NCBI GenBank assembly: GCA_001897155.1
Contig: MKSF01000004.1
Coordinates: 1 to 64,000, forward strand
DNA: 64,000 nt
Direction: 5' to 3'
Source of the DNA: Bacteroidetes bacterium 47-18
GTDB taxonomy: Bacteria; Bacteroidota; Bacteroidia; Chitinophagales; Chitinophagaceae
The position numbers and the translations under genes are program-made. Below are positions 1 to 64,000 of the stretch, in pieces. The notes beneath the pieces are model-generated. The model was not told the DNA's origin, made no database searches, and saw only the letters and a list, made by a program, of their open reading frames with translations. Each line of letters starts with the position of its first letter. The first letter of the stretch is position 1.

Positions 1-66
1 AACAGAGAAGTTAAGCCCCCCATGGCCGATGGTACTGCACATCGCGGGAGAGTAGGTAGCTGCCAT
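1..66 (+). rRNA. rrf: 5S ribosomal RNA, 3' end
   Basis: The window opens inside a 5S rRNA. The first ~65 bases carry the conserved 3' half (GAAGTTAAGC, the CCGATGGTACTGC stretch and GGGAGAGTAGGT.GCTGCCA). The 5' part lies outside the window. It is followed by a strong terminator, so this is the end of an rRNA operon. The exact 3' end is judged by eye to within a few bases. Confidence 0.93.
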
Positions 67-76
67 ATGTATTTAT

Positions 77-109
77 AACGCCTCAACATACTGTTGAGGC
101 GTTTTTTTT
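77..109 (+). terminator. Terminator of the rRNA operon
   Basis: Perfect 12-bp stem AACGCCTCAACA / TGTTGAGGCGTT with a 3-base loop, running straight into eight Ts. It sits about 10 bases after the 5S end. Confidence 0.95.
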
Positions 110-188
110 GTTGGGGGGAGTCCCTCGTGCTAACTACTCCTAACGGTGCTCTCATCAACCGTCAACAACCCCGTTCCACAAACAGAGC

Positions 189-281
189 TCATTCAACTCC
201 CAGGCCGGTCAGCTTTACAAACTCCGTTATAGACAAGTCCACTCCCTTACCGTCCCATTGATCTTGAATAAGGATCCTCAT
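189..281 (-). other. Possible remnant ORF in the 5S-downstream gap
   Basis: The stretch from the rRNA terminator to about base 325 holds no full gene. On the minus strand a 30-codon ATG ORF reads MRILIQDQWDGKGVDLSITE and ends in a protein-like way. The frame is open for only a few codons upstream before a TAG. It has no recognised family and may be a decayed gene end or chance. Confidence 0.2.
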
Positions 282-324
282 TGTCTGGGAAGTGAAAAAG
301 ATCGTAACGGAGGAACATTCCTAA

Positions 325-358
325 TAAAAAACAGCAGCCCGCTGACCGGCTGCTGCTA
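325..358 (-). terminator. Terminator of the copper-locus operon
   Basis: Read on the minus strand, AGCAGCCGG / CGGGCTGCT forms an imperfect hairpin around a short loop and is followed by six Ts. It lies ~45 bases after the stop codon of the barrel gene and ends the mbnP-mbnH-barrel operon. Confidence 0.75.
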
Positions 359-401
359 TCCAGGCTCCTGGTTTTAGAATGCAAGACCCTTATTGCTCCG
401 G

Positions 402-1349
402 TCATAATAACAGGGAAAAATGTATCATACTCCTGTTACCCGTTCGTACGGCGCCACTACCCAGATCCTGGAAAAGTACCGGCTGGAAATTGCCGCCAAA
501 GGTACATTTGCTGAAACTTATCTCGGCGCCTAAGGTGGCGAAAGCGGCCATTCCCCCCGTAGCACGTACGCTATACCCGCCATCCAGATCTTTCCCCGAA
601 CGCTCATAATGAAAGCCGGCATTAGGGGAGACCATCCATTTGTTGTTGAACCTGAATTTATAATACAGTTGCGTACTGCCGCTGAACCGGTTGCCGTAGT
701 AATAATCGTGCTTATTGGTGGTATTGATCTTATAGCCCGCGGTGATATTAAGGCCCGCATCCTGCAATCTTATATCATACATCCCCATAAATATAAAATC
801 TGTGCTTCCCGTTCCCAGTTGAAAGAGATTGGTGCCGGCATTGGTGCTGCTTTTGTCGGAGGGATTATACCTGCCCGTAGGCAATTTGATGCCGCCGCCT
901 ATCCATAGATCCTGCACCAGCAGCTTTCCTGAACTTTCACCGCTACCGGGCAGCGTTTTCTTACTGCGGAGCAAGCGGTAGAAGCCTAAGGCCGAAGCAT
1001 CCGACAGGCCGGTTTTTGCCACCGTTGCCGATTCATTGCTTTTTGCATTATAGCTCACCGGTATATACCCCATGATCCTGAATTTATCTTTTATGGTCCA
1101 GCCGCCCCACAGCTCGGTGGTATGATACTGCTCATCGGTGGTGAGATAGGTCCGCTTTCCGCCAGGGCCGAGATGCGTGGTTAAGACGCTGCCCCTGTAA
1201 CGGATACCTGCTATCTTTTTATTGAACTCGGGCAGTATGCCGATGTAATAGCTGCCGGCTCCGCAGCCGCAGATATCGCAGGCCCGGGCAGGCATAGCGC
1301 CCAGTATCAGCGCAGGAGGAAGGAGAACGGATAAGAGTGTTTTTTTCAT
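402..1349 (-). CDS. Outer-membrane beta-barrel protein with N-terminal CDICGCG motif
   Basis: A 315-residue exported protein. A signal peptide (MKKTLLSVLLPPALILGAMPARA) is followed at once by CDICGCG, so three cysteines sit at the mature N-terminus. The rest is aromatic-rich alternating strand sequence typical of a beta-barrel, ending LLL. It is the last gene of a three-gene minus-strand operon with a 16-base gap to the diheme gene. I infer an outer-membrane transporter or channel and propose that the cysteine cluster binds metal, probably copper, because of its neighbours. No closer family is recognised. Confidence 0.8.
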   Translation of the reverse strand: MKKTLLSVLLPPALILGAMPARACDICGCGAGSYYIGILPEFNKKIAGIRYRGSVLTTHLGPGGKRTYLTTDEQYHTTELWGGWTIKDKFRIMGYIPVSYNAKSNESATVAKTGLSDASALGFYRLLRSKKTLPGSGESSGKLLVQDLWIGGGIKLPTGRYNPSDKSSTNAGTNLFQLGTGSTDFIFMGMYDIRLQDAGLNITAGYKINTTNKHDYYYGNRFSGSTQLYYKFRFNNKWMVSPNAGFHYERSGKDLDGGYSVRATGGMAAFATLGAEISFSKCTFGGNFQPVLFQDLGSGAVRTGNRSMIHFSLLL

Positions 1350-1365
1350 TATGAATCTATATTAG

Positions 1366-2415
1366 CTATTCAGCCAGTAATTTATTTCTTACAAAATGCT
1401 CGTCATTCAGGGTGTTTAAGAATGCTTTCAACTGTACACGTTCTTCAGCGGACAGCTCAATACCGTATTGCCCGTTCCCTTTATCCAGCAACGGGTCGAT
1501 ATTCTGCACATAGGTCATGCCGCCTGCGTATTTATCTAATACCGCGTCCAGTGTGTAAAACCTGCCGTCATGCATATAGGGTGCGGTGTATTTCAGGTTA
1601 CGGAGGCTCGGCACTTTAAATTTATACCTGTCCGATTCGTCCAGGGTTACCCCGTACCTGCCGGGGTCCCCGTTGAAGCCTATACCGATCCCGTTATTCC
1701 TGTAGCTGATATCTGTAAACAGCGGCTCTTTATGACAGGAGGCACATTTACGCTGGAATATGGTGTAGCCGGCCTGCTCTGTTGCTGTAAATACGGCTTC
1801 ATTCCTCATAACGCTGTCGTACCGGGAGTTACTGCTGATGCACATCACCATGAACTGGGACAATGCCTTTAATAGTGTTGCGGTAGTGATCTCCGGGCTG
1901 CCGAATGCTTCCCGGAACATAGACGGGTATTCCGGGTGCGCTCTCAGCTTTTCCAGGACATTATCCAGGGTCTCATCCATTTCTTCAAAAGTAGTAATGG
2001 GGACCACCGGCTGCAGGTCCAGGTCAAATACGCCGCCGTCCAGGTTGAACGTGCCGTGCCAGGCCAGGTTCATAATAGGAGGTGCATTACGCCTCCCCAG
2101 CCTGTCATCTATACCATGGCTGACATCGTGGCCGTGATGGGTGAAGCCTGAAGACTGGATATGACAGCTACCGCAGCTAACGGTATTGTTCCGGCTGAGC
2201 CGGGGCTCATAGAACAGCTTTCTTCCCAGTTTAAAGCCGGCTTCCGTTACCGGGTTGGTATCAAAATGATAGGCCGGTTCGGGGAAATGCACCGGCTTTT
2301 CAAACCCCAGGAATTTCCGGAGGTCTTCTTCCAGTCCCCTGATATCTTTTTTACAGGATACCATCAGGATAATGAATGACAGGATCAGCAACAGGGCATT
2401 GGTTCTTTTTTTCAT
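1366..2415 (-). CDS. MbnH/MauG-like diheme cytochrome c peroxidase family lipoprotein
   Basis: A 349-residue lipoprotein (lipobox LMVSC, Cys21) with two c-type heme motifs, CGSCH at 81-85 and CASCHK at 224-229, in the bacterial cytochrome c peroxidase/MauG fold. Members of this family that sit beside MbnP-type proteins (MbnH) use a bis-Fe(IV) state to oxidise a tryptophan of the partner to kynurenine. The gene is 16 bases downstream of an MbnP-like gene, which supports MbnH-like use over simple H2O2 detoxification. Its place would be the periplasmic face of a membrane. The partner-oxidation role is inferred from context. Confidence 0.88.
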   Translation of the reverse strand: MKKRTNALLLILSFIILMVSCKKDIRGLEEDLRKFLGFEKPVHFPEPAYHFDTNPVTEAGFKLGRKLFYEPRLSRNNTVSCGSCHIQSSGFTHHGHDVSHGIDDRLGRRNAPPIMNLAWHGTFNLDGGVFDLDLQPVVPITTFEEMDETLDNVLEKLRAHPEYPSMFREAFGSPEITTATLLKALSQFMVMCISSNSRYDSVMRNEAVFTATEQAGYTIFQRKCASCHKEPLFTDISYRNNGIGIGFNGDPGRYGVTLDESDRYKFKVPSLRNLKYTAPYMHDGRFYTLDAVLDKYAGGMTYVQNIDPLLDKGNGQYGIELSAEERVQLKAFLNTLNDEHFVRNKLLAE

Positions 2416-2430
2416 AGTTCGAAACAGGTG

Positions 2431-3240
2431 CTAATTTTCAGTGTGATCGTGGGTAAACATACCTGCCAGGTTATCGGCGATATGTACGCTGAAGTCGCTG
2501 AACATTACGGAAGGATGTGTAGCGATGCTGATGGTGTTCTGCCCGCTCAGCACTTTACCGATATCCACCATTAAATGGATATTGCTGCTCCTGTCCTTTC
2601 TTACCTTTGCTTCGCCGGCTGCGGTAAGATCAATGGATATCTCCCTGATATTATTGATGGTAGGGGCATTGTAGCCGCCGAATCCGCCGATGTGGTACCT
2701 GAACTTATGCTGCCCGCTTCCGTCTGCCGGAGCAACGTCTGACATGCCTTCGAACTTAAAGAAGATATAGCCGCTGTTCCATCCCCAGTACATTCCGTCG
2801 TCCATACCGCCGGAGGGGTCCAGCACGCCTGTTCTTTGGTCTACATCCAGGGTGCTCCTGAGACTGTCTACGCCGAGGATAAATACCAGCCTGGTGTAGT
2901 CGCCTTCGGGAACTTTCAGCCGGGCAAAACGGGTGTCAGGGTCGGACTCCTTGACCAGGAAATAGCTGTCGTTCTGGGGAATGGTATAAGATGTGCCGTC
3001 CGCTTTATATACCCTGAAATTGCTTACATAGTATTGTACCAGGCTGATCGTATAATCTTCTCCCGAGGCATTGGTGTACGTGGTGTTGTTCAGGTAAAGG
3101 TTGGTTCCCCCGACGATGTTGTCAAATTCTACGGAAAGGGGTGCCAGGTTCTTGTCATTAAAGATCGGTTCTGTTTTTTCTTTTTTACAGGCTGCGAAAA
3201 AAATACTGCAGGCTAATAAAGATGGAATGACGCTTTTCAT
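2431..3240 (-). CDS. MbnP-like copper-associated lipoprotein
   Basis: A 269-residue lipoprotein (lipobox FAAC, Cys18) with the MbnP-domain signature: a QYYVSNFRVY segment near residue 70, and MDDGMYWGWNSGYIFFKFEG at 146-165 with Trp152 and Trp154. The tail is His-rich (MFTHDHTEN). In the characterised MbnP, a tryptophan is oxidised to kynurenine by MbnH and this promotes copper binding. Which Trp would be modified here is unknown. First gene of the operon, divergent from a small Cys protein and an AraC regulator. Confidence 0.88.
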   Translation of the reverse strand: MKSVIPSLLACSIFFAACKKEKTEPIFNDKNLAPLSVEFDNIVGGTNLYLNNTTYTNASGEDYTISLVQYYVSNFRVYKADGTSYTIPQNDSYFLVKESDPDTRFARLKVPEGDYTRLVFILGVDSLRSTLDVDQRTGVLDPSGGMDDGMYWGWNSGYIFFKFEGMSDVAPADGSGQHKFRYHIGGFGGYNAPTINNIREISIDLTAAGEAKVRKDRSSNIHLMVDIGKVLSGQNTISIATHPSVMFSDFSVHIADNLAGMFTHDHTEN

Positions 3241-3264
3241 TTTCAGATTTTATTAGGTGGACCT

Positions 3265-3272
3265 CAAAGATA
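3265..3272 (-). promoter_or_regulatory. -7 element upstream of the mbnP-like operon
   Basis: The minus strand reads TATCTTTG, an exact match to the Bacteroidota -7 consensus TAnnTTTG, about 25 bases before the ATG. I see no clear -33 TTTG at the usual spacing. Confidence 0.5.
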
Positions 3273-3405
3273 CCCGTTTACATAGATGCATGCTGTGGCC
3301 GGATTGATTCTCTGAAAAGACGGATTGATTATTGAAATAAACGGATGTTATCGGAAGCGGGCAGGGGTGTTTTCCTGTTTTTATACCTCTAAAAAGGCAG
3401 GTTTT

Positions 3406-3437
3406 TTTGATGAAGCCAGGAAATGCCGTTACATTTG
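3406..3437 (+). promoter_or_regulatory. Consensus Bacteroidota promoter
   Basis: TTTG at 3406-3409, 20 bases, then TACATTTG at 3430-3437, matching TTTG-N19-21-TAnnTTTG exactly. Transcription would begin near 3443-3446. That leaves almost no leader before the proposed TTG start of the next gene, so the message may be leaderless or the start lies further in. Confidence 0.65.
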
Positions 3438-3444
3438 TAATGGT

Positions 3445-3819
3445 TTGAAAAGGTTACTCTCCATATTGCTGCTGGTTTCGTTTGTGGTGCAATCCACAAG
3501 CCAGTTGTGGATCATGGGCGCTTTCTTTGCCAACAGGGACTATATCGCCAGGGTGCTCTGTATCAATAAAGACGTCCCGGCATCCAACTGTAACGGGGCC
3601 TGTTACCTGAAAAAGCAGCTTCATAAAGACAGGGAAAAGCAGGAAAAGCAAAACCCTGATCTAAAGCTCAAGGAAGTGATCTTGTTTTACGAGGCTCCGC
3701 GGCTGCTTACCGTTGCTATAATGATCTTTGACCCGGTAGTGGAAAAAACAAAATTCGCTGTGTACCGGGATCCCGTTTCCCAGGCTTATATGCCTTCCGT
3801 TTTTCATCCTCCCGCATGA
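3445..3819 (+). CDS. Small membrane-anchored Cys-containing protein of the copper locus
   Basis: About 125 residues: a hydrophobic N-terminus (LKRLLSILLLVSFVVQSTSQ), then a soluble part with LCINKD...NCNGACYLKKQL, three closely spaced cysteines, and a Lys/Glu-rich segment. I recall similar CxN(K/R)-CNGxCYL proteins near metal-uptake genes of Bacteroidota, but they have no function known to me. The frame is open back to 3325. I chose the TTG at 3445 because it begins the signal/anchor sequence and follows a consensus promoter. It is divergent from mbnP and 43 bases ahead of the AraC gene. Confidence 0.7.
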   Translation: MKRLLSILLLVSFVVQSTSQLWIMGAFFANRDYIARVLCINKDVPASNCNGACYLKKQLHKDREKQEKQNPDLKLKEVILFYEAPRLLTVAIMIFDPVVEKTKFAVYRDPVSQAYMPSVFHPPA

Positions 3820-3862
3820 TGGTTGTATAATTAATTCCTGTTAATTGTTCAACTATTAAATT

Positions 3863-4741
3863 ATGTGTATAAAGACAGATGATCTAACTGTTTTTACACT
3901 CAGTGATTTTAATACAGACAACTATGGTTTCCTGATGTTCCCGATCGGACAGGCAGGGAATGTCAGCCCGGCTTTGCTTGCTGCACACAAACAGCAGTAC
4001 TACTCCGTTTTATATTGTAAAGATGGCAGCGGTACCGTACACGTGGATAAGGAAGTAATAGCGCTCCGGGAGGAAATGATTGTATGTATCAGTCCCCAGA
4101 GTGTATGCAGTTATGCTATTGATCCCGGTGCTGCCGGATGGATGATCTTTTTTTCCGAAGCCTTCTTCTCCCTGCGGTATAATGATAATGTGCTGCATCA
4201 TTTCAGTTGCCTCAGGAGTAGTGTGGTATGTAAGCACCTGCTTACGGGAGAGGCCGTTGCCAAATGGAGCTTTATAATGGACGTGATGTCGGAGGAGTAT
4301 AACGCCCGGAATACGGATGCCAGGAATGTGCTGCGCTCGTATCTCAATATCCTGCTATCAGAGCTGAACAGGTACCATCCCGTTGCCAGGCCGGCTGAAT
4401 ATACCGGGAGCGATAAGGAGCAGAAGGTCATGGCCTTTGAGAAGTTACTGGACAGCAATTTTCATAAGGAGAAGCTGCCTTCCTATTATGCCGGCTGCCT
4501 GCATATTTCCGTTAATTACCTGAACCGTATCTGTAATGAAAGAAGAGGGATGTCATCTGGTGACCTGATCAGGAAGCGGGTGGTGCTGGAAGCGGAAAGG
4601 CTGCTGCATTATACTGCCAGGAACATTTCGGAGATTGCTTTTGAGCTGGGTTTTGATAGTATTTCCTATTTCACTACTTTCTTTAAGAAATATACGGGCT
4701 TATCCCCGGAGGCTTTCAGGAAGCAGATGCGGTCGGTTTAA
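3863..4741 (+). CDS. AraC-family transcriptional regulator
   Basis: 292 residues. The N-terminal ~170 residues resemble a cupin-like AraC sensing domain. The C-terminal ~100 residues are a two-helix-turn-helix AraC DNA-binding domain, ending with the hallmark ISEIAFELGFDSISYFTTFF.KYTGLSPEAFRK. It follows the small Cys protein in the same direction, so it may be co-transcribed and may control the divergent copper operon. The inducer is unknown. Confidence 0.9.
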   Translation: MCIKTDDLTVFTLSDFNTDNYGFLMFPIGQAGNVSPALLAAHKQQYYSVLYCKDGSGTVHVDKEVIALREEMIVCISPQSVCSYAIDPGAAGWMIFFSEAFFSLRYNDNVLHHFSCLRSSVVCKHLLTGEAVAKWSFIMDVMSEEYNARNTDARNVLRSYLNILLSELNRYHPVARPAEYTGSDKEQKVMAFEKLLDSNFHKEKLPSYYAGCLHISVNYLNRICNERRGMSSGDLIRKRVVLEAERLLHYTARNISEIAFELGFDSISYFTTFFKKYTGLSPEAFRKQMRSV

Positions 4742-4842
4742 TGCCCGGAAATATAAAAATATCGGTAGGGAAGTGTAACGGTTGCCTGTGGTATGGGGGA
4801 CGGGGCACGCCGGAATATTGTAAGGCTTTATACGCGGGTCTT

Positions 4843-4873
4843 CCCCGGCGGTCCCTAACCGGGACTGCCGGGG
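4843..4873. terminator. GC-rich hairpin between convergent genes
   Basis: CCCCGGCGGTCCC / GGGACTGCCGGGG pairs over 13 bp with one G-T wobble around loop TAACC. It lies between the convergent AraC and flavoprotein genes and could end both transcripts, but there is no T-run on either side. Confidence 0.45.
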
Positions 4874-4876
4874 CAT

Positions 4877-5929
4877 TCAGAAGGATTCCTGTGTAAGCTC
4901 ATTATTGACCATAGCTCCTGCCAGGTTTCCTGCTGCTACTGCATACGCAACGGAACGCATCATACCGGCGTTGTCTCCGCAGGCATATACGCTGGCAACA
5001 GAGGTTTTGTGAACCTGGTCTGTTTTGATATGTCCTGCCTCTGTAAATTCGCAACCCAAAGCTGCCGGAATATCGCAGTGCTGTTCGAACGGAATGGCAG
5101 CATAGACCGCCTCAAAATGCTCTTTTGTACCGTCTTCAAAGATCAGCGCGCTCACCTGGCCGTTTTGGTGTATGATCTCTTTTACATTTTTCTCTATGAT
5201 GCCGATATGATGCTTTTGAAGCCTGGCAAGCTGTTCCGGGTTGAAATCCGCTTTTCCCGGGGTGACTATGGAAAGGTCATGGGTCAGGTTATTGACCAGG
5301 GACGCGATGTGCACGGCCCTTTCCCCGTTGGCCATGATCGCTGTTTTCTTATGCTTAAATTCATAGCCGTGGCAGTACGGACAATGAATAACGGTTTTAC
5401 CCCAGCAGTCTTCAAAGCCTTTTATTTCCGGAAGCAGGTCTTTTACCCCCGTAGCGAAGATCAGCTTTTTTGCAGCGAACTTTTCACCGGATCGTGTGAT
5501 GATCTCGAAACCGGTTGCTGTCGGGCGACCTTGTACGGCCAGGTCTTCAACGAATTGTACAGACTCGTATCTCAATACCTGCTCTCTGGCGCTGGCTGCA
5601 ATTGCCGAGGGAACAGCGCCATCCTGTGTGATGAAATTATGCGAATGCGGCGTATAGCGGTTGCAGGGCCGGCCGCTGTCAATAATAAGCGTCTTCTTTA
5701 AGGAGCGGCCTAAGGCCATGGCCGCGGAAAGCCCGGCATAGCTGCCGCCTATGATGATCACGTCGAATTGCTGATGCGCTGTCATAACATTGGATTTTGT
5801 AAATGCGGTGAAAGAATATGGTAAAGTTAAAGCAGTGAGCACAAGACCGCCCTGTTTAATAAGTTGCCTTCGTGTTATGGTATGTTTTAGGACGGTATTA
5901 CGGCTACAGACCGCTTTTTGCTTTGTCAT
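4877..5929 (-). CDS. Thioredoxin-reductase-like FAD/NAD(P) oxidoreductase with Tat-like leader
   Basis: 350 residues. From residue ~53 a Rossmann motif (FDVIIIGGSYAGLSAA) binds FAD. CPYCHGYE near 190 gives a redox CxxC, and YACGDNAG near the end is the second FAD site. This is the thioredoxin reductase superfamily. It is unusual in having a ~48-residue N-terminal extension with TRRQLIKQGG followed by LVLTALTLP, which looks like a twin-arginine signal. An internal ATG (MTAHQQF, residue 49) would give the usual cytosolic form, but no good ribosome-binding site precedes it. Substrate unknown. Confidence 0.85.
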   Translation of the reverse strand: MTKQKAVCSRNTVLKHTITRRQLIKQGGLVLTALTLPYSFTAFTKSNVMTAHQQFDVIIIGGSYAGLSAAMALGRSLKKTLIIDSGRPCNRYTPHSHNFITQDGAVPSAIAASAREQVLRYESVQFVEDLAVQGRPTATGFEIITRSGEKFAAKKLIFATGVKDLLPEIKGFEDCWGKTVIHCPYCHGYEFKHKKTAIMANGERAVHIASLVNNLTHDLSIVTPGKADFNPEQLARLQKHHIGIIEKNVKEIIHQNGQVSALIFEDGTKEHFEAVYAAIPFEQHCDIPAALGCEFTEAGHIKTDQVHKTSVASVYACGDNAGMMRSVAYAVAAGNLAGAMVNNELTQESF

Positions 5930-6044
5930 TTTGTGTGGATACTTTGTGTTTTTCAGGTTGATGAAATGCCCGGTGACCCGGCTGCTGTCCTTTAAAAGAG
6001 ATCATCCCGCCGTAGTTTATTTGATTATTAATGCAATTATGTTC

Positions 6045-6087
6045 CAAAAATAAGGAAAATTACATCTAATGCAATATTGTTGCATTA
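6045..6087 (-). promoter_or_regulatory. Promoter with palindromic operator for the flavoprotein gene
   Basis: On the minus strand the -7 box is TATTTTTG (6052-6045) with TTG as -33 at 6074-6072, spacing 19. The palindrome TAATGCAA-N5-TTGCATTA (6067-6087) covers the -33 box, and a further half-site TAATGCAA lies at 6029-6036 near the start of transcription. This layout suits a repressor. The rest of 5930-6418 holds no gene I can support. Confidence 0.6.
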
Positions 6088-6418
6088 ATTTATTCTTATG
6101 ACACGGATCTGCACCGCTTACAATAAGTGGAAACGATGTGCACAGTGTCCGGCACTTATTTTGTCGGCTGCTGGCGATCTGCTGCTTGAAAGGTTTACAG
6201 CAGGTGATCAATCCGGGTGCTTCGGTTGTGGTAATATATGGAAGACATGGGATGCCTGTTTGTTTAAAAATATCTGTAAATACCTGTATTCAAAGCTCTC
6301 CTGGAGTATAATAGTGGTCGGAGCAGGATAGGGGGTCTGATTTAAGAGGTAGCTTTTATCTGTGCGGGAAGGATATAACTTAAAAAAGACGTGTACAGTG
6401 CTGTTATGGCCGCTGCTG

Positions 6419-7804
6419 CTAAGAATCTTCCTTAATGTTACGGAAGTTTTTGAGCTTATTGTAGAGTGTTTTCCTGTCAATGTTTAATCTTTGGGCGGTC
6501 CGGGTCTTATTGTAATTCTCTTCCCGGAGCACTCTCAGGATCTCTTCTATCTCGGCCTGCAGGCCTTTGGTCTTGAAATCGTGGCCTGTTTCAGCGCCAC
6601 CGGCGTGCGGGCTGCCGTCCGGGCCCGGGAGATGGTTGTCATAGACCAACGCACTTAAGAAATCGGTTGGCATGCATTCCCTGGTGATCATATCGTCAGC
6701 CATCAGGCAACCCCGCCTGATGATATTCTTCAACTGCCGGATATTACCGGGCCAGCTATATGTATAGAAGTCCTTAAGTAACGCAGGATTTACACCCCTG
6801 ATATGCTTGCCCAGGTCTTTATTGGCCCCCGCTATAAAAAAGTCAATGAACAGGTCGAGGTCTTCAATGCGTTCCCGGAGGGGGGGAATATTGATCTCGA
6901 ACTCGTTGAGACGGTAAAACAGGTCTTCCCGGAACCTGCCTTCCCTGACAGCATTTTCCAGCCTTTCATTGGATGCCACAATGATCCTGATGTCAATATC
7001 TATTTCCTTATTGCCGCCTACACGCCTTATTTTTCCTTCCTCGATGGCCCGGAGCAGCAGTATCTGGACATTATAGTCCAGGTTACCGATCTCGTCCAGG
7101 AAAATGGTACCGTTATTGGCTTCCTCAAAGGCCCCGGTCTTATTGTCCACCGCGCTGGTAAAGCTGCCTTTCTCGTGACCGAACAGCTCGCTGGCCGCCA
7201 GCTCCTTGCTGAGGCAGCCGCAATCGATCGCCACAAACGGTCCGTCCCGGAATTTGCCTTCGCTTAGCTGCCGGGCTACCGATTCCTTGCCTGTTCCGGT
7301 TTCGCCGTAGATAATGACCTTGAAATTGGTATCTGCCACCACGCTGATCTGCTTATTGAGCTCGGTCGCGGCTTTGCTGTGCGGCTGTACGTAGGAAGCC
7401 GGCTGAGGTATGGAAGCGCTGCTTGCGGGCGCCCTCGCTTTCACGTTGCCCGCGGTACGCCGGATATCCTCCAGTATGGCTTCGAAAGCGAAAGGTTTGG
7501 AATAGCAGTTTTCAGCACCCATTTTGACCAGTGCGATGGCATCGGCAACATTGAGCTGGTCCAGCAGGAAAAAAATGGGGAGGTACCCATTGGCATCCTG
7601 GAGCTTTTTCAGGATTTTTTTAGGGCAATGCTCTGTCATGAGCGGAACACCTGCTACTACAATGTCGCTTAAGCCTGCTTTAATATTTTCAAGGCCGCTG
7701 GTGATATCAGTGATTACAGTTAGCTGAAAAGGAAAATTTTTAATGTGGGATTTGAAAATTTTAGTCAGTAAAGGATCATCGCTTAACAATAATAGGTTAT
7801 TCAT
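6419..7804 (-). CDS. NtrC-type sigma-54 activator with degenerate receiver domain
   Basis: 461 residues in three parts. Residues 1-120 form a receiver-like domain that keeps the acidic pair (Asp9-Asp10) and the CYSKPF lysine, but has Gly52 where the phospho-accepting Asp should be. The centre is an AAA+ ATPase: Walker A GETGTGKE, then FLDEIGNL. Its sigma-54 contact loop reads GSFTSA rather than GAFTGA. The end is a Fis-type helix-turn-helix (NYNKTRTAQRLNIDRKTLYNKL). It should activate sigma-54 promoters without ordinary phosphorylation. No histidine kinase is adjacent. rpoN lies at 27.6 kb. Confidence 0.93.
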   Translation of the reverse strand: MNNLLLLSDDPLLTKIFKSHIKNFPFQLTVITDITSGLENIKAGLSDIVVAGVPLMTEHCPKKILKKLQDANGYLPIFFLLDQLNVADAIALVKMGAENCYSKPFAFEAILEDIRRTAGNVKARAPASSASIPQPASYVQPHSKAATELNKQISVVADTNFKVIIYGETGTGKESVARQLSEGKFRDGPFVAIDCGCLSKELAASELFGHEKGSFTSAVDNKTGAFEEANNGTIFLDEIGNLDYNVQILLLRAIEEGKIRRVGGNKEIDIDIRIIVASNERLENAVREGRFREDLFYRLNEFEINIPPLRERIEDLDLFIDFFIAGANKDLGKHIRGVNPALLKDFYTYSWPGNIRQLKNIIRRGCLMADDMITRECMPTDFLSALVYDNHLPGPDGSPHAGGAETGHDFKTKGLQAEIEEILRVLREENYNKTRTAQRLNIDRKTLYNKLKNFRNIKEDS

Positions 7805-7915
7805 TATTCAGTGCGTGGTTTATTATGTGGTTTATACAGGTTATTAAATCAACGCCGGGCCACACTACTTAGTTGGGTGCTTTTCTGAATTTAGGAAATA
7901 TTTATGTTAAACTAT

Positions 7916-8180
7916 TAGTTTTGAATGAGTTAGGGGCATTGTTCGGAACTTTTGCAGGTACTGAAAATTCAGCTTATATGGGCCTGCTTATATTTCCCGG
8001 GAACAGGACCGGTAAAGCGTTAAAAGATCCGGTATGGCGGGTGTCTCCTGGAAAGTAGGAAAGATGACGCATTCAGAACCTCGGCGGGCCGTCCGGTAAT
8101 GATTGGGCATTGTTTCCAGTCAGGAGTACGAACAGGGTTAACAGAAAATGAGGCTGACCTTCCGGACAGCCTCATTTTCT
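7916..8180 (+). other. Promoter-to-hairpin stretch without a clear gene
   Basis: The 484-base gap 7805-8288 has no convincing protein gene. On the plus strand a TAGTTTTG -7 box (7916-7923) is followed ~220 bases later by a perfect 14-bp stem AGAAAATGAGGCTG / CAGCCTCATTTTCT (8143-8180). Only a 26-residue ATG ORF (7978-8058) lies between. It could be a small RNA or a tiny peptide gene. The hairpin may equally end the ecotin transcript on the other strand. Confidence 0.25.
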
Positions 8181-8288
8181 GACTATTGACCTATGGAAAA
8201 ATTAACAGGATGGCCGTATCCGGGAGAATATTCCTGCCGTTTGTCCATCCGGGCGTCAAATACTTATATGGATGTTCACACCTGCCGG

Positions 8289-8774
8289 TTATCTGGCCTG
8301 GGGCACAACTCCGGCCTCATAATCATCACCGTCTGTGGTATATATCTGGAACCTGACCTCATAGCCGTCAGGTACATAGATTACGATAGGGAGCCTGCCG
8401 TTGTAGTTGACCGTTGTTGCCTCTCCGGAGACGAACAGGTGCCGTTTAGGAAGGTCCGGGCAGCCCATTTGTGTGGAAAATGCGCCTCCCTGGGTCTTAA
8501 ATACATAATAGTCATATCCCCAACCCTGGAGATCTTTCTTTTCCAGTGTTCCTGTCAAGCCGTAATGATTACAGCCGTCTACTTCCATCTCTTTGCCCAC
8601 CCTGAATTCGATTTTTTTATGGGTGTCGTTTTTGGAATGCGGTACATCTATGATCATTTGCCGGTATCCTTTTTCCGGTTTGGGATACATAGAGATATCC
8701 ACACTTTTGGACTGTCCGAGCATGGTCAGGGTCATTGCTAGGGATGTGGCCAGCAGGCCGAGTCTTTTTTTCAT
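8289..8774 (-). CDS. eco: Ecotin, secreted serine-protease inhibitor
   Basis: 161 residues with a signal peptide (MKKRLGLLATSLAMTLTMLG). The ecotin fold is clear: YPKPEKGYRQ, EVDGCNHYG, the hallmark LQGWGYDYYVF, STQMGCPD, and YNGRLPIVIYVPDGYEVRFQIY. Cys68 and Cys105 correspond to the ecotin disulfide. In E. coli ecotin, the reactive site is STMMAC with P1 Met84. Here it is STQMGC, so P1 is Gln102. Ecotins are periplasmic dimers that block trypsin-like and elastase-like proteases. It is divergent from a TIMP-like gene. Confidence 0.92.
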   Translation of the reverse strand: MKKRLGLLATSLAMTLTMLGQSKSVDISMYPKPEKGYRQMIIDVPHSKNDTHKKIEFRVGKEMEVDGCNHYGLTGTLEKKDLQGWGYDYYVFKTQGGAFSTQMGCPDLPKRHLFVSGEATTVNYNGRLPIVIYVPDGYEVRFQIYTTDGDDYEAGVVPQAR

Positions 8775-8995
8775 AAGATATAGATTTTAGGTAACCTTTT
8801 TGCAGCGATCCTTTCTTTTTCAGGATGCCGTATTAGCATAGATGGTTCTTTGACCGGAAAGTTTAACTACCGTTGAAATTTTCGGCCAGGCTTCCGGATG
8901 CCAGGTACCGGCTGGGCGGTTTTACGGCAGTATTTTCTGAATAATACAGTTTTTACCGTACTTTTATGCTCATCTTTATAATAAAAAAAACGATA

Positions 8996-9484
8996 ATGAA
9001 CAGAATTTCTAAACTGGCGGGCCTCCTGGCGGGTACATTGCTTTCCCTGGCCGGCTATCAGGCGCTGGCCTGTTCCTGCCGCCCGCTTACTGTAAAAGAG
9101 GCCTATGATAATGCCCGCGTGGTCGTCATAGGAAAGGTGCTGAGCGTCAGATATCTTACCGGACCCGATGTCGTGGTTTCCAAGCCGGTGGACCAAATGA
9201 CCATACAGGAAAAATACCAGAATGGCATTACGGAAAAGATCGTCACCGTACAGGTTAAATCACGGATAAAAGGAAAGGAACAGGGCAGGATCATAGAGGT
9301 TACAACAGGCCTGGGTGGCGGAGACTGCGGCGTTCATTTTGAGGAAAACAAGGATTATATCATCTATGCCTATGCCAAAGAGGGAGGCAACGGCCGGTAT
9401 GCAACAGGTATATGCTCTACCACCAAGCCTTACACTAAAGCGGAGTGTAAGACACTGAAGAAAATAAAGAAGGGCAAGGCATAG
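8996..9484 (+). CDS. TIMP/netrin-module-like secreted protein
   Basis: 162 residues from the ATG at 8996. The signal peptide ends GYQALA, and the mature protein would begin CSCRPLTVKEAYDNARVVVIGKV. An N-terminal Cys-x-Cys followed by an OB-like segment is the pattern of tissue inhibitors of metalloproteinases, where Cys1 chelates the protease zinc. Further cysteines lie in GGGDCGVHF, TGICSTT and AECKTL. ALAC might instead act as a weak lipobox. Inhibitor function is inferred. It is back to back with ecotin. Confidence 0.7.
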   Translation: MNRISKLAGLLAGTLLSLAGYQALACSCRPLTVKEAYDNARVVVIGKVLSVRYLTGPDVVVSKPVDQMTIQEKYQNGITEKIVTVQVKSRIKGKEQGRIIEVTTGLGGGDCGVHFEENKDYIIYAYAKEGGNGRYATGICSTTKPYTKAECKTLKKIKKGKA

Positions 9485-9551
9485 GTGCAGAACGGTTAAA
9501 ATGATAATAATAAATTAATAATCAAAAATTAATACAGGGGATGAGTTCAGG

Positions 9552-9559
9552 TAATTTTG
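9552..9559 (+). promoter_or_regulatory. -7 element of the porin gene
   Basis: TAATTTTG, exact TAnnTTTG, 24 bases before the ATG at 9584. No clear -33 box. Confidence 0.5.
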
Positions 9560-9583
9560 CATCCTTATTGCGTAACAGCTCAT

Positions 9584-10807
9584 ATGAAAAAATTTCTTTT
9601 CGTACTGGCACTGGCAGTCGCCGGCGACGTCCAGGCCCAGGATACAATACCTGACGGAACCAGGGATAATACCCTTTTACGGATCCAGACCCTGCCTTAC
9701 TATAGCTTCGGGAAAGGGGTAGGCATTACCTCTCCCGACAGCATTTACCAGTTGAATATCCGTTTCCGGATGCAGAACCGGGCTACCTTTATGGAGAATG
9801 ATGCCGGGGAAAGCAGTATTGATGCCCAGATCAGGAGATTACGGCTGCGCCTGGACGGCTATGTCGGCAATCCCAAGATCACGTATGCCATCCAGTTATC
9901 TTTCGCCCCGGGCGACGTGGGAGAGATCAGGGAGCATGAAAATATCAATATTATCAGGGACGCGGTCGTGTGGTACCAGCCTAATAACAAGTGGACTATC
10001 GGCTTTGGTCAGACCAAGCTGCCCGGTAACAGGCAGCGTTTCAACTCTTCGGGAGCCTTACAGCTTACGGATAGGAGCATCAATAACGCCCGTTTCAATA
10101 TTGACAGGGACTTCGGCCTGCAGGTGCATCAGTTGAATATGTACCGTAATAAATTTTCCTATAGCATCAAAACAGCGATCACTATGGGGGAAGGCCGGAA
10201 CTTTACTTCGAATAATGATCACGGGCTGGCCTATACCGGAAAGGTAGAATTATACCCTATGGGCGCTTTTGCCAGCGGAGGGGAATACTTTGAAGGCGAC
10301 CTGAAGCGGGAGCAGAAGCCTAAGCTGATGCTGTCCGGCGCTTACCAGTTCAATGATGATGCCAAAAAAACAGGCGGTCAGTTGGGTGAGTACCTGTATG
10401 ATAAAAAGGACCTGCATACTGTTTTGTGCGACCTGATGTTTAAATACAGGGGATGGGCGCTGATGTCTTCCTATATGTCACGTAATACGGCCAATCCTTT
10501 ATCGTATAACCCGGCGGACTCCAGCAAGTTCCTGTACGTGTATGCAGGACAGGGAATGGATTTCCAGGGCAGCTACCTTACGAAAAGCCATTTTGAGTTT
10601 ATCGGCCGCTATTCTTTCCAGAACTCAGCAGCCAGGATCGCGCACCTGGCGCCCGATACCCGTCAGTACACCATAGGACTTACCAAATATATATGGGAGC
10701 ATGCCTTTAAGCTGCAGACGGAGCTGACCTATGAGACCCGGAATTATTTTAATGGTACCAGCAAGGATAGCTGGTATATACGTTTCCAGGTAGAGATCGG
10801 TATATAA
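9584..10807 (+). CDS. Phosphate-selective porin O/P family outer-membrane protein
   Basis: 407 residues from the ATG at 9584, which begins a signal peptide (MKKFLFVLALAVAGDVQAQ). The body is a porin O/P-type barrel: QLNIRFRMQNRATF, RLRLRLDGYVGNPKITYAIQLSF near 90-120, GFGQTKLPGNRQR, and a terminal strand ending FQVEIGI. I chose this start over the upstream in-frame codon at 9557, which overlaps the promoter. Such porins carry anions or phosphate in other bacteria; the substrate here is not shown. Single-gene unit closed by a strong terminator. Confidence 0.88.
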   Translation: MKKFLFVLALAVAGDVQAQDTIPDGTRDNTLLRIQTLPYYSFGKGVGITSPDSIYQLNIRFRMQNRATFMENDAGESSIDAQIRRLRLRLDGYVGNPKITYAIQLSFAPGDVGEIREHENINIIRDAVVWYQPNNKWTIGFGQTKLPGNRQRFNSSGALQLTDRSINNARFNIDRDFGLQVHQLNMYRNKFSYSIKTAITMGEGRNFTSNNDHGLAYTGKVELYPMGAFASGGEYFEGDLKREQKPKLMLSGAYQFNDDAKKTGGQLGEYLYDKKDLHTVLCDLMFKYRGWALMSSYMSRNTANPLSYNPADSSKFLYVYAGQGMDFQGSYLTKSHFEFIGRYSFQNSAARIAHLAPDTRQYTIGLTKYIWEHAFKLQTELTYETRNYFNGTSKDSWYIRFQVEIGI

Positions 10808-10811
10808 TTAT

Positions 10812-10853
10812 AAAAGGTAAGAGGCTGTCTTATAGGACAGCCTCTTACCTTTT
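10812..10853. terminator. Bidirectional-type terminator after the porin gene
   Basis: Perfect 18-bp stem AAAAGGTAAGAGGCTGTC / GACAGCCTCTTACCTTTT around loop TTATAG. It has an A-run on one side and a T-run on the other, so it would work on both strands. Confidence 0.92.
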
Positions 10854-11005
10854 ATACGGTCATGCGGGATAGCATACCGGTAACCCGCCTTTTAATCTGC
10901 TATTCTTCCCCCTGAATAGTGAGTTATAATCGTCTCTATTACTTAATTACTTATCTAAAGAGGAACAGGTCATTTTAAAAATAGCTGGTGAAAGATCTGT
11001 AAAAA

Positions 11006-11036
11006 ATAATTCCCGGCTCGGAAAGACGGGAATTAT
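11006..11036 (-). terminator. Terminator of the lipocalin-like lipoprotein gene
   Basis: ATAATTCCCG / CGGGAATTAT stem with an 11-base loop. On the minus strand it is followed by a T-rich run (TTTTTT). It lies 20 bases after the gene's stop codon. Confidence 0.85.
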
Positions 11037-11056
11037 AACTATTTCTGTATCATAAA

Positions 11057-11461
11057 TTATCTGGTGAGCTTCAGCACAGTTTTGTCTTCCCACTCATCGC
11101 CGTCCTCAGTATATTTATCTACATTTTCCCAGGTTTGTTTTTTGTTCTTGGACTCAACAATATTAAACAAAATTGTAGCTCCGGAAATTGAGAGTGTTAC
11201 TTTTTCATCTGTAGCGCTCCAGGTACCGCTGATACTGTCTCCATCAGTATCTACCATTGTAAAGTTACTCCCTGAAAATGTAATAGATCCTTTTTCAGAG
11301 CTTGTTGCTGTTACAACGCCGTTTTTGTATTCAGTGTATTCAGTTACCACATCCCATTTTCCATCTTTTTTTACCAGGATTTTGTCTGTAGATTTAGAAC
11401 AGGAAGTCACCACAAGGGCCAAAATAGCAAAGAATCCAAATACTTTCATTAAATTTTTCAT
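11057..11461 (-). CDS. Lipocalin-like lipoprotein
   Basis: 134 residues with a lipobox (VVTSC). The mature part is a run of short strands (GKWDVVTEYTEYKNGVV, GSITFSGSNFTMVDTDGD, GTWSATDEKVTLSI) like the small lipocalin-like domains common in Bacteroidota lipoproteins. A -(K/R)LTR ending after a conserved TVLKL is typical. No specific ligand or role can be assigned. It has its own terminator and no operon partner. Confidence 0.75.
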   Translation of the reverse strand: MKNLMKVFGFFAILALVVTSCSKSTDKILVKKDGKWDVVTEYTEYKNGVVTATSSEKGSITFSGSNFTMVDTDGDSISGTWSATDEKVTLSISGATILFNIVESKNKKQTWENVDKYTEDGDEWEDKTVLKLTR

Positions 11462-11525
11462 TAATTAGTTTTTTAACGGTTAAAAATTTGCGCAAAGATA
11501 CACAAAATAGTTTAGCTGATAAAGA

Positions 11526-11726
11526 TTATATGAAAAAATAGATTTTATCTATTAGGTCGTTGAGTGAAATGCTGCCTGGCCGTTGCGGAATTGGAATAAA
11601 GTTCGTTCTGGATATCAATCTTGGCAGGCAAGTTAGCGCATAGTTATGGCTATTTCCGGGAACATATGGAGTAAATAAGTCTTTATAAAGCTCTTCCAGA
11701 TGCTGTAATGCAGCCGGGGGAAACAT
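11526..11726 (-). CDS. Small hypothetical ORF, doubtful
   Basis: A 66-codon ATG ORF in the otherwise empty 11462-11797 gap. The N-terminal half (LQHLEELYKDLFTPYVPGNS) looks protein-like and the rest does not. It has no known family and no clear promoter. It may be the remnant of a lost gene. Confidence 0.22.
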   Translation of the reverse strand: MFPPAALQHLEELYKDLFTPYVPGNSHNYALTCLPRLISRTNFIPIPQRPGSISLNDLIDKIYFFI

Positions 11727-11797
11727 TTCACTGTATCATGCCACGGCAGGGCAGGAAGCTCTATCCTGTTGTTTCCCGGATCCTGACGGGCAGAAAC

Positions 11798-12385
11798 TTA
11801 TAAAGCCTGGCTGAACAGGCGCTCTTCCACAAGCTGGCAGATGATATGCCCGATCGTGATATGGCTTTCCTGGATGCGGGGTGTATCGGTGCTCGGCACA
11901 TTGATGATATGATCTGAAAGCCCTAGCATCTTACCGCCTGTGGCCCCGGTCATACCTATTGTTACAACCCCGATCTCACGGCATACCTCAAAGGCATTGA
12001 TGATATTGGATGAATTGCCGGAAGTGCTGAGACCTACCAGAATATCGCCCGGTCTGCCGATGCCTTTCATCATTCTGCTGTACACGAACTCATACCCGTA
12101 ATCATTGCCTACCGCGGTGAGGAAAGACGTATTGCAGTGCAGCGCTTCGGAAGGCAGCGGGTTGCGGTCCGAGTAGAACCGGCCGGAGAATTCAGCGGCC
12201 AGGTGCTGGGCGTCCGCCGCGCTGCCGCCGTTACCGCAGAACAGCACCTTATTCCCGTTGCTGAAGGTGCTTACCATCAATTCCACTACGGTTTCAATGG
12301 TCCGGAGCAATTCGTCATCATTTAAAACGGCCTGCTTTACCGAAATACTATTGGTCAAAATATGCTTGATCTTATCCTGGTGCAT
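11798..12385 (-). CDS. gmhA: Phosphoheptose isomerase (SIS family)
   Basis: 195 residues, the usual length of GmhA. Motifs seen: LFCGNGGSAADAQHLAAEFSGRF (substrate loop with the family's AQH), LTAVGNDYGYE, and GLSTSGNSSNIINA. GmhA converts sedoheptulose 7-phosphate to D-glycero-D-manno-heptose 7-phosphate for lipopolysaccharide inner core. It starts 8 bases after the stop of the PIG-L gene and is probably co-transcribed with it. Confidence 0.93.
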   Translation of the reverse strand: MHQDKIKHILTNSISVKQAVLNDDELLRTIETVVELMVSTFSNGNKVLFCGNGGSAADAQHLAAEFSGRFYSDRNPLPSEALHCNTSFLTAVGNDYGYEFVYSRMMKGIGRPGDILVGLSTSGNSSNIINAFEVCREIGVVTIGMTGATGGKMLGLSDHIINVPSTDTPRIQESHITIGHIICQLVEERLFSQAL

Positions 12386-12393
12386 TGTATTTT

Positions 12394-14841
12394 TTATTTT
12401 CCTACAGACAACATGTTCATAAATAATTTGATAGCCCCGGCATTGCCGTCCGGCAACTGCCGGAAAAAGGCTAAGGAAGTGTAAATATAATGCCCTTTTC
12501 CGTATGGTGCATACAAAATACCGCTTTCCTGCTGTTTTTCTTCGAATTCCTGGTGGCTGATGACAGTCTGGTAACGGTCATCCCACTGGCGGGCATAATA
12601 CAGGCCCCGTTCCTGCACCCAGTTATCCCAGTCCGCTTTATTGATGGTATTGGGATAATGAAGTAAACGGTGTTGCGGCCGGATATATTGTGTGGGCGCG
12701 TCCTCCCTGGTGATCCTGTTCCTGCTCAGGGTCAGCGGGTAAGGCCCCGGGAGGTCGGTTTTCAGGTTTTTGTCCGTATTGTACTGTACGATAACCGTAC
12801 CCCCTCCGGCGGCATACTGCATCAGCAGGGGATGGATCGCGGCAATATCATTATTGACATTATAGGCCCGGATGCCGACCACTATGGCATCCAGGTCCTG
12901 TATAAAGGCAGGGGTCTGGAAATCATTCAGGCTCAGGTTGATCACATCCAGGCCCAGGGATTTCAATACATCATCCACCAGGTCATCAGCGCCCTGTATA
13001 TAACCGATCTTCTTTACTTTGGACTCCCAGCTCCGGTGAACGATCTTCTGAACGGCCGTTTCCAGGTATTGGACTTCCGGTATATGCTCATAGGTCAGCA
13101 GCTTCTGGCCCTGGTGAAAAACGACATCCGTACCGGAGGCGTTAGCTGTGAAATACAGCTTCCCGCTTTTCAGCAAACCCGGGGGGACCGGGCAGGTGAT
13201 AAGGGTATCGGTGCCGGCTTTTAATTGCCCGATATGCAGTATTTGCTGAGCAGGCTTTCCGGGTGCGTTCCCGGCAGCTATCCGGATATCGCTGAGCGTG
13301 GTATTGGCTTTCAGTTGCAGTTGGGTCGCCGCGCTGTCCTTGTATACGAACAGCAGGCTGTTGAAAGGCGTGACAGACAGGGCCGGCTCGATGCGTATGG
13401 CATTGATCACATCGCCCCGCAGCGGGTCCAGGCGCTTATAGGATAAAGGGACGTGGACTGTAAGCCTTTCCCCGTCGATTTCAAGCAGGACCTGCGCCTG
13501 TTTGGCCGGCTGCACAGGTATGCCCAGCGGGCTGCCGGATATGGCAGTGAAATGATGTTGTTGCTCGGACCCGAGCCAGTAAGGCTGGTCCGGCTGCCAG
13601 TGATTGACAAATATAAGCTCCTGACGGAATACCTTATCTTTTTCAAACGTGTGCTGCAGCGGGGTCGTGACGATGGCGGTGTGCAGCGTACCGGTATCCT
13701 GTTGTACGGATACAATGCCAGCGTTCTCATACCTCGCAATAATATTCAGGGTGCCGTGTATAGGCTCTCCCGGCACATACGCAGGCTTTTCAGCCAGTAT
13801 CTCTGCTGTGATGCCGGCGCAGGACAGGATCAGCCGGTCGATATTGCCGAGGCTCAGATCGCGGTAATGTCCTGCCGGTAGCCGTCCGATCCTGTCCCTG
13901 ATACGGAGCAGGGCCGGGACACTCTTGCCGGGATGTTCCGGCTCGAATTGCTTTATGACGGCAGCGATCTCCTGCCCGATGTCGCCAGCTCCTATCCTGT
14001 TCCAGGTGAGGTCTGTGCCTTCCAGGATATCGCCAGTGGCCTCCGTACCTGCAAGGTGCTGAAAGTATTCCTTATAGATACCGAAAGACTGCGGTGTCCC
14101 GGCCCCCTGGCTTTTATGCATGCTGCGGCTCTGGCCGGCCAGCTCGCCGTAGCTTTTACCCAGCAGGGGATTATATTGGTTGATGTCAATTTTCAGCTGG
14201 TCTTCCCGCTGTGTGGAACGGTCACCGAAATTAAAGGCGTTGAATAGCACTCGCCGGGGAAGCCATACCAGCTTATTGGTGCGGGCTTCTTCAGACAATT
14301 GCTTATAGGCTTCCAGCGCGATGATCGCAGAAGCGGTATGCTGCCCATGCCCGCCTTCGCCCGTGGTGGGAAAGCGCAGGATGATGATGTCAGGGCGGGC
14401 CTTCTGAATGGCGTTCTTCACTTCGTTCACCAGTTGCTGCTTATTCCAGAAAGTGAACACTTCTTCCGGGTTTTTGGTGAAGCCGAAATCAATAGCTGAA
14501 GTATAAAGCTGCTCTGCGCCGTCCAGCTTCCGGGCCTCATTCATTTCAAGGGTCCTGATCAGCCCCAGCACCGGGCCCTGCTCACTGCCGATGATATTCT
14601 GCCCGCCATCGCCCCGGGTGAGGGACAGGTAAATGGTACGGACGTTCCTTTCGTGCACCAGGTAGGAGATCAGCCGGGTATTCTCATCGTCCGGGTGCGC
14701 GGCCAGGTACATGACGGTACCGAGGGTATGAAGCTGCCTGAGCTGTGATAGTATATCGCTGGAGGGTGAGGGACGTACCTGCTGGCTGTATGCTGAAAAC
14801 TGTGCGAGTAAAATTATAAGACTGAATACTGTTCTTTTCAT
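12394..14841 (-). CDS. Secreted PIG-L (LmbE) family deacetylase
   Basis: 815 residues with a signal peptide (to AYSQ). The N-terminal catalytic domain has the zinc motif HPDDE at 49-53, RGDGGQN, and the distal GHGQHTAS near 165, as in LmbE/PIG-L N-deacetylases. The long C-terminal part contains beta-sandwich-like sequence and a late glutamine-amidotransferase-like or ThuA-like segment (VVGIRAYNVN...AAGGTVIVQYNT). Substrate is unknown; an N-acetylated glycan or glycoside is likely. Its ATG lies only a few bases after the terminator of the upstream porU2 gene. Confidence 0.88.
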   Translation of the reverse strand: MKRTVFSLIILLAQFSAYSQQVRPSPSSDILSQLRQLHTLGTVMYLAAHPDDENTRLISYLVHERNVRTIYLSLTRGDGGQNIIGSEQGPVLGLIRTLEMNEARKLDGAEQLYTSAIDFGFTKNPEEVFTFWNKQQLVNEVKNAIQKARPDIIILRFPTTGEGGHGQHTASAIIALEAYKQLSEEARTNKLVWLPRRVLFNAFNFGDRSTQREDQLKIDINQYNPLLGKSYGELAGQSRSMHKSQGAGTPQSFGIYKEYFQHLAGTEATGDILEGTDLTWNRIGAGDIGQEIAAVIKQFEPEHPGKSVPALLRIRDRIGRLPAGHYRDLSLGNIDRLILSCAGITAEILAEKPAYVPGEPIHGTLNIIARYENAGIVSVQQDTGTLHTAIVTTPLQHTFEKDKVFRQELIFVNHWQPDQPYWLGSEQQHHFTAISGSPLGIPVQPAKQAQVLLEIDGERLTVHVPLSYKRLDPLRGDVINAIRIEPALSVTPFNSLLFVYKDSAATQLQLKANTTLSDIRIAAGNAPGKPAQQILHIGQLKAGTDTLITCPVPPGLLKSGKLYFTANASGTDVVFHQGQKLLTYEHIPEVQYLETAVQKIVHRSWESKVKKIGYIQGADDLVDDVLKSLGLDVINLSLNDFQTPAFIQDLDAIVVGIRAYNVNNDIAAIHPLLMQYAAGGGTVIVQYNTDKNLKTDLPGPYPLTLSRNRITREDAPTQYIRPQHRLLHYPNTINKADWDNWVQERGLYYARQWDDRYQTVISHQEFEEKQQESGILYAPYGKGHYIYTSLAFFRQLPDGNAGAIKLFMNMLSVGK

Positions 14842-14846
14842 AGAAT

Positions 14847-14881
14847 AAAAAACCTTCGAAGTTTTAAAACTACGAAGGTTT
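14847..14881 (-). terminator. Terminator of porU2, abutting the next start codon
   Basis: Stem AAACCTTCG / CGAAGGTTT with a 14-base loop, followed on the minus strand by six Ts. The T-run ends about six bases before the ATG of the PIG-L gene, so it also forms part of that gene's leader. Confidence 0.8.
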
Positions 14882-14924
14882 CCAAGAATAGAAAAATGAA
14901 TTTTGCCCGGCTTGTCGCTGATGC

Positions 14925-17900
14925 CTATCGCATGATATACATTTTCCCGTAACCGTTTTTAAAGTATTTATCTACATTCTTATTGGCGCGCAGCTCCAGC
15001 TTTTCGCCGTTATTGTGCGTAACAACCCTGTAAAGGTAAACGCCGTTACCCAGCAGCTGGCCGAACTGGTCGCGGCCGTCCCATTTGTACTGGGTGATAT
15101 TCCGGCCTATATGGACAGGTCCGAGTTCCTGCCTGGTGATCTCGCGTACTACTTTCCCCGTCACGGTCAGGATCTGTATCTTCAGTTGCGAAGGCACCTG
15201 GGAGCCCGTCAGCGTGAATACGAAGGCCGTGGATGTAGAAAAAGGATTGGGATAATTCAGCATATTCGTAATGCCGGGTGTATTGTCCACCGTAAAATTG
15301 ACCTCGTATTTGTCAAAATTACCTGCCTGGTTGCCGCTGTTATCTCTTGCTTTTACGATGAGCTTATACATACCGTCCTCGTACAGGTCCGGCCTGTATT
15401 CCAGGTAGGCCTCATTCTTGCTGCCGCCGGAGGTCGCCGGGAAGAATTTACAGATAGTGCCGTCTATTGGTACGGCTACCGGGCTGGAAATATTGCCGGG
15501 GAAAGCGATCTGCAGCTCAAACAGCGAGGTATCCCTGAGCAGGTAGCTCATATTCTCATCGTTCAGGAGTATCTTGATGAGCGGTTTGGCCGATACGATA
15601 TCCTTATCCAGGATCCGTACCCCATCGAAGGTGACGTCCAGCAAAGGGTTCCTGTTGTCCGTGCTGACAAAGAAATTGAAATAGCCGATGTTGTTCGGGT
15701 GGTATTGCTCCGGCTGGTCATTGAACGGGTTGGCTTCTATGAATACATGATTGTTGCCAGTGAACTGGCGGACATCCACATCCAGGCCTACCTCGATAGT
15801 ATCTTTTACCTTGAGCGGCCTGTAACGGACATTGCTCAGCTCGTGGGAGACATTGTTCCTGTCTATCACACGGAACCGCACCAGCATGCTGTCCATATCA
15901 TAATCCGATATATTTTCCACCGCCATCCTGAAGTTCAGGGTCTGACCATAGCCCAGCGTGTCCCTGGACAGCGTAAACCTGGTAATCGGGTTCAGCGCTG
16001 CTTCCGGTAAAGGAGTATAATGCACTCTCCAGAAAGGCATATGATGGCTGGTCAGGCTGATCGTATCCAGCGTGGTCCACATCAGCCTTATCCTGGGATA
16101 GGTGGCCGCATTAATGAAGCTGAGCGGGATATCTTTTGCGATGCCGGTATATACCAGTGTCTCCTGGTCGGTGTCATCTATTCCGAATATCTGGAGATAG
16201 GAGCTGTCGTTCTGCGGCAGATTGTCCGGGCTCGTTACCTGCCAGTGCGCCGTTTCCCATCTGGCAGCCGGTCCGATGACTGTACTCCTTACAAATCCGG
16301 AATCCAGGTGGGTCTCTATCGTGAGGTCCATCATGATCTTTTCGTCTCCCGCGGATACTTTCTGGTACACCGGGAACGTATTGTCGCCTTTTTTCCTGAA
16401 GAACAGGAAGGTATTCCGCGCAGTGGTGGTGGTGAGGTCTATATCGGTGAACCCGATGTCTTTCAGGGCATGGTAGAGGCTGTTTTGCGAGCCGTAGATA
16501 TTGGTGTCCGCCTGCCAGGTGATGGGCGACATCGTAGCGGGGACATAGTTGCCCGAATAGATAATATTCTTGATGGATATATAATAGCCGTCCGGTATGC
16601 TTCTCAGGAAATTCATCGCGGTATTCCTGTTGGCTGCCGTGGTGATATTGAATTCATTCATGGTCTTTATATAATCCCTGTTACAGGCTATCGTCCTGTT
16701 GAGAGGCTCCGCGGAAACAGAATCGAAGATGCCTATCTGTATGGTATTGACCCCATGGTAGCAACTGTACCTGTTGAGCAGGAAGCCGTCCAGCTCATCA
16801 TGGATCTCGTTTTGCCTGGTGACCGCTCCCGCATATACGCTGAGATTGGTGGTACGGTAATTTTTTACCACCGGTGTAAAGTGGAATTTACGGGTATTAT
16901 CCAGGCCGATCCCTGTCAGCTTATCCTTAAGGAACTGGTAATAATGGGACTGGTTCCAGCCGGGCTGGCCGCCGGCTATATAAATGAAGGAGCTGTAATT
17001 CCATTTGCGGTCCCCGTTGATCAGCGTGTCCACGGCAGTGCGCCAGTAGTACACCGTGCTGTCTCTCAGTTGTATGTTAGGGTTCCATTTGATGGTGCCG
17101 CCTTTGGTGCTGATGTTATGGGACTTTTTCAGCGGGCTGTTAAAGAGCTCTGTAGTGTCGATCTCTATGATATATTTATTGAAGGGCGCCATCGTATTGA
17201 GCGTGCTGGCCCTTAATTCCAGGTTTGTCTTATTGAGAATGGAAAATTCATAGGGGTAGACGGGAACGAGATCCTCTTCAAAAATATGGATATCCACAGC
17301 CACGGAATTATTGGTCTCATACAGTTCCGTCAGCGTTTCATCTGCGTCAAGGGTGATGATCACTTTGCTCAGGCCTACCGCATTTTCCGTAACCGGGATG
17401 CTGATCTCAAAGGAGTCCGTAAGCCTGACAGCGGTCTTGAAGGAGTCAGTGTACAGCACGGAACCGGAGCCGGTCCTGGTATGCTGAATCTTCACCATGA
17501 AAGAATCCGTGGTGCTCAGTCCTATATTGTAATACTGCGCCTTCACCTTAAAGCTGTCCATAGTGGTATTGATATTGACCGGGTTGACGGATACCAGCGA
17601 CGGGTCAATGGCCAGATCGGGCAGCCCGGGCGCTCCGAGCATCAGCCCGGGGTCGCCCTGGAGGATGAAGCTCTGGGTATGTATATTGTAGAATGGGTGC
17701 GTGAAGTTATTGTTTAAATAATAGATATTGGCCTTGTATTGCTCTCCCAGCGTTTTATGGTAGGACCGGTAGGACAGTTCCCTGTACAGGTTGGTCATAT
17801 AGTTCGGTATGATGCTGGTCCATCCGAAATTATTGCTTGATATCATAGCGATGGCACCGCCGTTGGGGGCAAGCAGGTAGCTTTCGGAAATCGTCTTGAT

Positions 17901-19931
17901 ATTATTGAGCTGGAAAATATCGGCCACCTCGCAGCCGTAAGCCATAAAGATGGGGAAGCGCGGTGTGGAGTGCTGCAGCTCAGGGCTGTTAAGGTTATAG
18001 TCGAAGCCGGAGGAGCTGGCGTGACCGTAGAAGGAGATATACCGTACGCCGTTATTGATCATGGAGTCGATCCTCTTGTCGGCCACACTGCTTATGGGGT
18101 CGGTAGATCGCTTGTAAATGGTGGTGACCCTGGCATTGATCAGGGTATCCTCGATGATGCTTTTGGCATTGTTGAGCGCATTCAGCAGTTGGTTCTGGAG
18201 GTCGAGGGTCGTGGCACCGGCAATATGCAGCACCTCTTTTTTCCACAGATTGTCCTGGATGTCGGGTGTGGGCTTTACGGCGTTCTCATAAGCTTTTACC
18301 TTACTGAAGTAGACGGCTATCTCGTCATTGGTCCTGACGGAGAGCCTGCCTGTAGCCAGTTCCGGGTAGGTCAGTCCGTTGGCATTAAAGGAGCTGAACA
18401 GGTTATCCGTACCCGGGTAGCCCCAGGTGGGCAGCGGGTAGAAGGAGTATGCGCCCGGGTTGTTATTATATAGGTGTGAAGAGTTATAGCTGACGCCTTT
18501 ACCTATAAGAAAGAGGTATTCCGGCCTGGTCGTCCAGTTGTCAAGGGCAAAGCGGATGAATTTTTTGATGCCGAGCGGGTGGTACAGGTGCCCGTACCCG
18601 AACATATCCTGCAACTGCCTGGCATCTATGGCAATGGCGCTGTAGCTGCCGCCGGCGCTGCTGTTCCTGTAGCTCACGTAATCGGCGATGTGATTCGGGA
18701 CAGCATTGACCAGGAAGGAATCCGCAATGATCAGGTAATTCTTGTCAAGGTTCGTGATCAGGCCGGCGTTGAAGCTGACAGGAAGAAAACTGATGGCATC
18801 GGAGATCTGGTTGGACCTGCCGCCTATTACATCCCTCGGCTGCGAAGAGGCATCCGTCATGACCCGCTGAAGTGTGGCGCTGGTGCGGGTGGTCTTATAT
18901 ACTTTCTTGTTGGTCCGGTCGAATAAGTAGAAGAAGACGCCGTCCCCGATGCCGGGTGTGGGGAATTCATAATAGTTGTATTCTCTCGGGAGCGTGAAGT
19001 TAAAGTAATTGGAAGGTGTAAACCCTACAAAGGTGGGCTGCCTGTAATTGGAGAAGCTGTATTCAAATACATTGAAATGGGAGGTGCCCGTAAATTCCAG
19101 GTTCGTATTGGCATTGGTCAGCAACGTAGAGGGTATCCTGATGCTTTTCCTGATATAGGTCACAGGAGGCAGAATGGTGTCGAACACTTCCACGCCGTTG
19201 ATCTTTACCCTGATATTATTATTGGCGCTAAGGTTGGTATTGCTTAAGCTGAAATAGTAGGTGTTATAAGCGGTGGAATCCGGTGGCTGGAAGTTATAGT
19301 TCAGCAGGTTCGTATTAAAGGTCTTGGCGGCAGTGGAAATACCGGAGATGCCCATACCTTCGCTGCGGTCGAACGCGGACGAGTAATAATTATTGCTGGT
19401 GCTGTTGGAAAAGCCCGGTATAAAATATAGGTCTGTGGCGTTCATGTTATATTTCACATAAGGCGCAGCAGTGGGAGGGGTTGTGGGAATGGGATTTTCC
19501 CGCAGTTCGTATCTTTCCCGCTGCCCGGTTCCGTAAGTCAGGAAGTAGGGGTTGGACCGGAAGGTAGCCGATGTAAAGATGTTGGGATTGTTGCCCGGCT
19601 GGTCGTACAGCCCGTTGTCATAGGTGCCGTCCCTCCGGTTGCAGGGCACCAGGATAAAATCCGATGCTCCCAGCACGCCGCTGGTAGATACGTAAATGGG
19701 GACCTCCCTGCCCAGGTTGTAAACGGCAAACTGGCTGCCCGGCACATTCTGCAGTCCCAGTTGAACCAGCTTATTGTAGTTGATCCTGTAGATACCGTCG
19801 GCATTGATATAAAACTTATAATATTGCTGGTTGAAATTGATCCACTCGTGACCATAGGTCTGGGCGGATACCCGGGTGTGGTACACTAATAGGTTGAGGC
19901 ATATAAGCGCTATTAGCTGAACTTTTTTCAT
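14925..19931 (-). CDS. porU2: PorU2-type T9SS sortase-like C25 peptidase
   Basis: 1668 residues with a signal peptide (to VSAQ). Residues ~400-765 are a gingipain-type peptidase C25 domain. The likely catalytic pair is His637 (FYGHASSSG) and Cys667 (AYGCEVAD). CARDB-like beta domains follow. The end (NYPNPFS...TGKVVREITR...YKWDGRDQFGQLLGNGVYLYRV) is an FlgD-like Ig module. This matches the large PorU paralogs called PorU2. PorU cleaves C-terminal signals of T9SS cargo at the cell surface. A PorV-like gene lies 29 bases upstream, the usual partner. Confidence 0.9.
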   Translation of the reverse strand: MKKVQLIALICLNLLVYHTRVSAQTYGHEWINFNQQYYKFYINADGIYRINYNKLVQLGLQNVPGSQFAVYNLGREVPIYVSTSGVLGASDFILVPCNRRDGTYDNGLYDQPGNNPNIFTSATFRSNPYFLTYGTGQRERYELRENPIPTTPPTAAPYVKYNMNATDLYFIPGFSNSTSNNYYSSAFDRSEGMGISGISTAAKTFNTNLLNYNFQPPDSTAYNTYYFSLSNTNLSANNNIRVKINGVEVFDTILPPVTYIRKSIRIPSTLLTNANTNLEFTGTSHFNVFEYSFSNYRQPTFVGFTPSNYFNFTLPREYNYYEFPTPGIGDGVFFYLFDRTNKKVYKTTRTSATLQRVMTDASSQPRDVIGGRSNQISDAISFLPVSFNAGLITNLDKNYLIIADSFLVNAVPNHIADYVSYRNSSAGGSYSAIAIDARQLQDMFGYGHLYHPLGIKKFIRFALDNWTTRPEYLFLIGKGVSYNSSHLYNNNPGAYSFYPLPTWGYPGTDNLFSSFNANGLTYPELATGRLSVRTNDEIAVYFSKVKAYENAVKPTPDIQDNLWKKEVLHIAGATTLDLQNQLLNALNNAKSIIEDTLINARVTTIYKRSTDPISSVADKRIDSMINNGVRYISFYGHASSSGFDYNLNSPELQHSTPRFPIFMAYGCEVADIFQLNNIKTISESYLLAPNGGAIAMISSNNFGWTSIIPNYMTNLYRELSYRSYHKTLGEQYKANIYYLNNNFTHPFYNIHTQSFILQGDPGLMLGAPGLPDLAIDPSLVSVNPVNINTTMDSFKVKAQYYNIGLSTTDSFMVKIQHTRTGSGSVLYTDSFKTAVRLTDSFEISIPVTENAVGLSKVIITLDADETLTELYETNNSVAVDIHIFEEDLVPVYPYEFSILNKTNLELRASTLNTMAPFNKYIIEIDTTELFNSPLKKSHNISTKGGTIKWNPNIQLRDSTVYYWRTAVDTLINGDRKWNYSSFIYIAGGQPGWNQSHYYQFLKDKLTGIGLDNTRKFHFTPVVKNYRTTNLSVYAGAVTRQNEIHDELDGFLLNRYSCYHGVNTIQIGIFDSVSAEPLNRTIACNRDYIKTMNEFNITTAANRNTAMNFLRSIPDGYYISIKNIIYSGNYVPATMSPITWQADTNIYGSQNSLYHALKDIGFTDIDLTTTTARNTFLFFRKKGDNTFPVYQKVSAGDEKIMMDLTIETHLDSGFVRSTVIGPAARWETAHWQVTSPDNLPQNDSSYLQIFGIDDTDQETLVYTGIAKDIPLSFINAATYPRIRLMWTTLDTISLTSHHMPFWRVHYTPLPEAALNPITRFTLSRDTLGYGQTLNFRMAVENISDYDMDSMLVRFRVIDRNNVSHELSNVRYRPLKVKDTIEVGLDVDVRQFTGNNHVFIEANPFNDQPEQYHPNNIGYFNFFVSTDNRNPLLDVTFDGVRILDKDIVSAKPLIKILLNDENMSYLLRDTSLFELQIAFPGNISSPVAVPIDGTICKFFPATSGGSKNEAYLEYRPDLYEDGMYKLIVKARDNSGNQAGNFDKYEVNFTVDNTPGITNMLNYPNPFSTSTAFVFTLTGSQVPSQLKIQILTVTGKVVREITRQELGPVHIGRNITQYKWDGRDQFGQLLGNGVYLYRVVTHNNGEKLELRANKNVDKYFKNGYGKMYIMR

Positions 19932-19960
19932 ATTGAGTAAGTTTGTTCGTGAACGGTGAT

Positions 19961-21148
19961 TTAATTAGAGACAGGCGGTGTCACCGGTTCCGCCGGCGGA
20001 ACCGCATTGGTATCTGTGTTATCGGTTTCGGAACGCTTCTTATTGCTGATGAAAGCTACTTTCAGGGAAACGATATGGGACATCAGCGGGTTGTCCTGCA
20101 TCTGTAGCGATGTAAAGGCGTAGTCAATGCTGATGGCCTTTACTTTAAAGCCTACGCCCACGGAAGGCTGATAGGTAGTATATTTTTTAACGTGGCTGGT
20201 GTCCGCATTGTCAAAGGCCTGGTAGATATTGGTGATGCCGCCTCTCAGGAAGATCGTATTCTTGTAGCTCAGCTCCACGCCCAGCTTAGGATCGCCGCTG
20301 ACGTTCCTGCTTTTGACCAGGGTATTCCGCTGCCCGTCGGTAGTAAGGTCAAAGCCCAGCTCCCCGTACACCTGGAACGCTTTGCCCGGCTTTATAAAGT
20401 GATAGCCGGCCCCGATGTTGAACCTGGGCATCATGATCTCATAGGATTGAATAGGCACCTCATTGCCGGTCTTGAAGAATATTTCCTTTTCCTTTTCTGT
20501 CAGGTTAAAGCTCCAGGACGTATAGCTGGTGGTAATGTCTTTCATCATCAGGCCTATCTTCAGCCTGTTCTTATAGACGGTCTGCAGCCCGATATCCAGC
20601 CCGGCGCCCCAGGCGTTGGCCATAGAGCCCACATTCCTGAAGAGTATTTTACCGTTGACGCCTATACCTGTTTCCCAATTGCCTGTGCTGCCCGGCTTAC
20701 GGAGCGACTGGGCGTAGGAAAAGAGAAAGGCGTAATCCCCGGCAGAAAAGCCTTTGAGCTTGGTATCGTCCAGGCTGCCGTCAGGCTGTACATAATCCAG
20801 GGTATAGGGAATATTGTCCGTAGCGAAGCGCATCAGGGAAACCGCCAGCATCCTGCGCCTGTTGCTGAAGGGAAATGCCGCCGCCGCATAGTCATATTTG
20901 AAGATCCCTGCAAAATATTCGGCGTGCATCAGTCCCAGCTCTGCGTTGGCCTCTATCTTCCTTAATCCTGCGGGGTTCCAGTAGGCGCTGTAAATATCAC
21001 CGGAATGTGCGCTCAGGGCACCGCCCATGGCCAGGCCCTGCGCCCCGACGCCTATGTTCAGGTACTCGTTCACATAAATCCGCCGTTGCGCGGTAGCCGT
21101 ATTGGCCAGCAGGCAGCAGACGATCCATCCATATATGATTTTTTTCAT
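19961..21148 (-). CDS. PorV/PorQ family outer-membrane T9SS protein
   Basis: 395 residues: signal peptide (to TATAQ), then NIGVGAQGLAMGGALSAHSG and YSAYWNPAGL, the FadL-like start of PorV/PorQ proteins, and barrel strands to ~370 with a short acidic/Pro-rich tail. PorV shuttles T9SS cargo from the translocon to the PorU sortase. The tandem arrangement with porU2 suggests a second sortase/shuttle pair. Transcribed ahead of porU2. Confidence 0.88.
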   Translation of the reverse strand: MKKIIYGWIVCCLLANTATAQRRIYVNEYLNIGVGAQGLAMGGALSAHSGDIYSAYWNPAGLRKIEANAELGLMHAEYFAGIFKYDYAAAAFPFSNRRRMLAVSLMRFATDNIPYTLDYVQPDGSLDDTKLKGFSAGDYAFLFSYAQSLRKPGSTGNWETGIGVNGKILFRNVGSMANAWGAGLDIGLQTVYKNRLKIGLMMKDITTSYTSWSFNLTEKEKEIFFKTGNEVPIQSYEIMMPRFNIGAGYHFIKPGKAFQVYGELGFDLTTDGQRNTLVKSRNVSGDPKLGVELSYKNTIFLRGGITNIYQAFDNADTSHVKKYTTYQPSVGVGFKVKAISIDYAFTSLQMQDNPLMSHIVSLKVAFISNKKRSETDNTDTNAVPPAEPVTPPVSN

Positions 21149-21208
21149 ATTTTTTAAGATATCTGCAAAATTATGTTTTTTTTAATAAATGCCTGCCTGC
21201 AGATTTTT

Positions 21209-22192
21209 TTAGATGATCCCTTCCGCTACCAGGTCGTGCAGATGTATGATACCTTTATAGACACCGTTGTCTTCCACGAGGAGCTGGCTGATGCTGCCGG
21301 CTCTCATTTTATTCAGCGCCTCCACCGCAAGGGCGTTGATATGGATGGTTTTGGGCAGGGTGGACATGATGTCCCGGGCGGTGACGCCGCTGAAGTCATT
21401 ATGGGATTGTATGGCTCTCCTGATATCGCCGTCCGTGATGATGCCGGTGATGGTATCATTGCTGAGCACGGCCGTGGCGCCGAGCCTGTTGCCCGTGATC
21501 TCCACTATGACGTCTTTGAAGGAAGCCGTCTCCGGCACCCGGGGAGCCGTATTTTTTTTGCAGATGTCTGCCACGGTCAGGTATAGTTGCTTGCCGAGGG
21601 TGCCGCCGGGATGGTACCGTGCGAAATCCTGCGCGGTAAATCCCCGCAGCTTGAGCAGGCATACGGCCAGCGTATCGCCCATTACCAGCTGGGCGGTCGT
21701 GCTGGTGGTGGGTGCCAGGTTATTGGGGTCGGCCTCGCTGTCCACGGTGGTATTCAGGATATAATCCGCTTCCCTCGCCAGGAAGGAAAGCACGTTGCCC
21801 GTGAGGGCTATCAGCGTATTGCCGAAGCTCCTGACGAGAGGTACCAGCGCTTTGATCTCGGGGCTCTCGCCGCTTTTGGAGATAATGATGATCGTATCTT
21901 TGGGGGTGACCATACCCAGGTCGCCGTGGATGGCGTCTGCCGCATGCATATAGAGGGAGGGCGTGCCGGTGGAATTGAACGTGGCGACTATCTTCTGGGC
22001 GATAACGGCGCTTTTCCCGATACCGCTTACCACCACTCTTCCTTCGCATTGATACAGGCGTTCCACTACGGCTGTGAAATCAGAGTCATCCAGCATGGCC
22101 TTCATCTTGGCAAGCGCCGTAATTTCATTGTCCATGGTCTGGTGGGCCAGCCCGAGCAGGTCCGCGCGGGATAAAGATACAGGTGTATTCAT
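21209..22192 (-). CDS. kdsD: Arabinose-5-phosphate isomerase, KdsD/KpsF/GutQ family
   Basis: 327 residues, full length. An N-terminal SIS domain (VVVSGIGKSAVIAQKIVATFNSTGTPS, HGDLGM, SKSGESPE) and two C-terminal CBS repeats (LGATAVLSNDTITGIITDGDIRRA; SISQLLVEDNGVYKGIIHLHDL). It interconverts ribulose 5-phosphate and arabinose 5-phosphate for Kdo synthesis. Together with gmhA nearby it serves lipopolysaccharide core. It lies downstream of iscS-iscA but a large hairpin separates them. Confidence 0.94.
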   Translation of the reverse strand: MNTPVSLSRADLLGLAHQTMDNEITALAKMKAMLDDSDFTAVVERLYQCEGRVVVSGIGKSAVIAQKIVATFNSTGTPSLYMHAADAIHGDLGMVTPKDTIIIISKSGESPEIKALVPLVRSFGNTLIALTGNVLSFLAREADYILNTTVDSEADPNNLAPTTSTTAQLVMGDTLAVCLLKLRGFTAQDFARYHPGGTLGKQLYLTVADICKKNTAPRVPETASFKDVIVEITGNRLGATAVLSNDTITGIITDGDIRRAIQSHNDFSGVTARDIMSTLPKTIHINALAVEALNKMRAGSISQLLVEDNGVYKGIIHLHDLVAEGII

Positions 22193-22216
22193 GATCTGTT
22201 AGACTTGTATGATTGC

Positions 22217-22250
22217 TTAAAGGCGGGCAGTGTACACTGCCCGCCTTTAA
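22217..22250. terminator. 34-bp perfect palindrome between iscA and kdsD
   Basis: TTAAAGGCGGGCAGTGT followed directly by its reverse complement. It would form a very stable hairpin with almost no loop. It lacks a following T-run beyond the paired bases. It probably ends the iscS-iscA message or separates it from kdsD. Confidence 0.7.
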
Positions 22251-22269
22251 AATTATCTATATTTTTCTT

Positions 22270-22596
22270 TTATACTGAAAAACTTTCTCCGCAGGCACAT
22301 GTTCTGCTCGCATTGGGGTTATTGAAATGAAAACCTTTACCGTTGAGGCCTTCTGTGAAGTCCAGTTGGGTATCATACAGGTAGAGCATGCTTTTCATAT
22401 CCGTAACGAGCTTGATACCCTTGTCCTCGAACACCTGGTCGTTGGCCTGCATCTGGTTGTCAAAATCCAGTTTATAAGAGAGCCCGGAGCAGCCGCCGCC
22501 TACGACACTGATTCTTACAAAGCTGTCGGAGCCCAGGTGCTCTTCTTCCAATATCTCCAATACCCTCTGACGGGCTTTATCTGAAATGTATATCAT
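22270..22596 (-). CDS. A-type iron-sulfur carrier (IscA/ErpA family)
   Basis: 108 residues, typical length. The three conserved cysteines are present in GGGCSGLSYKLDFD and the C-terminal CACGESFSV. The FNNPNA segment before them is also standard. It carries [Fe-S] clusters to target enzymes. It lies 12 bases downstream of the cysteine desulfurase gene, so sulfur donor and carrier are made together. IscA and ErpA cannot be told apart here. Confidence 0.94.
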   Translation of the reverse strand: MIYISDKARQRVLEILEEEHLGSDSFVRISVVGGGCSGLSYKLDFDNQMQANDQVFEDKGIKLVTDMKSMLYLYDTQLDFTEGLNGKGFHFNNPNASRTCACGESFSV

Positions 22597-22608
22597 AAGG
22601 ATAAATTC

Positions 22609-23733
22609 TTATAAGTTATTTAACGCTTTCCGGAGCAAAGTTATTGTTTCGGTGATCTCTGAGCCGGTGGTGTACCTGCCCAGGCTGAACCGCACGGAAC
22701 CCTCCAGCCGCCGCGCATCGTCGAACATGCTTTGCAGTACGTGCGACGGTCCCTGCTGGGCGGCCGTGCAGGCTGACCCCAGCGAGAAGCACAGCTCATG
22801 GTTCACCCTGCTGAGCAGCTTTTCCGCCTTCACGCCACAGAATGCTATATTGGTAACGTGCGGCAGCCGTTGCCGGGTATCACCGTTGACCATAAAGCCG
22901 GGGCGGATCGCCAGGAGCGCTGCTTCCAGCCGGTCCCGGAGCGCCGCTATGGCTGCCTGGTTGTCCGGGAAAAGGGAAAACGCCTTTGACATCCCTACTA
23001 TGCCCGGTACGTTCAGGGTACCGCTCCGCCTGTTCCTTTCCTGCCCGCCGCCATAGAACAGGGGCTGGAGGCTGACCCGGGGCTTCTTCCTTCTCAGGAA
23101 CAGCCCGCCGATCCCTTTGGGACCATACAGCTTGTGCCCACTGAAGGCCATCGCATCTATAGGCAGCTCTGACAGGCTTACCGGCAGCTTGCCTACGGCC
23201 TGGGTCGCATCACAGAAGAACAGGACGCCCTTTTTTCGGGCCAGCTCCCCGATGCTCCGGATGTCATGGATCACGCCCGTTTCATTGTTCGCGAACATGA
23301 TGCTCAGCAGGATCGTATTGTCCGTTATGGCCTGTTCCAGCGCTTCCAGGTCAATATGCCCCGCTTCGTCCACGCCTATATGCCTGACGATGGCACCCTG
23401 CTGCTCCAGGAAGTGATAGGTGTCAAGCACCGCCTTGTGTTCCGTGGTACAGCAGATGATCTCCCTGCCTTTGATATTATACAGGTTATAGATGCCCTGT
23501 ATGGCCAAGTTGCAGGATTCCGTGGCGCCGCTCGTAAAGTAAATCTCCTCCGCTTCGCATTGCAGGTGGTCCGCGATATTCGCGCGCGCATTTTTCACGG
23601 CTTCCTGGGCTGTCCAGCCCATGGCATGCGTTACGGATCCGGCATTTCCGAATTTCTGCGTAAAGTAGGGCAGCATCGCTTCCACTACTTCCGGCGCGCA
23701 AGGGGTCGTGGCATTATAATCCAGGTATATCAC
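22609..23733 (-). CDS. iscS: Cysteine desulfurase
   Basis: 374 residues of the NifS/IscS aminotransferase class V family: YLDYNATTP at the start, TSGATESCN, TEHKAVL, the PLP lysine in FSGHKLYGPKG, and the active cysteine in FSLGSACTAAQQGPSH. It removes sulfur from cysteine to supply iron-sulfur assembly. First gene of an iscS-iscA operon with no scaffold gene alongside. Confidence 0.93.
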   Translation of the reverse strand: MIYLDYNATTPCAPEVVEAMLPYFTQKFGNAGSVTHAMGWTAQEAVKNARANIADHLQCEAEEIYFTSGATESCNLAIQGIYNLYNIKGREIICCTTEHKAVLDTYHFLEQQGAIVRHIGVDEAGHIDLEALEQAITDNTILLSIMFANNETGVIHDIRSIGELARKKGVLFFCDATQAVGKLPVSLSELPIDAMAFSGHKLYGPKGIGGLFLRRKKPRVSLQPLFYGGGQERNRRSGTLNVPGIVGMSKAFSLFPDNQAAIAALRDRLEAALLAIRPGFMVNGDTRQRLPHVTNIAFCGVKAEKLLSRVNHELCFSLGSACTAAQQGPSHVLQSMFDDARRLEGSVRFSLGRYTTGSEITETITLLRKALNNL

Positions 23734-23909
23734 AGCGAAAAGTACTATTGCAAAAGTAGTTGATTGTTTTGTTTTGTGGTATTGATATTATTAATATGCT
23801 CAAAAGTTTTTCCGATACAATTCCCTGCAGCCGGTTGTGTTCAGGGCCGCGGGCATGTTGTATTATTGATAAATTGCACCCGGTTGTAGTCATTTCACTA
23901 TTATAATTT

Positions 23910-23917
23910 TAATTTTG
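23910..23917 (+). promoter_or_regulatory. -7 element of the endonuclease gene
   Basis: TAATTTTG, exact consensus. It overlaps the first possible (TTG) start codon at 23915, so translation must start later, at GTG 23933 or beyond. Confidence 0.5.
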
Positions 23918-23932
23918 TACAAAATAACTGAA

Positions 23933-25057
23933 GTGAAGCAGCAAATAAGGAAAATATACAGCCTGTGCATCGCAGGTATGCTGTCAGCGGGGCTGCTGAA
24001 CGCCCAAGCCCCGGCAGGCTATTATAATACGGCGGACAGCCTGCAGGAAGAGGCTTTGCGTATCGCGTTGCGGGAGATCATTAAAGGCCATACGGTCAAA
24101 AGCTACAATGACCTGTGGCGGGGCTACCAGTCTGCCGATATGCACCCGGACGGCTATATCTGGGACATCTATTCCCATAATCCCGCCGGCAGCCAGTATT
24201 ATACCTATACCTACCGCAACGACCAGTGCGGCAATTACAGTAAGGAAGGGAATTGCTACAACAGGGAGCATACCTGGCCGCAGTCCATGTTCGGCGATGC
24301 CACACCTATGAGGACGGATATCGTGCTGGTATTGCCTACAGACGGGTATGTGAACGGCAAAAGGAGCAATTATCCCTACGGGGAAGTCAGCAGCCCTTCG
24401 TGGACCAGCAGGAACGGCGGCAAGCTGGGACCCAACAGGTACCCGGGAGCGCCGAACGGCACCGCTTTTGAGCCGATAGATGAGTATAAAGGCGATATCG
24501 CCCGTATCATGTTCTATGTTGTTACCCGTTATTATAAGCTGGACAGCGGCTGGTCCAACTGGGAGCAGGGCAATAAGGCCGATCTCAGGGACTGGGCTAA
24601 GGATATGTTCCTGGAATGGCACTATGCAGATCCCGTTTCCGACAAGGAAAGAAACCGTAATAACGCTATTTACGATTTCCAGGGCAACAGGAATCCTTAT
24701 GTGGACAGGCCTGAATTCGTGGATTGCGTGTTCAACCCGGTCAACTGTCCCTGGAAAGACGGCGGTGTGGATACAGGGGGAGGTACCGGTATTTCCAACC
24801 TGCTTACCGGCCGGGAGGTCAGCATCTACCCCAATCCTGCAACAGATGATATCCATATCCTTATCAATAGCTCAAGGGTAGCCGGGCCGGTGACCGGTGA
24901 GGTATTGAACCCGCTGGGACAGGTGGTGCTGAGCTTTAGCATACCGCTGAATGAACAAAAAACGACCTTACCTGTTAATAGCCTGAATACGGGAGTATAT
25001 ATCATTAAGCTCTATAACAGGGAGCTGCTGTATACCCATACTTTTGTAAAGCAGTAA
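23933..25057 (+). CDS. Secreted endonuclease I with T9SS sorting domain
   Basis: About 374 residues from GTG 23933; an earlier in-frame TTG at 23915 sits inside the promoter. Signal peptide (SLCIAGMLSAGLLNAQ), then an endonuclease I (EndA) domain with CYNREHTWPQS, the His/Asn catalytic region, LVLPTDGYVNGKRSN and a late DWAKDMFLEWHYADPVS. The last ~75 residues are a type A T9SS sorting domain (VSIYPNPATDDIHI...GVYIIKLYNRELLYTHTFVKQ). It is probably secreted by T9SS to degrade extracellular DNA. Confidence 0.9.
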   Translation: MKQQIRKIYSLCIAGMLSAGLLNAQAPAGYYNTADSLQEEALRIALREIIKGHTVKSYNDLWRGYQSADMHPDGYIWDIYSHNPAGSQYYTYTYRNDQCGNYSKEGNCYNREHTWPQSMFGDATPMRTDIVLVLPTDGYVNGKRSNYPYGEVSSPSWTSRNGGKLGPNRYPGAPNGTAFEPIDEYKGDIARIMFYVVTRYYKLDSGWSNWEQGNKADLRDWAKDMFLEWHYADPVSDKERNRNNAIYDFQGNRNPYVDRPEFVDCVFNPVNCPWKDGGVDTGGGTGISNLLTGREVSIYPNPATDDIHILINSSRVAGPVTGEVLNPLGQVVLSFSIPLNEQKTTLPVNSLNTGVYIIKLYNRELLYTHTFVKQ

Positions 25058-25112
25058 AGCTGTCATAAATGATGCAGTCTATTTTCTTAATTTATTAAAT
25101 TTATATGAAACA

Positions 25113-25448
25113 ATGAAAAAAATAATGTTTTTAGGAATTGCTTTTGCGGCTGTAACCTTATCCTCGTGCGGCAATGACGAACGGACACCCGGTGAAAAGC
25201 TGGATGACGCTATAGATAAGACGGAGCAGCGGACCGAGCAGGCAAAAGAGAGCATGCAGAACACTGCCCAGGATGCCAAGAATGAGGCACAGCATTTAGG
25301 ACACGAGATCAAAAATGCTGCGGAAGAAACCGCTGAAGAGGCTAAAAAGGCGGGTAAAGAAGCCGGGGAAGCCGTGAAGAAAGGTTATGAAAAAACAAAG
25401 AATGCCGCCCAGGAAGGCGTGGAAAAAGCTAAGAAAGAATTGGATTAA
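25113..25448 (+). CDS. Small Lys/Glu/Ala-rich lipoprotein, LEA-like
   Basis: 111 residues with a lipobox (TLSSC). The mature part is one long amphipathic helix of repeats (AKNEAQHLGHEIKNAAEET, AKKAGKEAGEAVKKGYEKTK) like LEA and YtxH-type proteins, which bind membranes or protect against drying. Function here is unknown. Single-gene unit with its own terminator. Confidence 0.8.
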   Translation: MKKIMFLGIAFAAVTLSSCGNDERTPGEKLDDAIDKTEQRTEQAKESMQNTAQDAKNEAQHLGHEIKNAAEETAEEAKKAGKEAGEAVKKGYEKTKNAAQEGVEKAKKELD

Positions 25449-25473
25449 TACAGATCAGCAATAAAGCCATACA

Positions 25474-25504
25474 AAGCAGCCCGGGTAAATCGCCCGGGCT
25501 GCTT
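25474..25504 (+). terminator. Terminator of the LEA-like lipoprotein gene
   Basis: 12-bp stem AAGCAGCCCGGG / CCCGGGCTGCTT with a 7-base loop, 25 bases after the stop. Confidence 0.8.
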
Positions 25505-25895
25505 GTATTATGCCCGGCCGCAACCGCTGTGGCTACAATATTTGACGGAGAACCTATATATCAGCAGGATGGGACGGCGGTGCCCCGGCACGATGCCTGA
25601 AATGCCGGGGAACGGGCCGGGAAACCCCTTCCGTAAGGTGAAAATACGGCGCGACCGGGTATTGCAGATGCCTGAATGTATAAATACCACATAATTATAT
25701 CCTTCTGAATGTTTTTTTTATTGTATGTGAGTGATTATTTTTGCGTTGTTTTTTTTATTAACATTTAAATATGAAATAGGGAAGCATCCTCTTAAAGTAG
25801 CTATAATCAGGTATTTATATGGATTTATTGTATTTTTATTTATACAATAACATTTTAGAAGCATTTACATGTTTTATATATATTTGCAATTTTTC
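25505..25895. other. Intergenic stretch without a gene
   Basis: No supported gene. A GC-rich hairpin CCCCGGCA / TGCCGGGG lies near 25582-25609. The last ~200 bases are strongly AT-rich and lead into the ArsR-type gene promoter. Confidence 0.5.
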
Positions 25896-25903
25896 TATCT
25901 TTG
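25896..25903 (+). promoter_or_regulatory. -7 element of the ArsR-type regulator
   Basis: TATCTTTG, exact consensus, only three bases before the ATG at 25907. Transcription would start at or just inside that codon, which favours the internal start at 25985. Confidence 0.45.
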
Positions 25904-25906
25904 TGT

Positions 25907-26338
25907 ATGAAAGATTTCAAGGGGGAAATTGAAGATCTTTTAAAAAGTGTACATTATTTAATATCAGAAATAAATATAGACAACATGGAACAAGCAGTTG
26001 CAAGTAATGCGTTGGTCTTAAATACCAATGACCAAACAATCCAATTAGATTATCAGGCAGTGAAAAGTGCTGCTATGACACTTCGGGCTATCAACCACAA
26101 GTTGCGCCAGCACATTGTAAAGTTGATCGACGAAAACGGTAAAATGAATGTTACAGATATTTACGTTAAGTTAAGATTGGAACAATCTGTAGCTTCTCAG
26201 CATCTGGCTATCCTGAGAAGGGCCAATATCGTAAATACGGAACGGGACGGTAAGTTTATTCACTATACGGTAAATCACGCGAGGATTGCTGCTATAGCAG
26301 AATTTGTGAAAGATCTTGTAGCTACTGACGAAAAATAA
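25907..26338 (+). CDS. ArsR-family winged-helix regulator
   Basis: 143 residues from ATG 25907, or 117 from ATG 25985. The C-terminal ~85 residues are an ArsR-type winged helix: LRAINHKLRQHIVKLIDENGKMNVTDIYVKLRLEQSVASQHLAILRRANIVNTERDGKFIHYTVN. I see no metal-binding cysteines, so metal sensing is not indicated. A -7 box overlaps the first codons, so the shorter form may be the real product. Monocistronic with a terminator; target unknown. Confidence 0.88.
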   Translation: MKDFKGEIEDLLKSVHYLISEINIDNMEQAVASNALVLNTNDQTIQLDYQAVKSAAMTLRAINHKLRQHIVKLIDENGKMNVTDIYVKLRLEQSVASQHLAILRRANIVNTERDGKFIHYTVNHARIAAIAEFVKDLVATDEK

Positions 26339-26363
26339 TTTTCCCGGTAAAAGATAAGGTATG

Positions 26364-26390
26364 AAGCTGCTCATCAGGGCAGCTTTTTTT
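26364..26390 (+). terminator. Terminator of the ArsR-type gene
   Basis: Stem AAGCTGC / GCAGCTT with an 8-base loop running into Ts. Confidence 0.9.
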
Positions 26391-26451
26391 ATTGCCCGCC
26401 CACCGGTAAAGGCATACCCATAACAGATAGGAAGTTCCTGTTCCCGGAAGG

Positions 26452-26664
26452 TTAAAGATTGTAATACAGCTCCTTTAAGGTATTGACTGCTGATGCAGCA
26501 TCGGCGTACTTCCGAATTGTTAGCCCTTCATTCAATGATGAGCTTTGGATAGCCTTTTCTGCCGGGTTGCAGGTGCAGCGCATAGTTTGTGCATTTATGC
26601 CATTGATGCCAATAATGGGCTTTGGAGGGGCTTTTATGGCGGGTTGTTGAAGTTCCGGCAACAT
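26452..26664 (-). CDS. Small hypothetical ORF, doubtful
   Basis: A 70-codon ATG ORF in the 26391-26918 gap. It contains RCTCNPAEKAIQSSS and ends NTLKELYYNL. No family is recognised and there is only a near-consensus -7 box (TTGCTTTG) upstream. It may be a small real protein or a remnant. Confidence 0.25.
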   Translation of the reverse strand: MLPELQQPAIKAPPKPIIGINGINAQTMRCTCNPAEKAIQSSSLNEGLTIRKYADAASAVNTLKELYYNL

Positions 26665-26714
26665 GGAGTAAAAAGAAACTGACTATCTATATATAGGAAA
26701 CAAAGCAAGGTCCG

Positions 26715-26773
26715 GGATGCCACTAAGCCGTATAAGAGATTCCTCACATTCGTTCGGAATGACCAGTACCCTC
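26715..26773. repeat. Dispersed intergenic repeat, copy 1
   Basis: About 60 bases starting GGATGC and containing GATTCCTCACATTCG and TTCGGAATGACC. It resembles 54571-54631 at roughly four bases in five. The core ATTCC...GGAAT is an inverted repeat. Similar short elements are scattered in many bacterial genomes, from memory. Confidence 0.65.
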
Positions 26774-26918
26774 AGTTCCCTTTATAAGCTAAAGGAGTAT
26801 CTGAGCCTCATAAAAGACACTGCTCAGCGGGGCGTATCCGTGATAAAAGGTTGTTGCCTGTAAGCAGATAGTCACTAAAAAGAATTAGAGTATCAGCAAC
26901 GGAGTATCCCAAAAATGA

Positions 26919-26948
26919 GATCGGCTGTCCGTTCCCGGGCAGCCGATC
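26919..26948 (-). terminator. Terminator of the 26977-27507 lipoprotein gene
   Basis: GATCGGCTG / CAGCCGATC stem with a 12-base loop. The minus-strand side continues into TCATTTTTGGG. It lies ~30 bases beyond the stop codon. Confidence 0.75.
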
Positions 26949-26976
26949 GGCATTAAATAAATATTTTATAGTGGTC

Positions 26977-27507
26977 TTATTTTTCCAGCTTGAATTTACC
27001 GCGGTTGATCAGGACAGTAGAGGTGTCTTTCGTGTTTTTGATCTTGAACTGGAATTCACCTTCATACTGGTCATTTTCAGCTTTGGTAATGTTGATAAAG
27101 GTTTCAGGCTCGTTGGATACCTGGGTAAAGGTCTGGATATTGGCAGAATCGTATGCCAGGGTTACCGCAACATTGGTGTAGAAATCAATAGGGTAGGTGC
27201 CTGTTCCCTGGAAATTGGAAATACCGAAAGAGATAGTTTTATAAACATATACATCCATACTGTCGGAATATTCCTTGGTGTGAATGGCTAATGACCTGCT
27301 GCCATCCTTGGTAATATCCGTAACCGATTTCTCATCTGCCACGTAGTGTGTGGAACCATCGTACAAATAACATTCAAAATCGCCGCGCAAAGGATTGGAC
27401 TGGTCTATATCCGGGTCCTTCTTAACCGGCTCGTATGGCTTACTGCAGGCACTAAAAATAATACCTGAAAAGGTAACAACAGCTAATGTTTGTAGTATTT
27501 TTTTCAT
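26977..27507 (-). CDS. Hypothetical lipoprotein
   Basis: 176 residues from the ATG at 27507 (MKKILQTLAVVTFSGIIFSAC, a clear lipobox). The frame is open for 23 more codons upstream, but they carry no signal features. The mature part starts with an acidic linker (KKDPDIDQSN), then GDFECYLYDGSTHYVADEKSV and beta-rich sequence to the end. It resembles small Bacteroidota surface lipoproteins of the DUF6252 kind, but I cannot confirm the family. Confidence 0.72.
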   Translation of the reverse strand: MKKILQTLAVVTFSGIIFSACSKPYEPVKKDPDIDQSNPLRGDFECYLYDGSTHYVADEKSVTDITKDGSRSLAIHTKEYSDSMDVYVYKTISFGISNFQGTGTYPIDFYTNVAVTLAYDSANIQTFTQVSNEPETFINITKAENDQYEGEFQFKIKNTKDTSTVLINRGKFKLEK

Positions 27508-27626
27508 ATTGTATCTTATTGTAATGGCTTGTTGTAATGAGAAAAATGCACCTGGAATGTGTACAAATGCTCTCAAAAGTAATTTTTTATCCCAAAAAAT
27601 ACAAATAATTTTTACGATATATTTAT

Positions 27627-29114
27627 CTATACTTCTTTTCTGAGCCGTGCTACGGGTATGTTCAGTTGCTCCCTGTATTTGGCTACTGTCCGGCGGGCCA
27701 CGTTATACCCCTTTTCTATCAGGAGATTGGTAAGCGCTTCATCGGAAAGCGGCTTGGATTTGCTTTCCGCGTTCACCAGCTCGCTGAGGATCATTTTGAC
27801 TTCCCGGGTGGATATTTCTTCCCCGGCTTCAGTGGTGGTAGCTTCCGAAAAGAAAAATTTGAGGGAGTAGGTACCATATTCTGTCTGCACGAATTTGCTG
27901 TTGGCTACCCTGGAGACTGTGGAAATGTCCATATGGGTAATATCGGCAATGTCCTTTAAGATCATAGGCCGCAGCGTGGTCTCATCCCCGGAGATGAAAA
28001 AGTTCTTCTGGAACTGCATGATAGCGTTCATAGTGATCAGCAGCGTATGCTGTCTTTGCTTGATGGCATCAATAAACCATTTGGCGGCGTCTATCTTCTG
28101 CCTGATAAACAGTATGGCTTCCTTATCCCGGCTGGTCTTATTTTTGTTTTTCTGGTAGCTTTCGAACATCTCCCGGTAGCTTTCCGATATATTGAGCTCG
28201 GGCGCGTTCTTGGAGTTGAGCGTCAGCTCCAGGTTACCGTTGTTGTTCTTTATGAAAAAATCAGGTATTACATAATTGGTATGCTGGGATGTGCTGTCAA
28301 AAGCCAGCCCGGGCCTGGGCGTCAGCTTGGTGATGATATTTACAGCCTCCTTCATTTCCGGCTCTGCGAGCTTAAGCCTGCTCATCAGCTTGTCGAAATG
28401 CCTTTTGCTGAATTCCTCGAAATGGTCTTTCAGGATAAGGATGGCAGTGCTCACTGCGGGCGCCGCCGGCAGTCTTTCCAGTTGCAGCAGGAGGCATTCT
28501 CTCAGGTCCCTGGCGCCGGTGCCGGCGGGATCGAAATCCTGTACGATCTTCAGTATCCTTAAGACCTCCTCATCGGTAGTATAGACATTTTGCTTAAAGG
28601 CCAGGTCATCCGTAATGGAAACGATATCCCGCCTGAGGTAGCCATCATCATCTATGCTGCCGATGATCTGTTCCGCTATGATATATTCCGTCTCATCCAG
28701 CTTCAGCAGTCCCAGCTGTGCTGTCAGGTGATCATGCAGGGTATTTTCTATTTTGATCGGTGTGGTCCTGTCCTGCTCTTCGTCATCGTTGTTGTGGTAA
28801 TAATAGCTGTTGTCGCTTTCATATTCGCTTTGCAGGTAGCTGGAGAGGTCCAGCGTATCGTCATTGCCGTAATCGCTTTCCGGTGCGGGCTCCTGGTCGA
28901 AGCTCTCGTAGCTGCTGTCCTCGTAGGGTGTTTCTTCCTTGGTGGTATTGGCAGCATTGTAGTCAACATTGATATCCAGTGCGGGATTACCTTCCAGCTC
29001 ATCTTTTATCCGTTCTTCCAGGTTGGCTGTAGGCACCTGCAGCAGTTTCATCAGCTGGATCTGCTTGGGTGAAAGTTTCTGGGTTAATTTAAGCTGTTGC
29101 GTCTGTCTTAGCAT
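27627..29114 (-). CDS. rpoN: RNA polymerase sigma-54 factor
   Basis: 495 residues. Region I (MLRQTQQLKLTQKLSPKQIQ) contacts activators. An acidic region II follows (residues ~45-110, many Asp/Glu/Tyr). The core-binding domain comes next, then a helix-turn-helix (DIADITHMDISTVSRVANSKFV), and the RpoN box ARRTVAKYRE near the C-terminus, which reads the -24 element. It would work with the enhancer-binding protein at 6.4 kb. Divergent from leuS. Confidence 0.97.
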   Translation of the reverse strand: MLRQTQQLKLTQKLSPKQIQLMKLLQVPTANLEERIKDELEGNPALDINVDYNAANTTKEETPYEDSSYESFDQEPAPESDYGNDDTLDLSSYLQSEYESDNSYYYHNNDDEEQDRTTPIKIENTLHDHLTAQLGLLKLDETEYIIAEQIIGSIDDDGYLRRDIVSITDDLAFKQNVYTTDEEVLRILKIVQDFDPAGTGARDLRECLLLQLERLPAAPAVSTAILILKDHFEEFSKRHFDKLMSRLKLAEPEMKEAVNIITKLTPRPGLAFDSTSQHTNYVIPDFFIKNNNGNLELTLNSKNAPELNISESYREMFESYQKNKNKTSRDKEAILFIRQKIDAAKWFIDAIKQRQHTLLITMNAIMQFQKNFFISGDETTLRPMILKDIADITHMDISTVSRVANSKFVQTEYGTYSLKFFFSEATTTEAGEEISTREVKMILSELVNAESKSKPLSDEALTNLLIEKGYNVARRTVAKYREQLNIPVARLRKEV

Positions 29115-29310
29115 ATGTCGAAAAAGGTGGCGTATTGGTTTGGGTTGTTTCAGCGCTTTTTACAGTACACAAAGATAATTGATTTATCAGGATAATGTCT
29201 ATGCCGGATTACCTTTTGAATGTTAAGAATACAGTAAGGAGCCCGGGTATGAAAAATTCCTGTATTATGTGTAATTTGCATCCTTGTTTTGATCAATCGA
29301 TTATTTGTAA

Positions 29311-32112
29311 ATGGAATATAATTTTTCTGCCATTGAGCCTGGGATACGGCAGTTCTGGAAGGAGCATGAGGTTTATAAGGTGCTGAACGATAGCGCTCAG
29401 CCCAAGTATTATGTATTGGATATGTTCCCGTATCCCAGCGGGTCCGGCCTGCACGTGGGTCATCCCCTGGGATATATAGCGTCCGATATCGTGGCCCGTT
29501 ATAAGAAGAGCAAGGGATTTAATGTGCTGCATCCCATGGGCTTTGACGCCTTTGGCCTGCCGGCGGAGCAATACGCGATCGAAACGGGGCAGCATCCTTC
29601 CGCGACCACAGAGAAGAACATCAAAAGATATAAGGAGCAGCTGGATAACATCGGCTTCTGCTATGACTGGAGCAGGGAAGTGAAAACTTCTGATCCTGAA
29701 TATTACAGGTGGACGCAATGGATCTTTATACAACTGTTCAAATCCTGGTATAACCCGCTGACGCAAAAGGCGGAAAGCATAGACAGCCTTATCCGGATAT
29801 TGGAAGAGAACGGGAACGCAGGTATCCCGGCTCCCGGTGATACAGCCCTGCAGGTATCCGCAGCGGACTGGGGATCCATAGATGAAGCCGCCCGGCGGGA
29901 CGTCCTGATGCAGTACCGCCTTGCCTATCTTGATTACGCGGAAGTATGGTGGTGCGATGCCCTGGGCACGGTGCTGGCCAATGACGAGGTGGTCAATGGT
30001 GTCTCTGAGCGGGGCGGGCACCCCGTGGAGCGTAAGCGTATGCGCCAGTGGTTCCTGCGGATCACCGCTTATGCGGACCGCCTGCTTTCCGGCCTGGACG
30101 GGCTGGAGTGGAGCGAGGCCATGAAGGAAATGCAGCGGAACTGGATAGGTCGCTCCGAAGGCGCGGCTGTGCAGTTTGAGGTAAAGGACAGCACCGCCCG
30201 GATAGAAGTGTTCACCACCCGTCCCGATACTATTTTCGGGGTTGACTTTATGGTGCTGGCGCCGGAGCATGAGCTTGTAGCACGCATTACAACGGCAGAC
30301 AGGATGGCGGAAGTGGAACAATACCAGGCCTACGTCAGGTCCCGCAGCGAGCGGGAACGTATGGCGGAGAAAAAGATCACGGGCTGCTTTACGGGCGCTT
30401 TTGCCATACACCCGGTGACGGGCAGGGAAATACCCGTATGGATATCCGAATATGTGCTGGCCGGTTACGGTACCGGCGCTATCATGGCGGTGCCTGCAGG
30501 AGATGACAGGGACCATGGCTTTGCCCGGCATTTCGACATCCCGGTAACCAATATCTTTGGCGAGCAGTATAACGGGGAGCAGGCCTATACTGCCAAGGAT
30601 GCCGTGCTGGAAAATTCCGGGTTTATTTCCGGGCAGAAAGTACCGGAAGCGGCGGCGGCAGTGCTTGATTACCTGGAACAGAAAGGTATCGGCACCCGTA
30701 AGGTGAATTATAAGCTCCGTGACGCGGGCTTCAGCCGCCAGCGTTACTGGGGCGAGCCTTTTCCTGTTGTGTATAAGGGCGATATACCCTATACAATAGA
30801 TGAAGCGGAAGCCGCGCTACCGGAGCCGCTGCAGCAGTTGCCGGTCGTGCTGCCGCATGTGGAGAGCTACCGGCCCGGCCCGGAAGGAGAAGGTCCCCTG
30901 GCAAATATTGACAGCTACCTGTGGGTTACGAATACCCGCGGAGAGCAATTGAGAAGAGAAACGAACACCATGCCGGGCTATGCCGGCAGTAGCTGGTATT
31001 TCCTCAGGTATATGGATCCGGGCAATGCCGGCTTCCTGGCCGGTAAGGCAGCAGCGGACTACTGGAACCAGGTGGATCTGTACGTAGGCGGAACGGAGCA
31101 TGCCGTAGGGCATCTGCTGTATGCCCGCTTATGGACCAAGGTCTTGTGTGACCTGGGCTATCTCTCTTTCGATGAGCCGTTCAGGAAGCTGCTGAACCAG
31201 GGCATGATCCAGGGTTCCACACGTTTTGTGTACCGTATAAAAGGCACCTCAACCTTTGTGTCGTTCAACCTCAAGGATCAGTATGAGACGGACCCCATAA
31301 GGGTGGATGTCAGCCTGGTGGACGGTGTGACGCTGGATACGGAAGCGTTTAAAGCCTGGAGGCCCGATTTTGCCGGCGCCGGATTTATACTGGAGGATGG
31401 TAAATATATCTGCGGCAGCGAAACGGAGAAAATGTCCAAATCCAAATATAATGTTGTTAACCCCGATGATATCGTAAGGCAGTATGGCGCGGATACTTTC
31501 CGGATGTATGAAATGTTCCTGGGACCTATTGAAATGTCCAAGCCCTGGGATACTAAAGGTATTGAAGGAGTGCATAAGTTCCTGAAGCGTTTCTGGCGCC
31601 TGTTCCAGGATGAGCAGCAGGGCCTGGCGGTTACAGATGAGCAGCCGTCAGAGCAGGAGCTGAAGGTATTGCACCGCACCATCAAAAAAGTGGAGGAAGA
31701 TACGGAGCGTTTTTCCTTTAATACCGCGGTCAGCCAGTTTATGATCTGTGTCAATGAGCTGACAGATTTGAAATGCCGTAAACGGGCGGTGCTGGATCCA
31801 TTGGTAAGGGTCATAGCCCCGTATGCGCCGCATATGGCCGAGGAGCTGTGGCAGCAGTTGGGGCATAAGGAGAGCGTGGTTGCTGCCGCCTATCCTGCCT
31901 GGGAGGAGCGATATGTGGTGGATAATACCAAGGTGTACCCGGTAGCGATCAACGGCAAGACGCGTACGGAGATGGAATTCGCCCTTGATGCGCCGCAGGC
32001 GGATATTGAAGCGGCTGTAATGTCCAGTGAGAAGGTACAGCACTACCTGGAAGGCAAAACGCCCAAGAAGGTCATTTTTGTAAAAGGAAGGATGATCAAT
32101 ATCGTGCTCTGA
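29311..32112 (+). CDS. leuS: Leucyl-tRNA synthetase
   Basis: 933 residues. Class I signature HVGHPLG (HIGH variant), then FNVLHPMGFDAFGLPAEQYAI. The editing domain has TTRPDTIFGVDFMVLAPEHE. GSSWYFLRYMDP precedes the KMSKS loop (EKMSKSKYN near 710). The C-terminal anticodon and LeuS-specific domains end with VKGRMINIVL. It charges tRNA-Leu and hydrolyses mischarged products. Closed by a strong terminator. Confidence 0.97.
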   Translation: MEYNFSAIEPGIRQFWKEHEVYKVLNDSAQPKYYVLDMFPYPSGSGLHVGHPLGYIASDIVARYKKSKGFNVLHPMGFDAFGLPAEQYAIETGQHPSATTEKNIKRYKEQLDNIGFCYDWSREVKTSDPEYYRWTQWIFIQLFKSWYNPLTQKAESIDSLIRILEENGNAGIPAPGDTALQVSAADWGSIDEAARRDVLMQYRLAYLDYAEVWWCDALGTVLANDEVVNGVSERGGHPVERKRMRQWFLRITAYADRLLSGLDGLEWSEAMKEMQRNWIGRSEGAAVQFEVKDSTARIEVFTTRPDTIFGVDFMVLAPEHELVARITTADRMAEVEQYQAYVRSRSERERMAEKKITGCFTGAFAIHPVTGREIPVWISEYVLAGYGTGAIMAVPAGDDRDHGFARHFDIPVTNIFGEQYNGEQAYTAKDAVLENSGFISGQKVPEAAAAVLDYLEQKGIGTRKVNYKLRDAGFSRQRYWGEPFPVVYKGDIPYTIDEAEAALPEPLQQLPVVLPHVESYRPGPEGEGPLANIDSYLWVTNTRGEQLRRETNTMPGYAGSSWYFLRYMDPGNAGFLAGKAAADYWNQVDLYVGGTEHAVGHLLYARLWTKVLCDLGYLSFDEPFRKLLNQGMIQGSTRFVYRIKGTSTFVSFNLKDQYETDPIRVDVSLVDGVTLDTEAFKAWRPDFAGAGFILEDGKYICGSETEKMSKSKYNVVNPDDIVRQYGADTFRMYEMFLGPIEMSKPWDTKGIEGVHKFLKRFWRLFQDEQQGLAVTDEQPSEQELKVLHRTIKKVEEDTERFSFNTAVSQFMICVNELTDLKCRKRAVLDPLVRVIAPYAPHMAEELWQQLGHKESVVAAAYPAWEERYVVDNTKVYPVAINGKTRTEMEFALDAPQADIEAAVMSSEKVQHYLEGKTPKKVIFVKGRMINIVL

Positions 32113-32156
32113 TAGGCCGTATTCAATTATAGTTAAAATTAGGCTGTCTAAAAGGT

Positions 32157-32205
32157 AAACAACCCTGTCCTATTGAGCTGAGTCTAGATAGGGACAGGGT
32201 TGTTT
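32157..32205 (+). terminator. Terminator of leuS
   Basis: 14-bp stem AAACAACCCTGTCC / GGACAGGGTTGTTT with a 21-base loop, 45 bases after the stop. Confidence 0.85.
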
Positions 32206-32220
32206 ATTGATACATAGTGC

Positions 32221-32310
32221 ATTTCGACAGGCTCAATGCGACACAATAGGTTCAGAGTGACAATAGGCTCAATGACAATACAAGCTTAATGTGACACAAG
32301 AGGCTTTGTA
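32221..32310. repeat. Degenerate tandem repeat
   Basis: Four imperfect units of about 15-20 bases each carry a form of AGGCTCAATG(T/C)GACA (starting near 32230, 32249, 32266 and 32282). There is no gene in 32113-32430 apart from this and the two flanking terminators. Confidence 0.6.
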
Positions 32311-32357
32311 AATATAGACAGCACATTTTGTTTTGCGGTTTATATTGTTCGCTGTAA

Positions 32358-32392
32358 AAAGCAAAGGCTGCCGTTACGGCAGCCTTTGCTTT
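32358..32392 (-). terminator. Terminator of the metalloprotease gene
   Basis: Perfect 16-bp stem AAAGCAAAGGCTGCCG / CGGCAGCCTTTGCTTT with loop TTA; a T-run follows on the minus strand. Confidence 0.92.
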
Positions 32393-32430
32393 GAAATATC
32401 ATAATAAGCATACCCGTCAGGGTACATTCA

Positions 32431-34704
32431 TTATTGCTTAATGATCCTTGAAGTATAGGTATTGCGGTCTGTATCCAGTATGACTGTGTACATGCCTGCT
32501 GCCCACTGGGAAGTGGAGATTTCCACCTGCTGTTGTTTACCGATATTGCTGTTGGTATAAACAGTTCTGCCCAGGGCATCAACTATTTTCACTTTATAAT
32601 TATCGCTCACGTTGCTGAACTGGAGGAATACCCTGTCCAGGGCCGGGTTAGGGAATATATTTACGCCGGCAGATTCCATTTCATCAATGCCGGTTGCGCC
32701 GGAGCCATACCCGAAGCGGATGCCGTAAGTAGACCTGTCAGACCTGCCCAATACCCAGTTATAATCTGCGCCGGTAGATACGGATGGCATAAACCAGGTG
32801 CCGGGATTGCCATTGGAGGTATAATTATATACACGTACATTGCTTGGTGTCGCAGAATTGATATTCGCGGCAGCGCTGGCATTGTTGAAGATCATAAGCT
32901 GTATCTGGTTACGGCTGATATTCAGGTTGCTCTGCAGCTCATTGAGATCATTTACCAGCACAGGTACCTTAAACGATACGGTATCCTGGGGAGCCGGCTG
33001 GATATTGATCGTCCAGTAACGGTTGCCCTCCGTCCATGAAGCATAAGGCTTGTACGCGCTGCTGATGGCTATAGGATCGCCGGAGCCGTAAGAGCCGGTA
33101 GTGGTCATTGAAAAGGTGGAGCTGTTCAGATCGATATTGGGAACATCCGATTTTTTCAACGCGAAGATCATCTGGTCGTCGGTCTCGGTAGCTGTGGCAT
33201 TGTCATAATAGAACAGGTAGTATTCACCGTCATCGCAATAATGGGTAGCTGTAACGGTCTGGCCGGCAACATCCAATATCTTCCTGGCCTCTTTCCCGGT
33301 TACGCAGCCTGCGCCGGCAATCTTGGTTCTTAATAAAGTGCCGGGTAAAGGGCCAAAGCCGTTATTGAGGTTGATGCCCGTAGATACCAGGTGGCAATAG
33401 CTCATGATCGTACCGCCGTTCACCGGGTATTGGGGAACAGGGGTAGTGCAGCCGTTATTGTTATCATCCGGCTCCAGGGTGGTGCAGCCGTCAATAGCGC
33501 CTCCGGGCCATCCGCACCAGTGGGTGTGATGAGAGCCCAGGTTATGGCCCATCTCGTGGCTGGATGCGTTGACATCCCAGGAGTAAACGGGTACGGGCTG
33601 GATAGCAGATGTTACGCTGCTGTTATTCGTCATGCTGTAAGGACCCCAGTAAGTGCTTCTCTGGCTGATATATCTCGGGGTGGCGCATAATACATCAAGC
33701 CACGCCAGGCCTCCAAGCGGAGGATAGCCGTTCCTCCTGTAGCCTGTGATCATCTGGTGCAGGTCGGCGGTCAGGTTGGTGCCGATATCGCTTCCGAACC
33801 TGTTCAGCACCGCTGTGGAAGAGCTGGTAGGGTAGTTGTCCTGTACGGAGTTTACGACCATTTCCTTCAGCGTCAGTATCATGCCATCGTTTGCATACAG
33901 GGTGCTGTTGGCATTCATCAGGGTGGTCAGGTAGTTCTCTGTTTGTGCAATATTGTTGTTATTCCGCTGGTAGGCCCTGTAATCGGCATGAAGGGATACT
34001 GTCACCTCGCGGCAATACCCGTTGCTGCTGGTGGCGGTAGGAGTGCCCTGGGGGATGATGCCCTCACCCGTTCCCAGGTTAAAAGCATTGTCCGTCTCGC
34101 AGGGGGTGAAATGTTGCTCTTTGTTCTTGATATCCACATCATTGAATACCATGAATTTATCGGTGCCGTAACCTTCGTGCGGTACGGCAATAACGTTGTA
34201 GTTGCCGTTCGATTTTGTGCTGATGATACCTACGGCATCATTTTCAAAGAAGGAAAAAGTGACCATAGAAGGGCTGATGCCTTCCACATAACCGCGGTAA
34301 TAGGCGCCTTTCCGGTAATCCACCGGTACCAGGGTGCCGTTCTCCACTCTTTTGTAGGCTTTGAAATCAGCAGTGAAAAAATCGTACTGGTAAAGATTGA
34401 CAGTCAATGTGCCTTCCGGTGTCGGTACGGTGAACGTCAGCGTTTCCGGCTTGTTGTTATAGATAGAAGCCAGGCTTGCCTTATTGAGCTTTAAAGCCAC
34501 TGCTTTATCAAAGGCATCTGCGTATCCGCTGAGGCTGTAGTCTGAATTGGCTGAAAATACAGCATAGTGCTCAGCCTTGTGAAGTGAAAATTGTTGGTTG
34601 GTGAGCAGCTCTATCCTGTTGGCCTGGGCCATCAGGATATCATTACCGGCAAATCCCACCAGTAAAAAACCGGCCAGAGCCAATTTTAGAAATCCCTTTC
34701 TCAT
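32431..34704 (-). CDS. Secreted reprolysin-like (M12B) metalloprotease with T9SS sorting domain
   Basis: 757 residues with a signal peptide (to ILMAQ). A pro-region of ~220 residues precedes the catalytic domain with HEMGHNLGSHHTH, the extended zinc motif of metzincins, and the Met-turn TIMSYCH. Several cysteines flank the site (HWCGW, DGCTT, NGCTT). A domain of unknown role follows, then a type A T9SS sorting domain (VNIFPNPALDRVFLQFSN...GMYTVILDTDRNTYTSRIIKQ). It is exported through the T9SS to the surface or medium. Confidence 0.92.
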   Translation of the reverse strand: MRKGFLKLALAGFLLVGFAGNDILMAQANRIELLTNQQFSLHKAEHYAVFSANSDYSLSGYADAFDKAVALKLNKASLASIYNNKPETLTFTVPTPEGTLTVNLYQYDFFTADFKAYKRVENGTLVPVDYRKGAYYRGYVEGISPSMVTFSFFENDAVGIISTKSNGNYNVIAVPHEGYGTDKFMVFNDVDIKNKEQHFTPCETDNAFNLGTGEGIIPQGTPTATSSNGYCREVTVSLHADYRAYQRNNNNIAQTENYLTTLMNANSTLYANDGMILTLKEMVVNSVQDNYPTSSSTAVLNRFGSDIGTNLTADLHQMITGYRRNGYPPLGGLAWLDVLCATPRYISQRSTYWGPYSMTNNSSVTSAIQPVPVYSWDVNASSHEMGHNLGSHHTHWCGWPGGAIDGCTTLEPDDNNNGCTTPVPQYPVNGGTIMSYCHLVSTGINLNNGFGPLPGTLLRTKIAGAGCVTGKEARKILDVAGQTVTATHYCDDGEYYLFYYDNATATETDDQMIFALKKSDVPNIDLNSSTFSMTTTGSYGSGDPIAISSAYKPYASWTEGNRYWTINIQPAPQDTVSFKVPVLVNDLNELQSNLNISRNQIQLMIFNNASAAANINSATPSNVRVYNYTSNGNPGTWFMPSVSTGADYNWVLGRSDRSTYGIRFGYGSGATGIDEMESAGVNIFPNPALDRVFLQFSNVSDNYKVKIVDALGRTVYTNSNIGKQQQVEISTSQWAAGMYTVILDTDRNTYTSRIIKQ

Positions 34705-34834
34705 TTATTTTGGTATTTTTAATGTTTTTGAGTGAGTCTATTCTGTAAAGTTAAGTAAATTGTAGATACAATTATCAGCCGAATATATATAAATAATAAC
34801 AATGTGTTAGGTGTAGAATGCGGATTAATTATTT

Positions 34835-34842
34835 TACTTTTG
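34835..34842 (+). promoter_or_regulatory. -7 element of the ABC exporter gene
   Basis: TACTTTTG, exact consensus, seven bases before the ATG at 34850, so the leader is very short or translation begins at ATG 34892. Confidence 0.45.
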
Positions 34843-34849
34843 CAAACTG

Positions 34850-36619
34850 ATGATACAAAAAGACAACAAGAAAAGCGGTTCTCTAAGGAAGATGTTCTCA
34901 TTTCTGAAGCCCTACAGGCTCAGGTTCTGGATTTCAGTGGTGCTTTCCATCATACTCTCCCTGATGGCTCCTGTCCGGCCTTATATAACGCAGCTATCCA
35001 TAGATCACTACATCGGCAATAAGCTGCTGCAGGGATTGATCTACATCTCGGTCGCCCACCTGGTCATCCTGCTGGTGGAGAGCGCTATCCGGTTCGTATT
35101 CATGTACATTACCTCCTGGGTGTCGCAGCATGTGGTCAATGATATGCGTAATGCCGTCTTTAAGAAGATCTCTTACCAGAACCTCAGCTATTTTGATAAT
35201 ACCCAGGTAGGTACGCTTACTACACGTACCATCAATGACCTGGAAGCGGTGAATGATGTGTTCTCTGACGGGATCGTATCCATACTGGCGGACCTGCTGA
35301 CCATACTGGCCATACTGGGTGTGATGTTCTATACCGACTGGCGGCTCACCCTGATAAGTCTTGCGGCCTTTCCCCTGCTTATCCTGGCCACCTATTTTTT
35401 TAAGGAAAGCGTGAACAGGTCCTTTATGAGGGTCAGGAACGCCGTTTCCAGCCTGAATGCCTTTGTGCAGGAGCACCTTACAGGTATGTACATCGTACAG
35501 GCCTTTGCGGCGGAGAAGAGCGAGGCGGAAAAGTTCAACGAGATCAATAAGGAGCACCGGGATGCCAATATCAGGTCTATTATGGCATATTCCGTTTTCT
35601 TCCCTGTGGTGGAGATCATCCTGGCCATTTCCATGGGATTGCTGGTCTGGTATGGCGCGGTGCGGATGCTGAACGCGGAAATAACGCAGGGGGTGATCAT
35701 TGCCTTTATTATGTACCTGAACCAGCTTTTTCGTCCTTTACGGATGCTGGCGGATAAATTCAATACGCTTCAGATGGGCATCATAGCAGGCGAAAGGGTC
35801 ATAACCGTGCTGGAGGATGATAACTACCTGAAGCATAACGGTACCCTGGAGGCTTCCCCGCTGCGGGGAGCCGTGAAGCTGGAGGATGTCTGTTTTGAGT
35901 ATAAGCCGGGCATACCCGTGCTGAAAGGTATCAGCTTTGAGGTAAGGGAAGGAGAGACCGTGGCCATCATAGGGCATACCGGCGCCGGGAAAAGCTCCGT
36001 TATCAGCATTCTCACCCGACTGTATGAGATACAGTCGGGAAGGATATTGATAGACGGCAGGGATATCAATGATTACAATATCTATGAGCTGCGCAGGCAG
36101 GTGGGTGTCGTGCTGCAGGATGTGTTCCTGTTTTCCGGCACGATCCTTGAAAATATTACCATGAACAATCCTGCGCTGACCCGGGAGCAGGTGGTGGACG
36201 TATGCAAGCTGCTGGGCATCCACGAATTTATTATGAACCTGCCGGATAATTACGACTTTAATGTGAGAGAGCGTGGTGGTACGCTGTCGCAGGGACAGCG
36301 GCAACTGATCTCCTTCGCAAGGGCATTGATATATGACCCCAGGATACTCATACTGGATGAAGCTACGGCCTCCATTGACAGCGCGTCAGAGCAACTGGTC
36401 CAGCATGCGATCGGGCAACTGGTGAAGGACAGGACAGCCATCGTTATCGCCCACAGGTTGTCTACTATCCGTAAAGCCGATAATATCATCGTGCTGGATA
36501 AAGGGGTGATCATAGAGCAGGGCAATCATGAGCAACTGATGCTGCAGGATGGTATGTATGCGCAGATGTATAAAGTAGGCCGGTTCAGTTCTGCCGGGGA
36601 GTCTGCCGGTGCACGCTGA
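34850..36619 (+). CDS. ABC exporter, fused membrane and ATPase domains
   Basis: 589 residues. Six transmembrane helices occupy residues ~20-320. The ATPase has Walker A GHTGAGKSS, Q-loop QDVFLFSGTI, signature TLSQGQRQL, Walker B ILILDEATASID and the H-loop AHRLST. It belongs to the MsbA/multidrug type and works as a homodimer or heterodimer at the inner membrane. Substrate unknown; a lipid or drug is typical. An internal ATG (MFSFLKPYRLRF, 34892) also fits. Confidence 0.93.
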   Translation: MIQKDNKKSGSLRKMFSFLKPYRLRFWISVVLSIILSLMAPVRPYITQLSIDHYIGNKLLQGLIYISVAHLVILLVESAIRFVFMYITSWVSQHVVNDMRNAVFKKISYQNLSYFDNTQVGTLTTRTINDLEAVNDVFSDGIVSILADLLTILAILGVMFYTDWRLTLISLAAFPLLILATYFFKESVNRSFMRVRNAVSSLNAFVQEHLTGMYIVQAFAAEKSEAEKFNEINKEHRDANIRSIMAYSVFFPVVEIILAISMGLLVWYGAVRMLNAEITQGVIIAFIMYLNQLFRPLRMLADKFNTLQMGIIAGERVITVLEDDNYLKHNGTLEASPLRGAVKLEDVCFEYKPGIPVLKGISFEVREGETVAIIGHTGAGKSSVISILTRLYEIQSGRILIDGRDINDYNIYELRRQVGVVLQDVFLFSGTILENITMNNPALTREQVVDVCKLLGIHEFIMNLPDNYDFNVRERGGTLSQGQRQLISFARALIYDPRILILDEATASIDSASEQLVQHAIGQLVKDRTAIVIAHRLSTIRKADNIIVLDKGVIIEQGNHEQLMLQDGMYAQMYKVGRFSSAGESAGAR

Positions 36620-36670
36620 CAGTCTGTCCGGTCCGTACAATTTAACACAGGTATTTAGCGTTATTAGTAT

Positions 36671-36678
36671 TATATTTG
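36671..36678 (+). promoter_or_regulatory. -7 element of the DUF6089 gene
   Basis: TATATTTG, exact consensus, about 32 bases ahead of the ATG at 36710. Confidence 0.5.
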
Positions 36679-36709
36679 TTTTTCCATTGGATGTGGAGTG
36701 CTTATAACT

Positions 36710-37567
36710 ATGAGAAAATTAATTAAAAGAGCGGGTCTGGTTTGCGGTGTGAGTGTGGGAAGTCTGTTACATTGCCAGGCTCAGAATTTTTATACCGCCC
36801 AGGAATACGGGGTTGCGGCAGGCGCTGCACACTATTTCGGCGATCTGAATCCTAATTACGGCTTTAAGCATATACGCCCGGCCTTCGGGCTGTTATTCAA
36901 GCAGCATTTTAATCCTTACATCAGCGTCATTTCCTTTCTGAACGGTACACAGGTGGGATATGATGACGCCTGGAGCAACAATGCTTTCCAGAAGATAAGG
37001 AACCTGAATTTTCAGTCATATATCATAGAGCTGGGCGTGGCAGGCGAGTTCAACTTCTTCTGGTTCGATACCGGCAGGAAGGGTAAGCGCTTTACACCCT
37101 ACCTGACATTGGGCGTGGCGGGCTTTTACTCCAATCCTTATACCACCCTCGATGGCAGGAGATACGCGCTGCGGCCTTTGGGAACAGAAGGACAGCATAC
37201 GGAAGCATATAAGAAAAGGAAGTATTCCAACCTGAACGTCAGCTTTCCGGTTGGCGTAGGCTTTAAGACCTGGATCGTACCGGGAGTCAACCTGGCTGTG
37301 GAGATTGCCAACAGGTTTACCACCACCGACTATATGGATGATGTCAGCCAGACCTATGTCGGTAAGCAGCATTTCGGCGGTGAACGCTCCACTACGGCCG
37401 CCAACAGGCTCCAGGACCGTTCGGCAGGCCAGCTGCTGGGTGTCAAGGACCAGCAGCGCGGGGATAAGATATCTTTTGACCAGTACCTTATAGCACAGGT
37501 AAAGATCAGCTTCCAGTTGAAAACCTATAAATGCCCGAAATATAACCAGGGGCTCTGGGAACCTTAA
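36710..37567 (+). CDS. DUF6089-type outer-membrane protein, PorG-like
   Basis: 285 residues from ATG 36710, which gives a clean signal peptide (to CQAQ); a nearby in-frame ATG at 36698 adds four residues. The mature start YTAQEYGVAAGAAHYFGDLNP and the strands FKHIRPAFGLLFKQHFNPYIS and FTPYLTLGVAGFYSNP match the DUF6089 beta-barrels related to the T9SS protein PorG. It ends with KCPKYNQGLWEP. A role in T9SS or the outer membrane is inferred. Confidence 0.82.
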   Translation: MRKLIKRAGLVCGVSVGSLLHCQAQNFYTAQEYGVAAGAAHYFGDLNPNYGFKHIRPAFGLLFKQHFNPYISVISFLNGTQVGYDDAWSNNAFQKIRNLNFQSYIIELGVAGEFNFFWFDTGRKGKRFTPYLTLGVAGFYSNPYTTLDGRRYALRPLGTEGQHTEAYKKRKYSNLNVSFPVGVGFKTWIVPGVNLAVEIANRFTTTDYMDDVSQTYVGKQHFGGERSTTAANRLQDRSAGQLLGVKDQQRGDKISFDQYLIAQVKISFQLKTYKCPKYNQGLWEP

Positions 37568-37582
37568 CCCGGCGCTCCGGAT

Positions 37583-37617
37583 AAAAAGCCGCTTCCCGTT
37601 TATGGAAGCGGCTTTTT
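37583..37617. terminator. Terminator after the DUF6089 gene
   Basis: Perfect 14-bp stem AAAAAGCCGCTTCC / GGAAGCGGCTTTTT with a 7-base loop. Confidence 0.92.
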
Positions 37618-37657
37618 CAGTATATTGCGGTTTCTTGTGACTACTAAAGTTCCTCTA

Positions 37658-38647
37658 ATGAAAATAGATATACATACACATATCATGCCGGAAAAGATAC
37701 CTAACTGGTATGAGAAATTCGGATATGGCGATTTTATAAGGCTGGAGCACCAGGATACCTGCTGCGCCCATATGATCAAAGGCGATAAGATGTTTAGGGC
37801 GGTAGAGCCGAACTGCTGGGACACGCCTGCGCGCCTGGATGAAATGGATGGTACGGATGTGACTATGCAGGTGCTATCTACCATTCCCGTATTATTTAAC
37901 TATTGGGCCAAGCCTGCCCACGGGCTGGAAACATCCCGTTTTTTCAACGATCATATTGCCGAATGCGTGTGCAATCATCCCGGGCGCTTTGAAGGTCTGG
38001 GCACCGTGCCGCTGCAGGATATAGACCTGGCCGTAAAAGAGCTGAGAAGATGTAAGGAAGAGCTGTCATTGCCCGGAGTGGAGATCGGGTCCAATATCAA
38101 CGGGAAGAACCTGAGCGATCCCTGCTTTGATCCTTTCTGGGAGGCGGTGCAGGAGCTGGATATGTGCATTTTTGTGCATCCCTGGGAAATGATGGGTGAG
38201 AACGACATGACCCGGTACTGGCTGCCCTGGCTCGTCGGGATGCCAGCGGAGACGTCAAGGGCCATCTGCTCTATGATATTCGGCGGTGTATTTGAAAGGT
38301 TCCCGCGTTTAAGGGTAGCTTTTGCGCACGGCGGCGGCAGCTTCCCGGCTACGATAGGCCGGATCAACCATGGCTTTGACGTACGCCCGGACCTGTGCGC
38401 GATTGATAACCCGCACCGGCCCGGCAGCTATATCGGCAAGTTCTGGATCGACTCCCTGGTTCATGATCCTAAGGCGCTTGCCTATATCATTGACATCATG
38501 GGCGCAGATGCCATCTGTATGGGAAGCGATTATCCCTTTCCGCTGGGCGAACATCACCCGGGAAAGCTGATAGAGACGGTGATACAGGATAAGGAATTGC
38601 AGGAAAAGCTGCTGTATAAAAATGCTTTGGCCTGGTTAAAAAAATAA
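37658..38647 (+). CDS. 2-amino-3-carboxymuconate-6-semialdehyde decarboxylase (ACMSD)
   Basis: 329 residues from ATG 37658 (MKIDIHTHIMPEKIPNW). It follows the animal enzyme almost end to end: NCWDTPARLDEMD, LGTVPLQDIDLAVKELRRC, HPWEMMGEND, RYWLPWLVGMPAETS.AIC, FAHGGGSFPATIGRINHGF, GSDYPFPLGEHHPGKLIE. Metal ligands are HTH, HPW, HGG and the Asp of GSDYPF. It diverts the kynurenine/3-hydroxyanthranilate pathway away from quinolinate. No other gene of that pathway is in the window. The ABC ATPase gene starts 4 bases later. Confidence 0.93.
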   Translation: MKIDIHTHIMPEKIPNWYEKFGYGDFIRLEHQDTCCAHMIKGDKMFRAVEPNCWDTPARLDEMDGTDVTMQVLSTIPVLFNYWAKPAHGLETSRFFNDHIAECVCNHPGRFEGLGTVPLQDIDLAVKELRRCKEELSLPGVEIGSNINGKNLSDPCFDPFWEAVQELDMCIFVHPWEMMGENDMTRYWLPWLVGMPAETSRAICSMIFGGVFERFPRLRVAFAHGGGSFPATIGRINHGFDVRPDLCAIDNPHRPGSYIGKFWIDSLVHDPKALAYIIDIMGADAICMGSDYPFPLGEHHPGKLIETVIQDKELQEKLLYKNALAWLKK

Positions 38648-38651
38648 GGAT

Positions 38652-39401
38652 ATGCCTGTTATTTCAGTAAGGAACTTAAAGAAGCAATACGGGGCCTTTA
38701 CGGCAGTGAACGGCATCAGCTTTGATGTGGAGGCCGGTACGGTCTTCGGGCTGCTCGGTTCCAACGGCGCCGGTAAAACCACTACGCTGGAGATCATAGA
38801 GACCCTGAAGCAAAAGGACGGGGGCACCATCACGGTAGGAGGCTATGATATCGACAGGCATCCGCAGGAGATACGGAAAATGATAGGCGTGCAGTTGCAG
38901 GCCTCCGGTTATTTCCCGCACCTGAACCTGAAAGAGCTGCTGGAGCTCTTTGCCGGCCTGTATAATGTGGATGTGAAGCCGATGGAGATCCTGGAAGCCG
39001 TTCAACTGACAGATAAGGCCCGCAGTAAATACAAGGAGCTGTCCGGCGGGCAGAAGCAACGGTTCTCTATTGCCACGACCATCATTCACCGGCCGCAGAT
39101 CATATTCCTGGATGAACCCACCACGGGCCTGGATCCGCAGGCAAGGCGGCAGCTCTGGGAGCAGATACGCAGCATGAAGGCCGGGGGCACTACTGTTGTG
39201 CTGACCACGCATTACCTGGATGAAGCGGAATACCTGTGCGATACCGTTGCCATCATGGATAAAGGACGCATTCTGACAATGGATTCCCCGGATCATCTTA
39301 TCCAGCAGCTGGTAGATTCCGGCTTCCGACCTGTACAAAGCCGTAAGGGCGCGTCCCTGGAAGATGTATTCATACAGTTGACCGGAAAAGAAATATTATA
39401 A
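38652..39401 (+). CDS. ABC-2 type transporter ATP-binding protein
   Basis: 249 residues: Walker A GSNGAGKTTT, Q-loop, signature ELSGGQKQRF, Walker B IIFLDEPTTGLD, H-loop TTHYLDEAEYL, and the short C-terminal SLEDVFIQLTG typical of ABC-2 export ATPases. It lies 4 bases after ACMSD and 2 before the LD-carboxypeptidase. No permease gene is adjacent, so its membrane partner must be elsewhere. Confidence 0.92.
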   Translation: MPVISVRNLKKQYGAFTAVNGISFDVEAGTVFGLLGSNGAGKTTTLEIIETLKQKDGGTITVGGYDIDRHPQEIRKMIGVQLQASGYFPHLNLKELLELFAGLYNVDVKPMEILEAVQLTDKARSKYKELSGGQKQRFSIATTIIHRPQIIFLDEPTTGLDPQARRQLWEQIRSMKAGGTTVVLTTHYLDEAEYLCDTVAIMDKGRILTMDSPDHLIQQLVDSGFRPVQSRKGASLEDVFIQLTGKEIL

Positions 39402-39403
39402 CG

Positions 39404-40315
39404 ATGAAAGTAATCATTCCTCCTTTTTTAAAAAAAGGATCTCATATTACGATAGTATGCGCCTCGGGCTACCTGCCGTTTGAAAAATCGGAGCAGGCTG
39501 CCCGGGTGCTGGAGGAGTGGGGGTATAAAGTGACGCTGGGCACGACCACCCGTACTGAGAACGCCTATTTTTCCGGCACTGATGAAGAACGCCTGGCTGA
39601 CCTGCAGCGGGCGCTGGACCATCCCGATACGGACGCTATATTGATGGGGCGTGGCGGGTATGGCCTGTCCAGGATCATAGACCGGCTGGATTTCAGGAAA
39701 TTTAAAAAAAGGCCGAAATGGATCCTCGGATTCAGCGATGTGACCGTGCTGCAGGCCCATATTTTCAGTACGCTTCATATAGCCGCCATGCACGCGCCTA
39801 TGTGCAGCGCCTTTGCTGCCGAACATCTTGATCAGCCCCATATGAAGGCATACAGGAACCTGCTCCGGGGAAAGCAGATCCGGTACAGATTCCCGGGCCA
39901 TCCCCGGAATATCCCCGGCCAGGCTGAGGGGGTGCTGGTAGGCGGGAATCTCTGTATGCTGGCGCATCTTACCGGGTCGGCATCCGCATTGGACACCAGG
40001 GGTAAGATACTCTTTATAGAAGATATCGGGGAGCACCTTTACAAGGTGGACCGCATGCTGTACACCTTAAAGCGTTCCGGCCAGTTGGCGGAGCTGAAAG
40101 GGCTGATCTGCGGTAATTTTTCCGACATGGAAGATACGGTCCGTCCGTTTGGCCAGGAATTGCATGACATCATTTCCGCGCACGTGGCAGACCTGGATAT
40201 ACCTGTAGCCTTTGAGGTGCCCTGCGGTCACGAAACGGTCAATTATCCCCTTACCCTCGGAGCCTCTTACAGGCTTGAAACCACTAAAAAAGGAACTATA
40301 ATTCAGCAATTATAG
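39404..40315 (+). CDS. LD-carboxypeptidase, peptidase family S66
   Basis: 303 residues. The nucleophile is Ser111 in ILGFSDVT. The later GKILFIEDIGEHLYKVDRML gives the Glu, and VPCGHE the His of the Ser-Glu-His triad. This family trims the terminal D-Ala from tetrapeptides during peptidoglycan recycling; microcin-immunity members also exist. It has no signal peptide, so it is cytosolic. Last gene of the ACMSD-ABC-S66 operon; its final codons lie within the terminator. Confidence 0.92.
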   Translation: MKVIIPPFLKKGSHITIVCASGYLPFEKSEQAARVLEEWGYKVTLGTTTRTENAYFSGTDEERLADLQRALDHPDTDAILMGRGGYGLSRIIDRLDFRKFKKRPKWILGFSDVTVLQAHIFSTLHIAAMHAPMCSAFAAEHLDQPHMKAYRNLLRGKQIRYRFPGHPRNIPGQAEGVLVGGNLCMLAHLTGSASALDTRGKILFIEDIGEHLYKVDRMLYTLKRSGQLAELKGLICGNFSDMEDTVRPFGQELHDIISAHVADLDIPVAFEVPCGHETVNYPLTLGASYRLETTKKGTIIQQL

Positions 40316-40320
40316 TTCCT
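40291..40320. terminator. Terminator overlapping the end of the S66 gene
   Basis: Perfect 13-bp stem AGGAACTATAATT / AATTATAGTTCCT with loop CAGC. It includes the last eight codons, stop included, of the upstream gene. Confidence 0.8.
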
Positions 40321-40357
40321 CGGGCATTATCAGGATGGGAGCGGACTCCCTTTAGGT

Positions 40358-41272
<915 letters not shown>

Positions 41273-41475
41273 GAACAGTTTGTTTTGTTTTGTGTTTATT
41301 GAAAATAAGGGCTAAGTTATAAATTTTTTTTTGAGTAGCTATAGGGTAAACTGTTGTGAGATTGTCATGTTTATGTAGCGTACCTTGAAATGACGGAAAA
41401 TATTATTACATTTACACCAACTTTTACAGGAGGGGAGTGGATTTTCTATTTCCCTGTTTTTATTTTACAAGTATT

Positions 41476-42468
41476 ATGATTTTATTACAGTTGTTTGGGG
41501 CGGAAAAGATTCCCCTGATCAAAGAAGCATTGATGGACCTGGATGCGAAAGCGCCTCCTCTTATTTTATGGGCAGTACCATTTCTCATTTTTTTCTCCTT
41601 GCTGGAAATGCTGATAGCGTATCTGCAGGACCGGAAATATTATGAGGCAAAAGAAACCTGGGGATCGCTTTGGGTCGGCATCGGCAACCTTGTTATCAGT
41701 GCCGCGGTAAAGGTCGGGCTGCTGTATGTGGTGGTATGGATCTACAATCTTGTACCCTGGCGTATGGAACTTCATTATGACCAGTCGCCCTTCTCGTGGA
41801 GCTCTTACTGGTGGCTGTTCATCCCATGCTATATCATTTATGACCTGTGCAGCTACTGGGCGCATCGCATCTCCCATGAGCATCGTTTCTGGTGGGCTAC
41901 GCACGTGGTGCATCACAGCGGGGAGCATTACAACCTTACCGTTTCCTTCCGCCAGAGCTGGGTGCAGCACCTGAAGGTGATCTTCTTCCTGCCTATCGCG
42001 TTCATGGGCTTTCACCCGATTATCTTTTTTATCACGAACCAGGTAGCTGTATTGTTCCAGTTCTGGGTACATACGGAATATATCCGTAAGCTGCCTGCCT
42101 GGGTGGAATATGTCTTTGCCACACCTTCCAATCACCGTGTGCACCACGGATCCAATGAACAGTATCTTGATAAGAACTATGGCGCCACCTTTATCTTCTG
42201 GGACAGGATATGGAAGACCTATGAGCCGGAAGTAGAGCCTGTCAGGTATGGCATCACTACGAACATTGAGCAGAAATCCAATCCTATCTTTATTAATTTC
42301 CATGAATATAAGGACATACTGAAGGATATGCGGGAGGCCAAAGGGTTCCGCCAGAAATGGTTTATGGTATTCGGCAGCCCGGTGGCCATCTATGAGCGTA
42401 AGCTTAAGCAGCAGGATGCTGCCAGGGATGTGGACTCTGTAAAGGAGGTGAAGGAGGCAGCTTCGTGA
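41476..42468 (+). CDS. Sterol desaturase / fatty acid hydroxylase family membrane protein
   Basis: 330 residues from ATG 41476; the frame is open a little further upstream. Several hydrophobic helices flank three histidine boxes: HRISHEHRFWW, HVVHHSGEH and HRVHHGSNEQYLD, the di-iron site of the family. Members hydroxylate or desaturate lipids using O2. The late DRIWKTYEPE is also typical. Substrate unknown; sphingolipid or ornithine-lipid hydroxylation is possible in Bacteroidota. Confidence 0.92.
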   Translation: MILLQLFGAEKIPLIKEALMDLDAKAPPLILWAVPFLIFFSLLEMLIAYLQDRKYYEAKETWGSLWVGIGNLVISAAVKVGLLYVVVWIYNLVPWRMELHYDQSPFSWSSYWWLFIPCYIIYDLCSYWAHRISHEHRFWWATHVVHHSGEHYNLTVSFRQSWVQHLKVIFFLPIAFMGFHPIIFFITNQVAVLFQFWVHTEYIRKLPAWVEYVFATPSNHRVHHGSNEQYLDKNYGATFIFWDRIWKTYEPEVEPVRYGITTNIEQKSNPIFINFHEYKDILKDMREAKGFRQKWFMVFGSPVAIYERKLKQQDAARDVDSVKEVKEAAS

Positions 42469-42536
42469 TTCCCGGTTATTTTTGGACAGAAATAAAATTA
42501 TGATTGTAAAAATCATATTAATAATCAGAAAAAACT

Positions 42537-42544
42537 TATTTTTG
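42537..42544 (+). promoter_or_regulatory. -7 element of the DUF5606 gene
   Basis: TATTTTTG, exact consensus, 29 bases before the ATG. Confidence 0.5.
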
Positions 42545-42573
42545 CCAACCAAATTAAATTTTTATTAAAGATA

Positions 42574-43206
42574 ATGGAATACAGACATGTAGTTGCCGTT
42601 ACAGGCTTAAGTGGTTTATTTGTTTTAGTAAGTACGAAAAATGATGGCGCCATCGTTCGTAGTCTGGTGGATAACAGTATTAAATTCATCTCTTCCAGGC
42701 TGCACCAGATCACGCCGCTGGAGAGTATTGAAATTTATACTACAGAAGATAAGAATGTGCGCTTGCATGAAGTGTTTGAGCTGATAAAAAATGACGATGC
42801 GGAAGTGCTGGCATTGAACGGTAAGAAAGATGATAAGGCGTTCCGTGCATTGTTTGGCAAAATATTACCCTCTTTTGATACGCAAAGAGTATATACCAGC
42901 GACATAAAAAAAGTGTTCAAATGGTATGATATTCTGAAAAAAGCGGATATGCTTAACTTTGAATCCCTGAAGCAGGCTATCGCTGCCCAGTCGGTAGATG
43001 TGGGTGAAGTGGTACTGGATAAAAATGAAGATGAGGTGGCGTCTGCAGCAGCAGTAACGACAGAGGAAACAACGGAAGCGCCCAAGAAGAAAGCGCCTGC
43101 CAAGAAGAAAGCCGCTGCGAAGGCTGCTGAGGAAGCGCCCGCGAAAGAAGCCGCTCCCAAGAAAAAGACCGCAGCTAAAAAAACGGCTAAAAAGAAAGAA
43201 GATTAA
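42574..43206 (+). CDS. DUF5606 protein with Lys/Ala-rich histone-H1-like tail
   Basis: 210 residues. Residues 1-~150 are a DUF5606 domain (YRHVVAVTGLSGLFVLVSTK, FELIKNDDAEVLALNGKKDDKAFRALFGKILPSFDTQRVYTSDIKKVFKWYDIL). From ~170 to the end is a low-complexity tail of Lys, Ala and Pro (APKKKAPAKKKAAAKAAEE, APKKKTAAKKTAKKKED) as in histone-H1-like and HU tails. The tail suggests nucleic-acid binding. The domain's function is unknown. Confidence 0.9.
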   Translation: MEYRHVVAVTGLSGLFVLVSTKNDGAIVRSLVDNSIKFISSRLHQITPLESIEIYTTEDKNVRLHEVFELIKNDDAEVLALNGKKDDKAFRALFGKILPSFDTQRVYTSDIKKVFKWYDILKKADMLNFESLKQAIAAQSVDVGEVVLDKNEDEVASAAAVTTEETTEAPKKKAPAKKKAAAKAAEEAPAKEAAPKKKTAAKKTAKKKED

Positions 43207-43233
43207 TACACAGAATACTAAATGTCCATAATA

Positions 43234-43270
43234 AAAGCAGAGTAAGATAGATATTGTCTTCCTCTGCTTT
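43234..43270. terminator. Terminator of the DUF5606 gene
   Basis: Stem AAAGCAGAG / CTCTGCTTT extended by an inner AAGA / TCTT pairing. It lies 18 bases ahead of the TTG start of cca. Confidence 0.8.
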
Positions 43271-43287
43271 ATTAATTTAATTACAGC

Positions 43288-44721
43288 TTGAAGAGTACAT
43301 TGAATTTTTCCGCTGCGGAACTGACCCTGCTGCAGGCCATGTCCGATACGGCAGAGCGCCTTCAACTGGAGGCGTACGTGATCGGCGGCTTTGTCCGTGA
43401 TAAGATATTAGATCGTTATAATAAGGATATTGATGTGGTATGTATCGGGGACGGTATCGTGTTCGCCCGTGAGCTGGCGGCTACGATAGCCCCGCAGGCA
43501 AAGCTCAGCGTGTTCAAGACCTACGGTACTGCGCATTTCAGGTATAAGGATATTGATCTTGAATTCGTAGGATCAAGGAAAGAATCCTACAACAGGGAAT
43601 CCAGGAATCCCGTAGTGAGTCCCGGAACGCTGGAGGATGACCAGAAAAGGCGGGATTTTACCATCAATGCCCTGGCATTAAGCCTCGGCAAATCCGGTTT
43701 CCTGCAACTGATAGACCCTTTTGACGGGGTAGAGGACATACAGCTTAAGATCATCCGCACACCGCTCGAGCCGCAGCAGACCTTCAGCGATGATCCGCTG
43801 CGGATGATGCGTGCCATCCGGTTTGCCACGCAACTGAATTTCTACATGGAGGAAAAATGCTTTAATGGCATTAAGGCGGAAGCGCACAGGATCGGGATCA
43901 TTAGCCGCGAAAGGGTGGCCGTGGAGCTGAATAAGATACTGATGAGTGCCAAGCCGTCCATCGGCCTTGATCTGCTGTTCAGGACCGGCCTGCTGAAGCT
44001 CATCCTGCCGCAGCTGGCAGCTCTGTCCGGTACGGAATATATAGATAATAAAGGGCATAAGGATAACCTCTACCATACTTTCCAGGTAGTGGACAATATA
44101 GCGCAGCATACGGATAATTTGTGGCTCCGCTGGGCCGCTTTGCTGCATGACATCGGTAAAGCCCCCACCAAGAAATTTGAAAAAGGCACCGGCTGGACCT
44201 TTCATGGCCACGAAGTGGTCAGCGCCAGGATGGTCCCTAAGATATTTAATGACCTGAAATTGCCGCTCCATGATACGATGGAATATGTACGGAAGATCGT
44301 TTACCTGCATCACAGGCCTATTTCGCTTACCAAAGAAAATATTACCGACTCCGCGGTGCGGCGCCTGCTGTTTGATGCGGGAGACGATATTGATGACCTG
44401 ATGATCATGTGCAAGGCGGACATCACGTCCAAGAATCCCTCCAAGGTAGAGCGGTATCTCAAAAACTTCGACATGGTAGCCGAAAGGTTACGGGAGGTGG
44501 AAGAGAGCGATAAGATCCGGAACTGGCAGCCCCCGATCTCCGGCAATGAGATCATGGAAACATTTAACCTGCCGCCTGGTAAAGAGGTAGGGGTGATCAA
44601 GACCGCTATACGGGAAGCGATCCTGGATGGTGTGGTGAAAAATAATCATGAAGAGGCACACCGGTTTATGCTGCAATTTGTACAGGAGCATTACCCGCAG
44701 CTTATAGCAAAGCTGAAATAA
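43288..44721 (+). CDS. cca: CCA tRNA nucleotidyltransferase with HD domain
   Basis: 477 residues starting at TTG 43288. The nucleotidyltransferase head has VIGGFVRDKILDRYNKDIDVVC (GG...D-x-D) and RRDFTINALALSL. Then comes the RNA-binding neck (DDPLRMMRAIRFATQL) and an HD domain (LLHDIGKAPTK) in the C-terminal half. It adds or repairs the 3' CCA of tRNAs; the HD part suggests phosphohydrolase activity. Its last seven codons lie in a perfect palindrome shared with the convergent XRE gene. Confidence 0.93.
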   Translation: MKSTLNFSAAELTLLQAMSDTAERLQLEAYVIGGFVRDKILDRYNKDIDVVCIGDGIVFARELAATIAPQAKLSVFKTYGTAHFRYKDIDLEFVGSRKESYNRESRNPVVSPGTLEDDQKRRDFTINALALSLGKSGFLQLIDPFDGVEDIQLKIIRTPLEPQQTFSDDPLRMMRAIRFATQLNFYMEEKCFNGIKAEAHRIGIISRERVAVELNKILMSAKPSIGLDLLFRTGLLKLILPQLAALSGTEYIDNKGHKDNLYHTFQVVDNIAQHTDNLWLRWAALLHDIGKAPTKKFEKGTGWTFHGHEVVSARMVPKIFNDLKLPLHDTMEYVRKIVYLHHRPISLTKENITDSAVRRLLFDAGDDIDDLMIMCKADITSKNPSKVERYLKNFDMVAERLREVEESDKIRNWQPPISGNEIMETFNLPPGKEVGVIKTAIREAILDGVVKNNHEEAHRFMLQFVQEHYPQLIAKLK

Positions 44722-44744
44722 TATTATTTCAGCTTTGCTATAAG
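44701..44744. terminator. 44-bp perfect palindrome between convergent genes
   Basis: CTTATAGCAAAGCTGAAATAAT (22 bases, 44701-44722) is followed at once by its exact reverse complement. It includes the stop codons and last six residues of both cca and the XRE gene. It can act as a terminator hairpin in both directions. Confidence 0.9.
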
Positions 44745-45032
44745 CGCTTTTATCTGTTCGTCTTTTTCTTTAAGTTGTTCATTCTTTTCCTGCAGCTCGT
44801 TTCTCAGAGCCTCTATAAGCTGGGCATCTGTATTTGTATTGTTTGAATTATACTGACCACTATACGGGCTGTTGTGGAAATTCATGATGATGGGTGTAGG
44901 GCTTTTGATGTCTTCTATAGATACGCCCAATACTTCTGCTATTTTACTAAGCAGCTCATCGCTTACCTTTACCTTATTATCCTTTTCTATTTTGGAATAG
45001 CTCTGCTGGTTCAGCTCTATCTGCTTAGCCAC
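44724..45032 (-). CDS. XRE-family regulator with coiled-coil tail, 5' end apparently frameshifted
   Basis: The open frame from GTG 45032 gives 102 residues starting inside an XRE helix-turn-helix (VAKQIELNQQSYSKIEKDN...LLSKIAEVLGVSIEDI). The same frame continues upstream as SIRLARGYTQEYVAK without any start codon. An ATG at 45096 in another frame reads MYGTK. Removing one C in AGCCTC (45078-45083) would join them into MYGTKLTSISIRLARGYTQE, a normal XRE start. So there is a frameshift or a sequence error. The tail (LRNELQEKNEQLKEKDEQIK) is a coiled coil. Probable regulator of the adjacent fulvocin-like genes. Confidence 0.82.
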   Translation of the reverse strand: MAKQIELNQQSYSKIEKDNKVKVSDELLSKIAEVLGVSIEDIKSPTPIIMNFHNSPYSGQYNSNNTNTDAQLIEALRNELQEKNEQLKEKDEQIKALIAKLK

Positions 45033-45140
45033 ATACTCCTGCGTATATCCCCTGGCAAGCCTTATACTTATAGAAGTGAGGCTTTGTACCGTACATAATG
45101 ATAAAGAAATATATTTAATAAAAATAAACCGTTAACAGGG

Positions 45141-45174
45141 GTGTAAATTACACTAATTTCGGTGTAAGTTACGT
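45141..45174. promoter_or_regulatory. Tandem 13-bp operators between XRE gene and fulvocin-like operon
   Basis: GTGTAAATTACAC at 45141-45153 is a perfect palindrome. GTGTAAGTTACGT at 45162-45174 is a near copy. Their centres are 21 bp apart, two helical turns, in the divergent promoter region. A near-consensus -7 box (TATTTTCG, 45208-45215) follows for the rightward genes. The likely binder is the neighbouring XRE protein. Confidence 0.65.
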
Positions 45175-45249
45175 CATTAAGTTTTTATTTTCAGCAGCGG
45201 GAGATACTATTTTCGTTTCGATAATATTTTTTTAAACTCTTAAACGAAT

Positions 45250-45906
45250 ATGAAAATGGGAAAAGAAATTTTAAAGCTGTTAACTGTAGTTGCCCTGGTA
45301 ATGGGTACTTTGGGGTCTTGTAAAAAAGAAGCGGGATTAAAGTATTCCTGTGATGAAAACATCCATCAGTTCGTCTCGCAGCACCTGGACTCTTGGGAAG
45401 GCATCACCCTGGAAAGGATCAATATGTATGGTATTGATACCCAGAGAGCGATCTTTAATGCTATTTCTGATGAGAATAAAGCGGAGCTATGGAGAGCAAA
45501 AATGGAGTATATAAAGGCCACTGAAACATTGTCACCAGATATGGAAACGCATCTGGATATTTTGAGAGATATGATAACGCCGGATATATATTCGGATTCG
45601 ATGCTGGCAGATGCTGTTGTTTTGTATGTAAATGATCATGTTAAGTCTTTGATAGCTAACGACACATTAATCACATACTACCTTTACACACTATTTACAT
45701 ATGAGCCATTTGGAGAGTTTATGAATAATTTTTATGAACAATCAACGCCTCTTGATGCCAAAAAGAATTGTCACTGTACTACAGAATCCATTTTTGATTG
45801 TCCTTTGGTTTCATTTCATAAGTGTAATAGTGGCGCTGACTGCGATCCAACCTCTTGGGGGTGTGGTTTTGGATGGGTATGGCCATGTAATGGACGTTGT
45901 GAGTAA
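45250..45906 (+). CDS. Fulvocin C-related bacteriocin-like lipoprotein
   Basis: 218 residues. A lipobox (LGSC, Cys24) anchors the precursor. Residues ~30-165 are mostly helical and unlike anything I know. The last ~48 residues hold eight cysteines: 174, 176, 184, 192, 198, 205, 213, 217. The pattern CxC-(7)-C-(7)-C-(5)-C-(6)-C-(7)-C-(3)-C and the segment GCGFGWVW...CNG follow fulvocin C, the 45-residue four-disulfide bacteriocin of Myxococcus fulvus (GCGTGWVY...CNG, from memory). The tail may be released as an active peptide. First of three genes, with two thioredoxin-like membrane proteins. Confidence 0.82.
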   Translation: MKMGKEILKLLTVVALVMGTLGSCKKEAGLKYSCDENIHQFVSQHLDSWEGITLERINMYGIDTQRAIFNAISDENKAELWRAKMEYIKATETLSPDMETHLDILRDMITPDIYSDSMLADAVVLYVNDHVKSLIANDTLITYYLYTLFTYEPFGEFMNNFYEQSTPLDAKKNCHCTTESIFDCPLVSFHKCNSGADCDPTSWGCGFGWVWPCNGRCE

Positions 45907-45939
45907 TTTTATAGTTTTTAAACTTAATAAATATTTATC

Positions 45940-46797
45940 ATGTCTGTGTATAGAAAAATTGGGAGTCTGCTTATAGCTACTTGTCTTGTTATGATATTTG
46001 AGCTAAGCACAGGATGGGTAAGAGCGTTTAATGCTCAGCTTGATCTGATCGTAATGTTTGTTAAGTATTTAATACTCACATTACTGATTCTGAAATACCG
46101 GTCACGGTATTTCAGAATCTATATAATAGGATTTGCATTGTTTTGGGGAGTATTGGGTTTGGTAATGCCTTTATATACTTTTTTTACCAAAGGTCATCTT
46201 AAAGACTTTCTTGCTTTCCCGAATATTTTATCTGCAGTAACAGGTGTTGTTTCGGGATTTATTATCTCCAGAAATAAAAATAAGAGCAAGAATGTAAGGA
46301 TATTATTAGTGTTAGTGCCTCTTGCATTGTGTACATTTTTTTATTTCAATCATTCTTATTACTATGATTTTATTTTTCATACAACCCTGGATGCTAAAAA
46401 ATATATAGATGAAAAAAAAGAAGTGTTTGAATTAACAGATAGGCAGGCTAATAAAGTAAAGTTAGATAAGGATAAATATATAGTAATGGATTTCTGGAAC
46501 ACTCAGTGTATGATTTGTTTTGAAAAGTTTCCTGCTTTTGAAAAACTATATGAGCAGTATAAGGATCATCCGGAGCTGCAATTTTATGCGGTCAACAAAC
46601 CTTTGAGATCAGATACTTTTGACATCTTTAAAAGAACGGAAAAATATACATTTCCTTCGGTAAGAGGCTCAGGAAATATTGCAGAGGTTTTTGATGTAAG
46701 AGGATATCCTACCGTAGTGATAGTGAAGGATAACCGGATACTGCACAGCGGCAGTGTGGAAACTGCGGAAAGGTATATCAAAAAGCATATCCGCTAA
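45940..46797 (+). CDS. Membrane protein with C-terminal thioredoxin-like domain (CMIC)
   Basis: 285 residues. About five hydrophobic helices (residues ~8-135) with a conserved TGWVRAF...DLIVMFVKY motif, MauE/DoxX-like in style, put the C-terminus outside the cytoplasm. Residues ~165-285 form a thioredoxin/TlpA-like domain: VMDFWNTQCMICFEKFP with Cys190 and Cys193, and cis-Pro in GYPTVV. The usual W-C-x-P-C context is absent. It starts 33 bases after the fulvocin-like gene and is probably its disulfide oxidase or isomerase. AT-rich like its neighbours. Confidence 0.85.
   Translation: MSVYRKIGSLLIATCLVMIFELSTGWVRAFNAQLDLIVMFVKYLILTLLILKYRSRYFRIYIIGFALFWGVLGLVMPLYTFFTKGHLKDFLAFPNILSAVTGVVSGFIISRNKNKSKNVRILLVLVPLALCTFFYFNHSYYYDFIFHTTLDAKKYIDEKKEVFELTDRQANKVKLDKDKYIVMDFWNTQCMICFEKFPAFEKLYEQYKDHPELQFYAVNKPLRSDTFDIFKRTEKYTFPSVRGSGNIAEVFDVRGYPTVVIVKDNRILHSGSVETAERYIKKHIR
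46517..46796 (+). repeat. Near-identical segment shared with 47421-47700
   Basis: The 3' ~280 bases of this gene match those of the next gene (offset 904) with about 14 differences in the best ~235 bases, counted by eye, including at silent positions. The upstream halves of the two genes are clearly diverged. Confidence 0.88.
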
Positions 46798-46834
46798 GGG
46801 TGTCCTTGTATATTATGCCTTAAACTTTATGTGT

Positions 46835-47701
46835 ATGAACAACCTGGCAGACCTTAAAAAGATTATAACCCTTATAGTTTTTATTTTATTACTGCTCTTG
46901 TTTGAAGGAACTACTGGATGGGTAAGAAAATTTTATATGCAATATGACATAATAGTCATGTTTATCAAATACCTGCTCGTTTCTATTCTGGTTTTTAAAT
47001 ACAAAAAAAGGTTTACGAAAATATTTATCACTGCCTTTTGCCTGATGTGGGTTGTGTTGATTGCCTATATTGCTCCGCCCTTAAAAGAAATCGACCAACA
47101 TCCATTGTTATCTGTATTTTTTTCATTTCCCAATATACTCTCTGCATGTTTAGGTGTTTATGCAGGTTATGTATTTGAAATAAAGAAAAACAAAATAAAA
47201 GGTGCAATATTCTCCTTTGTTGTGATTCTATTGTGCATAGGTTTTTCTTTTAATAATACTTATTACTATCATTTTATTTCCCATACCAATTTCTGTCCCA
47301 AAGAAAAGATAGATGCGCAAAAAGATATCTATTCACTGCACGATGCTGATAGCAGGGAAATAATACTGGATAAGCATAAATATACGGTTATGGATTTTTG
47401 GCATACAAGCTGTTATGCCTGTTTTGAAAAATTCCCTGCTTTTGAAAAACTATATGAGCAGTATAAGGATCATCCGGAGCTGCAGTTTTATGCGGTCAAT
47501 AAACCTCTGAGATCAGATACTTTTGATATTTTTAAAAGAACGGAAAAATATACATTTCCTTCGGTAAGAGGTTCAGGAAATATTGCAGAGGTTTTTGATG
47601 TAAGGGTTTATCCTACCGTAGTGATTGTGAAGGATAACCGGATATTGCATAGCGGCAGCGTAGAAAGCGCGGAGAAGTATATCAGGAAGCATGTCCGGTA
47701 G
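46835..47701 (+). CDS. Membrane protein with C-terminal thioredoxin-like domain (CYAC), paralog
   Basis: 288 residues from ATG 46835. An in-frame ATG at 46829 is also possible, while the longer frame from 46754 would overlap the previous gene. It has the same layout as its neighbour: TGWVRKF...DIIVMFIKY, about five helices, and a thioredoxin-like domain with VMDFWHTSCYACFEKFP, Cys193 and Cys196. The domain from the second active cysteine on is nearly identical to the neighbour, while the membrane part has diverged. The dipeptide between the cysteines differs (YA against MI), which may tune redox potential, so the pair could split oxidase and reductase roles. Confidence 0.85.
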   Translation: MNNLADLKKIITLIVFILLLLLFEGTTGWVRKFYMQYDIIVMFIKYLLVSILVFKYKKRFTKIFITAFCLMWVVLIAYIAPPLKEIDQHPLLSVFFSFPNILSACLGVYAGYVFEIKKNKIKGAIFSFVVILLCIGFSFNNTYYYHFISHTNFCPKEKIDAQKDIYSLHDADSREIILDKHKYTVMDFWHTSCYACFEKFPAFEKLYEQYKDHPELQFYAVNKPLRSDTFDIFKRTEKYTFPSVRGSGNIAEVFDVRVYPTVVIVKDNRILHSGSVESAEKYIRKHVR

Positions 47702-47711
47702 CGTCTTTGTC

Positions 47712-47815
47712 ACCCTTTCAGGGTTGCATTAATAAATGTGCTTTATTTTATAATTATGGCACCGCTTCGCGGTTCTCATAATCTGAATTGAATATGTTAT
47801 CAAGCCCTGCGGGCT
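47712..47815. repeat. Three spaced mini-hairpins
   Basis: ACCCT-TTC-AGGGT (47712-47724), ACCGC-TTC-GCGGT (47761-47773) and AGCCC-TGC-GGGCT (47803-47815). Each is a 5-bp stem with a 3-base loop in an AT-rich spacer. They follow the fulvocin-like operon and may end it or belong to a dispersed repeat family. Confidence 0.6.
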
Positions 47816-47943
47816 GACACTATTCTATCCATTATTCTGGGGTTTGGGGCAGGATTACGGGCATTATTGTTAAGTCTTATCCTTTCCCTGCCTAAAATCA
47901 ACGTATTTTGTTATCTTAGTGCTTTGATCAATAAATATAAAAC

Positions 47944-48768
47944 ATGAAAAAAGTCATTTATTCTCTTGCATTATTGGTGAGTGTCGGAACGGCGGCCTTT
48001 GCCCAGGATATGAAAGTGCCCGTACCAAGCCCGCTGGCCACCTTTAAACAGGATTTTTCCACATCCTTTATTGAGATCTCCTACAGCAGGCCCTCAGCTA
48101 ACGGACGTAAGGTCTTCGGAGACCTGGTGCCGTACGGGGAAATATGGAGAACAGGCGCCAATAACGCTACGGTGGTTACCTTCGGAGAAGATGTTATTAT
48201 TGATGGTAAGACATTGAAAGCAGGAGCTTATTCCCTTTACTCCATACCCGGCGAAACTTCCTGGGATATCGTTTTTAACAGCAATACCGGGGGCTGGGGC
48301 ACCGTTAAGCCGCAAACGGATGTATTGAAAGTAAAGACCGCTAAGGTCAGTAAATCCAATTACTATGTAAATACCCTGAGCATTGATGTTAATAATATAA
48401 CCAATAATTCCTGTGAGATCGTGATCGCCTGGGAGAATACCGTAGCGGTATTACCGGTAAAAGTGGATAATGACAAGCGTATCACGGAGTATTATGAGAA
48501 CGCTATCAATAAGCCCCGTATTCCTTACCAGCAGGCCGCTCAGTATTACCTGTCCCAGGGCAAGGAGCTGAATAAGGCGCTGGCTTATACCGATAAGGCT
48601 ATTGAGCAGAACCCATCCGCATTCTGGTTGTACAGCCTGAAAGGAAAGATCTTATTTAAGCAGGGTAATAAAGCGGAAGCGGCGAAAGCCCAGCAGAAAG
48701 CTGTGGATATGTCTAAAGGCACACCTTATCATGCAGAGCAGGAAACCTTATTGAAATCTTATAAATAA
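47944..48768 (+). CDS. DUF2911 domain exported protein
   Basis: 274 residues with a signal peptide (to AAFAQ). The DUF2911 core is clear: SPLATFKQDFSTSFIEISYSRPSANGRKVFG, VPYGEIWRTGANNATVVTF, GETSWDIVFNSNTGGWG. The C-terminal ~90 residues are TPR-like helices (AAQYYLSQGKELNKALAYTDKAIEQNP...). Function unknown. Its stop is 15 bases before the NamZ-like gene, a likely operon. Confidence 0.9.
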   Translation: MKKVIYSLALLVSVGTAAFAQDMKVPVPSPLATFKQDFSTSFIEISYSRPSANGRKVFGDLVPYGEIWRTGANNATVVTFGEDVIIDGKTLKAGAYSLYSIPGETSWDIVFNSNTGGWGTVKPQTDVLKVKTAKVSKSNYYVNTLSIDVNNITNNSCEIVIAWENTVAVLPVKVDNDKRITEYYENAINKPRIPYQQAAQYYLSQGKELNKALAYTDKAIEQNPSAFWLYSLKGKILFKQGNKAEAAKAQQKAVDMSKGTPYHAEQETLLKSYK

Positions 48769-48783
48769 ACCTTGTTTCGCAAT

Positions 48784-50013
48784 ATGTATATGATCCGACG
48801 TCTCGCGCTTTGTGCTACCATTGCTGTCTTATCGGCCTGCAGCTGTACTGCCCGGACGGGTAATGCAGGGCAGCTTGCAGTTGCCCTGGAAAAAAGTGAA
48901 CCTTCCATACTTACGGGAGCCGACCAGGTTGATGAAATAGTAAAGATCGTCAGGGGGAAGCGGGTAGCCGTATTGGGGAACCAGACCTCTGTCCTGCGGA
49001 ATGGTACGCACCTGGTGGATACGCTGCTGGCGGTAAATATACATATTGCGAAAATCTTTACCCCGGAACATGGTTTCAGGGGAACAGCAGATGCCGGAGC
49101 TAAAGTGAAGGACGGTAAGGACGTTAAGACAGGTCTGCCTATCATCTCCCTGTATGGTAATAATAAAAAGCCCACTGCGGAGCAGTTGCAGGATGTGGAT
49201 GTGGTGATCTACGATCTGCAGGATGTGGGAGTGCGTTTCTATACGTATATCTCAAGCCTGGAGTATCTCATTGAAGCATGTGCACAGCATCAAAAAGAGC
49301 TGGTCATACTGGATCGTCCCAATCCTTTGGGCAATAAGATAGACGGCCCGGTGCTGGATAAGCAGCAAAGGTCTTTCGTGGGGATGCAACCCGTTCCGGT
49401 CGTATATGGTATGACACCCGCGGAGTATGCACGGATGATAATAGGAGAGAAGTGGGTAAAGGCGGACGGCCTGAAGCTGCATATCGTGCAGAACAGGCAT
49501 TATACGCACGACAGCTATTATGAGCTGCCGGTGGCCCCGTCTCCCAATCTTAAAAATATGACGGCTGTATTGCTGTATCCCTCGCTGTGCTTTTTTGAGG
49601 GGACGCAGATCAGCCTCGGCAGGGGAACTGCTACACCTTTCCAGGTGTACGGGCACCCGCTGCTGAAAAGTATCGGTACTTATGAATTTACGCCCCAGCC
49701 TGTGGAGGGCGCTATGAATCCGCCGCTGAAAGGTAAAACCTGCTATGGCGAGCTGGTTGCCGATACTGCAGAGCAGGCCAGCGACCTGACCGAAAGCGGT
49801 CTGAATCTTTCCTGGCTCCTGAAAGCCTATAAGGCTTACCCTGCTAAAAATGAATTTTTCCTTTCCGGTAATTTCTTTAACCTGCTGGCGGGTAATACGA
49901 CCCTGAAGCAGCAGATCATTTCCGGGAAAACAGAGGCTGAAATACGCCGGAGCTGGCAAAGCGACCTGGAAGCCTTCAGGGTGATAAGACAAAAATATCT
50001 GCTCTATCCTTAA
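48784..50013 (+). CDS. DUF1343 lipoprotein, NamZ-like exo-N-acetylmuramidase
   Basis: 409 residues from ATG 48784; a second ATG at 48790 is equally good. Lipobox VLSAC. The body matches DUF1343: VAVLGNQTSVL, IFTPEHGFRGTADAGAKV, GLPIISLYGNNKKPT, VVIYDLQDVGVRFYTYISSL, DRPNPLGNKIDGPVLD, CFFEGTQISLGRGTATPFQV.G. Characterised NamZ releases terminal MurNAc from peptidoglycan fragments. The assignment of activity rests on family membership. Confidence 0.9.
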   Translation: MYMIRRLALCATIAVLSACSCTARTGNAGQLAVALEKSEPSILTGADQVDEIVKIVRGKRVAVLGNQTSVLRNGTHLVDTLLAVNIHIAKIFTPEHGFRGTADAGAKVKDGKDVKTGLPIISLYGNNKKPTAEQLQDVDVVIYDLQDVGVRFYTYISSLEYLIEACAQHQKELVILDRPNPLGNKIDGPVLDKQQRSFVGMQPVPVVYGMTPAEYARMIIGEKWVKADGLKLHIVQNRHYTHDSYYELPVAPSPNLKNMTAVLLYPSLCFFEGTQISLGRGTATPFQVYGHPLLKSIGTYEFTPQPVEGAMNPPLKGKTCYGELVADTAEQASDLTESGLNLSWLLKAYKAYPAKNEFFLSGNFFNLLAGNTTLKQQIISGKTEAEIRRSWQSDLEAFRVIRQKYLLYP

Positions 50014-50075
50014 GAGCCGTCGTTAATAAGAAAGAATATGGAGGTTGCGGTGGAATGACAGGTATGGATATAAAA

Positions 50076-50433
50076 ATACAACTATACACTGCATAAGCCG
50101 GGTTCTGTGCGCAACATTGCTGTTGCGTGCTGTCATTTATCTTGACATAAGGTCGCCCTTATGTTCTATCTGCCTACCCGCAAGCAACGAGCGAGCAGCT
50201 CTTACCTGCTTGCCTATTGGGCATTTCATCGTACAAGGCTTGCCCGCGTACATTATTGCTAATATACACCGTGTGCTCTTACCACACATTTTCACCCTTA
50301 CCCCGTATGAGGCGGTTATTTTCTGTGGCGCTCTCTGTCAGTATAATATACTGCCCACCTGTTAGGTGGTGTACTGCTCTGTGATGCCCGGACTTTCCTC
50401 TATAAATAGCGACAACCTTCGTGTATAGTTGTA
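50076..50433 (-). ncRNA. rnpB: RNase P RNA (class A)
   Basis: On the minus strand the RNA starts with TACAACTATACAC, which pairs with GTGTATAGTTG at its 3' end (helix P1). Near the 5' end is GAGGAAAGTCCGGGC and near the 3' end ACAGAACCCGGCTTAT, the universally conserved P4 strands and neighbours. Length is ~358 bases. A near-consensus -7 box (TACCTTCG, 50444-50437) lies just upstream, overlapping the end region of queA. It cleaves tRNA leaders. Ends are set from the P1 helix. Confidence 0.95.
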
Positions 50434-50477
50434 CTGCGAAGGTACGTTAATTCTTTTACACCTTAGGCGGATTGCTG

Positions 50478-51728
50478 TCAGGTGTGGTCCGGCTGCGCTG
50501 TATGCTTCATTAAAAGGCAGCCGTCACCATAGCTCAGGAACCTGAAATGATTTTGCAGGGCAAAATCATACATAGTTCTCCACTCCGGTCCCAGGAATGC
50601 AGCGATCAGTAATAAGAGCGTGCTTTGCGGCTGGTGAAAATTGGTGACAATACCGTTGACGATCTTAAAATCATAGGGCGGGGCGATAATGATCTGCGTC
50701 CTGGTAATGAGCCTGGATTGACTGCGGGCCTCCAGGTAGCCGATTACCTGCCGGATAGCGTCCGCAGGCGCGAGCAGGGGATCTTCACATTCGTAGGGCA
50801 GCCATTGCGGTACGCTTATCTTCCCGAAATCAGGTATCTTATGATGCCCGATCTGCTGTCCTATCCAGAATAAGGATTCCAGTGTTCTGACGCTGGTAGT
50901 GCCTACCGCTATGACGGGGCGTTTGTTTTCCAGCTGATAGAGGAGTTGCCGGAGAAAGTCTATGCTGACTTCAATGAATTCGGGATGCATCTCGTGCCCG
51001 GCCATCGTAGCCGACTTGACAGGCTTGAATGTACCCGCGCCTACGTGAAGCGTTACTTTGGTATGCCGGATGTTCCTGCCGGCCAGGGAGGACAAGATAG
51101 CGGGTGTAAAGTGCAGGGCCGCGGTAGGCGCGGCGACACTTCCGGCTTCACTGGCAAAAATGGTCTGGTAGGTCTCTGTATCTTTTGCTTCCGGCGCCCT
51201 GTTAAGGTAGGGAGGAATAGGTATCTGTCCCGCAAGATGCAGCACTTCAGCAAAGGTCAGGGAGCTGTTCCACCGGAAATGTATCTCGTAGCCGTCAGAG
51301 AGCTGCCGGTGTATGGAGGCGGTTAGTTGCAGGCGGTCGTCATTGCTGGCGCAACTGACCGCTTCATCGTTTTTCCATTTGGAAGCGCCGCCCACCAGGC
51401 ATTTCCAGTACACTTCGACCTGCTGCTGCATGCCGGTCATAATATCCGGGTATTGTTCTGCCGGTTCCAGGCAGAATATTTCGATCCTGCCTCCCGTGGA
51501 TTTCCGGAAAAAAAGCCGCGCATTGACCACTTTGGTCTGGTTGAAGACTACCAGGCTGTCTTGTGGCAGGCAGCCGGCAATGTCCTTGTACTGCAGTACC
51601 ATGGGTTGTCCGCTGCGCCATACCAGCAACCGGGAGCTGTCTCTTTCACTTAGAGGGTATCTGGCTATCTTTTCCTGTGGTAAAATATAGTCGTAATCTT
51701 CTATTTTCAGATATTGAGGGTGTCGCAT
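50478..51728 (-). CDS. queA: tRNA preQ1(34) S-adenosylmethionine ribosyltransferase-isomerase
   Basis: 416 residues; some QueA proteins are shorter (~350). Hallmarks: YILPQEKIARYPL.ERDSSRLLV, DSLVVFNQTKVVNARLF, GQIPIPPYLNR, TYQTIFASEAGSVAAPTAALHFT, TLHVGAGTFKPV, EMHPEFIEVS and a late TNFHQPQSTLLLLIAAFLG. It adds the ribosyl group of SAM to preQ1 in tRNA, forming epoxyqueuosine. A strong terminator hairpin lies in its leader. Confidence 0.95.
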   Translation of the reverse strand: MRHPQYLKIEDYDYILPQEKIARYPLSERDSSRLLVWRSGQPMVLQYKDIAGCLPQDSLVVFNQTKVVNARLFFRKSTGGRIEIFCLEPAEQYPDIMTGMQQQVEVYWKCLVGGASKWKNDEAVSCASNDDRLQLTASIHRQLSDGYEIHFRWNSSLTFAEVLHLAGQIPIPPYLNRAPEAKDTETYQTIFASEAGSVAAPTAALHFTPAILSSLAGRNIRHTKVTLHVGAGTFKPVKSATMAGHEMHPEFIEVSIDFLRQLLYQLENKRPVIAVGTTSVRTLESLFWIGQQIGHHKIPDFGKISVPQWLPYECEDPLLAPADAIRQVIGYLEARSQSRLITRTQIIIAPPYDFKIVNGIVTNFHQPQSTLLLLIAAFLGPEWRTMYDFALQNHFRFLSYGDGCLLMKHTAQPDHT

Positions 51729-51770
51729 ATAAGGGTTGCCGGGATGATAAGTTGTTTATACGATGGTATT

Positions 51771-51804
51771 AAAAAAACCACTTCACTGAAAAATGTGAAG
51801 TGGT
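51771..51804 (-). terminator. Terminator hairpin in the queA leader
   Basis: On the minus strand ACCACTTCAC / GTGAAGTGGT forms a 10-bp stem with an 8-base loop and is followed by seven Ts. It lies 42 bases before the queA ATG. A second small stem (ACTTAC / GTAAGT) precedes it and a -7-like GAACTTTG lies upstream. The rest of 51729-52058 holds the leader and the hsp20 promoter region. Confidence 0.75.
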
Positions 51805-51990
51805 CGAGCTTTACTTACTAACCCATTGTAAGTGTAACAAAGTTCGTATTTTTTGTGAATTTCTGAAAATAAATTTTGAAACTCTTCAAAAAAACTTTTT
51901 TATGCAATAATGTCGGTTCTTGTTGATTATTGGTGACTTTTTGTCATATTTCTTCTTTGGAATCCGGTGGTTTTGGCATAAAACGGGCCG

Positions 51991-52006
51991 TGGTATCTTA
52001 TTTGCA
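51991..52006 (+). promoter_or_regulatory. Sigma-54-like promoter upstream of hsp20
   Basis: TGGTATCTTATTTGCA has the -24 GG and -12 GC with exactly 10 bases between, against the consensus TGGCAC-N5-TTGCW. It is 52 bases ahead of the ATG of the small heat-shock gene. Confidence 0.5.
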
Positions 52007-52058
52007 TTGCTTATTCTGAACATTATTTCGAATTAAACATTAAAAACAGCTAAATATT

Positions 52059-52487
52059 ATGAAAACACAAATGAATGTTTCGCCCAAGATGATCGGTAAT
52101 TTATTGGATGATGTATTTGGTAACGATGGCCTCCTGATGTCAAGAGGATTCCGGTCCTTTGCCAAAAATCCGCCGGTAAACATCAGCAAATCAAAAGAAG
52201 GGTATGTATTGCAGTTGCTGACCCCGGGCATTAATAAGGAATTGGTGCATATTGATGTGGTCAACAATGTGCTGAAAATAAGCTATGAGCATAAGGAAGC
52301 TATTGCCGAGGATGTCCAGGTAGTGAAAAATGAGTTCCTTGTGGGATCATTTGAGCGGAGTTTTTCCCTGGACTCCAAAATGGATGTGGAGGGTATCAGC
52401 GCAAGGTATGATAATGGTATATTGAGCATTGATATTCCCCTGAAGCAGGAAGAGCAGCCTAAAGAGATCAGGATCAATATCGGCTAA
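52059..52487 (+). CDS. Small heat-shock protein, Hsp20/alpha-crystallin family
   Basis: 142 residues. The alpha-crystallin domain covers ~40-142: PPVNISKSKEGYVLQLLTPGINKELVHIDVVNNVLKISYE, FLVGSFERSFSLDSKMDVEGISARYDNGILSIDIPLK. The terminal IRINI tail fits the I-x-I motif used for oligomer docking. It is an ATP-independent holdase. A sigma-54-like promoter precedes it. Confidence 0.95.
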   Translation: MKTQMNVSPKMIGNLLDDVFGNDGLLMSRGFRSFAKNPPVNISKSKEGYVLQLLTPGINKELVHIDVVNNVLKISYEHKEAIAEDVQVVKNEFLVGSFERSFSLDSKMDVEGISARYDNGILSIDIPLKQEEQPKEIRINIG

Positions 52488-52618
52488 TACAGTACAGGCA
52501 GGCATTTTTTACAAAATACTTAGATGAAATTTATCTAAGTATTTTTTTCTTTATTAAAGAATAATCTTAAATTTATTCTTTAATTACACAGTAACACTTT
52601 TAAAACTTAAAGAAGAAG

Positions 52619-53404
52619 ATGAAAAAAATTTTATCAGCGATTGCATTGACTGCTGCGTTAGGCACACAGGTGAATGCCCAGGTATTCACGCTGGAGTACC
52701 AGCACAACTCTGAAGATACAATAGTTACAAACGGCTCTGTCCTTGATGTAAAGCCAACTATAAAATTAAACCTGGAGCCGGGTATAGACAGCTTTACCTA
52801 TAAATGGCAGTTTACTGAATTTTCTCTGCCGTCTGACTGGGATGCGCAGGGATTATGTGATAATGTTATCTGCCACCCTTATAAGGTGGGCGGTGTTGTA
52901 AATGATTATTTTAAAACCCCGTTTGCCGAGTCTCCTGTTTCTGCCTGGACATTGAATGATACCAACGCTTTAACGCCTTCCGACCTGATCTACGTCTGGT
53001 TGCAGGTTGAGCCTGGTGATACCAACGGATTTGGTGTATTCAAATATAAGATCATAACGGAAACGGTACATCCCCTGAGCGCGCAGCCTGCCAATCCCCA
53101 GGAAGTGGAAGTGGTGCACATTGTACATAAAGATGGCGGGGTATCCGTAAATACCATTACCATTCCTGAAAACGCCATCAGGTTATATCCTAATCCTGCT
53201 ACCGGTGTTTTAAACGTGGATATAGCCTCTGACCTGAAAGTAACCACCGCGAAAGTTGTGGATATGCAGGGTAAAGTAATACTGACTGCGCCGATGAACG
53301 GTAAAAGTATTGACATTCAGCATTTGAACAGCGGGATGTATGCGGTAGATTTTCTGAATGCGGATGGTGTGAAACTGACCACACGTAAATTCGTTAAGCA
53401 ATAA
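52619..53404 (+). CDS. T9SS-secreted hypothetical protein with type A sorting domain
   Basis: 261 residues: signal peptide (to QVNAQ), a ~150-residue beta-rich domain with no family I recognise (two cysteines in GLCDNVICHPYK), and a type A T9SS sorting domain (IRLYPNPATGVLNVDI...SGMYAVDFLNADGVKLTTRKFVKQ). Exported through the T9SS. Own terminator. Confidence 0.85.
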   Translation: MKKILSAIALTAALGTQVNAQVFTLEYQHNSEDTIVTNGSVLDVKPTIKLNLEPGIDSFTYKWQFTEFSLPSDWDAQGLCDNVICHPYKVGGVVNDYFKTPFAESPVSAWTLNDTNALTPSDLIYVWLQVEPGDTNGFGVFKYKIITETVHPLSAQPANPQEVEVVHIVHKDGGVSVNTITIPENAIRLYPNPATGVLNVDIASDLKVTTAKVVDMQGKVILTAPMNGKSIDIQHLNSGMYAVDFLNADGVKLTTRKFVKQ

Positions 53405-53436
53405 GTAATAAGAATATTTATTGAAATGATGAGTGC

Positions 53437-53472
53437 AAAAGAACCGTATGCAGTTTTCCATACGGTTCTTTT
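53437..53472. terminator. Terminator after the T9SS cargo gene
   Basis: Perfect 14-bp stem AAAAGAACCGTATG / CATACGGTTCTTTT with an 8-base loop, followed by TTGATT. Confidence 0.92.
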
Positions 53473-53499
53473 TGATTAACCCCCAACCCTCTGAAAAAT

Positions 53500-54414
53500 A
53501 TGCTGCAACAACTTGATATATTGACCCGTGCAGTATCTGAAATGGAAGTAGAAACAATCGGCAGCGTACTACCTGATGATCTTTGTATTTCCAACACCCC
53601 CAAGCCGGTCATATTACAAAAGCTGGACGAGCTTTTTACCTTTTACAGGCTTTATCAGAACACTGCGCTGGATATCGTACTGCTGAATAAGGAAGCAGAC
53701 GGTTCCGTTAACCTTGTCCTGGTGGGCAATTACTCCCGGCATTTCCTGCCGCTGCATATCAGAATGCTGTCGCCTGTGGACTTTGATGTGAGCCTCATTG
53801 AGGATGAGCTGCTGTACAGTCACCTGGAGACAGACCAGAACAGCAGGATCGAAATAGGCTTCTTTAAAGATGAGTGCAGGGATTTTAACCCAACGGGCAG
53901 GTATATCCGGCGGCATACCGAATGCCAGCTATTGCTAAAGGACCTGGAAGGACTGGAAAACTGTGAGCTGGACCTGAATCTCCTGGAGTGCTGGCTGGAT
54001 AATGCAACGGAAGTATATGAAAGTATTTCTCCCGAACAGTTGCAATTCCGCAGTTGCTTTTTCCTCTACAAGTACTATAACATATTATGGGAATTCAAGG
54101 AATTGATGGAATTTGAATCTGCTATCGAAGATGCCCTGGAAGCGTATAACGAGATCAATGCCCTGCAACTGTCGGTTTCGGAAGCCGGTGGAGCGAGCCC
54201 GGTCAGGGACTGGCTTGCGGAGCAGCGCTGGCTTTACGAGGAGACTGTCAACCTGAAGCGTTACAGGTACCTGCTGGCAGAGCGGAAGCCTTTGGTGAAA
54301 ATTACCGCCTTTTGTGACCTGTACATCAACACAAAAGACCTGATACGTGTCATAAGCTTTCTTGATCTGTTTGAAATGCACGATCATAGCCTGAGCGACC
54401 ACCAGTTGAGCTGA
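53500..54414 (+). CDS. Hypothetical acidic cytosolic protein
   Basis: 304 residues with no signal peptide or membrane helix. Acidic and leucine-rich, mainly helical towards the C-terminus (FKELMEFESAIEDALEAYNEINAL), with many Leu-Leu-Glu segments. No family recognised. The codon use matches the neighbourhood, and the strong terminators on both sides mark it as a single-gene unit. Confidence 0.78.
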   Translation: MLQQLDILTRAVSEMEVETIGSVLPDDLCISNTPKPVILQKLDELFTFYRLYQNTALDIVLLNKEADGSVNLVLVGNYSRHFLPLHIRMLSPVDFDVSLIEDELLYSHLETDQNSRIEIGFFKDECRDFNPTGRYIRRHTECQLLLKDLEGLENCELDLNLLECWLDNATEVYESISPEQLQFRSCFFLYKYYNILWEFKELMEFESAIEDALEAYNEINALQLSVSEAGGASPVRDWLAEQRWLYEETVNLKRYRYLLAERKPLVKITAFCDLYINTKDLIRVISFLDLFEMHDHSLSDHQLS

Positions 54415-54472
54415 TGGCTGTATGACGATTGGTTGTTGGTAAAATACGTTGCGCAGGCCAAGGAAATAACTA

Positions 54473-54515
54473 AAAAAGCAGCGGTTGTCCGTTTGGGGTA
54501 CAGCCGCTGCTTTTT
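54473..54515. terminator. Terminator after the 53500-54414 gene
   Basis: AAAAAGCAGCGG / CCGCTGCTTTTT 12-bp stem with a loosely paired loop and a T-run. Confidence 0.88.
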
Positions 54516-54570
54516 ATATTTAATGACTATCTGCATATCAGCAGCAAGGCTGTCAAACAGAAGGTTCAGA

Positions 54571-54631
54571 GGATGCTGCTAACCGGTATAAAAGATTCCT
54601 CACATATCCGGTCGGAATGACCTGTACGCTC
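54571..54631. repeat. Dispersed intergenic repeat, copy 2
   Basis: GGATGC...AAGATTCCTCACATATC...GTCGGAATGACCTGTAC, the partner of 26715-26773. Both copies sit in intergenic space near the 3' ends of genes. Confidence 0.65.
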
Positions 54632-54660
54632 CGGTTATTTTATATTTTACATATATGGTC

Positions 54661-56316
54661 TTACTTGCTTACTTTTAATTTCTGACCTGCCTTCAGCGTC
54701 TTGGCCGAAACTTTATTCCAGTCCTGCAACTGCTTTACAGTAACACCATGCTTCTGGGCGATGCCGGTAAGGGTTTCGCCTTTTTTAACGGTATGGAATT
54801 TATTGGCAGTGGCTTTGGGTGAGGTAGTTGTGCCGGAACTCTGGCGGGAAGGGGCCTGGCTTGCGGCCGGTTGCGCAGTATTTCTTGCCGGTGTTGTCAC
54901 ATACGGATCTGCTGCCGGTGTGCTGACCGTTTCCTGCATACGGGTCTCATTATAGGAGGAGGTATTGCTCACCTGCTTATCCATATGCCTTTTTAATTTT
55001 TCATAAGGTGAAAGGTTGGAATTATCTTCTATCACTTCAGGAGCCCTGGCTGTAGTGGCGGCAGCTACGGGTTGCTGTGCCGGAACGACAGTATTCCTGG
55101 CCGGCGCCGGTGCAGCCGGAGCAGGTGCTGTTGTGTTCGCTGCAGATGTGGGTTGCTGCTTGTAAGGGGTTGGTTCCGGTGTGCCTGCCTGGCTGTTCTT
55201 TACAACCACATAGGCCTCTTCTGCGGTATTGGCTTTCCGGGCCAGCGGTGTGGTAGCGACAGGTTTGGAAGACGGAATATACACTTCGGGAGCATTCGCC
55301 GCTTCTGACTGCAACTGCAGTACGCTGCCGGGCTTGGGCTCCACGCCGTCCACCAGCTTGTTGAACATTTTTAGCTGGGATAACTGCACGCCTGTCCGCT
55401 GGCTGATCTGGATGAGGCTTTCGCCTTCCTGCACGGTTGTGGTCGGTTCCAGTCCTTTCTTATGCTTCTTGTCCAGGTAAATGAACATATCGGCCTCTAA
55501 GGGAGCGTCGGGCAGGTCGTTATTTTCAAGCAGCTTGCTGTAACGGATCTTGTTCTTAATGGCATATTCCAGCAGCATAGTGCCTTTGGGAGCATAAAAT
55601 CCCCTGATATTATTGAGCTGGCCGGTTGTATAATATTCTATGCTCCTTTCCTGCTGTGCAGTACTTTTACCTGAAGCATATACTGACGCGGTTGCGGGGG
55701 CTGTTGCTGCAGTCGTGGTTTCTTTTGGAGTCTCGCCCGACATGACCATTTTAATATCCTGTGTATTGGACGCATAGAGGACTTCAGGCTCTTTGGACAG
55801 CATGGCGATCTGCGTGTACTGGTTCAGGTTGTATTTTTCTATGGTTTCAATAAGCCTTACGGCATATTGGGGATTGGTGGCATATCCTGCTTTTTTCAGC
55901 CCGTGGGACCAGCTTTTATAATCATCCACGCTGTAAGTGAACAGGGTGCTGTACCGGGGATTCTTATACAGGAAATCAGAATGGTCCTTATAGGAAGTGA
56001 TATCATCTCCGTACTTCCGGAAGCATTCGTCTTTCCGGTCATCGGTATAGGTATAGGTTTCACCGGTCCAGGTAGCCTTGCATTTGATGCCGAAGTGATT
56101 GTTGGCGTTCTGGCAGAGCTCGCTGGTGCCTGCCGCGGTTTCATGGATGCCCTGGGCGAGCTTGATGGCCGCAGGTATGCCTGTCCTTTTTTGTTCCAGG
56201 ATGGCCAGGTCCTTATACTTATCTATGTAAGCCTGCACTCTGGCATCGTTCTGGGCCAGGGCTGAAAAGGAAACGGAAATGAAAACAGGTAATAACAGAC
56301 GTTTGGTAAATTTCAT
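54661..56316 (-). CDS. Secreted glucosaminidase (GH73-type) with LysM domains
   Basis: 551 residues with a signal peptide (to FSALAQ). Residues ~25-160 are a glucosaminidase domain (AAIKLAQGIHETAAGTSELCQNANNHFGIKC, with the Glu of IHETAAG as likely acid, DDITSYKDHSDFL). Three LysM-like segments follow (LNNIRGFYAPKGTMLLEYAIKN; TTVQEGESLIQISQRTGVQLSQLKMFN; HTVKKGETLTGIAQKHGVTVKQLQDWN) separated by a long Pro/Ala/Thr linker. It cleaves peptidoglycan glycan chains, probably in cell separation. It is 12 bases after the O-methyltransferase gene. Confidence 0.92.
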   Translation of the reverse strand: MKFTKRLLLPVFISVSFSALAQNDARVQAYIDKYKDLAILEQKRTGIPAAIKLAQGIHETAAGTSELCQNANNHFGIKCKATWTGETYTYTDDRKDECFRKYGDDITSYKDHSDFLYKNPRYSTLFTYSVDDYKSWSHGLKKAGYATNPQYAVRLIETIEKYNLNQYTQIAMLSKEPEVLYASNTQDIKMVMSGETPKETTTAATAPATASVYASGKSTAQQERSIEYYTTGQLNNIRGFYAPKGTMLLEYAIKNKIRYSKLLENNDLPDAPLEADMFIYLDKKHKKGLEPTTTVQEGESLIQISQRTGVQLSQLKMFNKLVDGVEPKPGSVLQLQSEAANAPEVYIPSSKPVATTPLARKANTAEEAYVVVKNSQAGTPEPTPYKQQPTSAANTTAPAPAAPAPARNTVVPAQQPVAAATTARAPEVIEDNSNLSPYEKLKRHMDKQVSNTSSYNETRMQETVSTPAADPYVTTPARNTAQPAASQAPSRQSSGTTTSPKATANKFHTVKKGETLTGIAQKHGVTVKQLQDWNKVSAKTLKAGQKLKVSK

Positions 56317-56328
56317 AATCTAATATTT

Positions 56329-56979
56329 TTATCGGGTTTTCCTTACAAGTGTGATACCGTCCCTTATGGGGAGCAATACGTGGAAGACATCCGGCAGTTG
56401 CTGTAAGTACTGGTTGAAATCGTGAATTTTTATGGCATTCCTGTCGGAAGTGGCTTCGTCGAAAACTTCTCCGTGGAACAGGGTGTTGTCAATGATAATG
56501 GTGCTGTCTGCGGGCATCATCTCCAGGAGCAGATCCAGGTAATGCTTATAGTTGCCTTTGTCCGCATCAATAAAGGCAAGGTCAAAGGGTACAGGCCGGA
56601 GCGTAGGGAGGACATCAAGCGCTTTGCCGGTATGCTGTATTATTTTCCCGGCAAGTCCTGCTTCTTTCCAGTGTGAATCCCTTACATCCTGTAAGGTGCT
56701 GTCGGTATCAATGGTATGTACGTGCCCGCCGTCCTGCAGACCTGCCGCCAGCGCAATGGTGGCATAGCCTGTATAGGTACCCAGCTCCAGGACATTTCGG
56801 GGCCGGACCATCAGGCTGATCATTTTCAGGAAATTACCCTGGAGATGCCCTGATAGCATCCCGGCGCCTCTGACGTTTGCAACGGTATAAGCATTCAAAG
56901 CGGCCGATACGGCATCTTCGGGGCTGCTGAAATTCTCTGCATACCGGTTGGCCGGTACGGAGGTAATCGTTTTGTCCAT
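56329..56979 (-). CDS. Class I SAM-dependent O-methyltransferase
   Basis: 216 residues of the catechol/caffeoyl-CoA O-methyltransferase type: motif I NVLELGTYTGYATIALA, DTDSTLQ, metal-site FDLAFIDADKGNYKHYLDLLLEMM and IIIDNTLFHGEVFDE, ending with the standard PIRDGITLVRK. Substrate unknown. Upstream of, and probably co-transcribed with, the glucosaminidase gene. Confidence 0.93.
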   Translation of the reverse strand: MDKTITSVPANRYAENFSSPEDAVSAALNAYTVANVRGAGMLSGHLQGNFLKMISLMVRPRNVLELGTYTGYATIALAAGLQDGGHVHTIDTDSTLQDVRDSHWKEAGLAGKIIQHTGKALDVLPTLRPVPFDLAFIDADKGNYKHYLDLLLEMMPADSTIIIDNTLFHGEVFDEATSDRNAIKIHDFNQYLQQLPDVFHVLLPIRDGITLVRKTR

Positions 56980-57061
56980 TAGATTTTTACCTTATACAGC
57001 TTACAAATTTAAGTTATATAGTCTTAATATCTCCAATTAAAAGGTTAAAACTTATGCTGTT

Positions 57062-58360
57062 CTAGAAATTTAAAACCTTCATTCTTACTGTTTCTACGCG
57101 GGTAGCGGTTACCAGGAGTATTTCAAACTCCAGGTTATTGATGATGATACGCTCCCTGATATTGGGAATGGTGGTATGGTTATGTACGATATATCCCGAG
57201 AGTGTCTGTGAATGGCCTGTGGGAATATTCAGGTTGTATTTTTTGTTGAGGTAATTGATCTCCAGGCGGCCGGAAAATATAAATTCATTATCGCTGATAA
57301 TGCGCTCCGTATAGATGGCCAGGTCATTTTCATCCTTGATATTGCCAAACACCTCTTCCATAATGTCTTCTATGGTAGTGAACCCGTAGGTACCGCCGAA
57401 CTCGTCCACCACCCAGGCTATGGATTTCCGCTCTTTGGAGAACCTGTTCATAAGATCCAGCGCGTTCATCGTTTCCGGTACCACGGGTATCTCTATGAGT
57501 ATCTCCCGGATAGATGCGGGTCTTTTGTTCAGGTCTATCTGGTGGGTATATCCTACGATGTTGTCCAGGGTATTTTCATAAATGATGATGCGCGCCTGCT
57601 TGGTCTGGATGAACTTATCCTTCAGCATCTGTATCGGGGCATTCACATCTATGGCTATGATCTCATTACGCGGCGTGACGCAGTTCCTTATCTTGAGGTT
57701 GCTGAGCGTAAGCGCTTTATTGAACAGCTCTTTGTTCTTGTTCTCAAAATCATAATGCCCCTGTATGTTATGATAGACGAACTCTTCGATATTGACCTTT
57801 TCAAACACCTTGTTGGGCTCCTTGATCCTAACATTGAACAGGTATTTCAGGATAAACCGGGCTACGCTGATGAAGATGGCGTTGATAGGGCTGATAATAT
57901 CGGCCAGCATATTCAGGAAGATGCTCCAGCCTGTCAGCTTGTCTTCAGGGTTATATTCAAATATCTTTTTGGATAAAAATCCGGATGTCAGAATGATCAG
58001 GATGGAGGCGATCAGGATATCTATGGCCATGCCCAGGTAGGGATTGGACTCAAAGATGGAGGTGTACCGGGCAGGAAGCAGGCTGTACACGATGGTTGTC
58101 TTGCTGATCATAAAGCAGGTGATGACCAGCAATATATAGAATACAACGATGGTCGTGCTCCAGAAACGTTCGGGCTTATCAAAAAAGCCGGCTACGGCTT
58201 TACCGCTGCTGGTTCCTTTTTTACGCTTCAGCTCTATGCTGAGCTTATTGGATGACAGGTAGGCGTATTCAAATCCTGTTATCAAAAGAATGGCGAGAAG
58301 ACTTAATAAAATTAAAACAATAGTTGTAATCATATTAAAGGGTATAGTATGGTTGTTCAC
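57062..58360 (-). CDS. CNNM/CorC-HlyC family membrane protein (hemolysin-like)
   Basis: 432 residues. An N-terminal CNNM/DUF21 membrane domain of about four helices, then a CBS pair (LKIRNCVTPRNEIIAIDVNAPIQMLKDKFIQTKQARIIIYENTLDNIVGYTHQIDL; ALDLMNRFSKERKSIAWVVDEFGGTYGFTTIEDIMEEVFGNIKDE), then a CorC_HlyC domain. A start at 58333 (MITTIVLILLS) is also possible. The family handles Mg/Co transport; in Bacteroidota a relative, GldE, affects gliding. Confidence 0.92.
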   Translation of the reverse strand: MNNHTIPFNMITTIVLILLSLLAILLITGFEYAYLSSNKLSIELKRKKGTSSGKAVAGFFDKPERFWSTTIVVFYILLVITCFMISKTTIVYSLLPARYTSIFESNPYLGMAIDILIASILIILTSGFLSKKIFEYNPEDKLTGWSIFLNMLADIISPINAIFISVARFILKYLFNVRIKEPNKVFEKVNIEEFVYHNIQGHYDFENKNKELFNKALTLSNLKIRNCVTPRNEIIAIDVNAPIQMLKDKFIQTKQARIIIYENTLDNIVGYTHQIDLNKRPASIREILIEIPVVPETMNALDLMNRFSKERKSIAWVVDEFGGTYGFTTIEDIMEEVFGNIKDENDLAIYTERIISDNEFIFSGRLEINYLNKKYNLNIPTGHSQTLSGYIVHNHTTIPNIRERIIINNLEFEILLVTATRVETVRMKVLNF

Positions 58361-58710
58361 AAATATATAGCAATAAAGTCAATAAAACGAGTATATATTA
58401 GTATAAAACCTATGCTTATTTCTCCCGGTTCAGTTTTTGATTTATTTAGCAGTGCGGTTCCCGGGAATTTCCGGTTAAAATTTATTTGCCCGGGCGCATC
58501 CCGGTATATAACGACTACCATGCAGATGCCATAATAGAAAAACTGTGGCAGCGCAGGACTTAACCACAGTTCAATAAGGATATTTATTTGGGGATTGCTC
58601 CATTCCGCTGTGCAGTAGGGATAAAAGTAACGCTCCCGTGCATTACGAACGCAGTCCGTCTGTTTGTTGCCAGTAGCCGGCAGTCAGGGCAGGTACAGCC
58701 TGGGGTCCAG
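58361..58710. other. Intergenic stretch without a gene
   Basis: I see no gene, repeat or clear hairpin with a T-run in these 350 bases. The first half is AT-rich, and a few GC blocks (CCCGGG-containing) follow. Confidence 0.5.
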
Positions 58711-59235
58711 TTATTTTTTCATTTTGGACAAAGCCTTCTTCAGGTGTTTCCTTAAGGTGCCCTTTTCACGCATGGCTTTGAACTTTTGGGTAGTGGCGTC
58801 TTCTTCGGGCAGCAGCGCTTTATTGCTTTCCATGAAGTCCAGTATGGTCAGTACGGCATATTCGTTAGCTGCCAGATGATCCTTGTAATCTTTATGGACG
58901 ATGGCATATTTTGCCCAGGCGCCCATAAATAATATCAGCAGGTCCGGGTGGGATATTTCAAACGGCAGGTTGTCCGGAGAGATCGAAATCAGCAGATCCG
59001 GGCTGCCTGCTGTCCATTGCAAAAGGAACTCATAGACATTGCGTCTTATGTTGCGTCCCTCCGAAATGGGAGTATTGATGATCCAATCCACGCACCTGAC
59101 AACATCATTGTTATAGGCGGCATAATCTTCGGCTTTCTCCAGGCTGTATTGTTCCGGCACTAACTGGGCCTGCGCATAAAGCCCCTGTGCGGAAAAGCTG
59201 CTAAGCGCCAGCGCGAATATTAACTTCTTTACCAT
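58711..59235 (-). CDS. Hypothetical exported helical protein
   Basis: 174 residues with a signal peptide (to GLYAQ). The mature part is helical, with VRCVDWIINTPISEGRNIRRNVYEFLLQWTAGSPD and SHPDLLILFMGAWAKYAI, and a Lys-rich end (LRKHLKKALSKMKK). I recall similar proteins in Bacteroidota without a known role. Monocistronic. Confidence 0.8.
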   Translation of the reverse strand: MVKKLIFALALSSFSAQGLYAQAQLVPEQYSLEKAEDYAAYNNDVVRCVDWIINTPISEGRNIRRNVYEFLLQWTAGSPDLLISISPDNLPFEISHPDLLILFMGAWAKYAIVHKDYKDHLAANEYAVLTILDFMESNKALLPEEDATTQKFKAMREKGTLRKHLKKALSKMKK

Positions 59236-59332
59236 TAATGAAATATATTTTGTATAAATGCTAAAGATATGTAAATTTTTGCCAGGCCCCTGCCGTTTTA
59301 CCGGTAAAATTTCCAGGTAAGATGCGTGCCGA

Positions 59333-59914
59333 TCAGTTTTGTTTTCGTAAATACTTTGTCAGGATCACAATCGTTTGCCCTTCTATCTTGCCTTCTATCT
59401 GTTCGGTATTACCGGGTACCAGCCGGATATTTTTTACCACGGTGCCTATGGCGGCCTTTAAGCTGCTGCCCTTTACGTCCAGGGTCTTGGTCAGCACCAC
59501 GCTGTCCCCGTTATTCAGGACGGCGCCGTTGCTGTCTTTATGAAGGTCCACTGCGGCATCTCCCTCATGATCTCCCGTTGCTTTCGCCCAGGCCAGGGTT
59601 TCCTCATCAAAATACATCATATCTATCTGTTCCGCTGCCCAGCTTTCATCGCGCAACCTGTTCAGCATTCTCCAGGCAACCACCTGCACCGGTACCACCT
59701 CGCTCCACATGGCTGTCGTCAGGCAGGTCCAGTGTGCGGGATCAAGGGCTTCCTTCTTTTCCACCTGGGCGAGACACTTATCGCAGATATAGATCTCCCT
59801 GCCGGTGACGTTGCTTGCAGCCGGTGGTACGTCATATACGTTCAGATGTCCTGCGGCATTACACAGTTCGCATTGATTATTGCTCCTGGATTTTAATAAA
59901 TCTTCTGTTCTCAT
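59333..59914 (-). CDS. PhnA/YjdM-like zinc-ribbon protein
   Basis: 193 residues. N-terminal zinc ribbon with CELCNA and YICDKCLAQ (two CxxC pairs). The C-terminal ~70 residues are a PhnA domain (LNNGDSVVLTKTLDVKGSSLKAAIGTVVKNIRLVPGNTEQIEGKIEGQTIVILTKYLRK). Despite the name, members are not phosphonatases of proven role. Cytosolic; monocistronic. Confidence 0.9.
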   Translation of the reverse strand: MRTEDLLKSRSNNQCELCNAAGHLNVYDVPPAASNVTGREIYICDKCLAQVEKKEALDPAHWTCLTTAMWSEVVPVQVVAWRMLNRLRDESWAAEQIDMMYFDEETLAWAKATGDHEGDAAVDLHKDSNGAVLNNGDSVVLTKTLDVKGSSLKAAIGTVVKNIRLVPGNTEQIEGKIEGQTIVILTKYLRKQN

Positions 59915-60079
59915 GATATTGTTCCTTTTTAACGGGAGGCAAAGCTACGATTAATCTTACGTATAGCAGCGGTTAAATCAGTAAACAGGCCGGCATCAGT
60001 TGCCGGGGCGGTCGCTTAATTTGATGATGTTGTATTTATACCTTTATTTTGTGCCCGTAAACAATTGAAATCAGCAAAT

Positions 60080-60817
60080 ATGGAGCCTGAAGTGATGAGG
60101 TTGGCCAAAAGGATGTCGGTACTGGGGTTGTGCTCCCGGCGGGAAGCGGATGATTATATCCTGAAAGGCTGGGTGACAGTTAACGGTGAAGTGATCAGGG
60201 AGAAAGGGCATAAGGTGACGGAGACGGATGTGATACAACTGTCTGATAAGGCCAGGCATGCCCAGAACAACAGGGTAACGGTCATATTAAATAAGCCGGT
60301 AGGATATGTAAGCGCACAGGCGGAGAAGGGCTATAAGCCCGCTTCGGTGCTTTTTCATCCGAAAAACCGGTGGGAAGGGGATACAAGCGGGATCGCATAT
60401 GACCCGCGGCAGCATGAGGGACTGGCGCCGGCCGGCCGGCTCGATATAGATTCGCAGGGTATTCTTATACTGACGCAGAATGGTGCCGTAGCCAAGCAAC
60501 TGATCGGGGAGCATTCCGAAATAGAGAAAGAGTACCTGGTGCGGGTGACCGGTACGCTCATCCCTAATGGGCTGGAGCTGCTGAACCACGGCCTGAAACT
60601 GGACGGCAAGGAGCTATTACCCGCTAAAGTGGTATGGCAGAATGCCGACCAGCTGAAATTCATTCTCCGGGAAGGCAAGAAAAGGCAGATACGCAGGATG
60701 TGCGAGCAGGTAGGCCTGAAGGTTATCGGGCTGAAGCGTATCCGGATCGGTAAGGTGCGCCTGGGAGCGATGCCGCCGGGAAAGTGGCGCTACCTGGGCG
60801 ATAAGGAAACGTTCTGA
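60080..60817 (+). CDS. RsuA/RluF-family pseudouridine synthase
   Basis: 245 residues from ATG 60080; an in-frame TTG at 60065 adds five. N-terminal S4 domain (RLAKRMSVLGLCSRREADDYILKGWVTVNGEVI), then the catalytic domain with the active Asp in PAGRLDIDSQGILILT and FILREGKKRQIRRMCEQVGLKVIGLKRIRIGKV. It isomerises uridine in rRNA or tRNA and most resembles RluF. Confidence 0.93.
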   Translation: MEPEVMRLAKRMSVLGLCSRREADDYILKGWVTVNGEVIREKGHKVTETDVIQLSDKARHAQNNRVTVILNKPVGYVSAQAEKGYKPASVLFHPKNRWEGDTSGIAYDPRQHEGLAPAGRLDIDSQGILILTQNGAVAKQLIGEHSEIEKEYLVRVTGTLIPNGLELLNHGLKLDGKELLPAKVVWQNADQLKFILREGKKRQIRRMCEQVGLKVIGLKRIRIGKVRLGAMPPGKWRYLGDKETF

Positions 60818-60886
60818 TACCTGTACCGTTTGCAACGGTTCTTCTAATGGCCGGCAATTTATGCTTCAAAAGTGCTGCGAATACAG

Positions 60887-60894
60887 TAGTTTTG
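60887..60894 (+). promoter_or_regulatory. -7 element of the FKBP gene
   Basis: TAGTTTTG, exact consensus, 17 bases before ATG 60912. It lies downstream of the earlier in-frame ATG at 60861, so it decides the start in favour of 60912. Confidence 0.6.
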
Positions 60895-60911
60895 CGGAAA
60901 ATTATTCAATT

Positions 60912-61349
60912 ATGGGGATCGCGGACCTGTTGCAGCAGCGTAAAAAAGAAAAAGCGGAACGGACATTAAAGGAAGGGCTGGCATTCCTGGAACGGAACGG
61001 CCGGTGCCCGGAGGTACAGGTCATGCCGAGCGGCCTGCAATACGAGGTGCTGTTCCTGGCGGAAAGCGACCGTAAGCCTGCGGCCGACAGTCACGTTACC
61101 TGCCACTATGAAGGTACGCTGATAAACGGCAAGGTCTTTGACAGCAGCAAAAAGAGAGGCATTCCTGCCACATTCCCCCTTAATAAGGTGATCGCCGGCT
61201 GGACGGAAGGGCTGCAGTATATGCCGCTTGGCAGCACCTTCAGGTTTTACATCCCTTCTCATCTGGCTTACGGAGACAGGCAGGTTGGCAGCGATATTGC
61301 GCCTAACAGTGCCCTGGTATTCGAAGTGGAATTGCTGGCTATTCAATAG
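60912..61349 (+). CDS. FKBP-type peptidyl-prolyl isomerase
   Basis: 145 residues from ATG 60912. A short N-terminal helix (ADLLQQRKKEKAERTLKEGLAFLERNG) precedes an FKBP domain: VTCHYEGTLINGKVFDSSKKRG, ATFPLNKVIAGWTEGLQYMPLGSTFRFYIPSHLAYGDRQVG, and ALVFEVELLAI. No signal peptide with this start. It speeds prolyl isomerisation during folding. Followed after 8 bases by the PLDc_N-like gene. Confidence 0.94.
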   Translation: MGIADLLQQRKKEKAERTLKEGLAFLERNGRCPEVQVMPSGLQYEVLFLAESDRKPAADSHVTCHYEGTLINGKVFDSSKKRGIPATFPLNKVIAGWTEGLQYMPLGSTFRFYIPSHLAYGDRQVGSDIAPNSALVFEVELLAIQ

Positions 61350-61357
61350 ATACGCTG

Positions 61358-61603
61358 ATGGTAAACAAAGAATTAGGTACGGTAATCTTTATTATTCTTG
61401 TGCTTGCGCATGTGGCAAGCATCATATATGGCTTTGTAAAAATGATCCCCAGTAAGAAAGTGCCCCTGGGAGCAAAGATCATTTTCGGCATTATGTTTTT
61501 CGGTGTCCCTTTTATAGGGCCTATGGCCTTTGTGATCATAGAAAAAAACTGGGATACCCTGATGCAGCGCCCGGATGAAATGAATTCCGGGACAGGCAGG
61601 TAA
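61358..61603 (+). CDS. Small PLDc_N-like membrane protein
   Basis: 81 residues with two hydrophobic helices (TVIFIILVLAHVASIIYGFV and IIFGIMFFGVPFIGPMAFVII) around a short basic loop, like the PLDc_N (phospholipase D N-terminal) small membrane proteins. Role unknown. It is 8 bases after the FKBP gene and 33 before the M16 peptidase gene, so all three may form one operon. Confidence 0.82.
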   Translation: MVNKELGTVIFIILVLAHVASIIYGFVKMIPSKKVPLGAKIIFGIMFFGVPFIGPMAFVIIEKNWDTLMQRPDEMNSGTGR

Positions 61604-61636
61604 GGAGCCTTGCCGCTTACGTATTAAATTTATCAG

Positions 61637-62923
61637 ATGATCCATTTTCACAAATTTGTTTTAGACAACGGCTTGCGTGTCATTGTGCACGAAGACAACA
61701 GCTCTCCTATGGTAGCGGTCAACGTCCTGTATGATGTGGGTGCAAGAGATGAGCTGGAGGACAAGACCGGCTTTGCGCATTTGTTTGAGCATCTTATGTT
61801 CAGCGGCTCGATGCATATTCCCAATTATGATATGCCGCTGCAGATGGCGGGAGGCGAGAACAATGCCTATACCACCAACGATATTACCAATTATTACCTG
61901 CAGTTGCCAAAGGAGAATCTTGAGACGGCCCTGTGGCTGGAAAGCGACCGGATGCTGTCGCTGGCCTTTAATGAGCAAGGACTGGAGGTGCAGCGCAAGG
62001 TGGTGATGGAAGAATTCAAGGAGCATTATATCAATAAGCCCTACGGCGATGTATGGCAGCATATACGCGAAATGGCCTATACTACCCATCCCTATAAATG
62101 GATGACCATAGGCCGTAAGCTGGAGCACATCGAGCAGGCTACGCTGGAAGATGTGAAGGCTTTCTTTAAAAAGCATTACAATCCCCTGAATGCCGTTTTG
62201 TGCGTTGCCGGCAATGTAACGGCGGAAGAGGCGAGGGCAGCAGTAGAAAAATGGTTCGGTAATATACCTCCGGGTGAGAAGTATGAAAGGAACCTGCCGC
62301 AGGAGCCGCTCCAGACGGAAAAGCGCACGAAGACCGTTTATGCTCCCGTCCCCGTGGATGCTTTTTACAAGGTCTGGCATATTGCGCCGCGCCTGCAGAG
62401 CGGCTATTATATAGCGGATATCCTTTCCGAAGTGCTGGGCGGAGGAAACTCATCCCGGCTGTACGAGATTCTGATCAAGGAGCAGCAGTTGTTCAGCGAT
62501 ATTTCCTGCTATCATACCGGCAGCCTGGACGCCGGTCTTCTGGTGATCGCCGGCCGTTTATCCAAAGGTGTCAGTATGGAGGCTGCGGAAGCAGCAGTGG
62601 ATACTATCATAAATGATATTATCGTGCAGGGTATTACGTCCGATGAGCTGGAGAAGGCCATCAACAAGGTGGAGGCTATGATCGTCTTTGAAGATGTGAA
62701 TCTCTTGTCGCGTGCCAATAACCTGGCATTTTATGAGCTGCTGGGTGATGCTGCGATGATGAATACGGAAATGGAAAATTATGACGGCATCTCACTGGAG
62801 GATGTAAAGGTATATGCGGCCCGGACACTGGTCGATACCAATAGCAGTGTCCTGTACTATTACGCAGACGGCAAAACGGCGATCGCGGAAGAAGAAGATG
62901 ATGATGATGAAGATGATGAGTAG
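61637..62923 (+). CDS. M16-family zinc peptidase
   Basis: 428 residues. Inverted zinc motif HLFEH at 48-52 with the downstream Glu region (QRKVVMEEFKEHYINKPYG), and the second domain with SEVLGGGNSSRLYEILIKEQQL. Single-domain-pair M16B type, related to mitochondrial processing peptidase. It ends in an acidic tail of Glu/Asp (EEEDDDDEDDE). No signal peptide is evident, so it appears cytosolic. Confidence 0.94.
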   Translation: MIHFHKFVLDNGLRVIVHEDNSSPMVAVNVLYDVGARDELEDKTGFAHLFEHLMFSGSMHIPNYDMPLQMAGGENNAYTTNDITNYYLQLPKENLETALWLESDRMLSLAFNEQGLEVQRKVVMEEFKEHYINKPYGDVWQHIREMAYTTHPYKWMTIGRKLEHIEQATLEDVKAFFKKHYNPLNAVLCVAGNVTAEEARAAVEKWFGNIPPGEKYERNLPQEPLQTEKRTKTVYAPVPVDAFYKVWHIAPRLQSGYYIADILSEVLGGGNSSRLYEILIKEQQLFSDISCYHTGSLDAGLLVIAGRLSKGVSMEAAEAAVDTIINDIIVQGITSDELEKAINKVEAMIVFEDVNLLSRANNLAFYELLGDAAMMNTEMENYDGISLEDVKVYAARTLVDTNSSVLYYYADGKTAIAEEEDDDDEDDE

Positions 62924-63196
62924 GGTAGCAGGACCCATTGTTGTCAGGTAAATGGCCTGAAGTGACAGCCCCGGTTTGTTTCCGTGTTGTACATACGGAT
63001 GCAAGCCGGATTTTTTTTGTCAGATGACGCGCTGCGTACAGTCCGGAGGAAATGAACCGCAATGAAGCTGCAGACGCCTGTCAATCGTTATTTTTTGTAA
63101 AATTAGGAGTGATAATTTGGGGTTATTCTGCTAAAATAATAACTTTATAGCTTATACCGTTTGGTAATTTGGTAATAAACTTAGTGATCCGACTAG

Positions 63197-64000
63197 ATGA
63201 AGAATATAAAATATATTGCCATATTTTCCCTGATTACCCTGTTCAGCGTGTATGTTGCCGCACAGCAACCTACAAAGGCTGACCTGGAAAAGCGCAGGAA
63301 TAACCTGCTAAAGGAAATAGAGCAGACCCAGAAGCAGCTTGAAGAGACCAAGCAGAACAAAAATGCCACGCTTTCGGACCTGAAGGCATTACAGGCTAAA
63401 CTGCAGGCCAGGACACAGCTTATCAATAATATTAACTCCGAAATTTCCGGTCTTGAGCATACTATCCGTTCCTCCGCACGTGATATTGAGGACCTGAACA
63501 GTAAACTGCAGTCGCAGCAACGCTCTTATGCGGCATCTGTCAGGTACGCCTATAAGAGCCGTGAGAGCGAGAACCTGGTGGCCTTCCTTTTCGGCGCGTC
63601 TGATTTCAACGATGCCCTGAGGCGCATACAGTACCTTAAGCGCTACAATGATTTCAGGAAAGCGGAAGGAGATAAAATTCAGCGTACGCAAGTCACGCTC
63701 AATACAAAGATAGGACAGTTGAACAGCCAGAAAAATGAAAAGAGCAGCCTCCTGGCAGAAGAAAAAGAGCAAACTCAAGAGCTGCTGGCAGAAAAGGCTG
63801 AAACCGATAAGGTGGTGCTGGCCTTAAAAGGCAAAGAGAAAGAGCTGCTGGACAGGATCAGGAAAGACCAGGCCGCTTCGGCCAAGCTGGAAAGCAGCAT
63901 TAAGGAGATGATCCGTAAGGAGATCGCGCTGGCTAAGAAAAAGGCGGAGGAAGAAGCGCGTAAGAAAGCAGAGCAGGAAGCCCTGGCCAAAAAGAAAGCG
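63197..64000 (+). CDS. EnvC-like murein hydrolase activator, 3' end outside window
   Basis: 268 codons are visible and the frame is open at the window edge. Signal peptide (MKNIKYIAIFSLITLFSVYVAAQQ), then long coiled coils (LEKRRNNLLKEIEQTQKQLEET; RQLQ-style heptads) with SVRYAYKSRESENLVAFLFGASDFNDALRRIQYLKRYNDF, a pattern typical of EnvC. A LytM/M23 domain is expected beyond the edge. In E. coli, EnvC activates amidases at division. Ends in a Lys/Glu/Ala-rich helix. Confidence 0.9.
   Translation, partial: MKNIKYIAIFSLITLFSVYVAAQQPTKADLEKRRNNLLKEIEQTQKQLEETKQNKNATLSDLKALQAKLQARTQLINNINSEISGLEHTIRSSARDIEDLNSKLQSQQRSYAASVRYAYKSRESENLVAFLFGASDFNDALRRIQYLKRYNDFRKAEGDKIQRTQVTLNTKIGQLNSQKNEKSSLLAEEKEQTQELLAEKAETDKVVLALKGKEKELLDRIRKDQAASAKLESSIKEMIRKEIALAKKKAEEEARKKAEQEALAKKKA

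Follow-up and report, generated by a model that had tools for sequence, protein, structure and literature searches.

The question raised by this locus is what two genes for membrane-bound thioredoxins do directly behind the gene of a bacteriocin-like lipoprotein. The locus lies in a 64,000-nucleotide stretch of contig MKSF01000004.1 of Bacteroidetes bacterium 47-18 (the window), and an earlier note had proposed that it specifies an anchored or released antibacterial peptide of the fulvocin C kind with its own disulfide machinery. The three genes share a strand, are separated by 33 and 37 bases and probably constitute one unit (Table 1), downstream of which lies a DUF2911 gene. The same genome holds a second fulvocin-thioredoxin pair at a contig end (L018 1-2200, contig 18), of which the precursor is 34% identical to that of the window; this copy is also flanked by a divergent HTH gene, though the two HTH proteins show little similarity to each other (25% identity across 79 residues, E 0.003).

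Table 1. Coordinates of the cassette and its candidate regulator in the window
Feature	Position	Strand	Evidence
Divergent HTH gene, candidate regulator	44724..45032 (open frame extends upstream to about 45101)	-	PF01381 34 bits, over cut-off
Lipoprotein precursor related to fulvocin C, 218 aa	45250..45906 (stop included)	+	NF033852 106.5 bits, cut-off 35
Predicted lipoprotein signal peptide, residues 1-23, before lipobox Cys24	45250..45318	+	lipobox LGSC by pattern alone
Family-specific helical domain, roughly residues 65-165	45442..45744	+	NF033852 match start; helices in low-confidence model
Eight-cysteine tail, last 48 residues, fulvocin-like peptide (predicted boundary)	45760..45903	+	pattern, BLASTP, HMM
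Membrane thioredoxin 1, 285 aa; CxxC at 46507-46518	45940..46797	+	PF00578 35.7 and PF00085 30.2 bits, both over cut-off
Stretch of thioredoxin 1 just behind its CxxC, common to the end of thioredoxin 2	46521..46797	+	base comparison
Membrane thioredoxin 2; CxxC at 47411-47422	46835..47701 (alternative start 46829)	+	PF00578 29.8 and PF00085 28.6 bits, both over cut-off

The precursor and its eight-cysteine tail

Comparison with curated models established that the precursor is a member of an already-named NCBI family, NF033852 (fulvocin_rel, 'bacteriocin fulvocin C-related protein', NCBIfam), for which membership is a score above the curated cut-off, and the tail itself is not new; the alignment joins residues 65-218 to model positions 1-150 of 150. 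When the PDB was queried with a profile of the precursor, nothing better than E 0.078 was returned, and two AlphaFold predictions, each from a two-row alignment, had mean pLDDT values of 51.8 and 51.0, too low for the models to be of use. The likeness of the tail to fulvocin C, as claimed in the earlier note, was confirmed: BLASTP aligned it with the intact precursor of a Myxococcus-family genome (L056) at 47% identity over 45 columns, and its kinship to myxobacterial precursors exceeds mere cysteine spacing, since an HMM built from 12 tails of myxobacteria and actinobacteria scored it at 33.5 bits as compared to a maximum of 16.0 bits among 1000 cysteine-fixed shuffles. The tail was also 48% identical to the fulvocin C peptide in its reported sequence, and an HMM of 13 tails, that of the window included, scored this reported peptide at 30.3 bits (maximum of 500 cysteine-fixed shuffles, 15.9 bits). 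When genome_contigs was scanned with the reported peptide and two tails, two loci were confirmed among 102 pattern matches, one in Actinopolyspora biskrensis (52%) and the other in Myxococcus sp. CA023 (best segment 90%), where the copy is decayed, with its halves in different frames. The DNA of Myxococcus sp. CA023 agrees with the reported sequence save for its final residues: both Myxococcus DNA (L031 about 6990-7140) and intact L056 (9289-9906) encode a tail ending in WVYACNGDCLY. The published peptide reportedly ends in WVYCACNGNFY, and the old chemical sequence may misplace the last cysteine, or strains may differ.

The eight-cysteine pattern was found in the window and in 36 of the 37 sequences examined overall, comprising 21/21 from Bacteroidota, 8/8 from myxobacteria and 7/8 from actinobacteria (for which seven of 13 Streptomyces plasmid records were read), the broken L030 having been excluded beforehand; the exception, L075, carries eight cysteines at another spacing. 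The eight cysteines and the pattern GCG..W...CNG.C are conserved across phyla. Extensions at the C-terminus reach 31 residues. Scores above the NF033852 cut-off were obtained for 10/195 genomes of the window's family, 3/395 of its phylum and 8/395 of its class (overlapping samples, each including the window's own genome), for 7/59 genomes of the Myxococcus family and for 1/296 of the actinobacterial phylum, namely the genome at the centre of that sample. Among plasmids, L056 as query retrieved 13 Streptomyces records and one from Gemmatirosa, and the window precursor retrieved one from Bacteroides finegoldii. The Gemmatirosa plasmid encodes the helical domain of the family in a frame without a cysteine tail (L080 3929-4378; 27.4 bits, under cut-off), which may be a stand-alone protection protein or a remnant. 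No precursor relatives were found in phage records, and a phage origin was not adopted, as pattern scans of viral_contigs with the precursor, the tail alignment and thioredoxin 1, the reach of which is limited to close relatives, confirmed none; these blank scans carry little weight, since a scan of the same kind of genome_contigs with the window precursor was equally blank despite the existence of relatives. Copies L030 and L031 and the remnant in L105 are broken and L023 is shortened, which suggests loss. In a tree of 34 rows, from which L071, L023 and L078 (short) and L030 (broken) were left out, the myxobacterial, actinobacterial and L029 rows grouped together (98/96), and the Bacteroidota rows were poorly resolved, with long-branch warnings.

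A scattered occurrence with broken copies is what a dispensable accessory trait, for instance a bacteriocin, would show, and this, with the conservation of the cysteine pattern across phyla, argues against the alternative that the Bacteroidota precursor is not a weapon, being instead an envelope lipoprotein whose cysteine-rich end is, for example, a redox substrate or a binding module, and whose bacteriocin label is borrowed from one distant relative. To our knowledge, activity has been reported for fulvocin C alone, and both the lipid anchor and the C-terminal extensions can be accommodated without release of the tail. This alternative also draws on the DUF1573 genes that lie in the same cassette at six loci, these being L019, L020, L021, L027 and L028, which scored over cut-off, and L072, where the gene is annotated (seven candidates were tested, L024 and L030 falling under cut-off); none was recognised beside the window cassette. 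Selenoprotein forms of DUF1573 are listed in a review (PMC9312934), a hint of redox work. We regard a non-weapon role as possible, if somewhat doubtful.

Architecture of the two membrane thioredoxins

As the earlier note had described, each of the two genes behind the precursor pairs a membrane part of five hydrophobic segments with a CxxC thioredoxin domain. The second most likely starts at ATG 46835 or 46829 and not at GTG 46754. In the two proteins the loops held 2/4/4 and 0/5/3 lysines plus arginines at the inner side and 1/2/2 and 2/1/2 at the outer, charges that mostly favour the predicted position of the thioredoxin domains outside, in line with the extracytoplasmic location proposed before. 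This predicted orientation is firm for the window's two proteins only, because a crude hydropathy count gave their relatives between 4 and 7 segments. ResA was the best curated match and the best solved structure by sequence, with ResA and StoA as the nearest curated models; against the ResA equivalog-level model NF002854 the two scored 41.5 and 39.8 bits, under its cut-off of 170. ResA and StoA are reductants, so the two proteins may also act as isomerases, or confer immunity by reduction; the CxxC dipeptides, which vary among the membrane thioredoxins, give no indication of redox direction.

Base comparison of the two genes gave 37-72% identity up to about 46520, then 87-98% over four 60-base blocks and 76% in the last block. 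Either gene conversion or a partial duplication would explain redox halves kept alike beside divergent membrane halves.

Recurrence of the fulvocin-thioredoxin pairing

The linkage was surveyed at 22 Bacteroidota loci (the window, L018-L030, L065-L071 and L072) with a thioredoxin HMM built from eight proteins that sit at seven of these loci, for which the result is circular. It matched the next same-strand ORF at 14/22 loci as compared to 5/370 other neighbour ORFs, one of these five background matches being the window's own second thioredoxin; taken over the 19 loci that have a next same-strand ORF, 14/19 against 5/370 gave a Fisher p of 8e-18. Among loci outside HMM training, seven of eight had a membrane thioredoxin next, three of the loci (L066-L068) being from one genus. 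Recurring linkage of these gene types in other genomes was one of the two findings on which the earlier note had made itself depend, similarity of the tail to fulvocin C being the other, and both were obtained.

That the thioredoxins might be unrelated neighbours carried on AT-rich islands appears very improbable against a link so frequent, directly downstream and on the same strand, and against membrane parts that are 7-42% identical to that of the window's thioredoxin 1. Such a reading could appeal to the loci that lack the partner and to composition, as cassettes were AT-richer than their flanks in 12/12 relatives compared. The AT-richness noted earlier for the window held (GC of 39.0% for the precursor and 33.7 and 34.1% for thioredoxins 1 and 2, as compared to 48.2% for the window), but the transfer that had been read from it has composition as its one indication, and the second copy of the genome is not AT-rich, matching its contig (44.9 and 44.6%).

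The recurring link is neither universal nor exclusive. A membrane thioredoxin was missing next to the precursor at 8/22 Bacteroidota loci (L020, L022, L023, L024, L028, L029, L030 and L069); at L020 and L024 a small membrane protein, by our reading, takes its place, and that of L020 was too weak a match (E 0.023) to be accepted as a stand-alone membrane part. At L029, two TlpA-like and ABC-transporter-like genes, read by eye, point away from the fulvocin gene (6462-9304). No such neighbour was found at any of the eight myxobacterial loci, where ORF calling was so coarse that even the precursor of L058 escaped it, and these loci as read have no partner gene common to all, two pairs of close relatives sharing neighbours. 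With the membrane part alone as query, 20/195 genomes of the family were matched at E 0.001, including eight strong matches (E below 1e-28) at fulvocin loci that are themselves rows of the query. The three best of the weaker matches were inspected, the other eleven being at 23.8 bits or less, and all three proved to be full-length frames, L105 with a tail remnant in front and L103 and L104 with none. L103 (5104-5931) and L104 (4903-5733, behind a lipoprotein gene) carry thioredoxins of this type with no fulvocin gene in sight, and an exclusive partnership with fulvocin genes was accordingly rejected. At L105, a fulvocin tail remnant at about 4550-4700 is followed by an intact membrane thioredoxin and then by a small, seemingly DUF1573-like lipoprotein. 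The word 'dedicated', which had been applied to the window's thioredoxins, is too strong given the loci on either side of the pairing where one partner occurs without the other; either the thioredoxin is not needed everywhere, or it is supplied from elsewhere.

Other thiol-redox domains accompany the family. L071 carries a DCC1-like gene (64.3 bits, cut-off 27.8) that overlaps the start of a tail-only protein, itself just under the NF033852 cut-off at 34.8 bits, and a membrane thioredoxin gene comes after. In 7/8 actinobacterial proteins, two of the seven being nearly identical, a CxxC domain is fused at the N-terminus, ahead of a hydrophobic segment that RR or RK precedes, and may be cytoplasmic by virtue of that placement. 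Its motif resembles DCC1-like proteins, a name (PF04134) that found no support for it, as L032 scored 16.2 bits against the cut-off of 27.8, L074, L075 and L079 gave no match at E 0.1, and profile comparisons gave 3 and 6% probability. In three Streptomyces plasmids (L073, L076 and L077) the annotated fulvocin start seems too far downstream, and the open frame upstream of it holds the CxxC domain.

A domain carried by the precursor itself, mostly before the hydrophobic segment, would be odd for immunity, and it is this, along with the myxobacterial loci that have no such gene, that makes it unlikely that the membrane thioredoxins serve as immunity proteins, reducing, at the membrane of the producer, disulfides of the mature peptide that general envelope enzymes had formed. 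The case for such a role lies in their being membrane proteins beside a bacteriocin-like gene where no other immunity gene was recognised, in the kinship of their nearest curated models to reductants, and in the window's membrane halves, which differ where the redox halves are nearly alike.

Proposed function and relation to known systems

On balance, and with moderate confidence, we favour a precursor of the fulvocin type in which the cassette's own membrane thioredoxins oxidise or proof-read the tail, this tail being either displayed on the envelope or cleaved to yield an antibacterial peptide; that the thioredoxins handle the disulfide bonds of the peptide is probable, because the same gene pairing recurs in relatives. 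The precursor would be exported and lipidated, comprising a lipid anchor, a helical domain and, at the C-terminus, the eight-cysteine peptide of about 48 residues, and the thioredoxin domains, at the outer face of the inner membrane, would act on the thiols of the tail, most likely forming or correcting its disulfides. The tail could then act while anchored on the envelope, or after cleavage as an antibacterial peptide. The lipoprotein route would need no special exporter, and reading the ORFs of 40000-53000, five proteins of which were searched against family libraries, we saw neither an ABC exporter nor an immunity gene, as had been stated before. Our best guess for self-protection is the helical domain, which is also kept in myxobacteria.

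A broader proposal, which we offer as speculative and rather doubtful, would make fulvocin-type precursors multi-phylum single-gene weapons with the helical domain as built-in self-protection and a tail that coevolves with its own thiol enzyme, gained more than once: in Bacteroidota as an adjoining membrane thioredoxin, joined in one lineage by a DCC1-like gene, and in actinobacteria as a fused CxxC domain.

The window's proteins share the thioredoxin domain with the ResA/StoA/TlpA thiol-disulfide oxidoreductases, which have one membrane anchor; the window's have five segments and lie far below the 170-bit ResA cut-off. Halocin C8, an archaeal system, is mentioned in PMC10864542. In its precursor, the N-terminal domain is reportedly the immunity protein and the C-terminal peptide is said to be rich in cysteine, so that the window precursor would resemble it in joining two such parts. 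Fulvocin C of Myxococcus fulvus was sequenced as a peptide in 1981, according to PMC8708641, and the library searched yielded no work on its gene family or on how it matures. Bacteriocins of the fulvocin type are defined as peptides of about 45 residues that are released from a precursor, contain four disulfides and kill or inhibit other bacteria; the window tail has the eight cysteines that four disulfides would require. The window precursor has the helical domain and eight-cysteine tail of NF033852 in common with it, and differs by a lipobox and by two membrane thioredoxin genes, the eight myxobacterial loci having been read without a thioredoxin neighbour. Thioredoxin-like helpers beside disulfide-bearing bacteriocins are known from Gram-positive clusters with an ABC transporter: PedC is linked to the disulfides of pediocin and a thioredoxin-domain gene adjoins that of bactofencin, where activity persisted in E. 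coli upon its deletion (PMC5465099), and BdbA/BdbB belong to sublancin, similar genes being found by pallidocin (PMC6405829). As in these, a CxxC thioredoxin-fold domain adjoins the peptide gene in the cassette, which differs by its lipoprotein route, by a membrane part of five segments and by the absence of a visible exporter. The precursor family is known, and the fulvocin-thioredoxin cassette is a new form of a known arrangement; the apparent novelty lies in the repeated presence of a thiol-redox partner beside fulvocin-type precursors. With such a partner, three genes in a laboratory strain are enough to put maturation to the test, and the partner would tie this class of disulfide-rich peptides to Bacteroidota.
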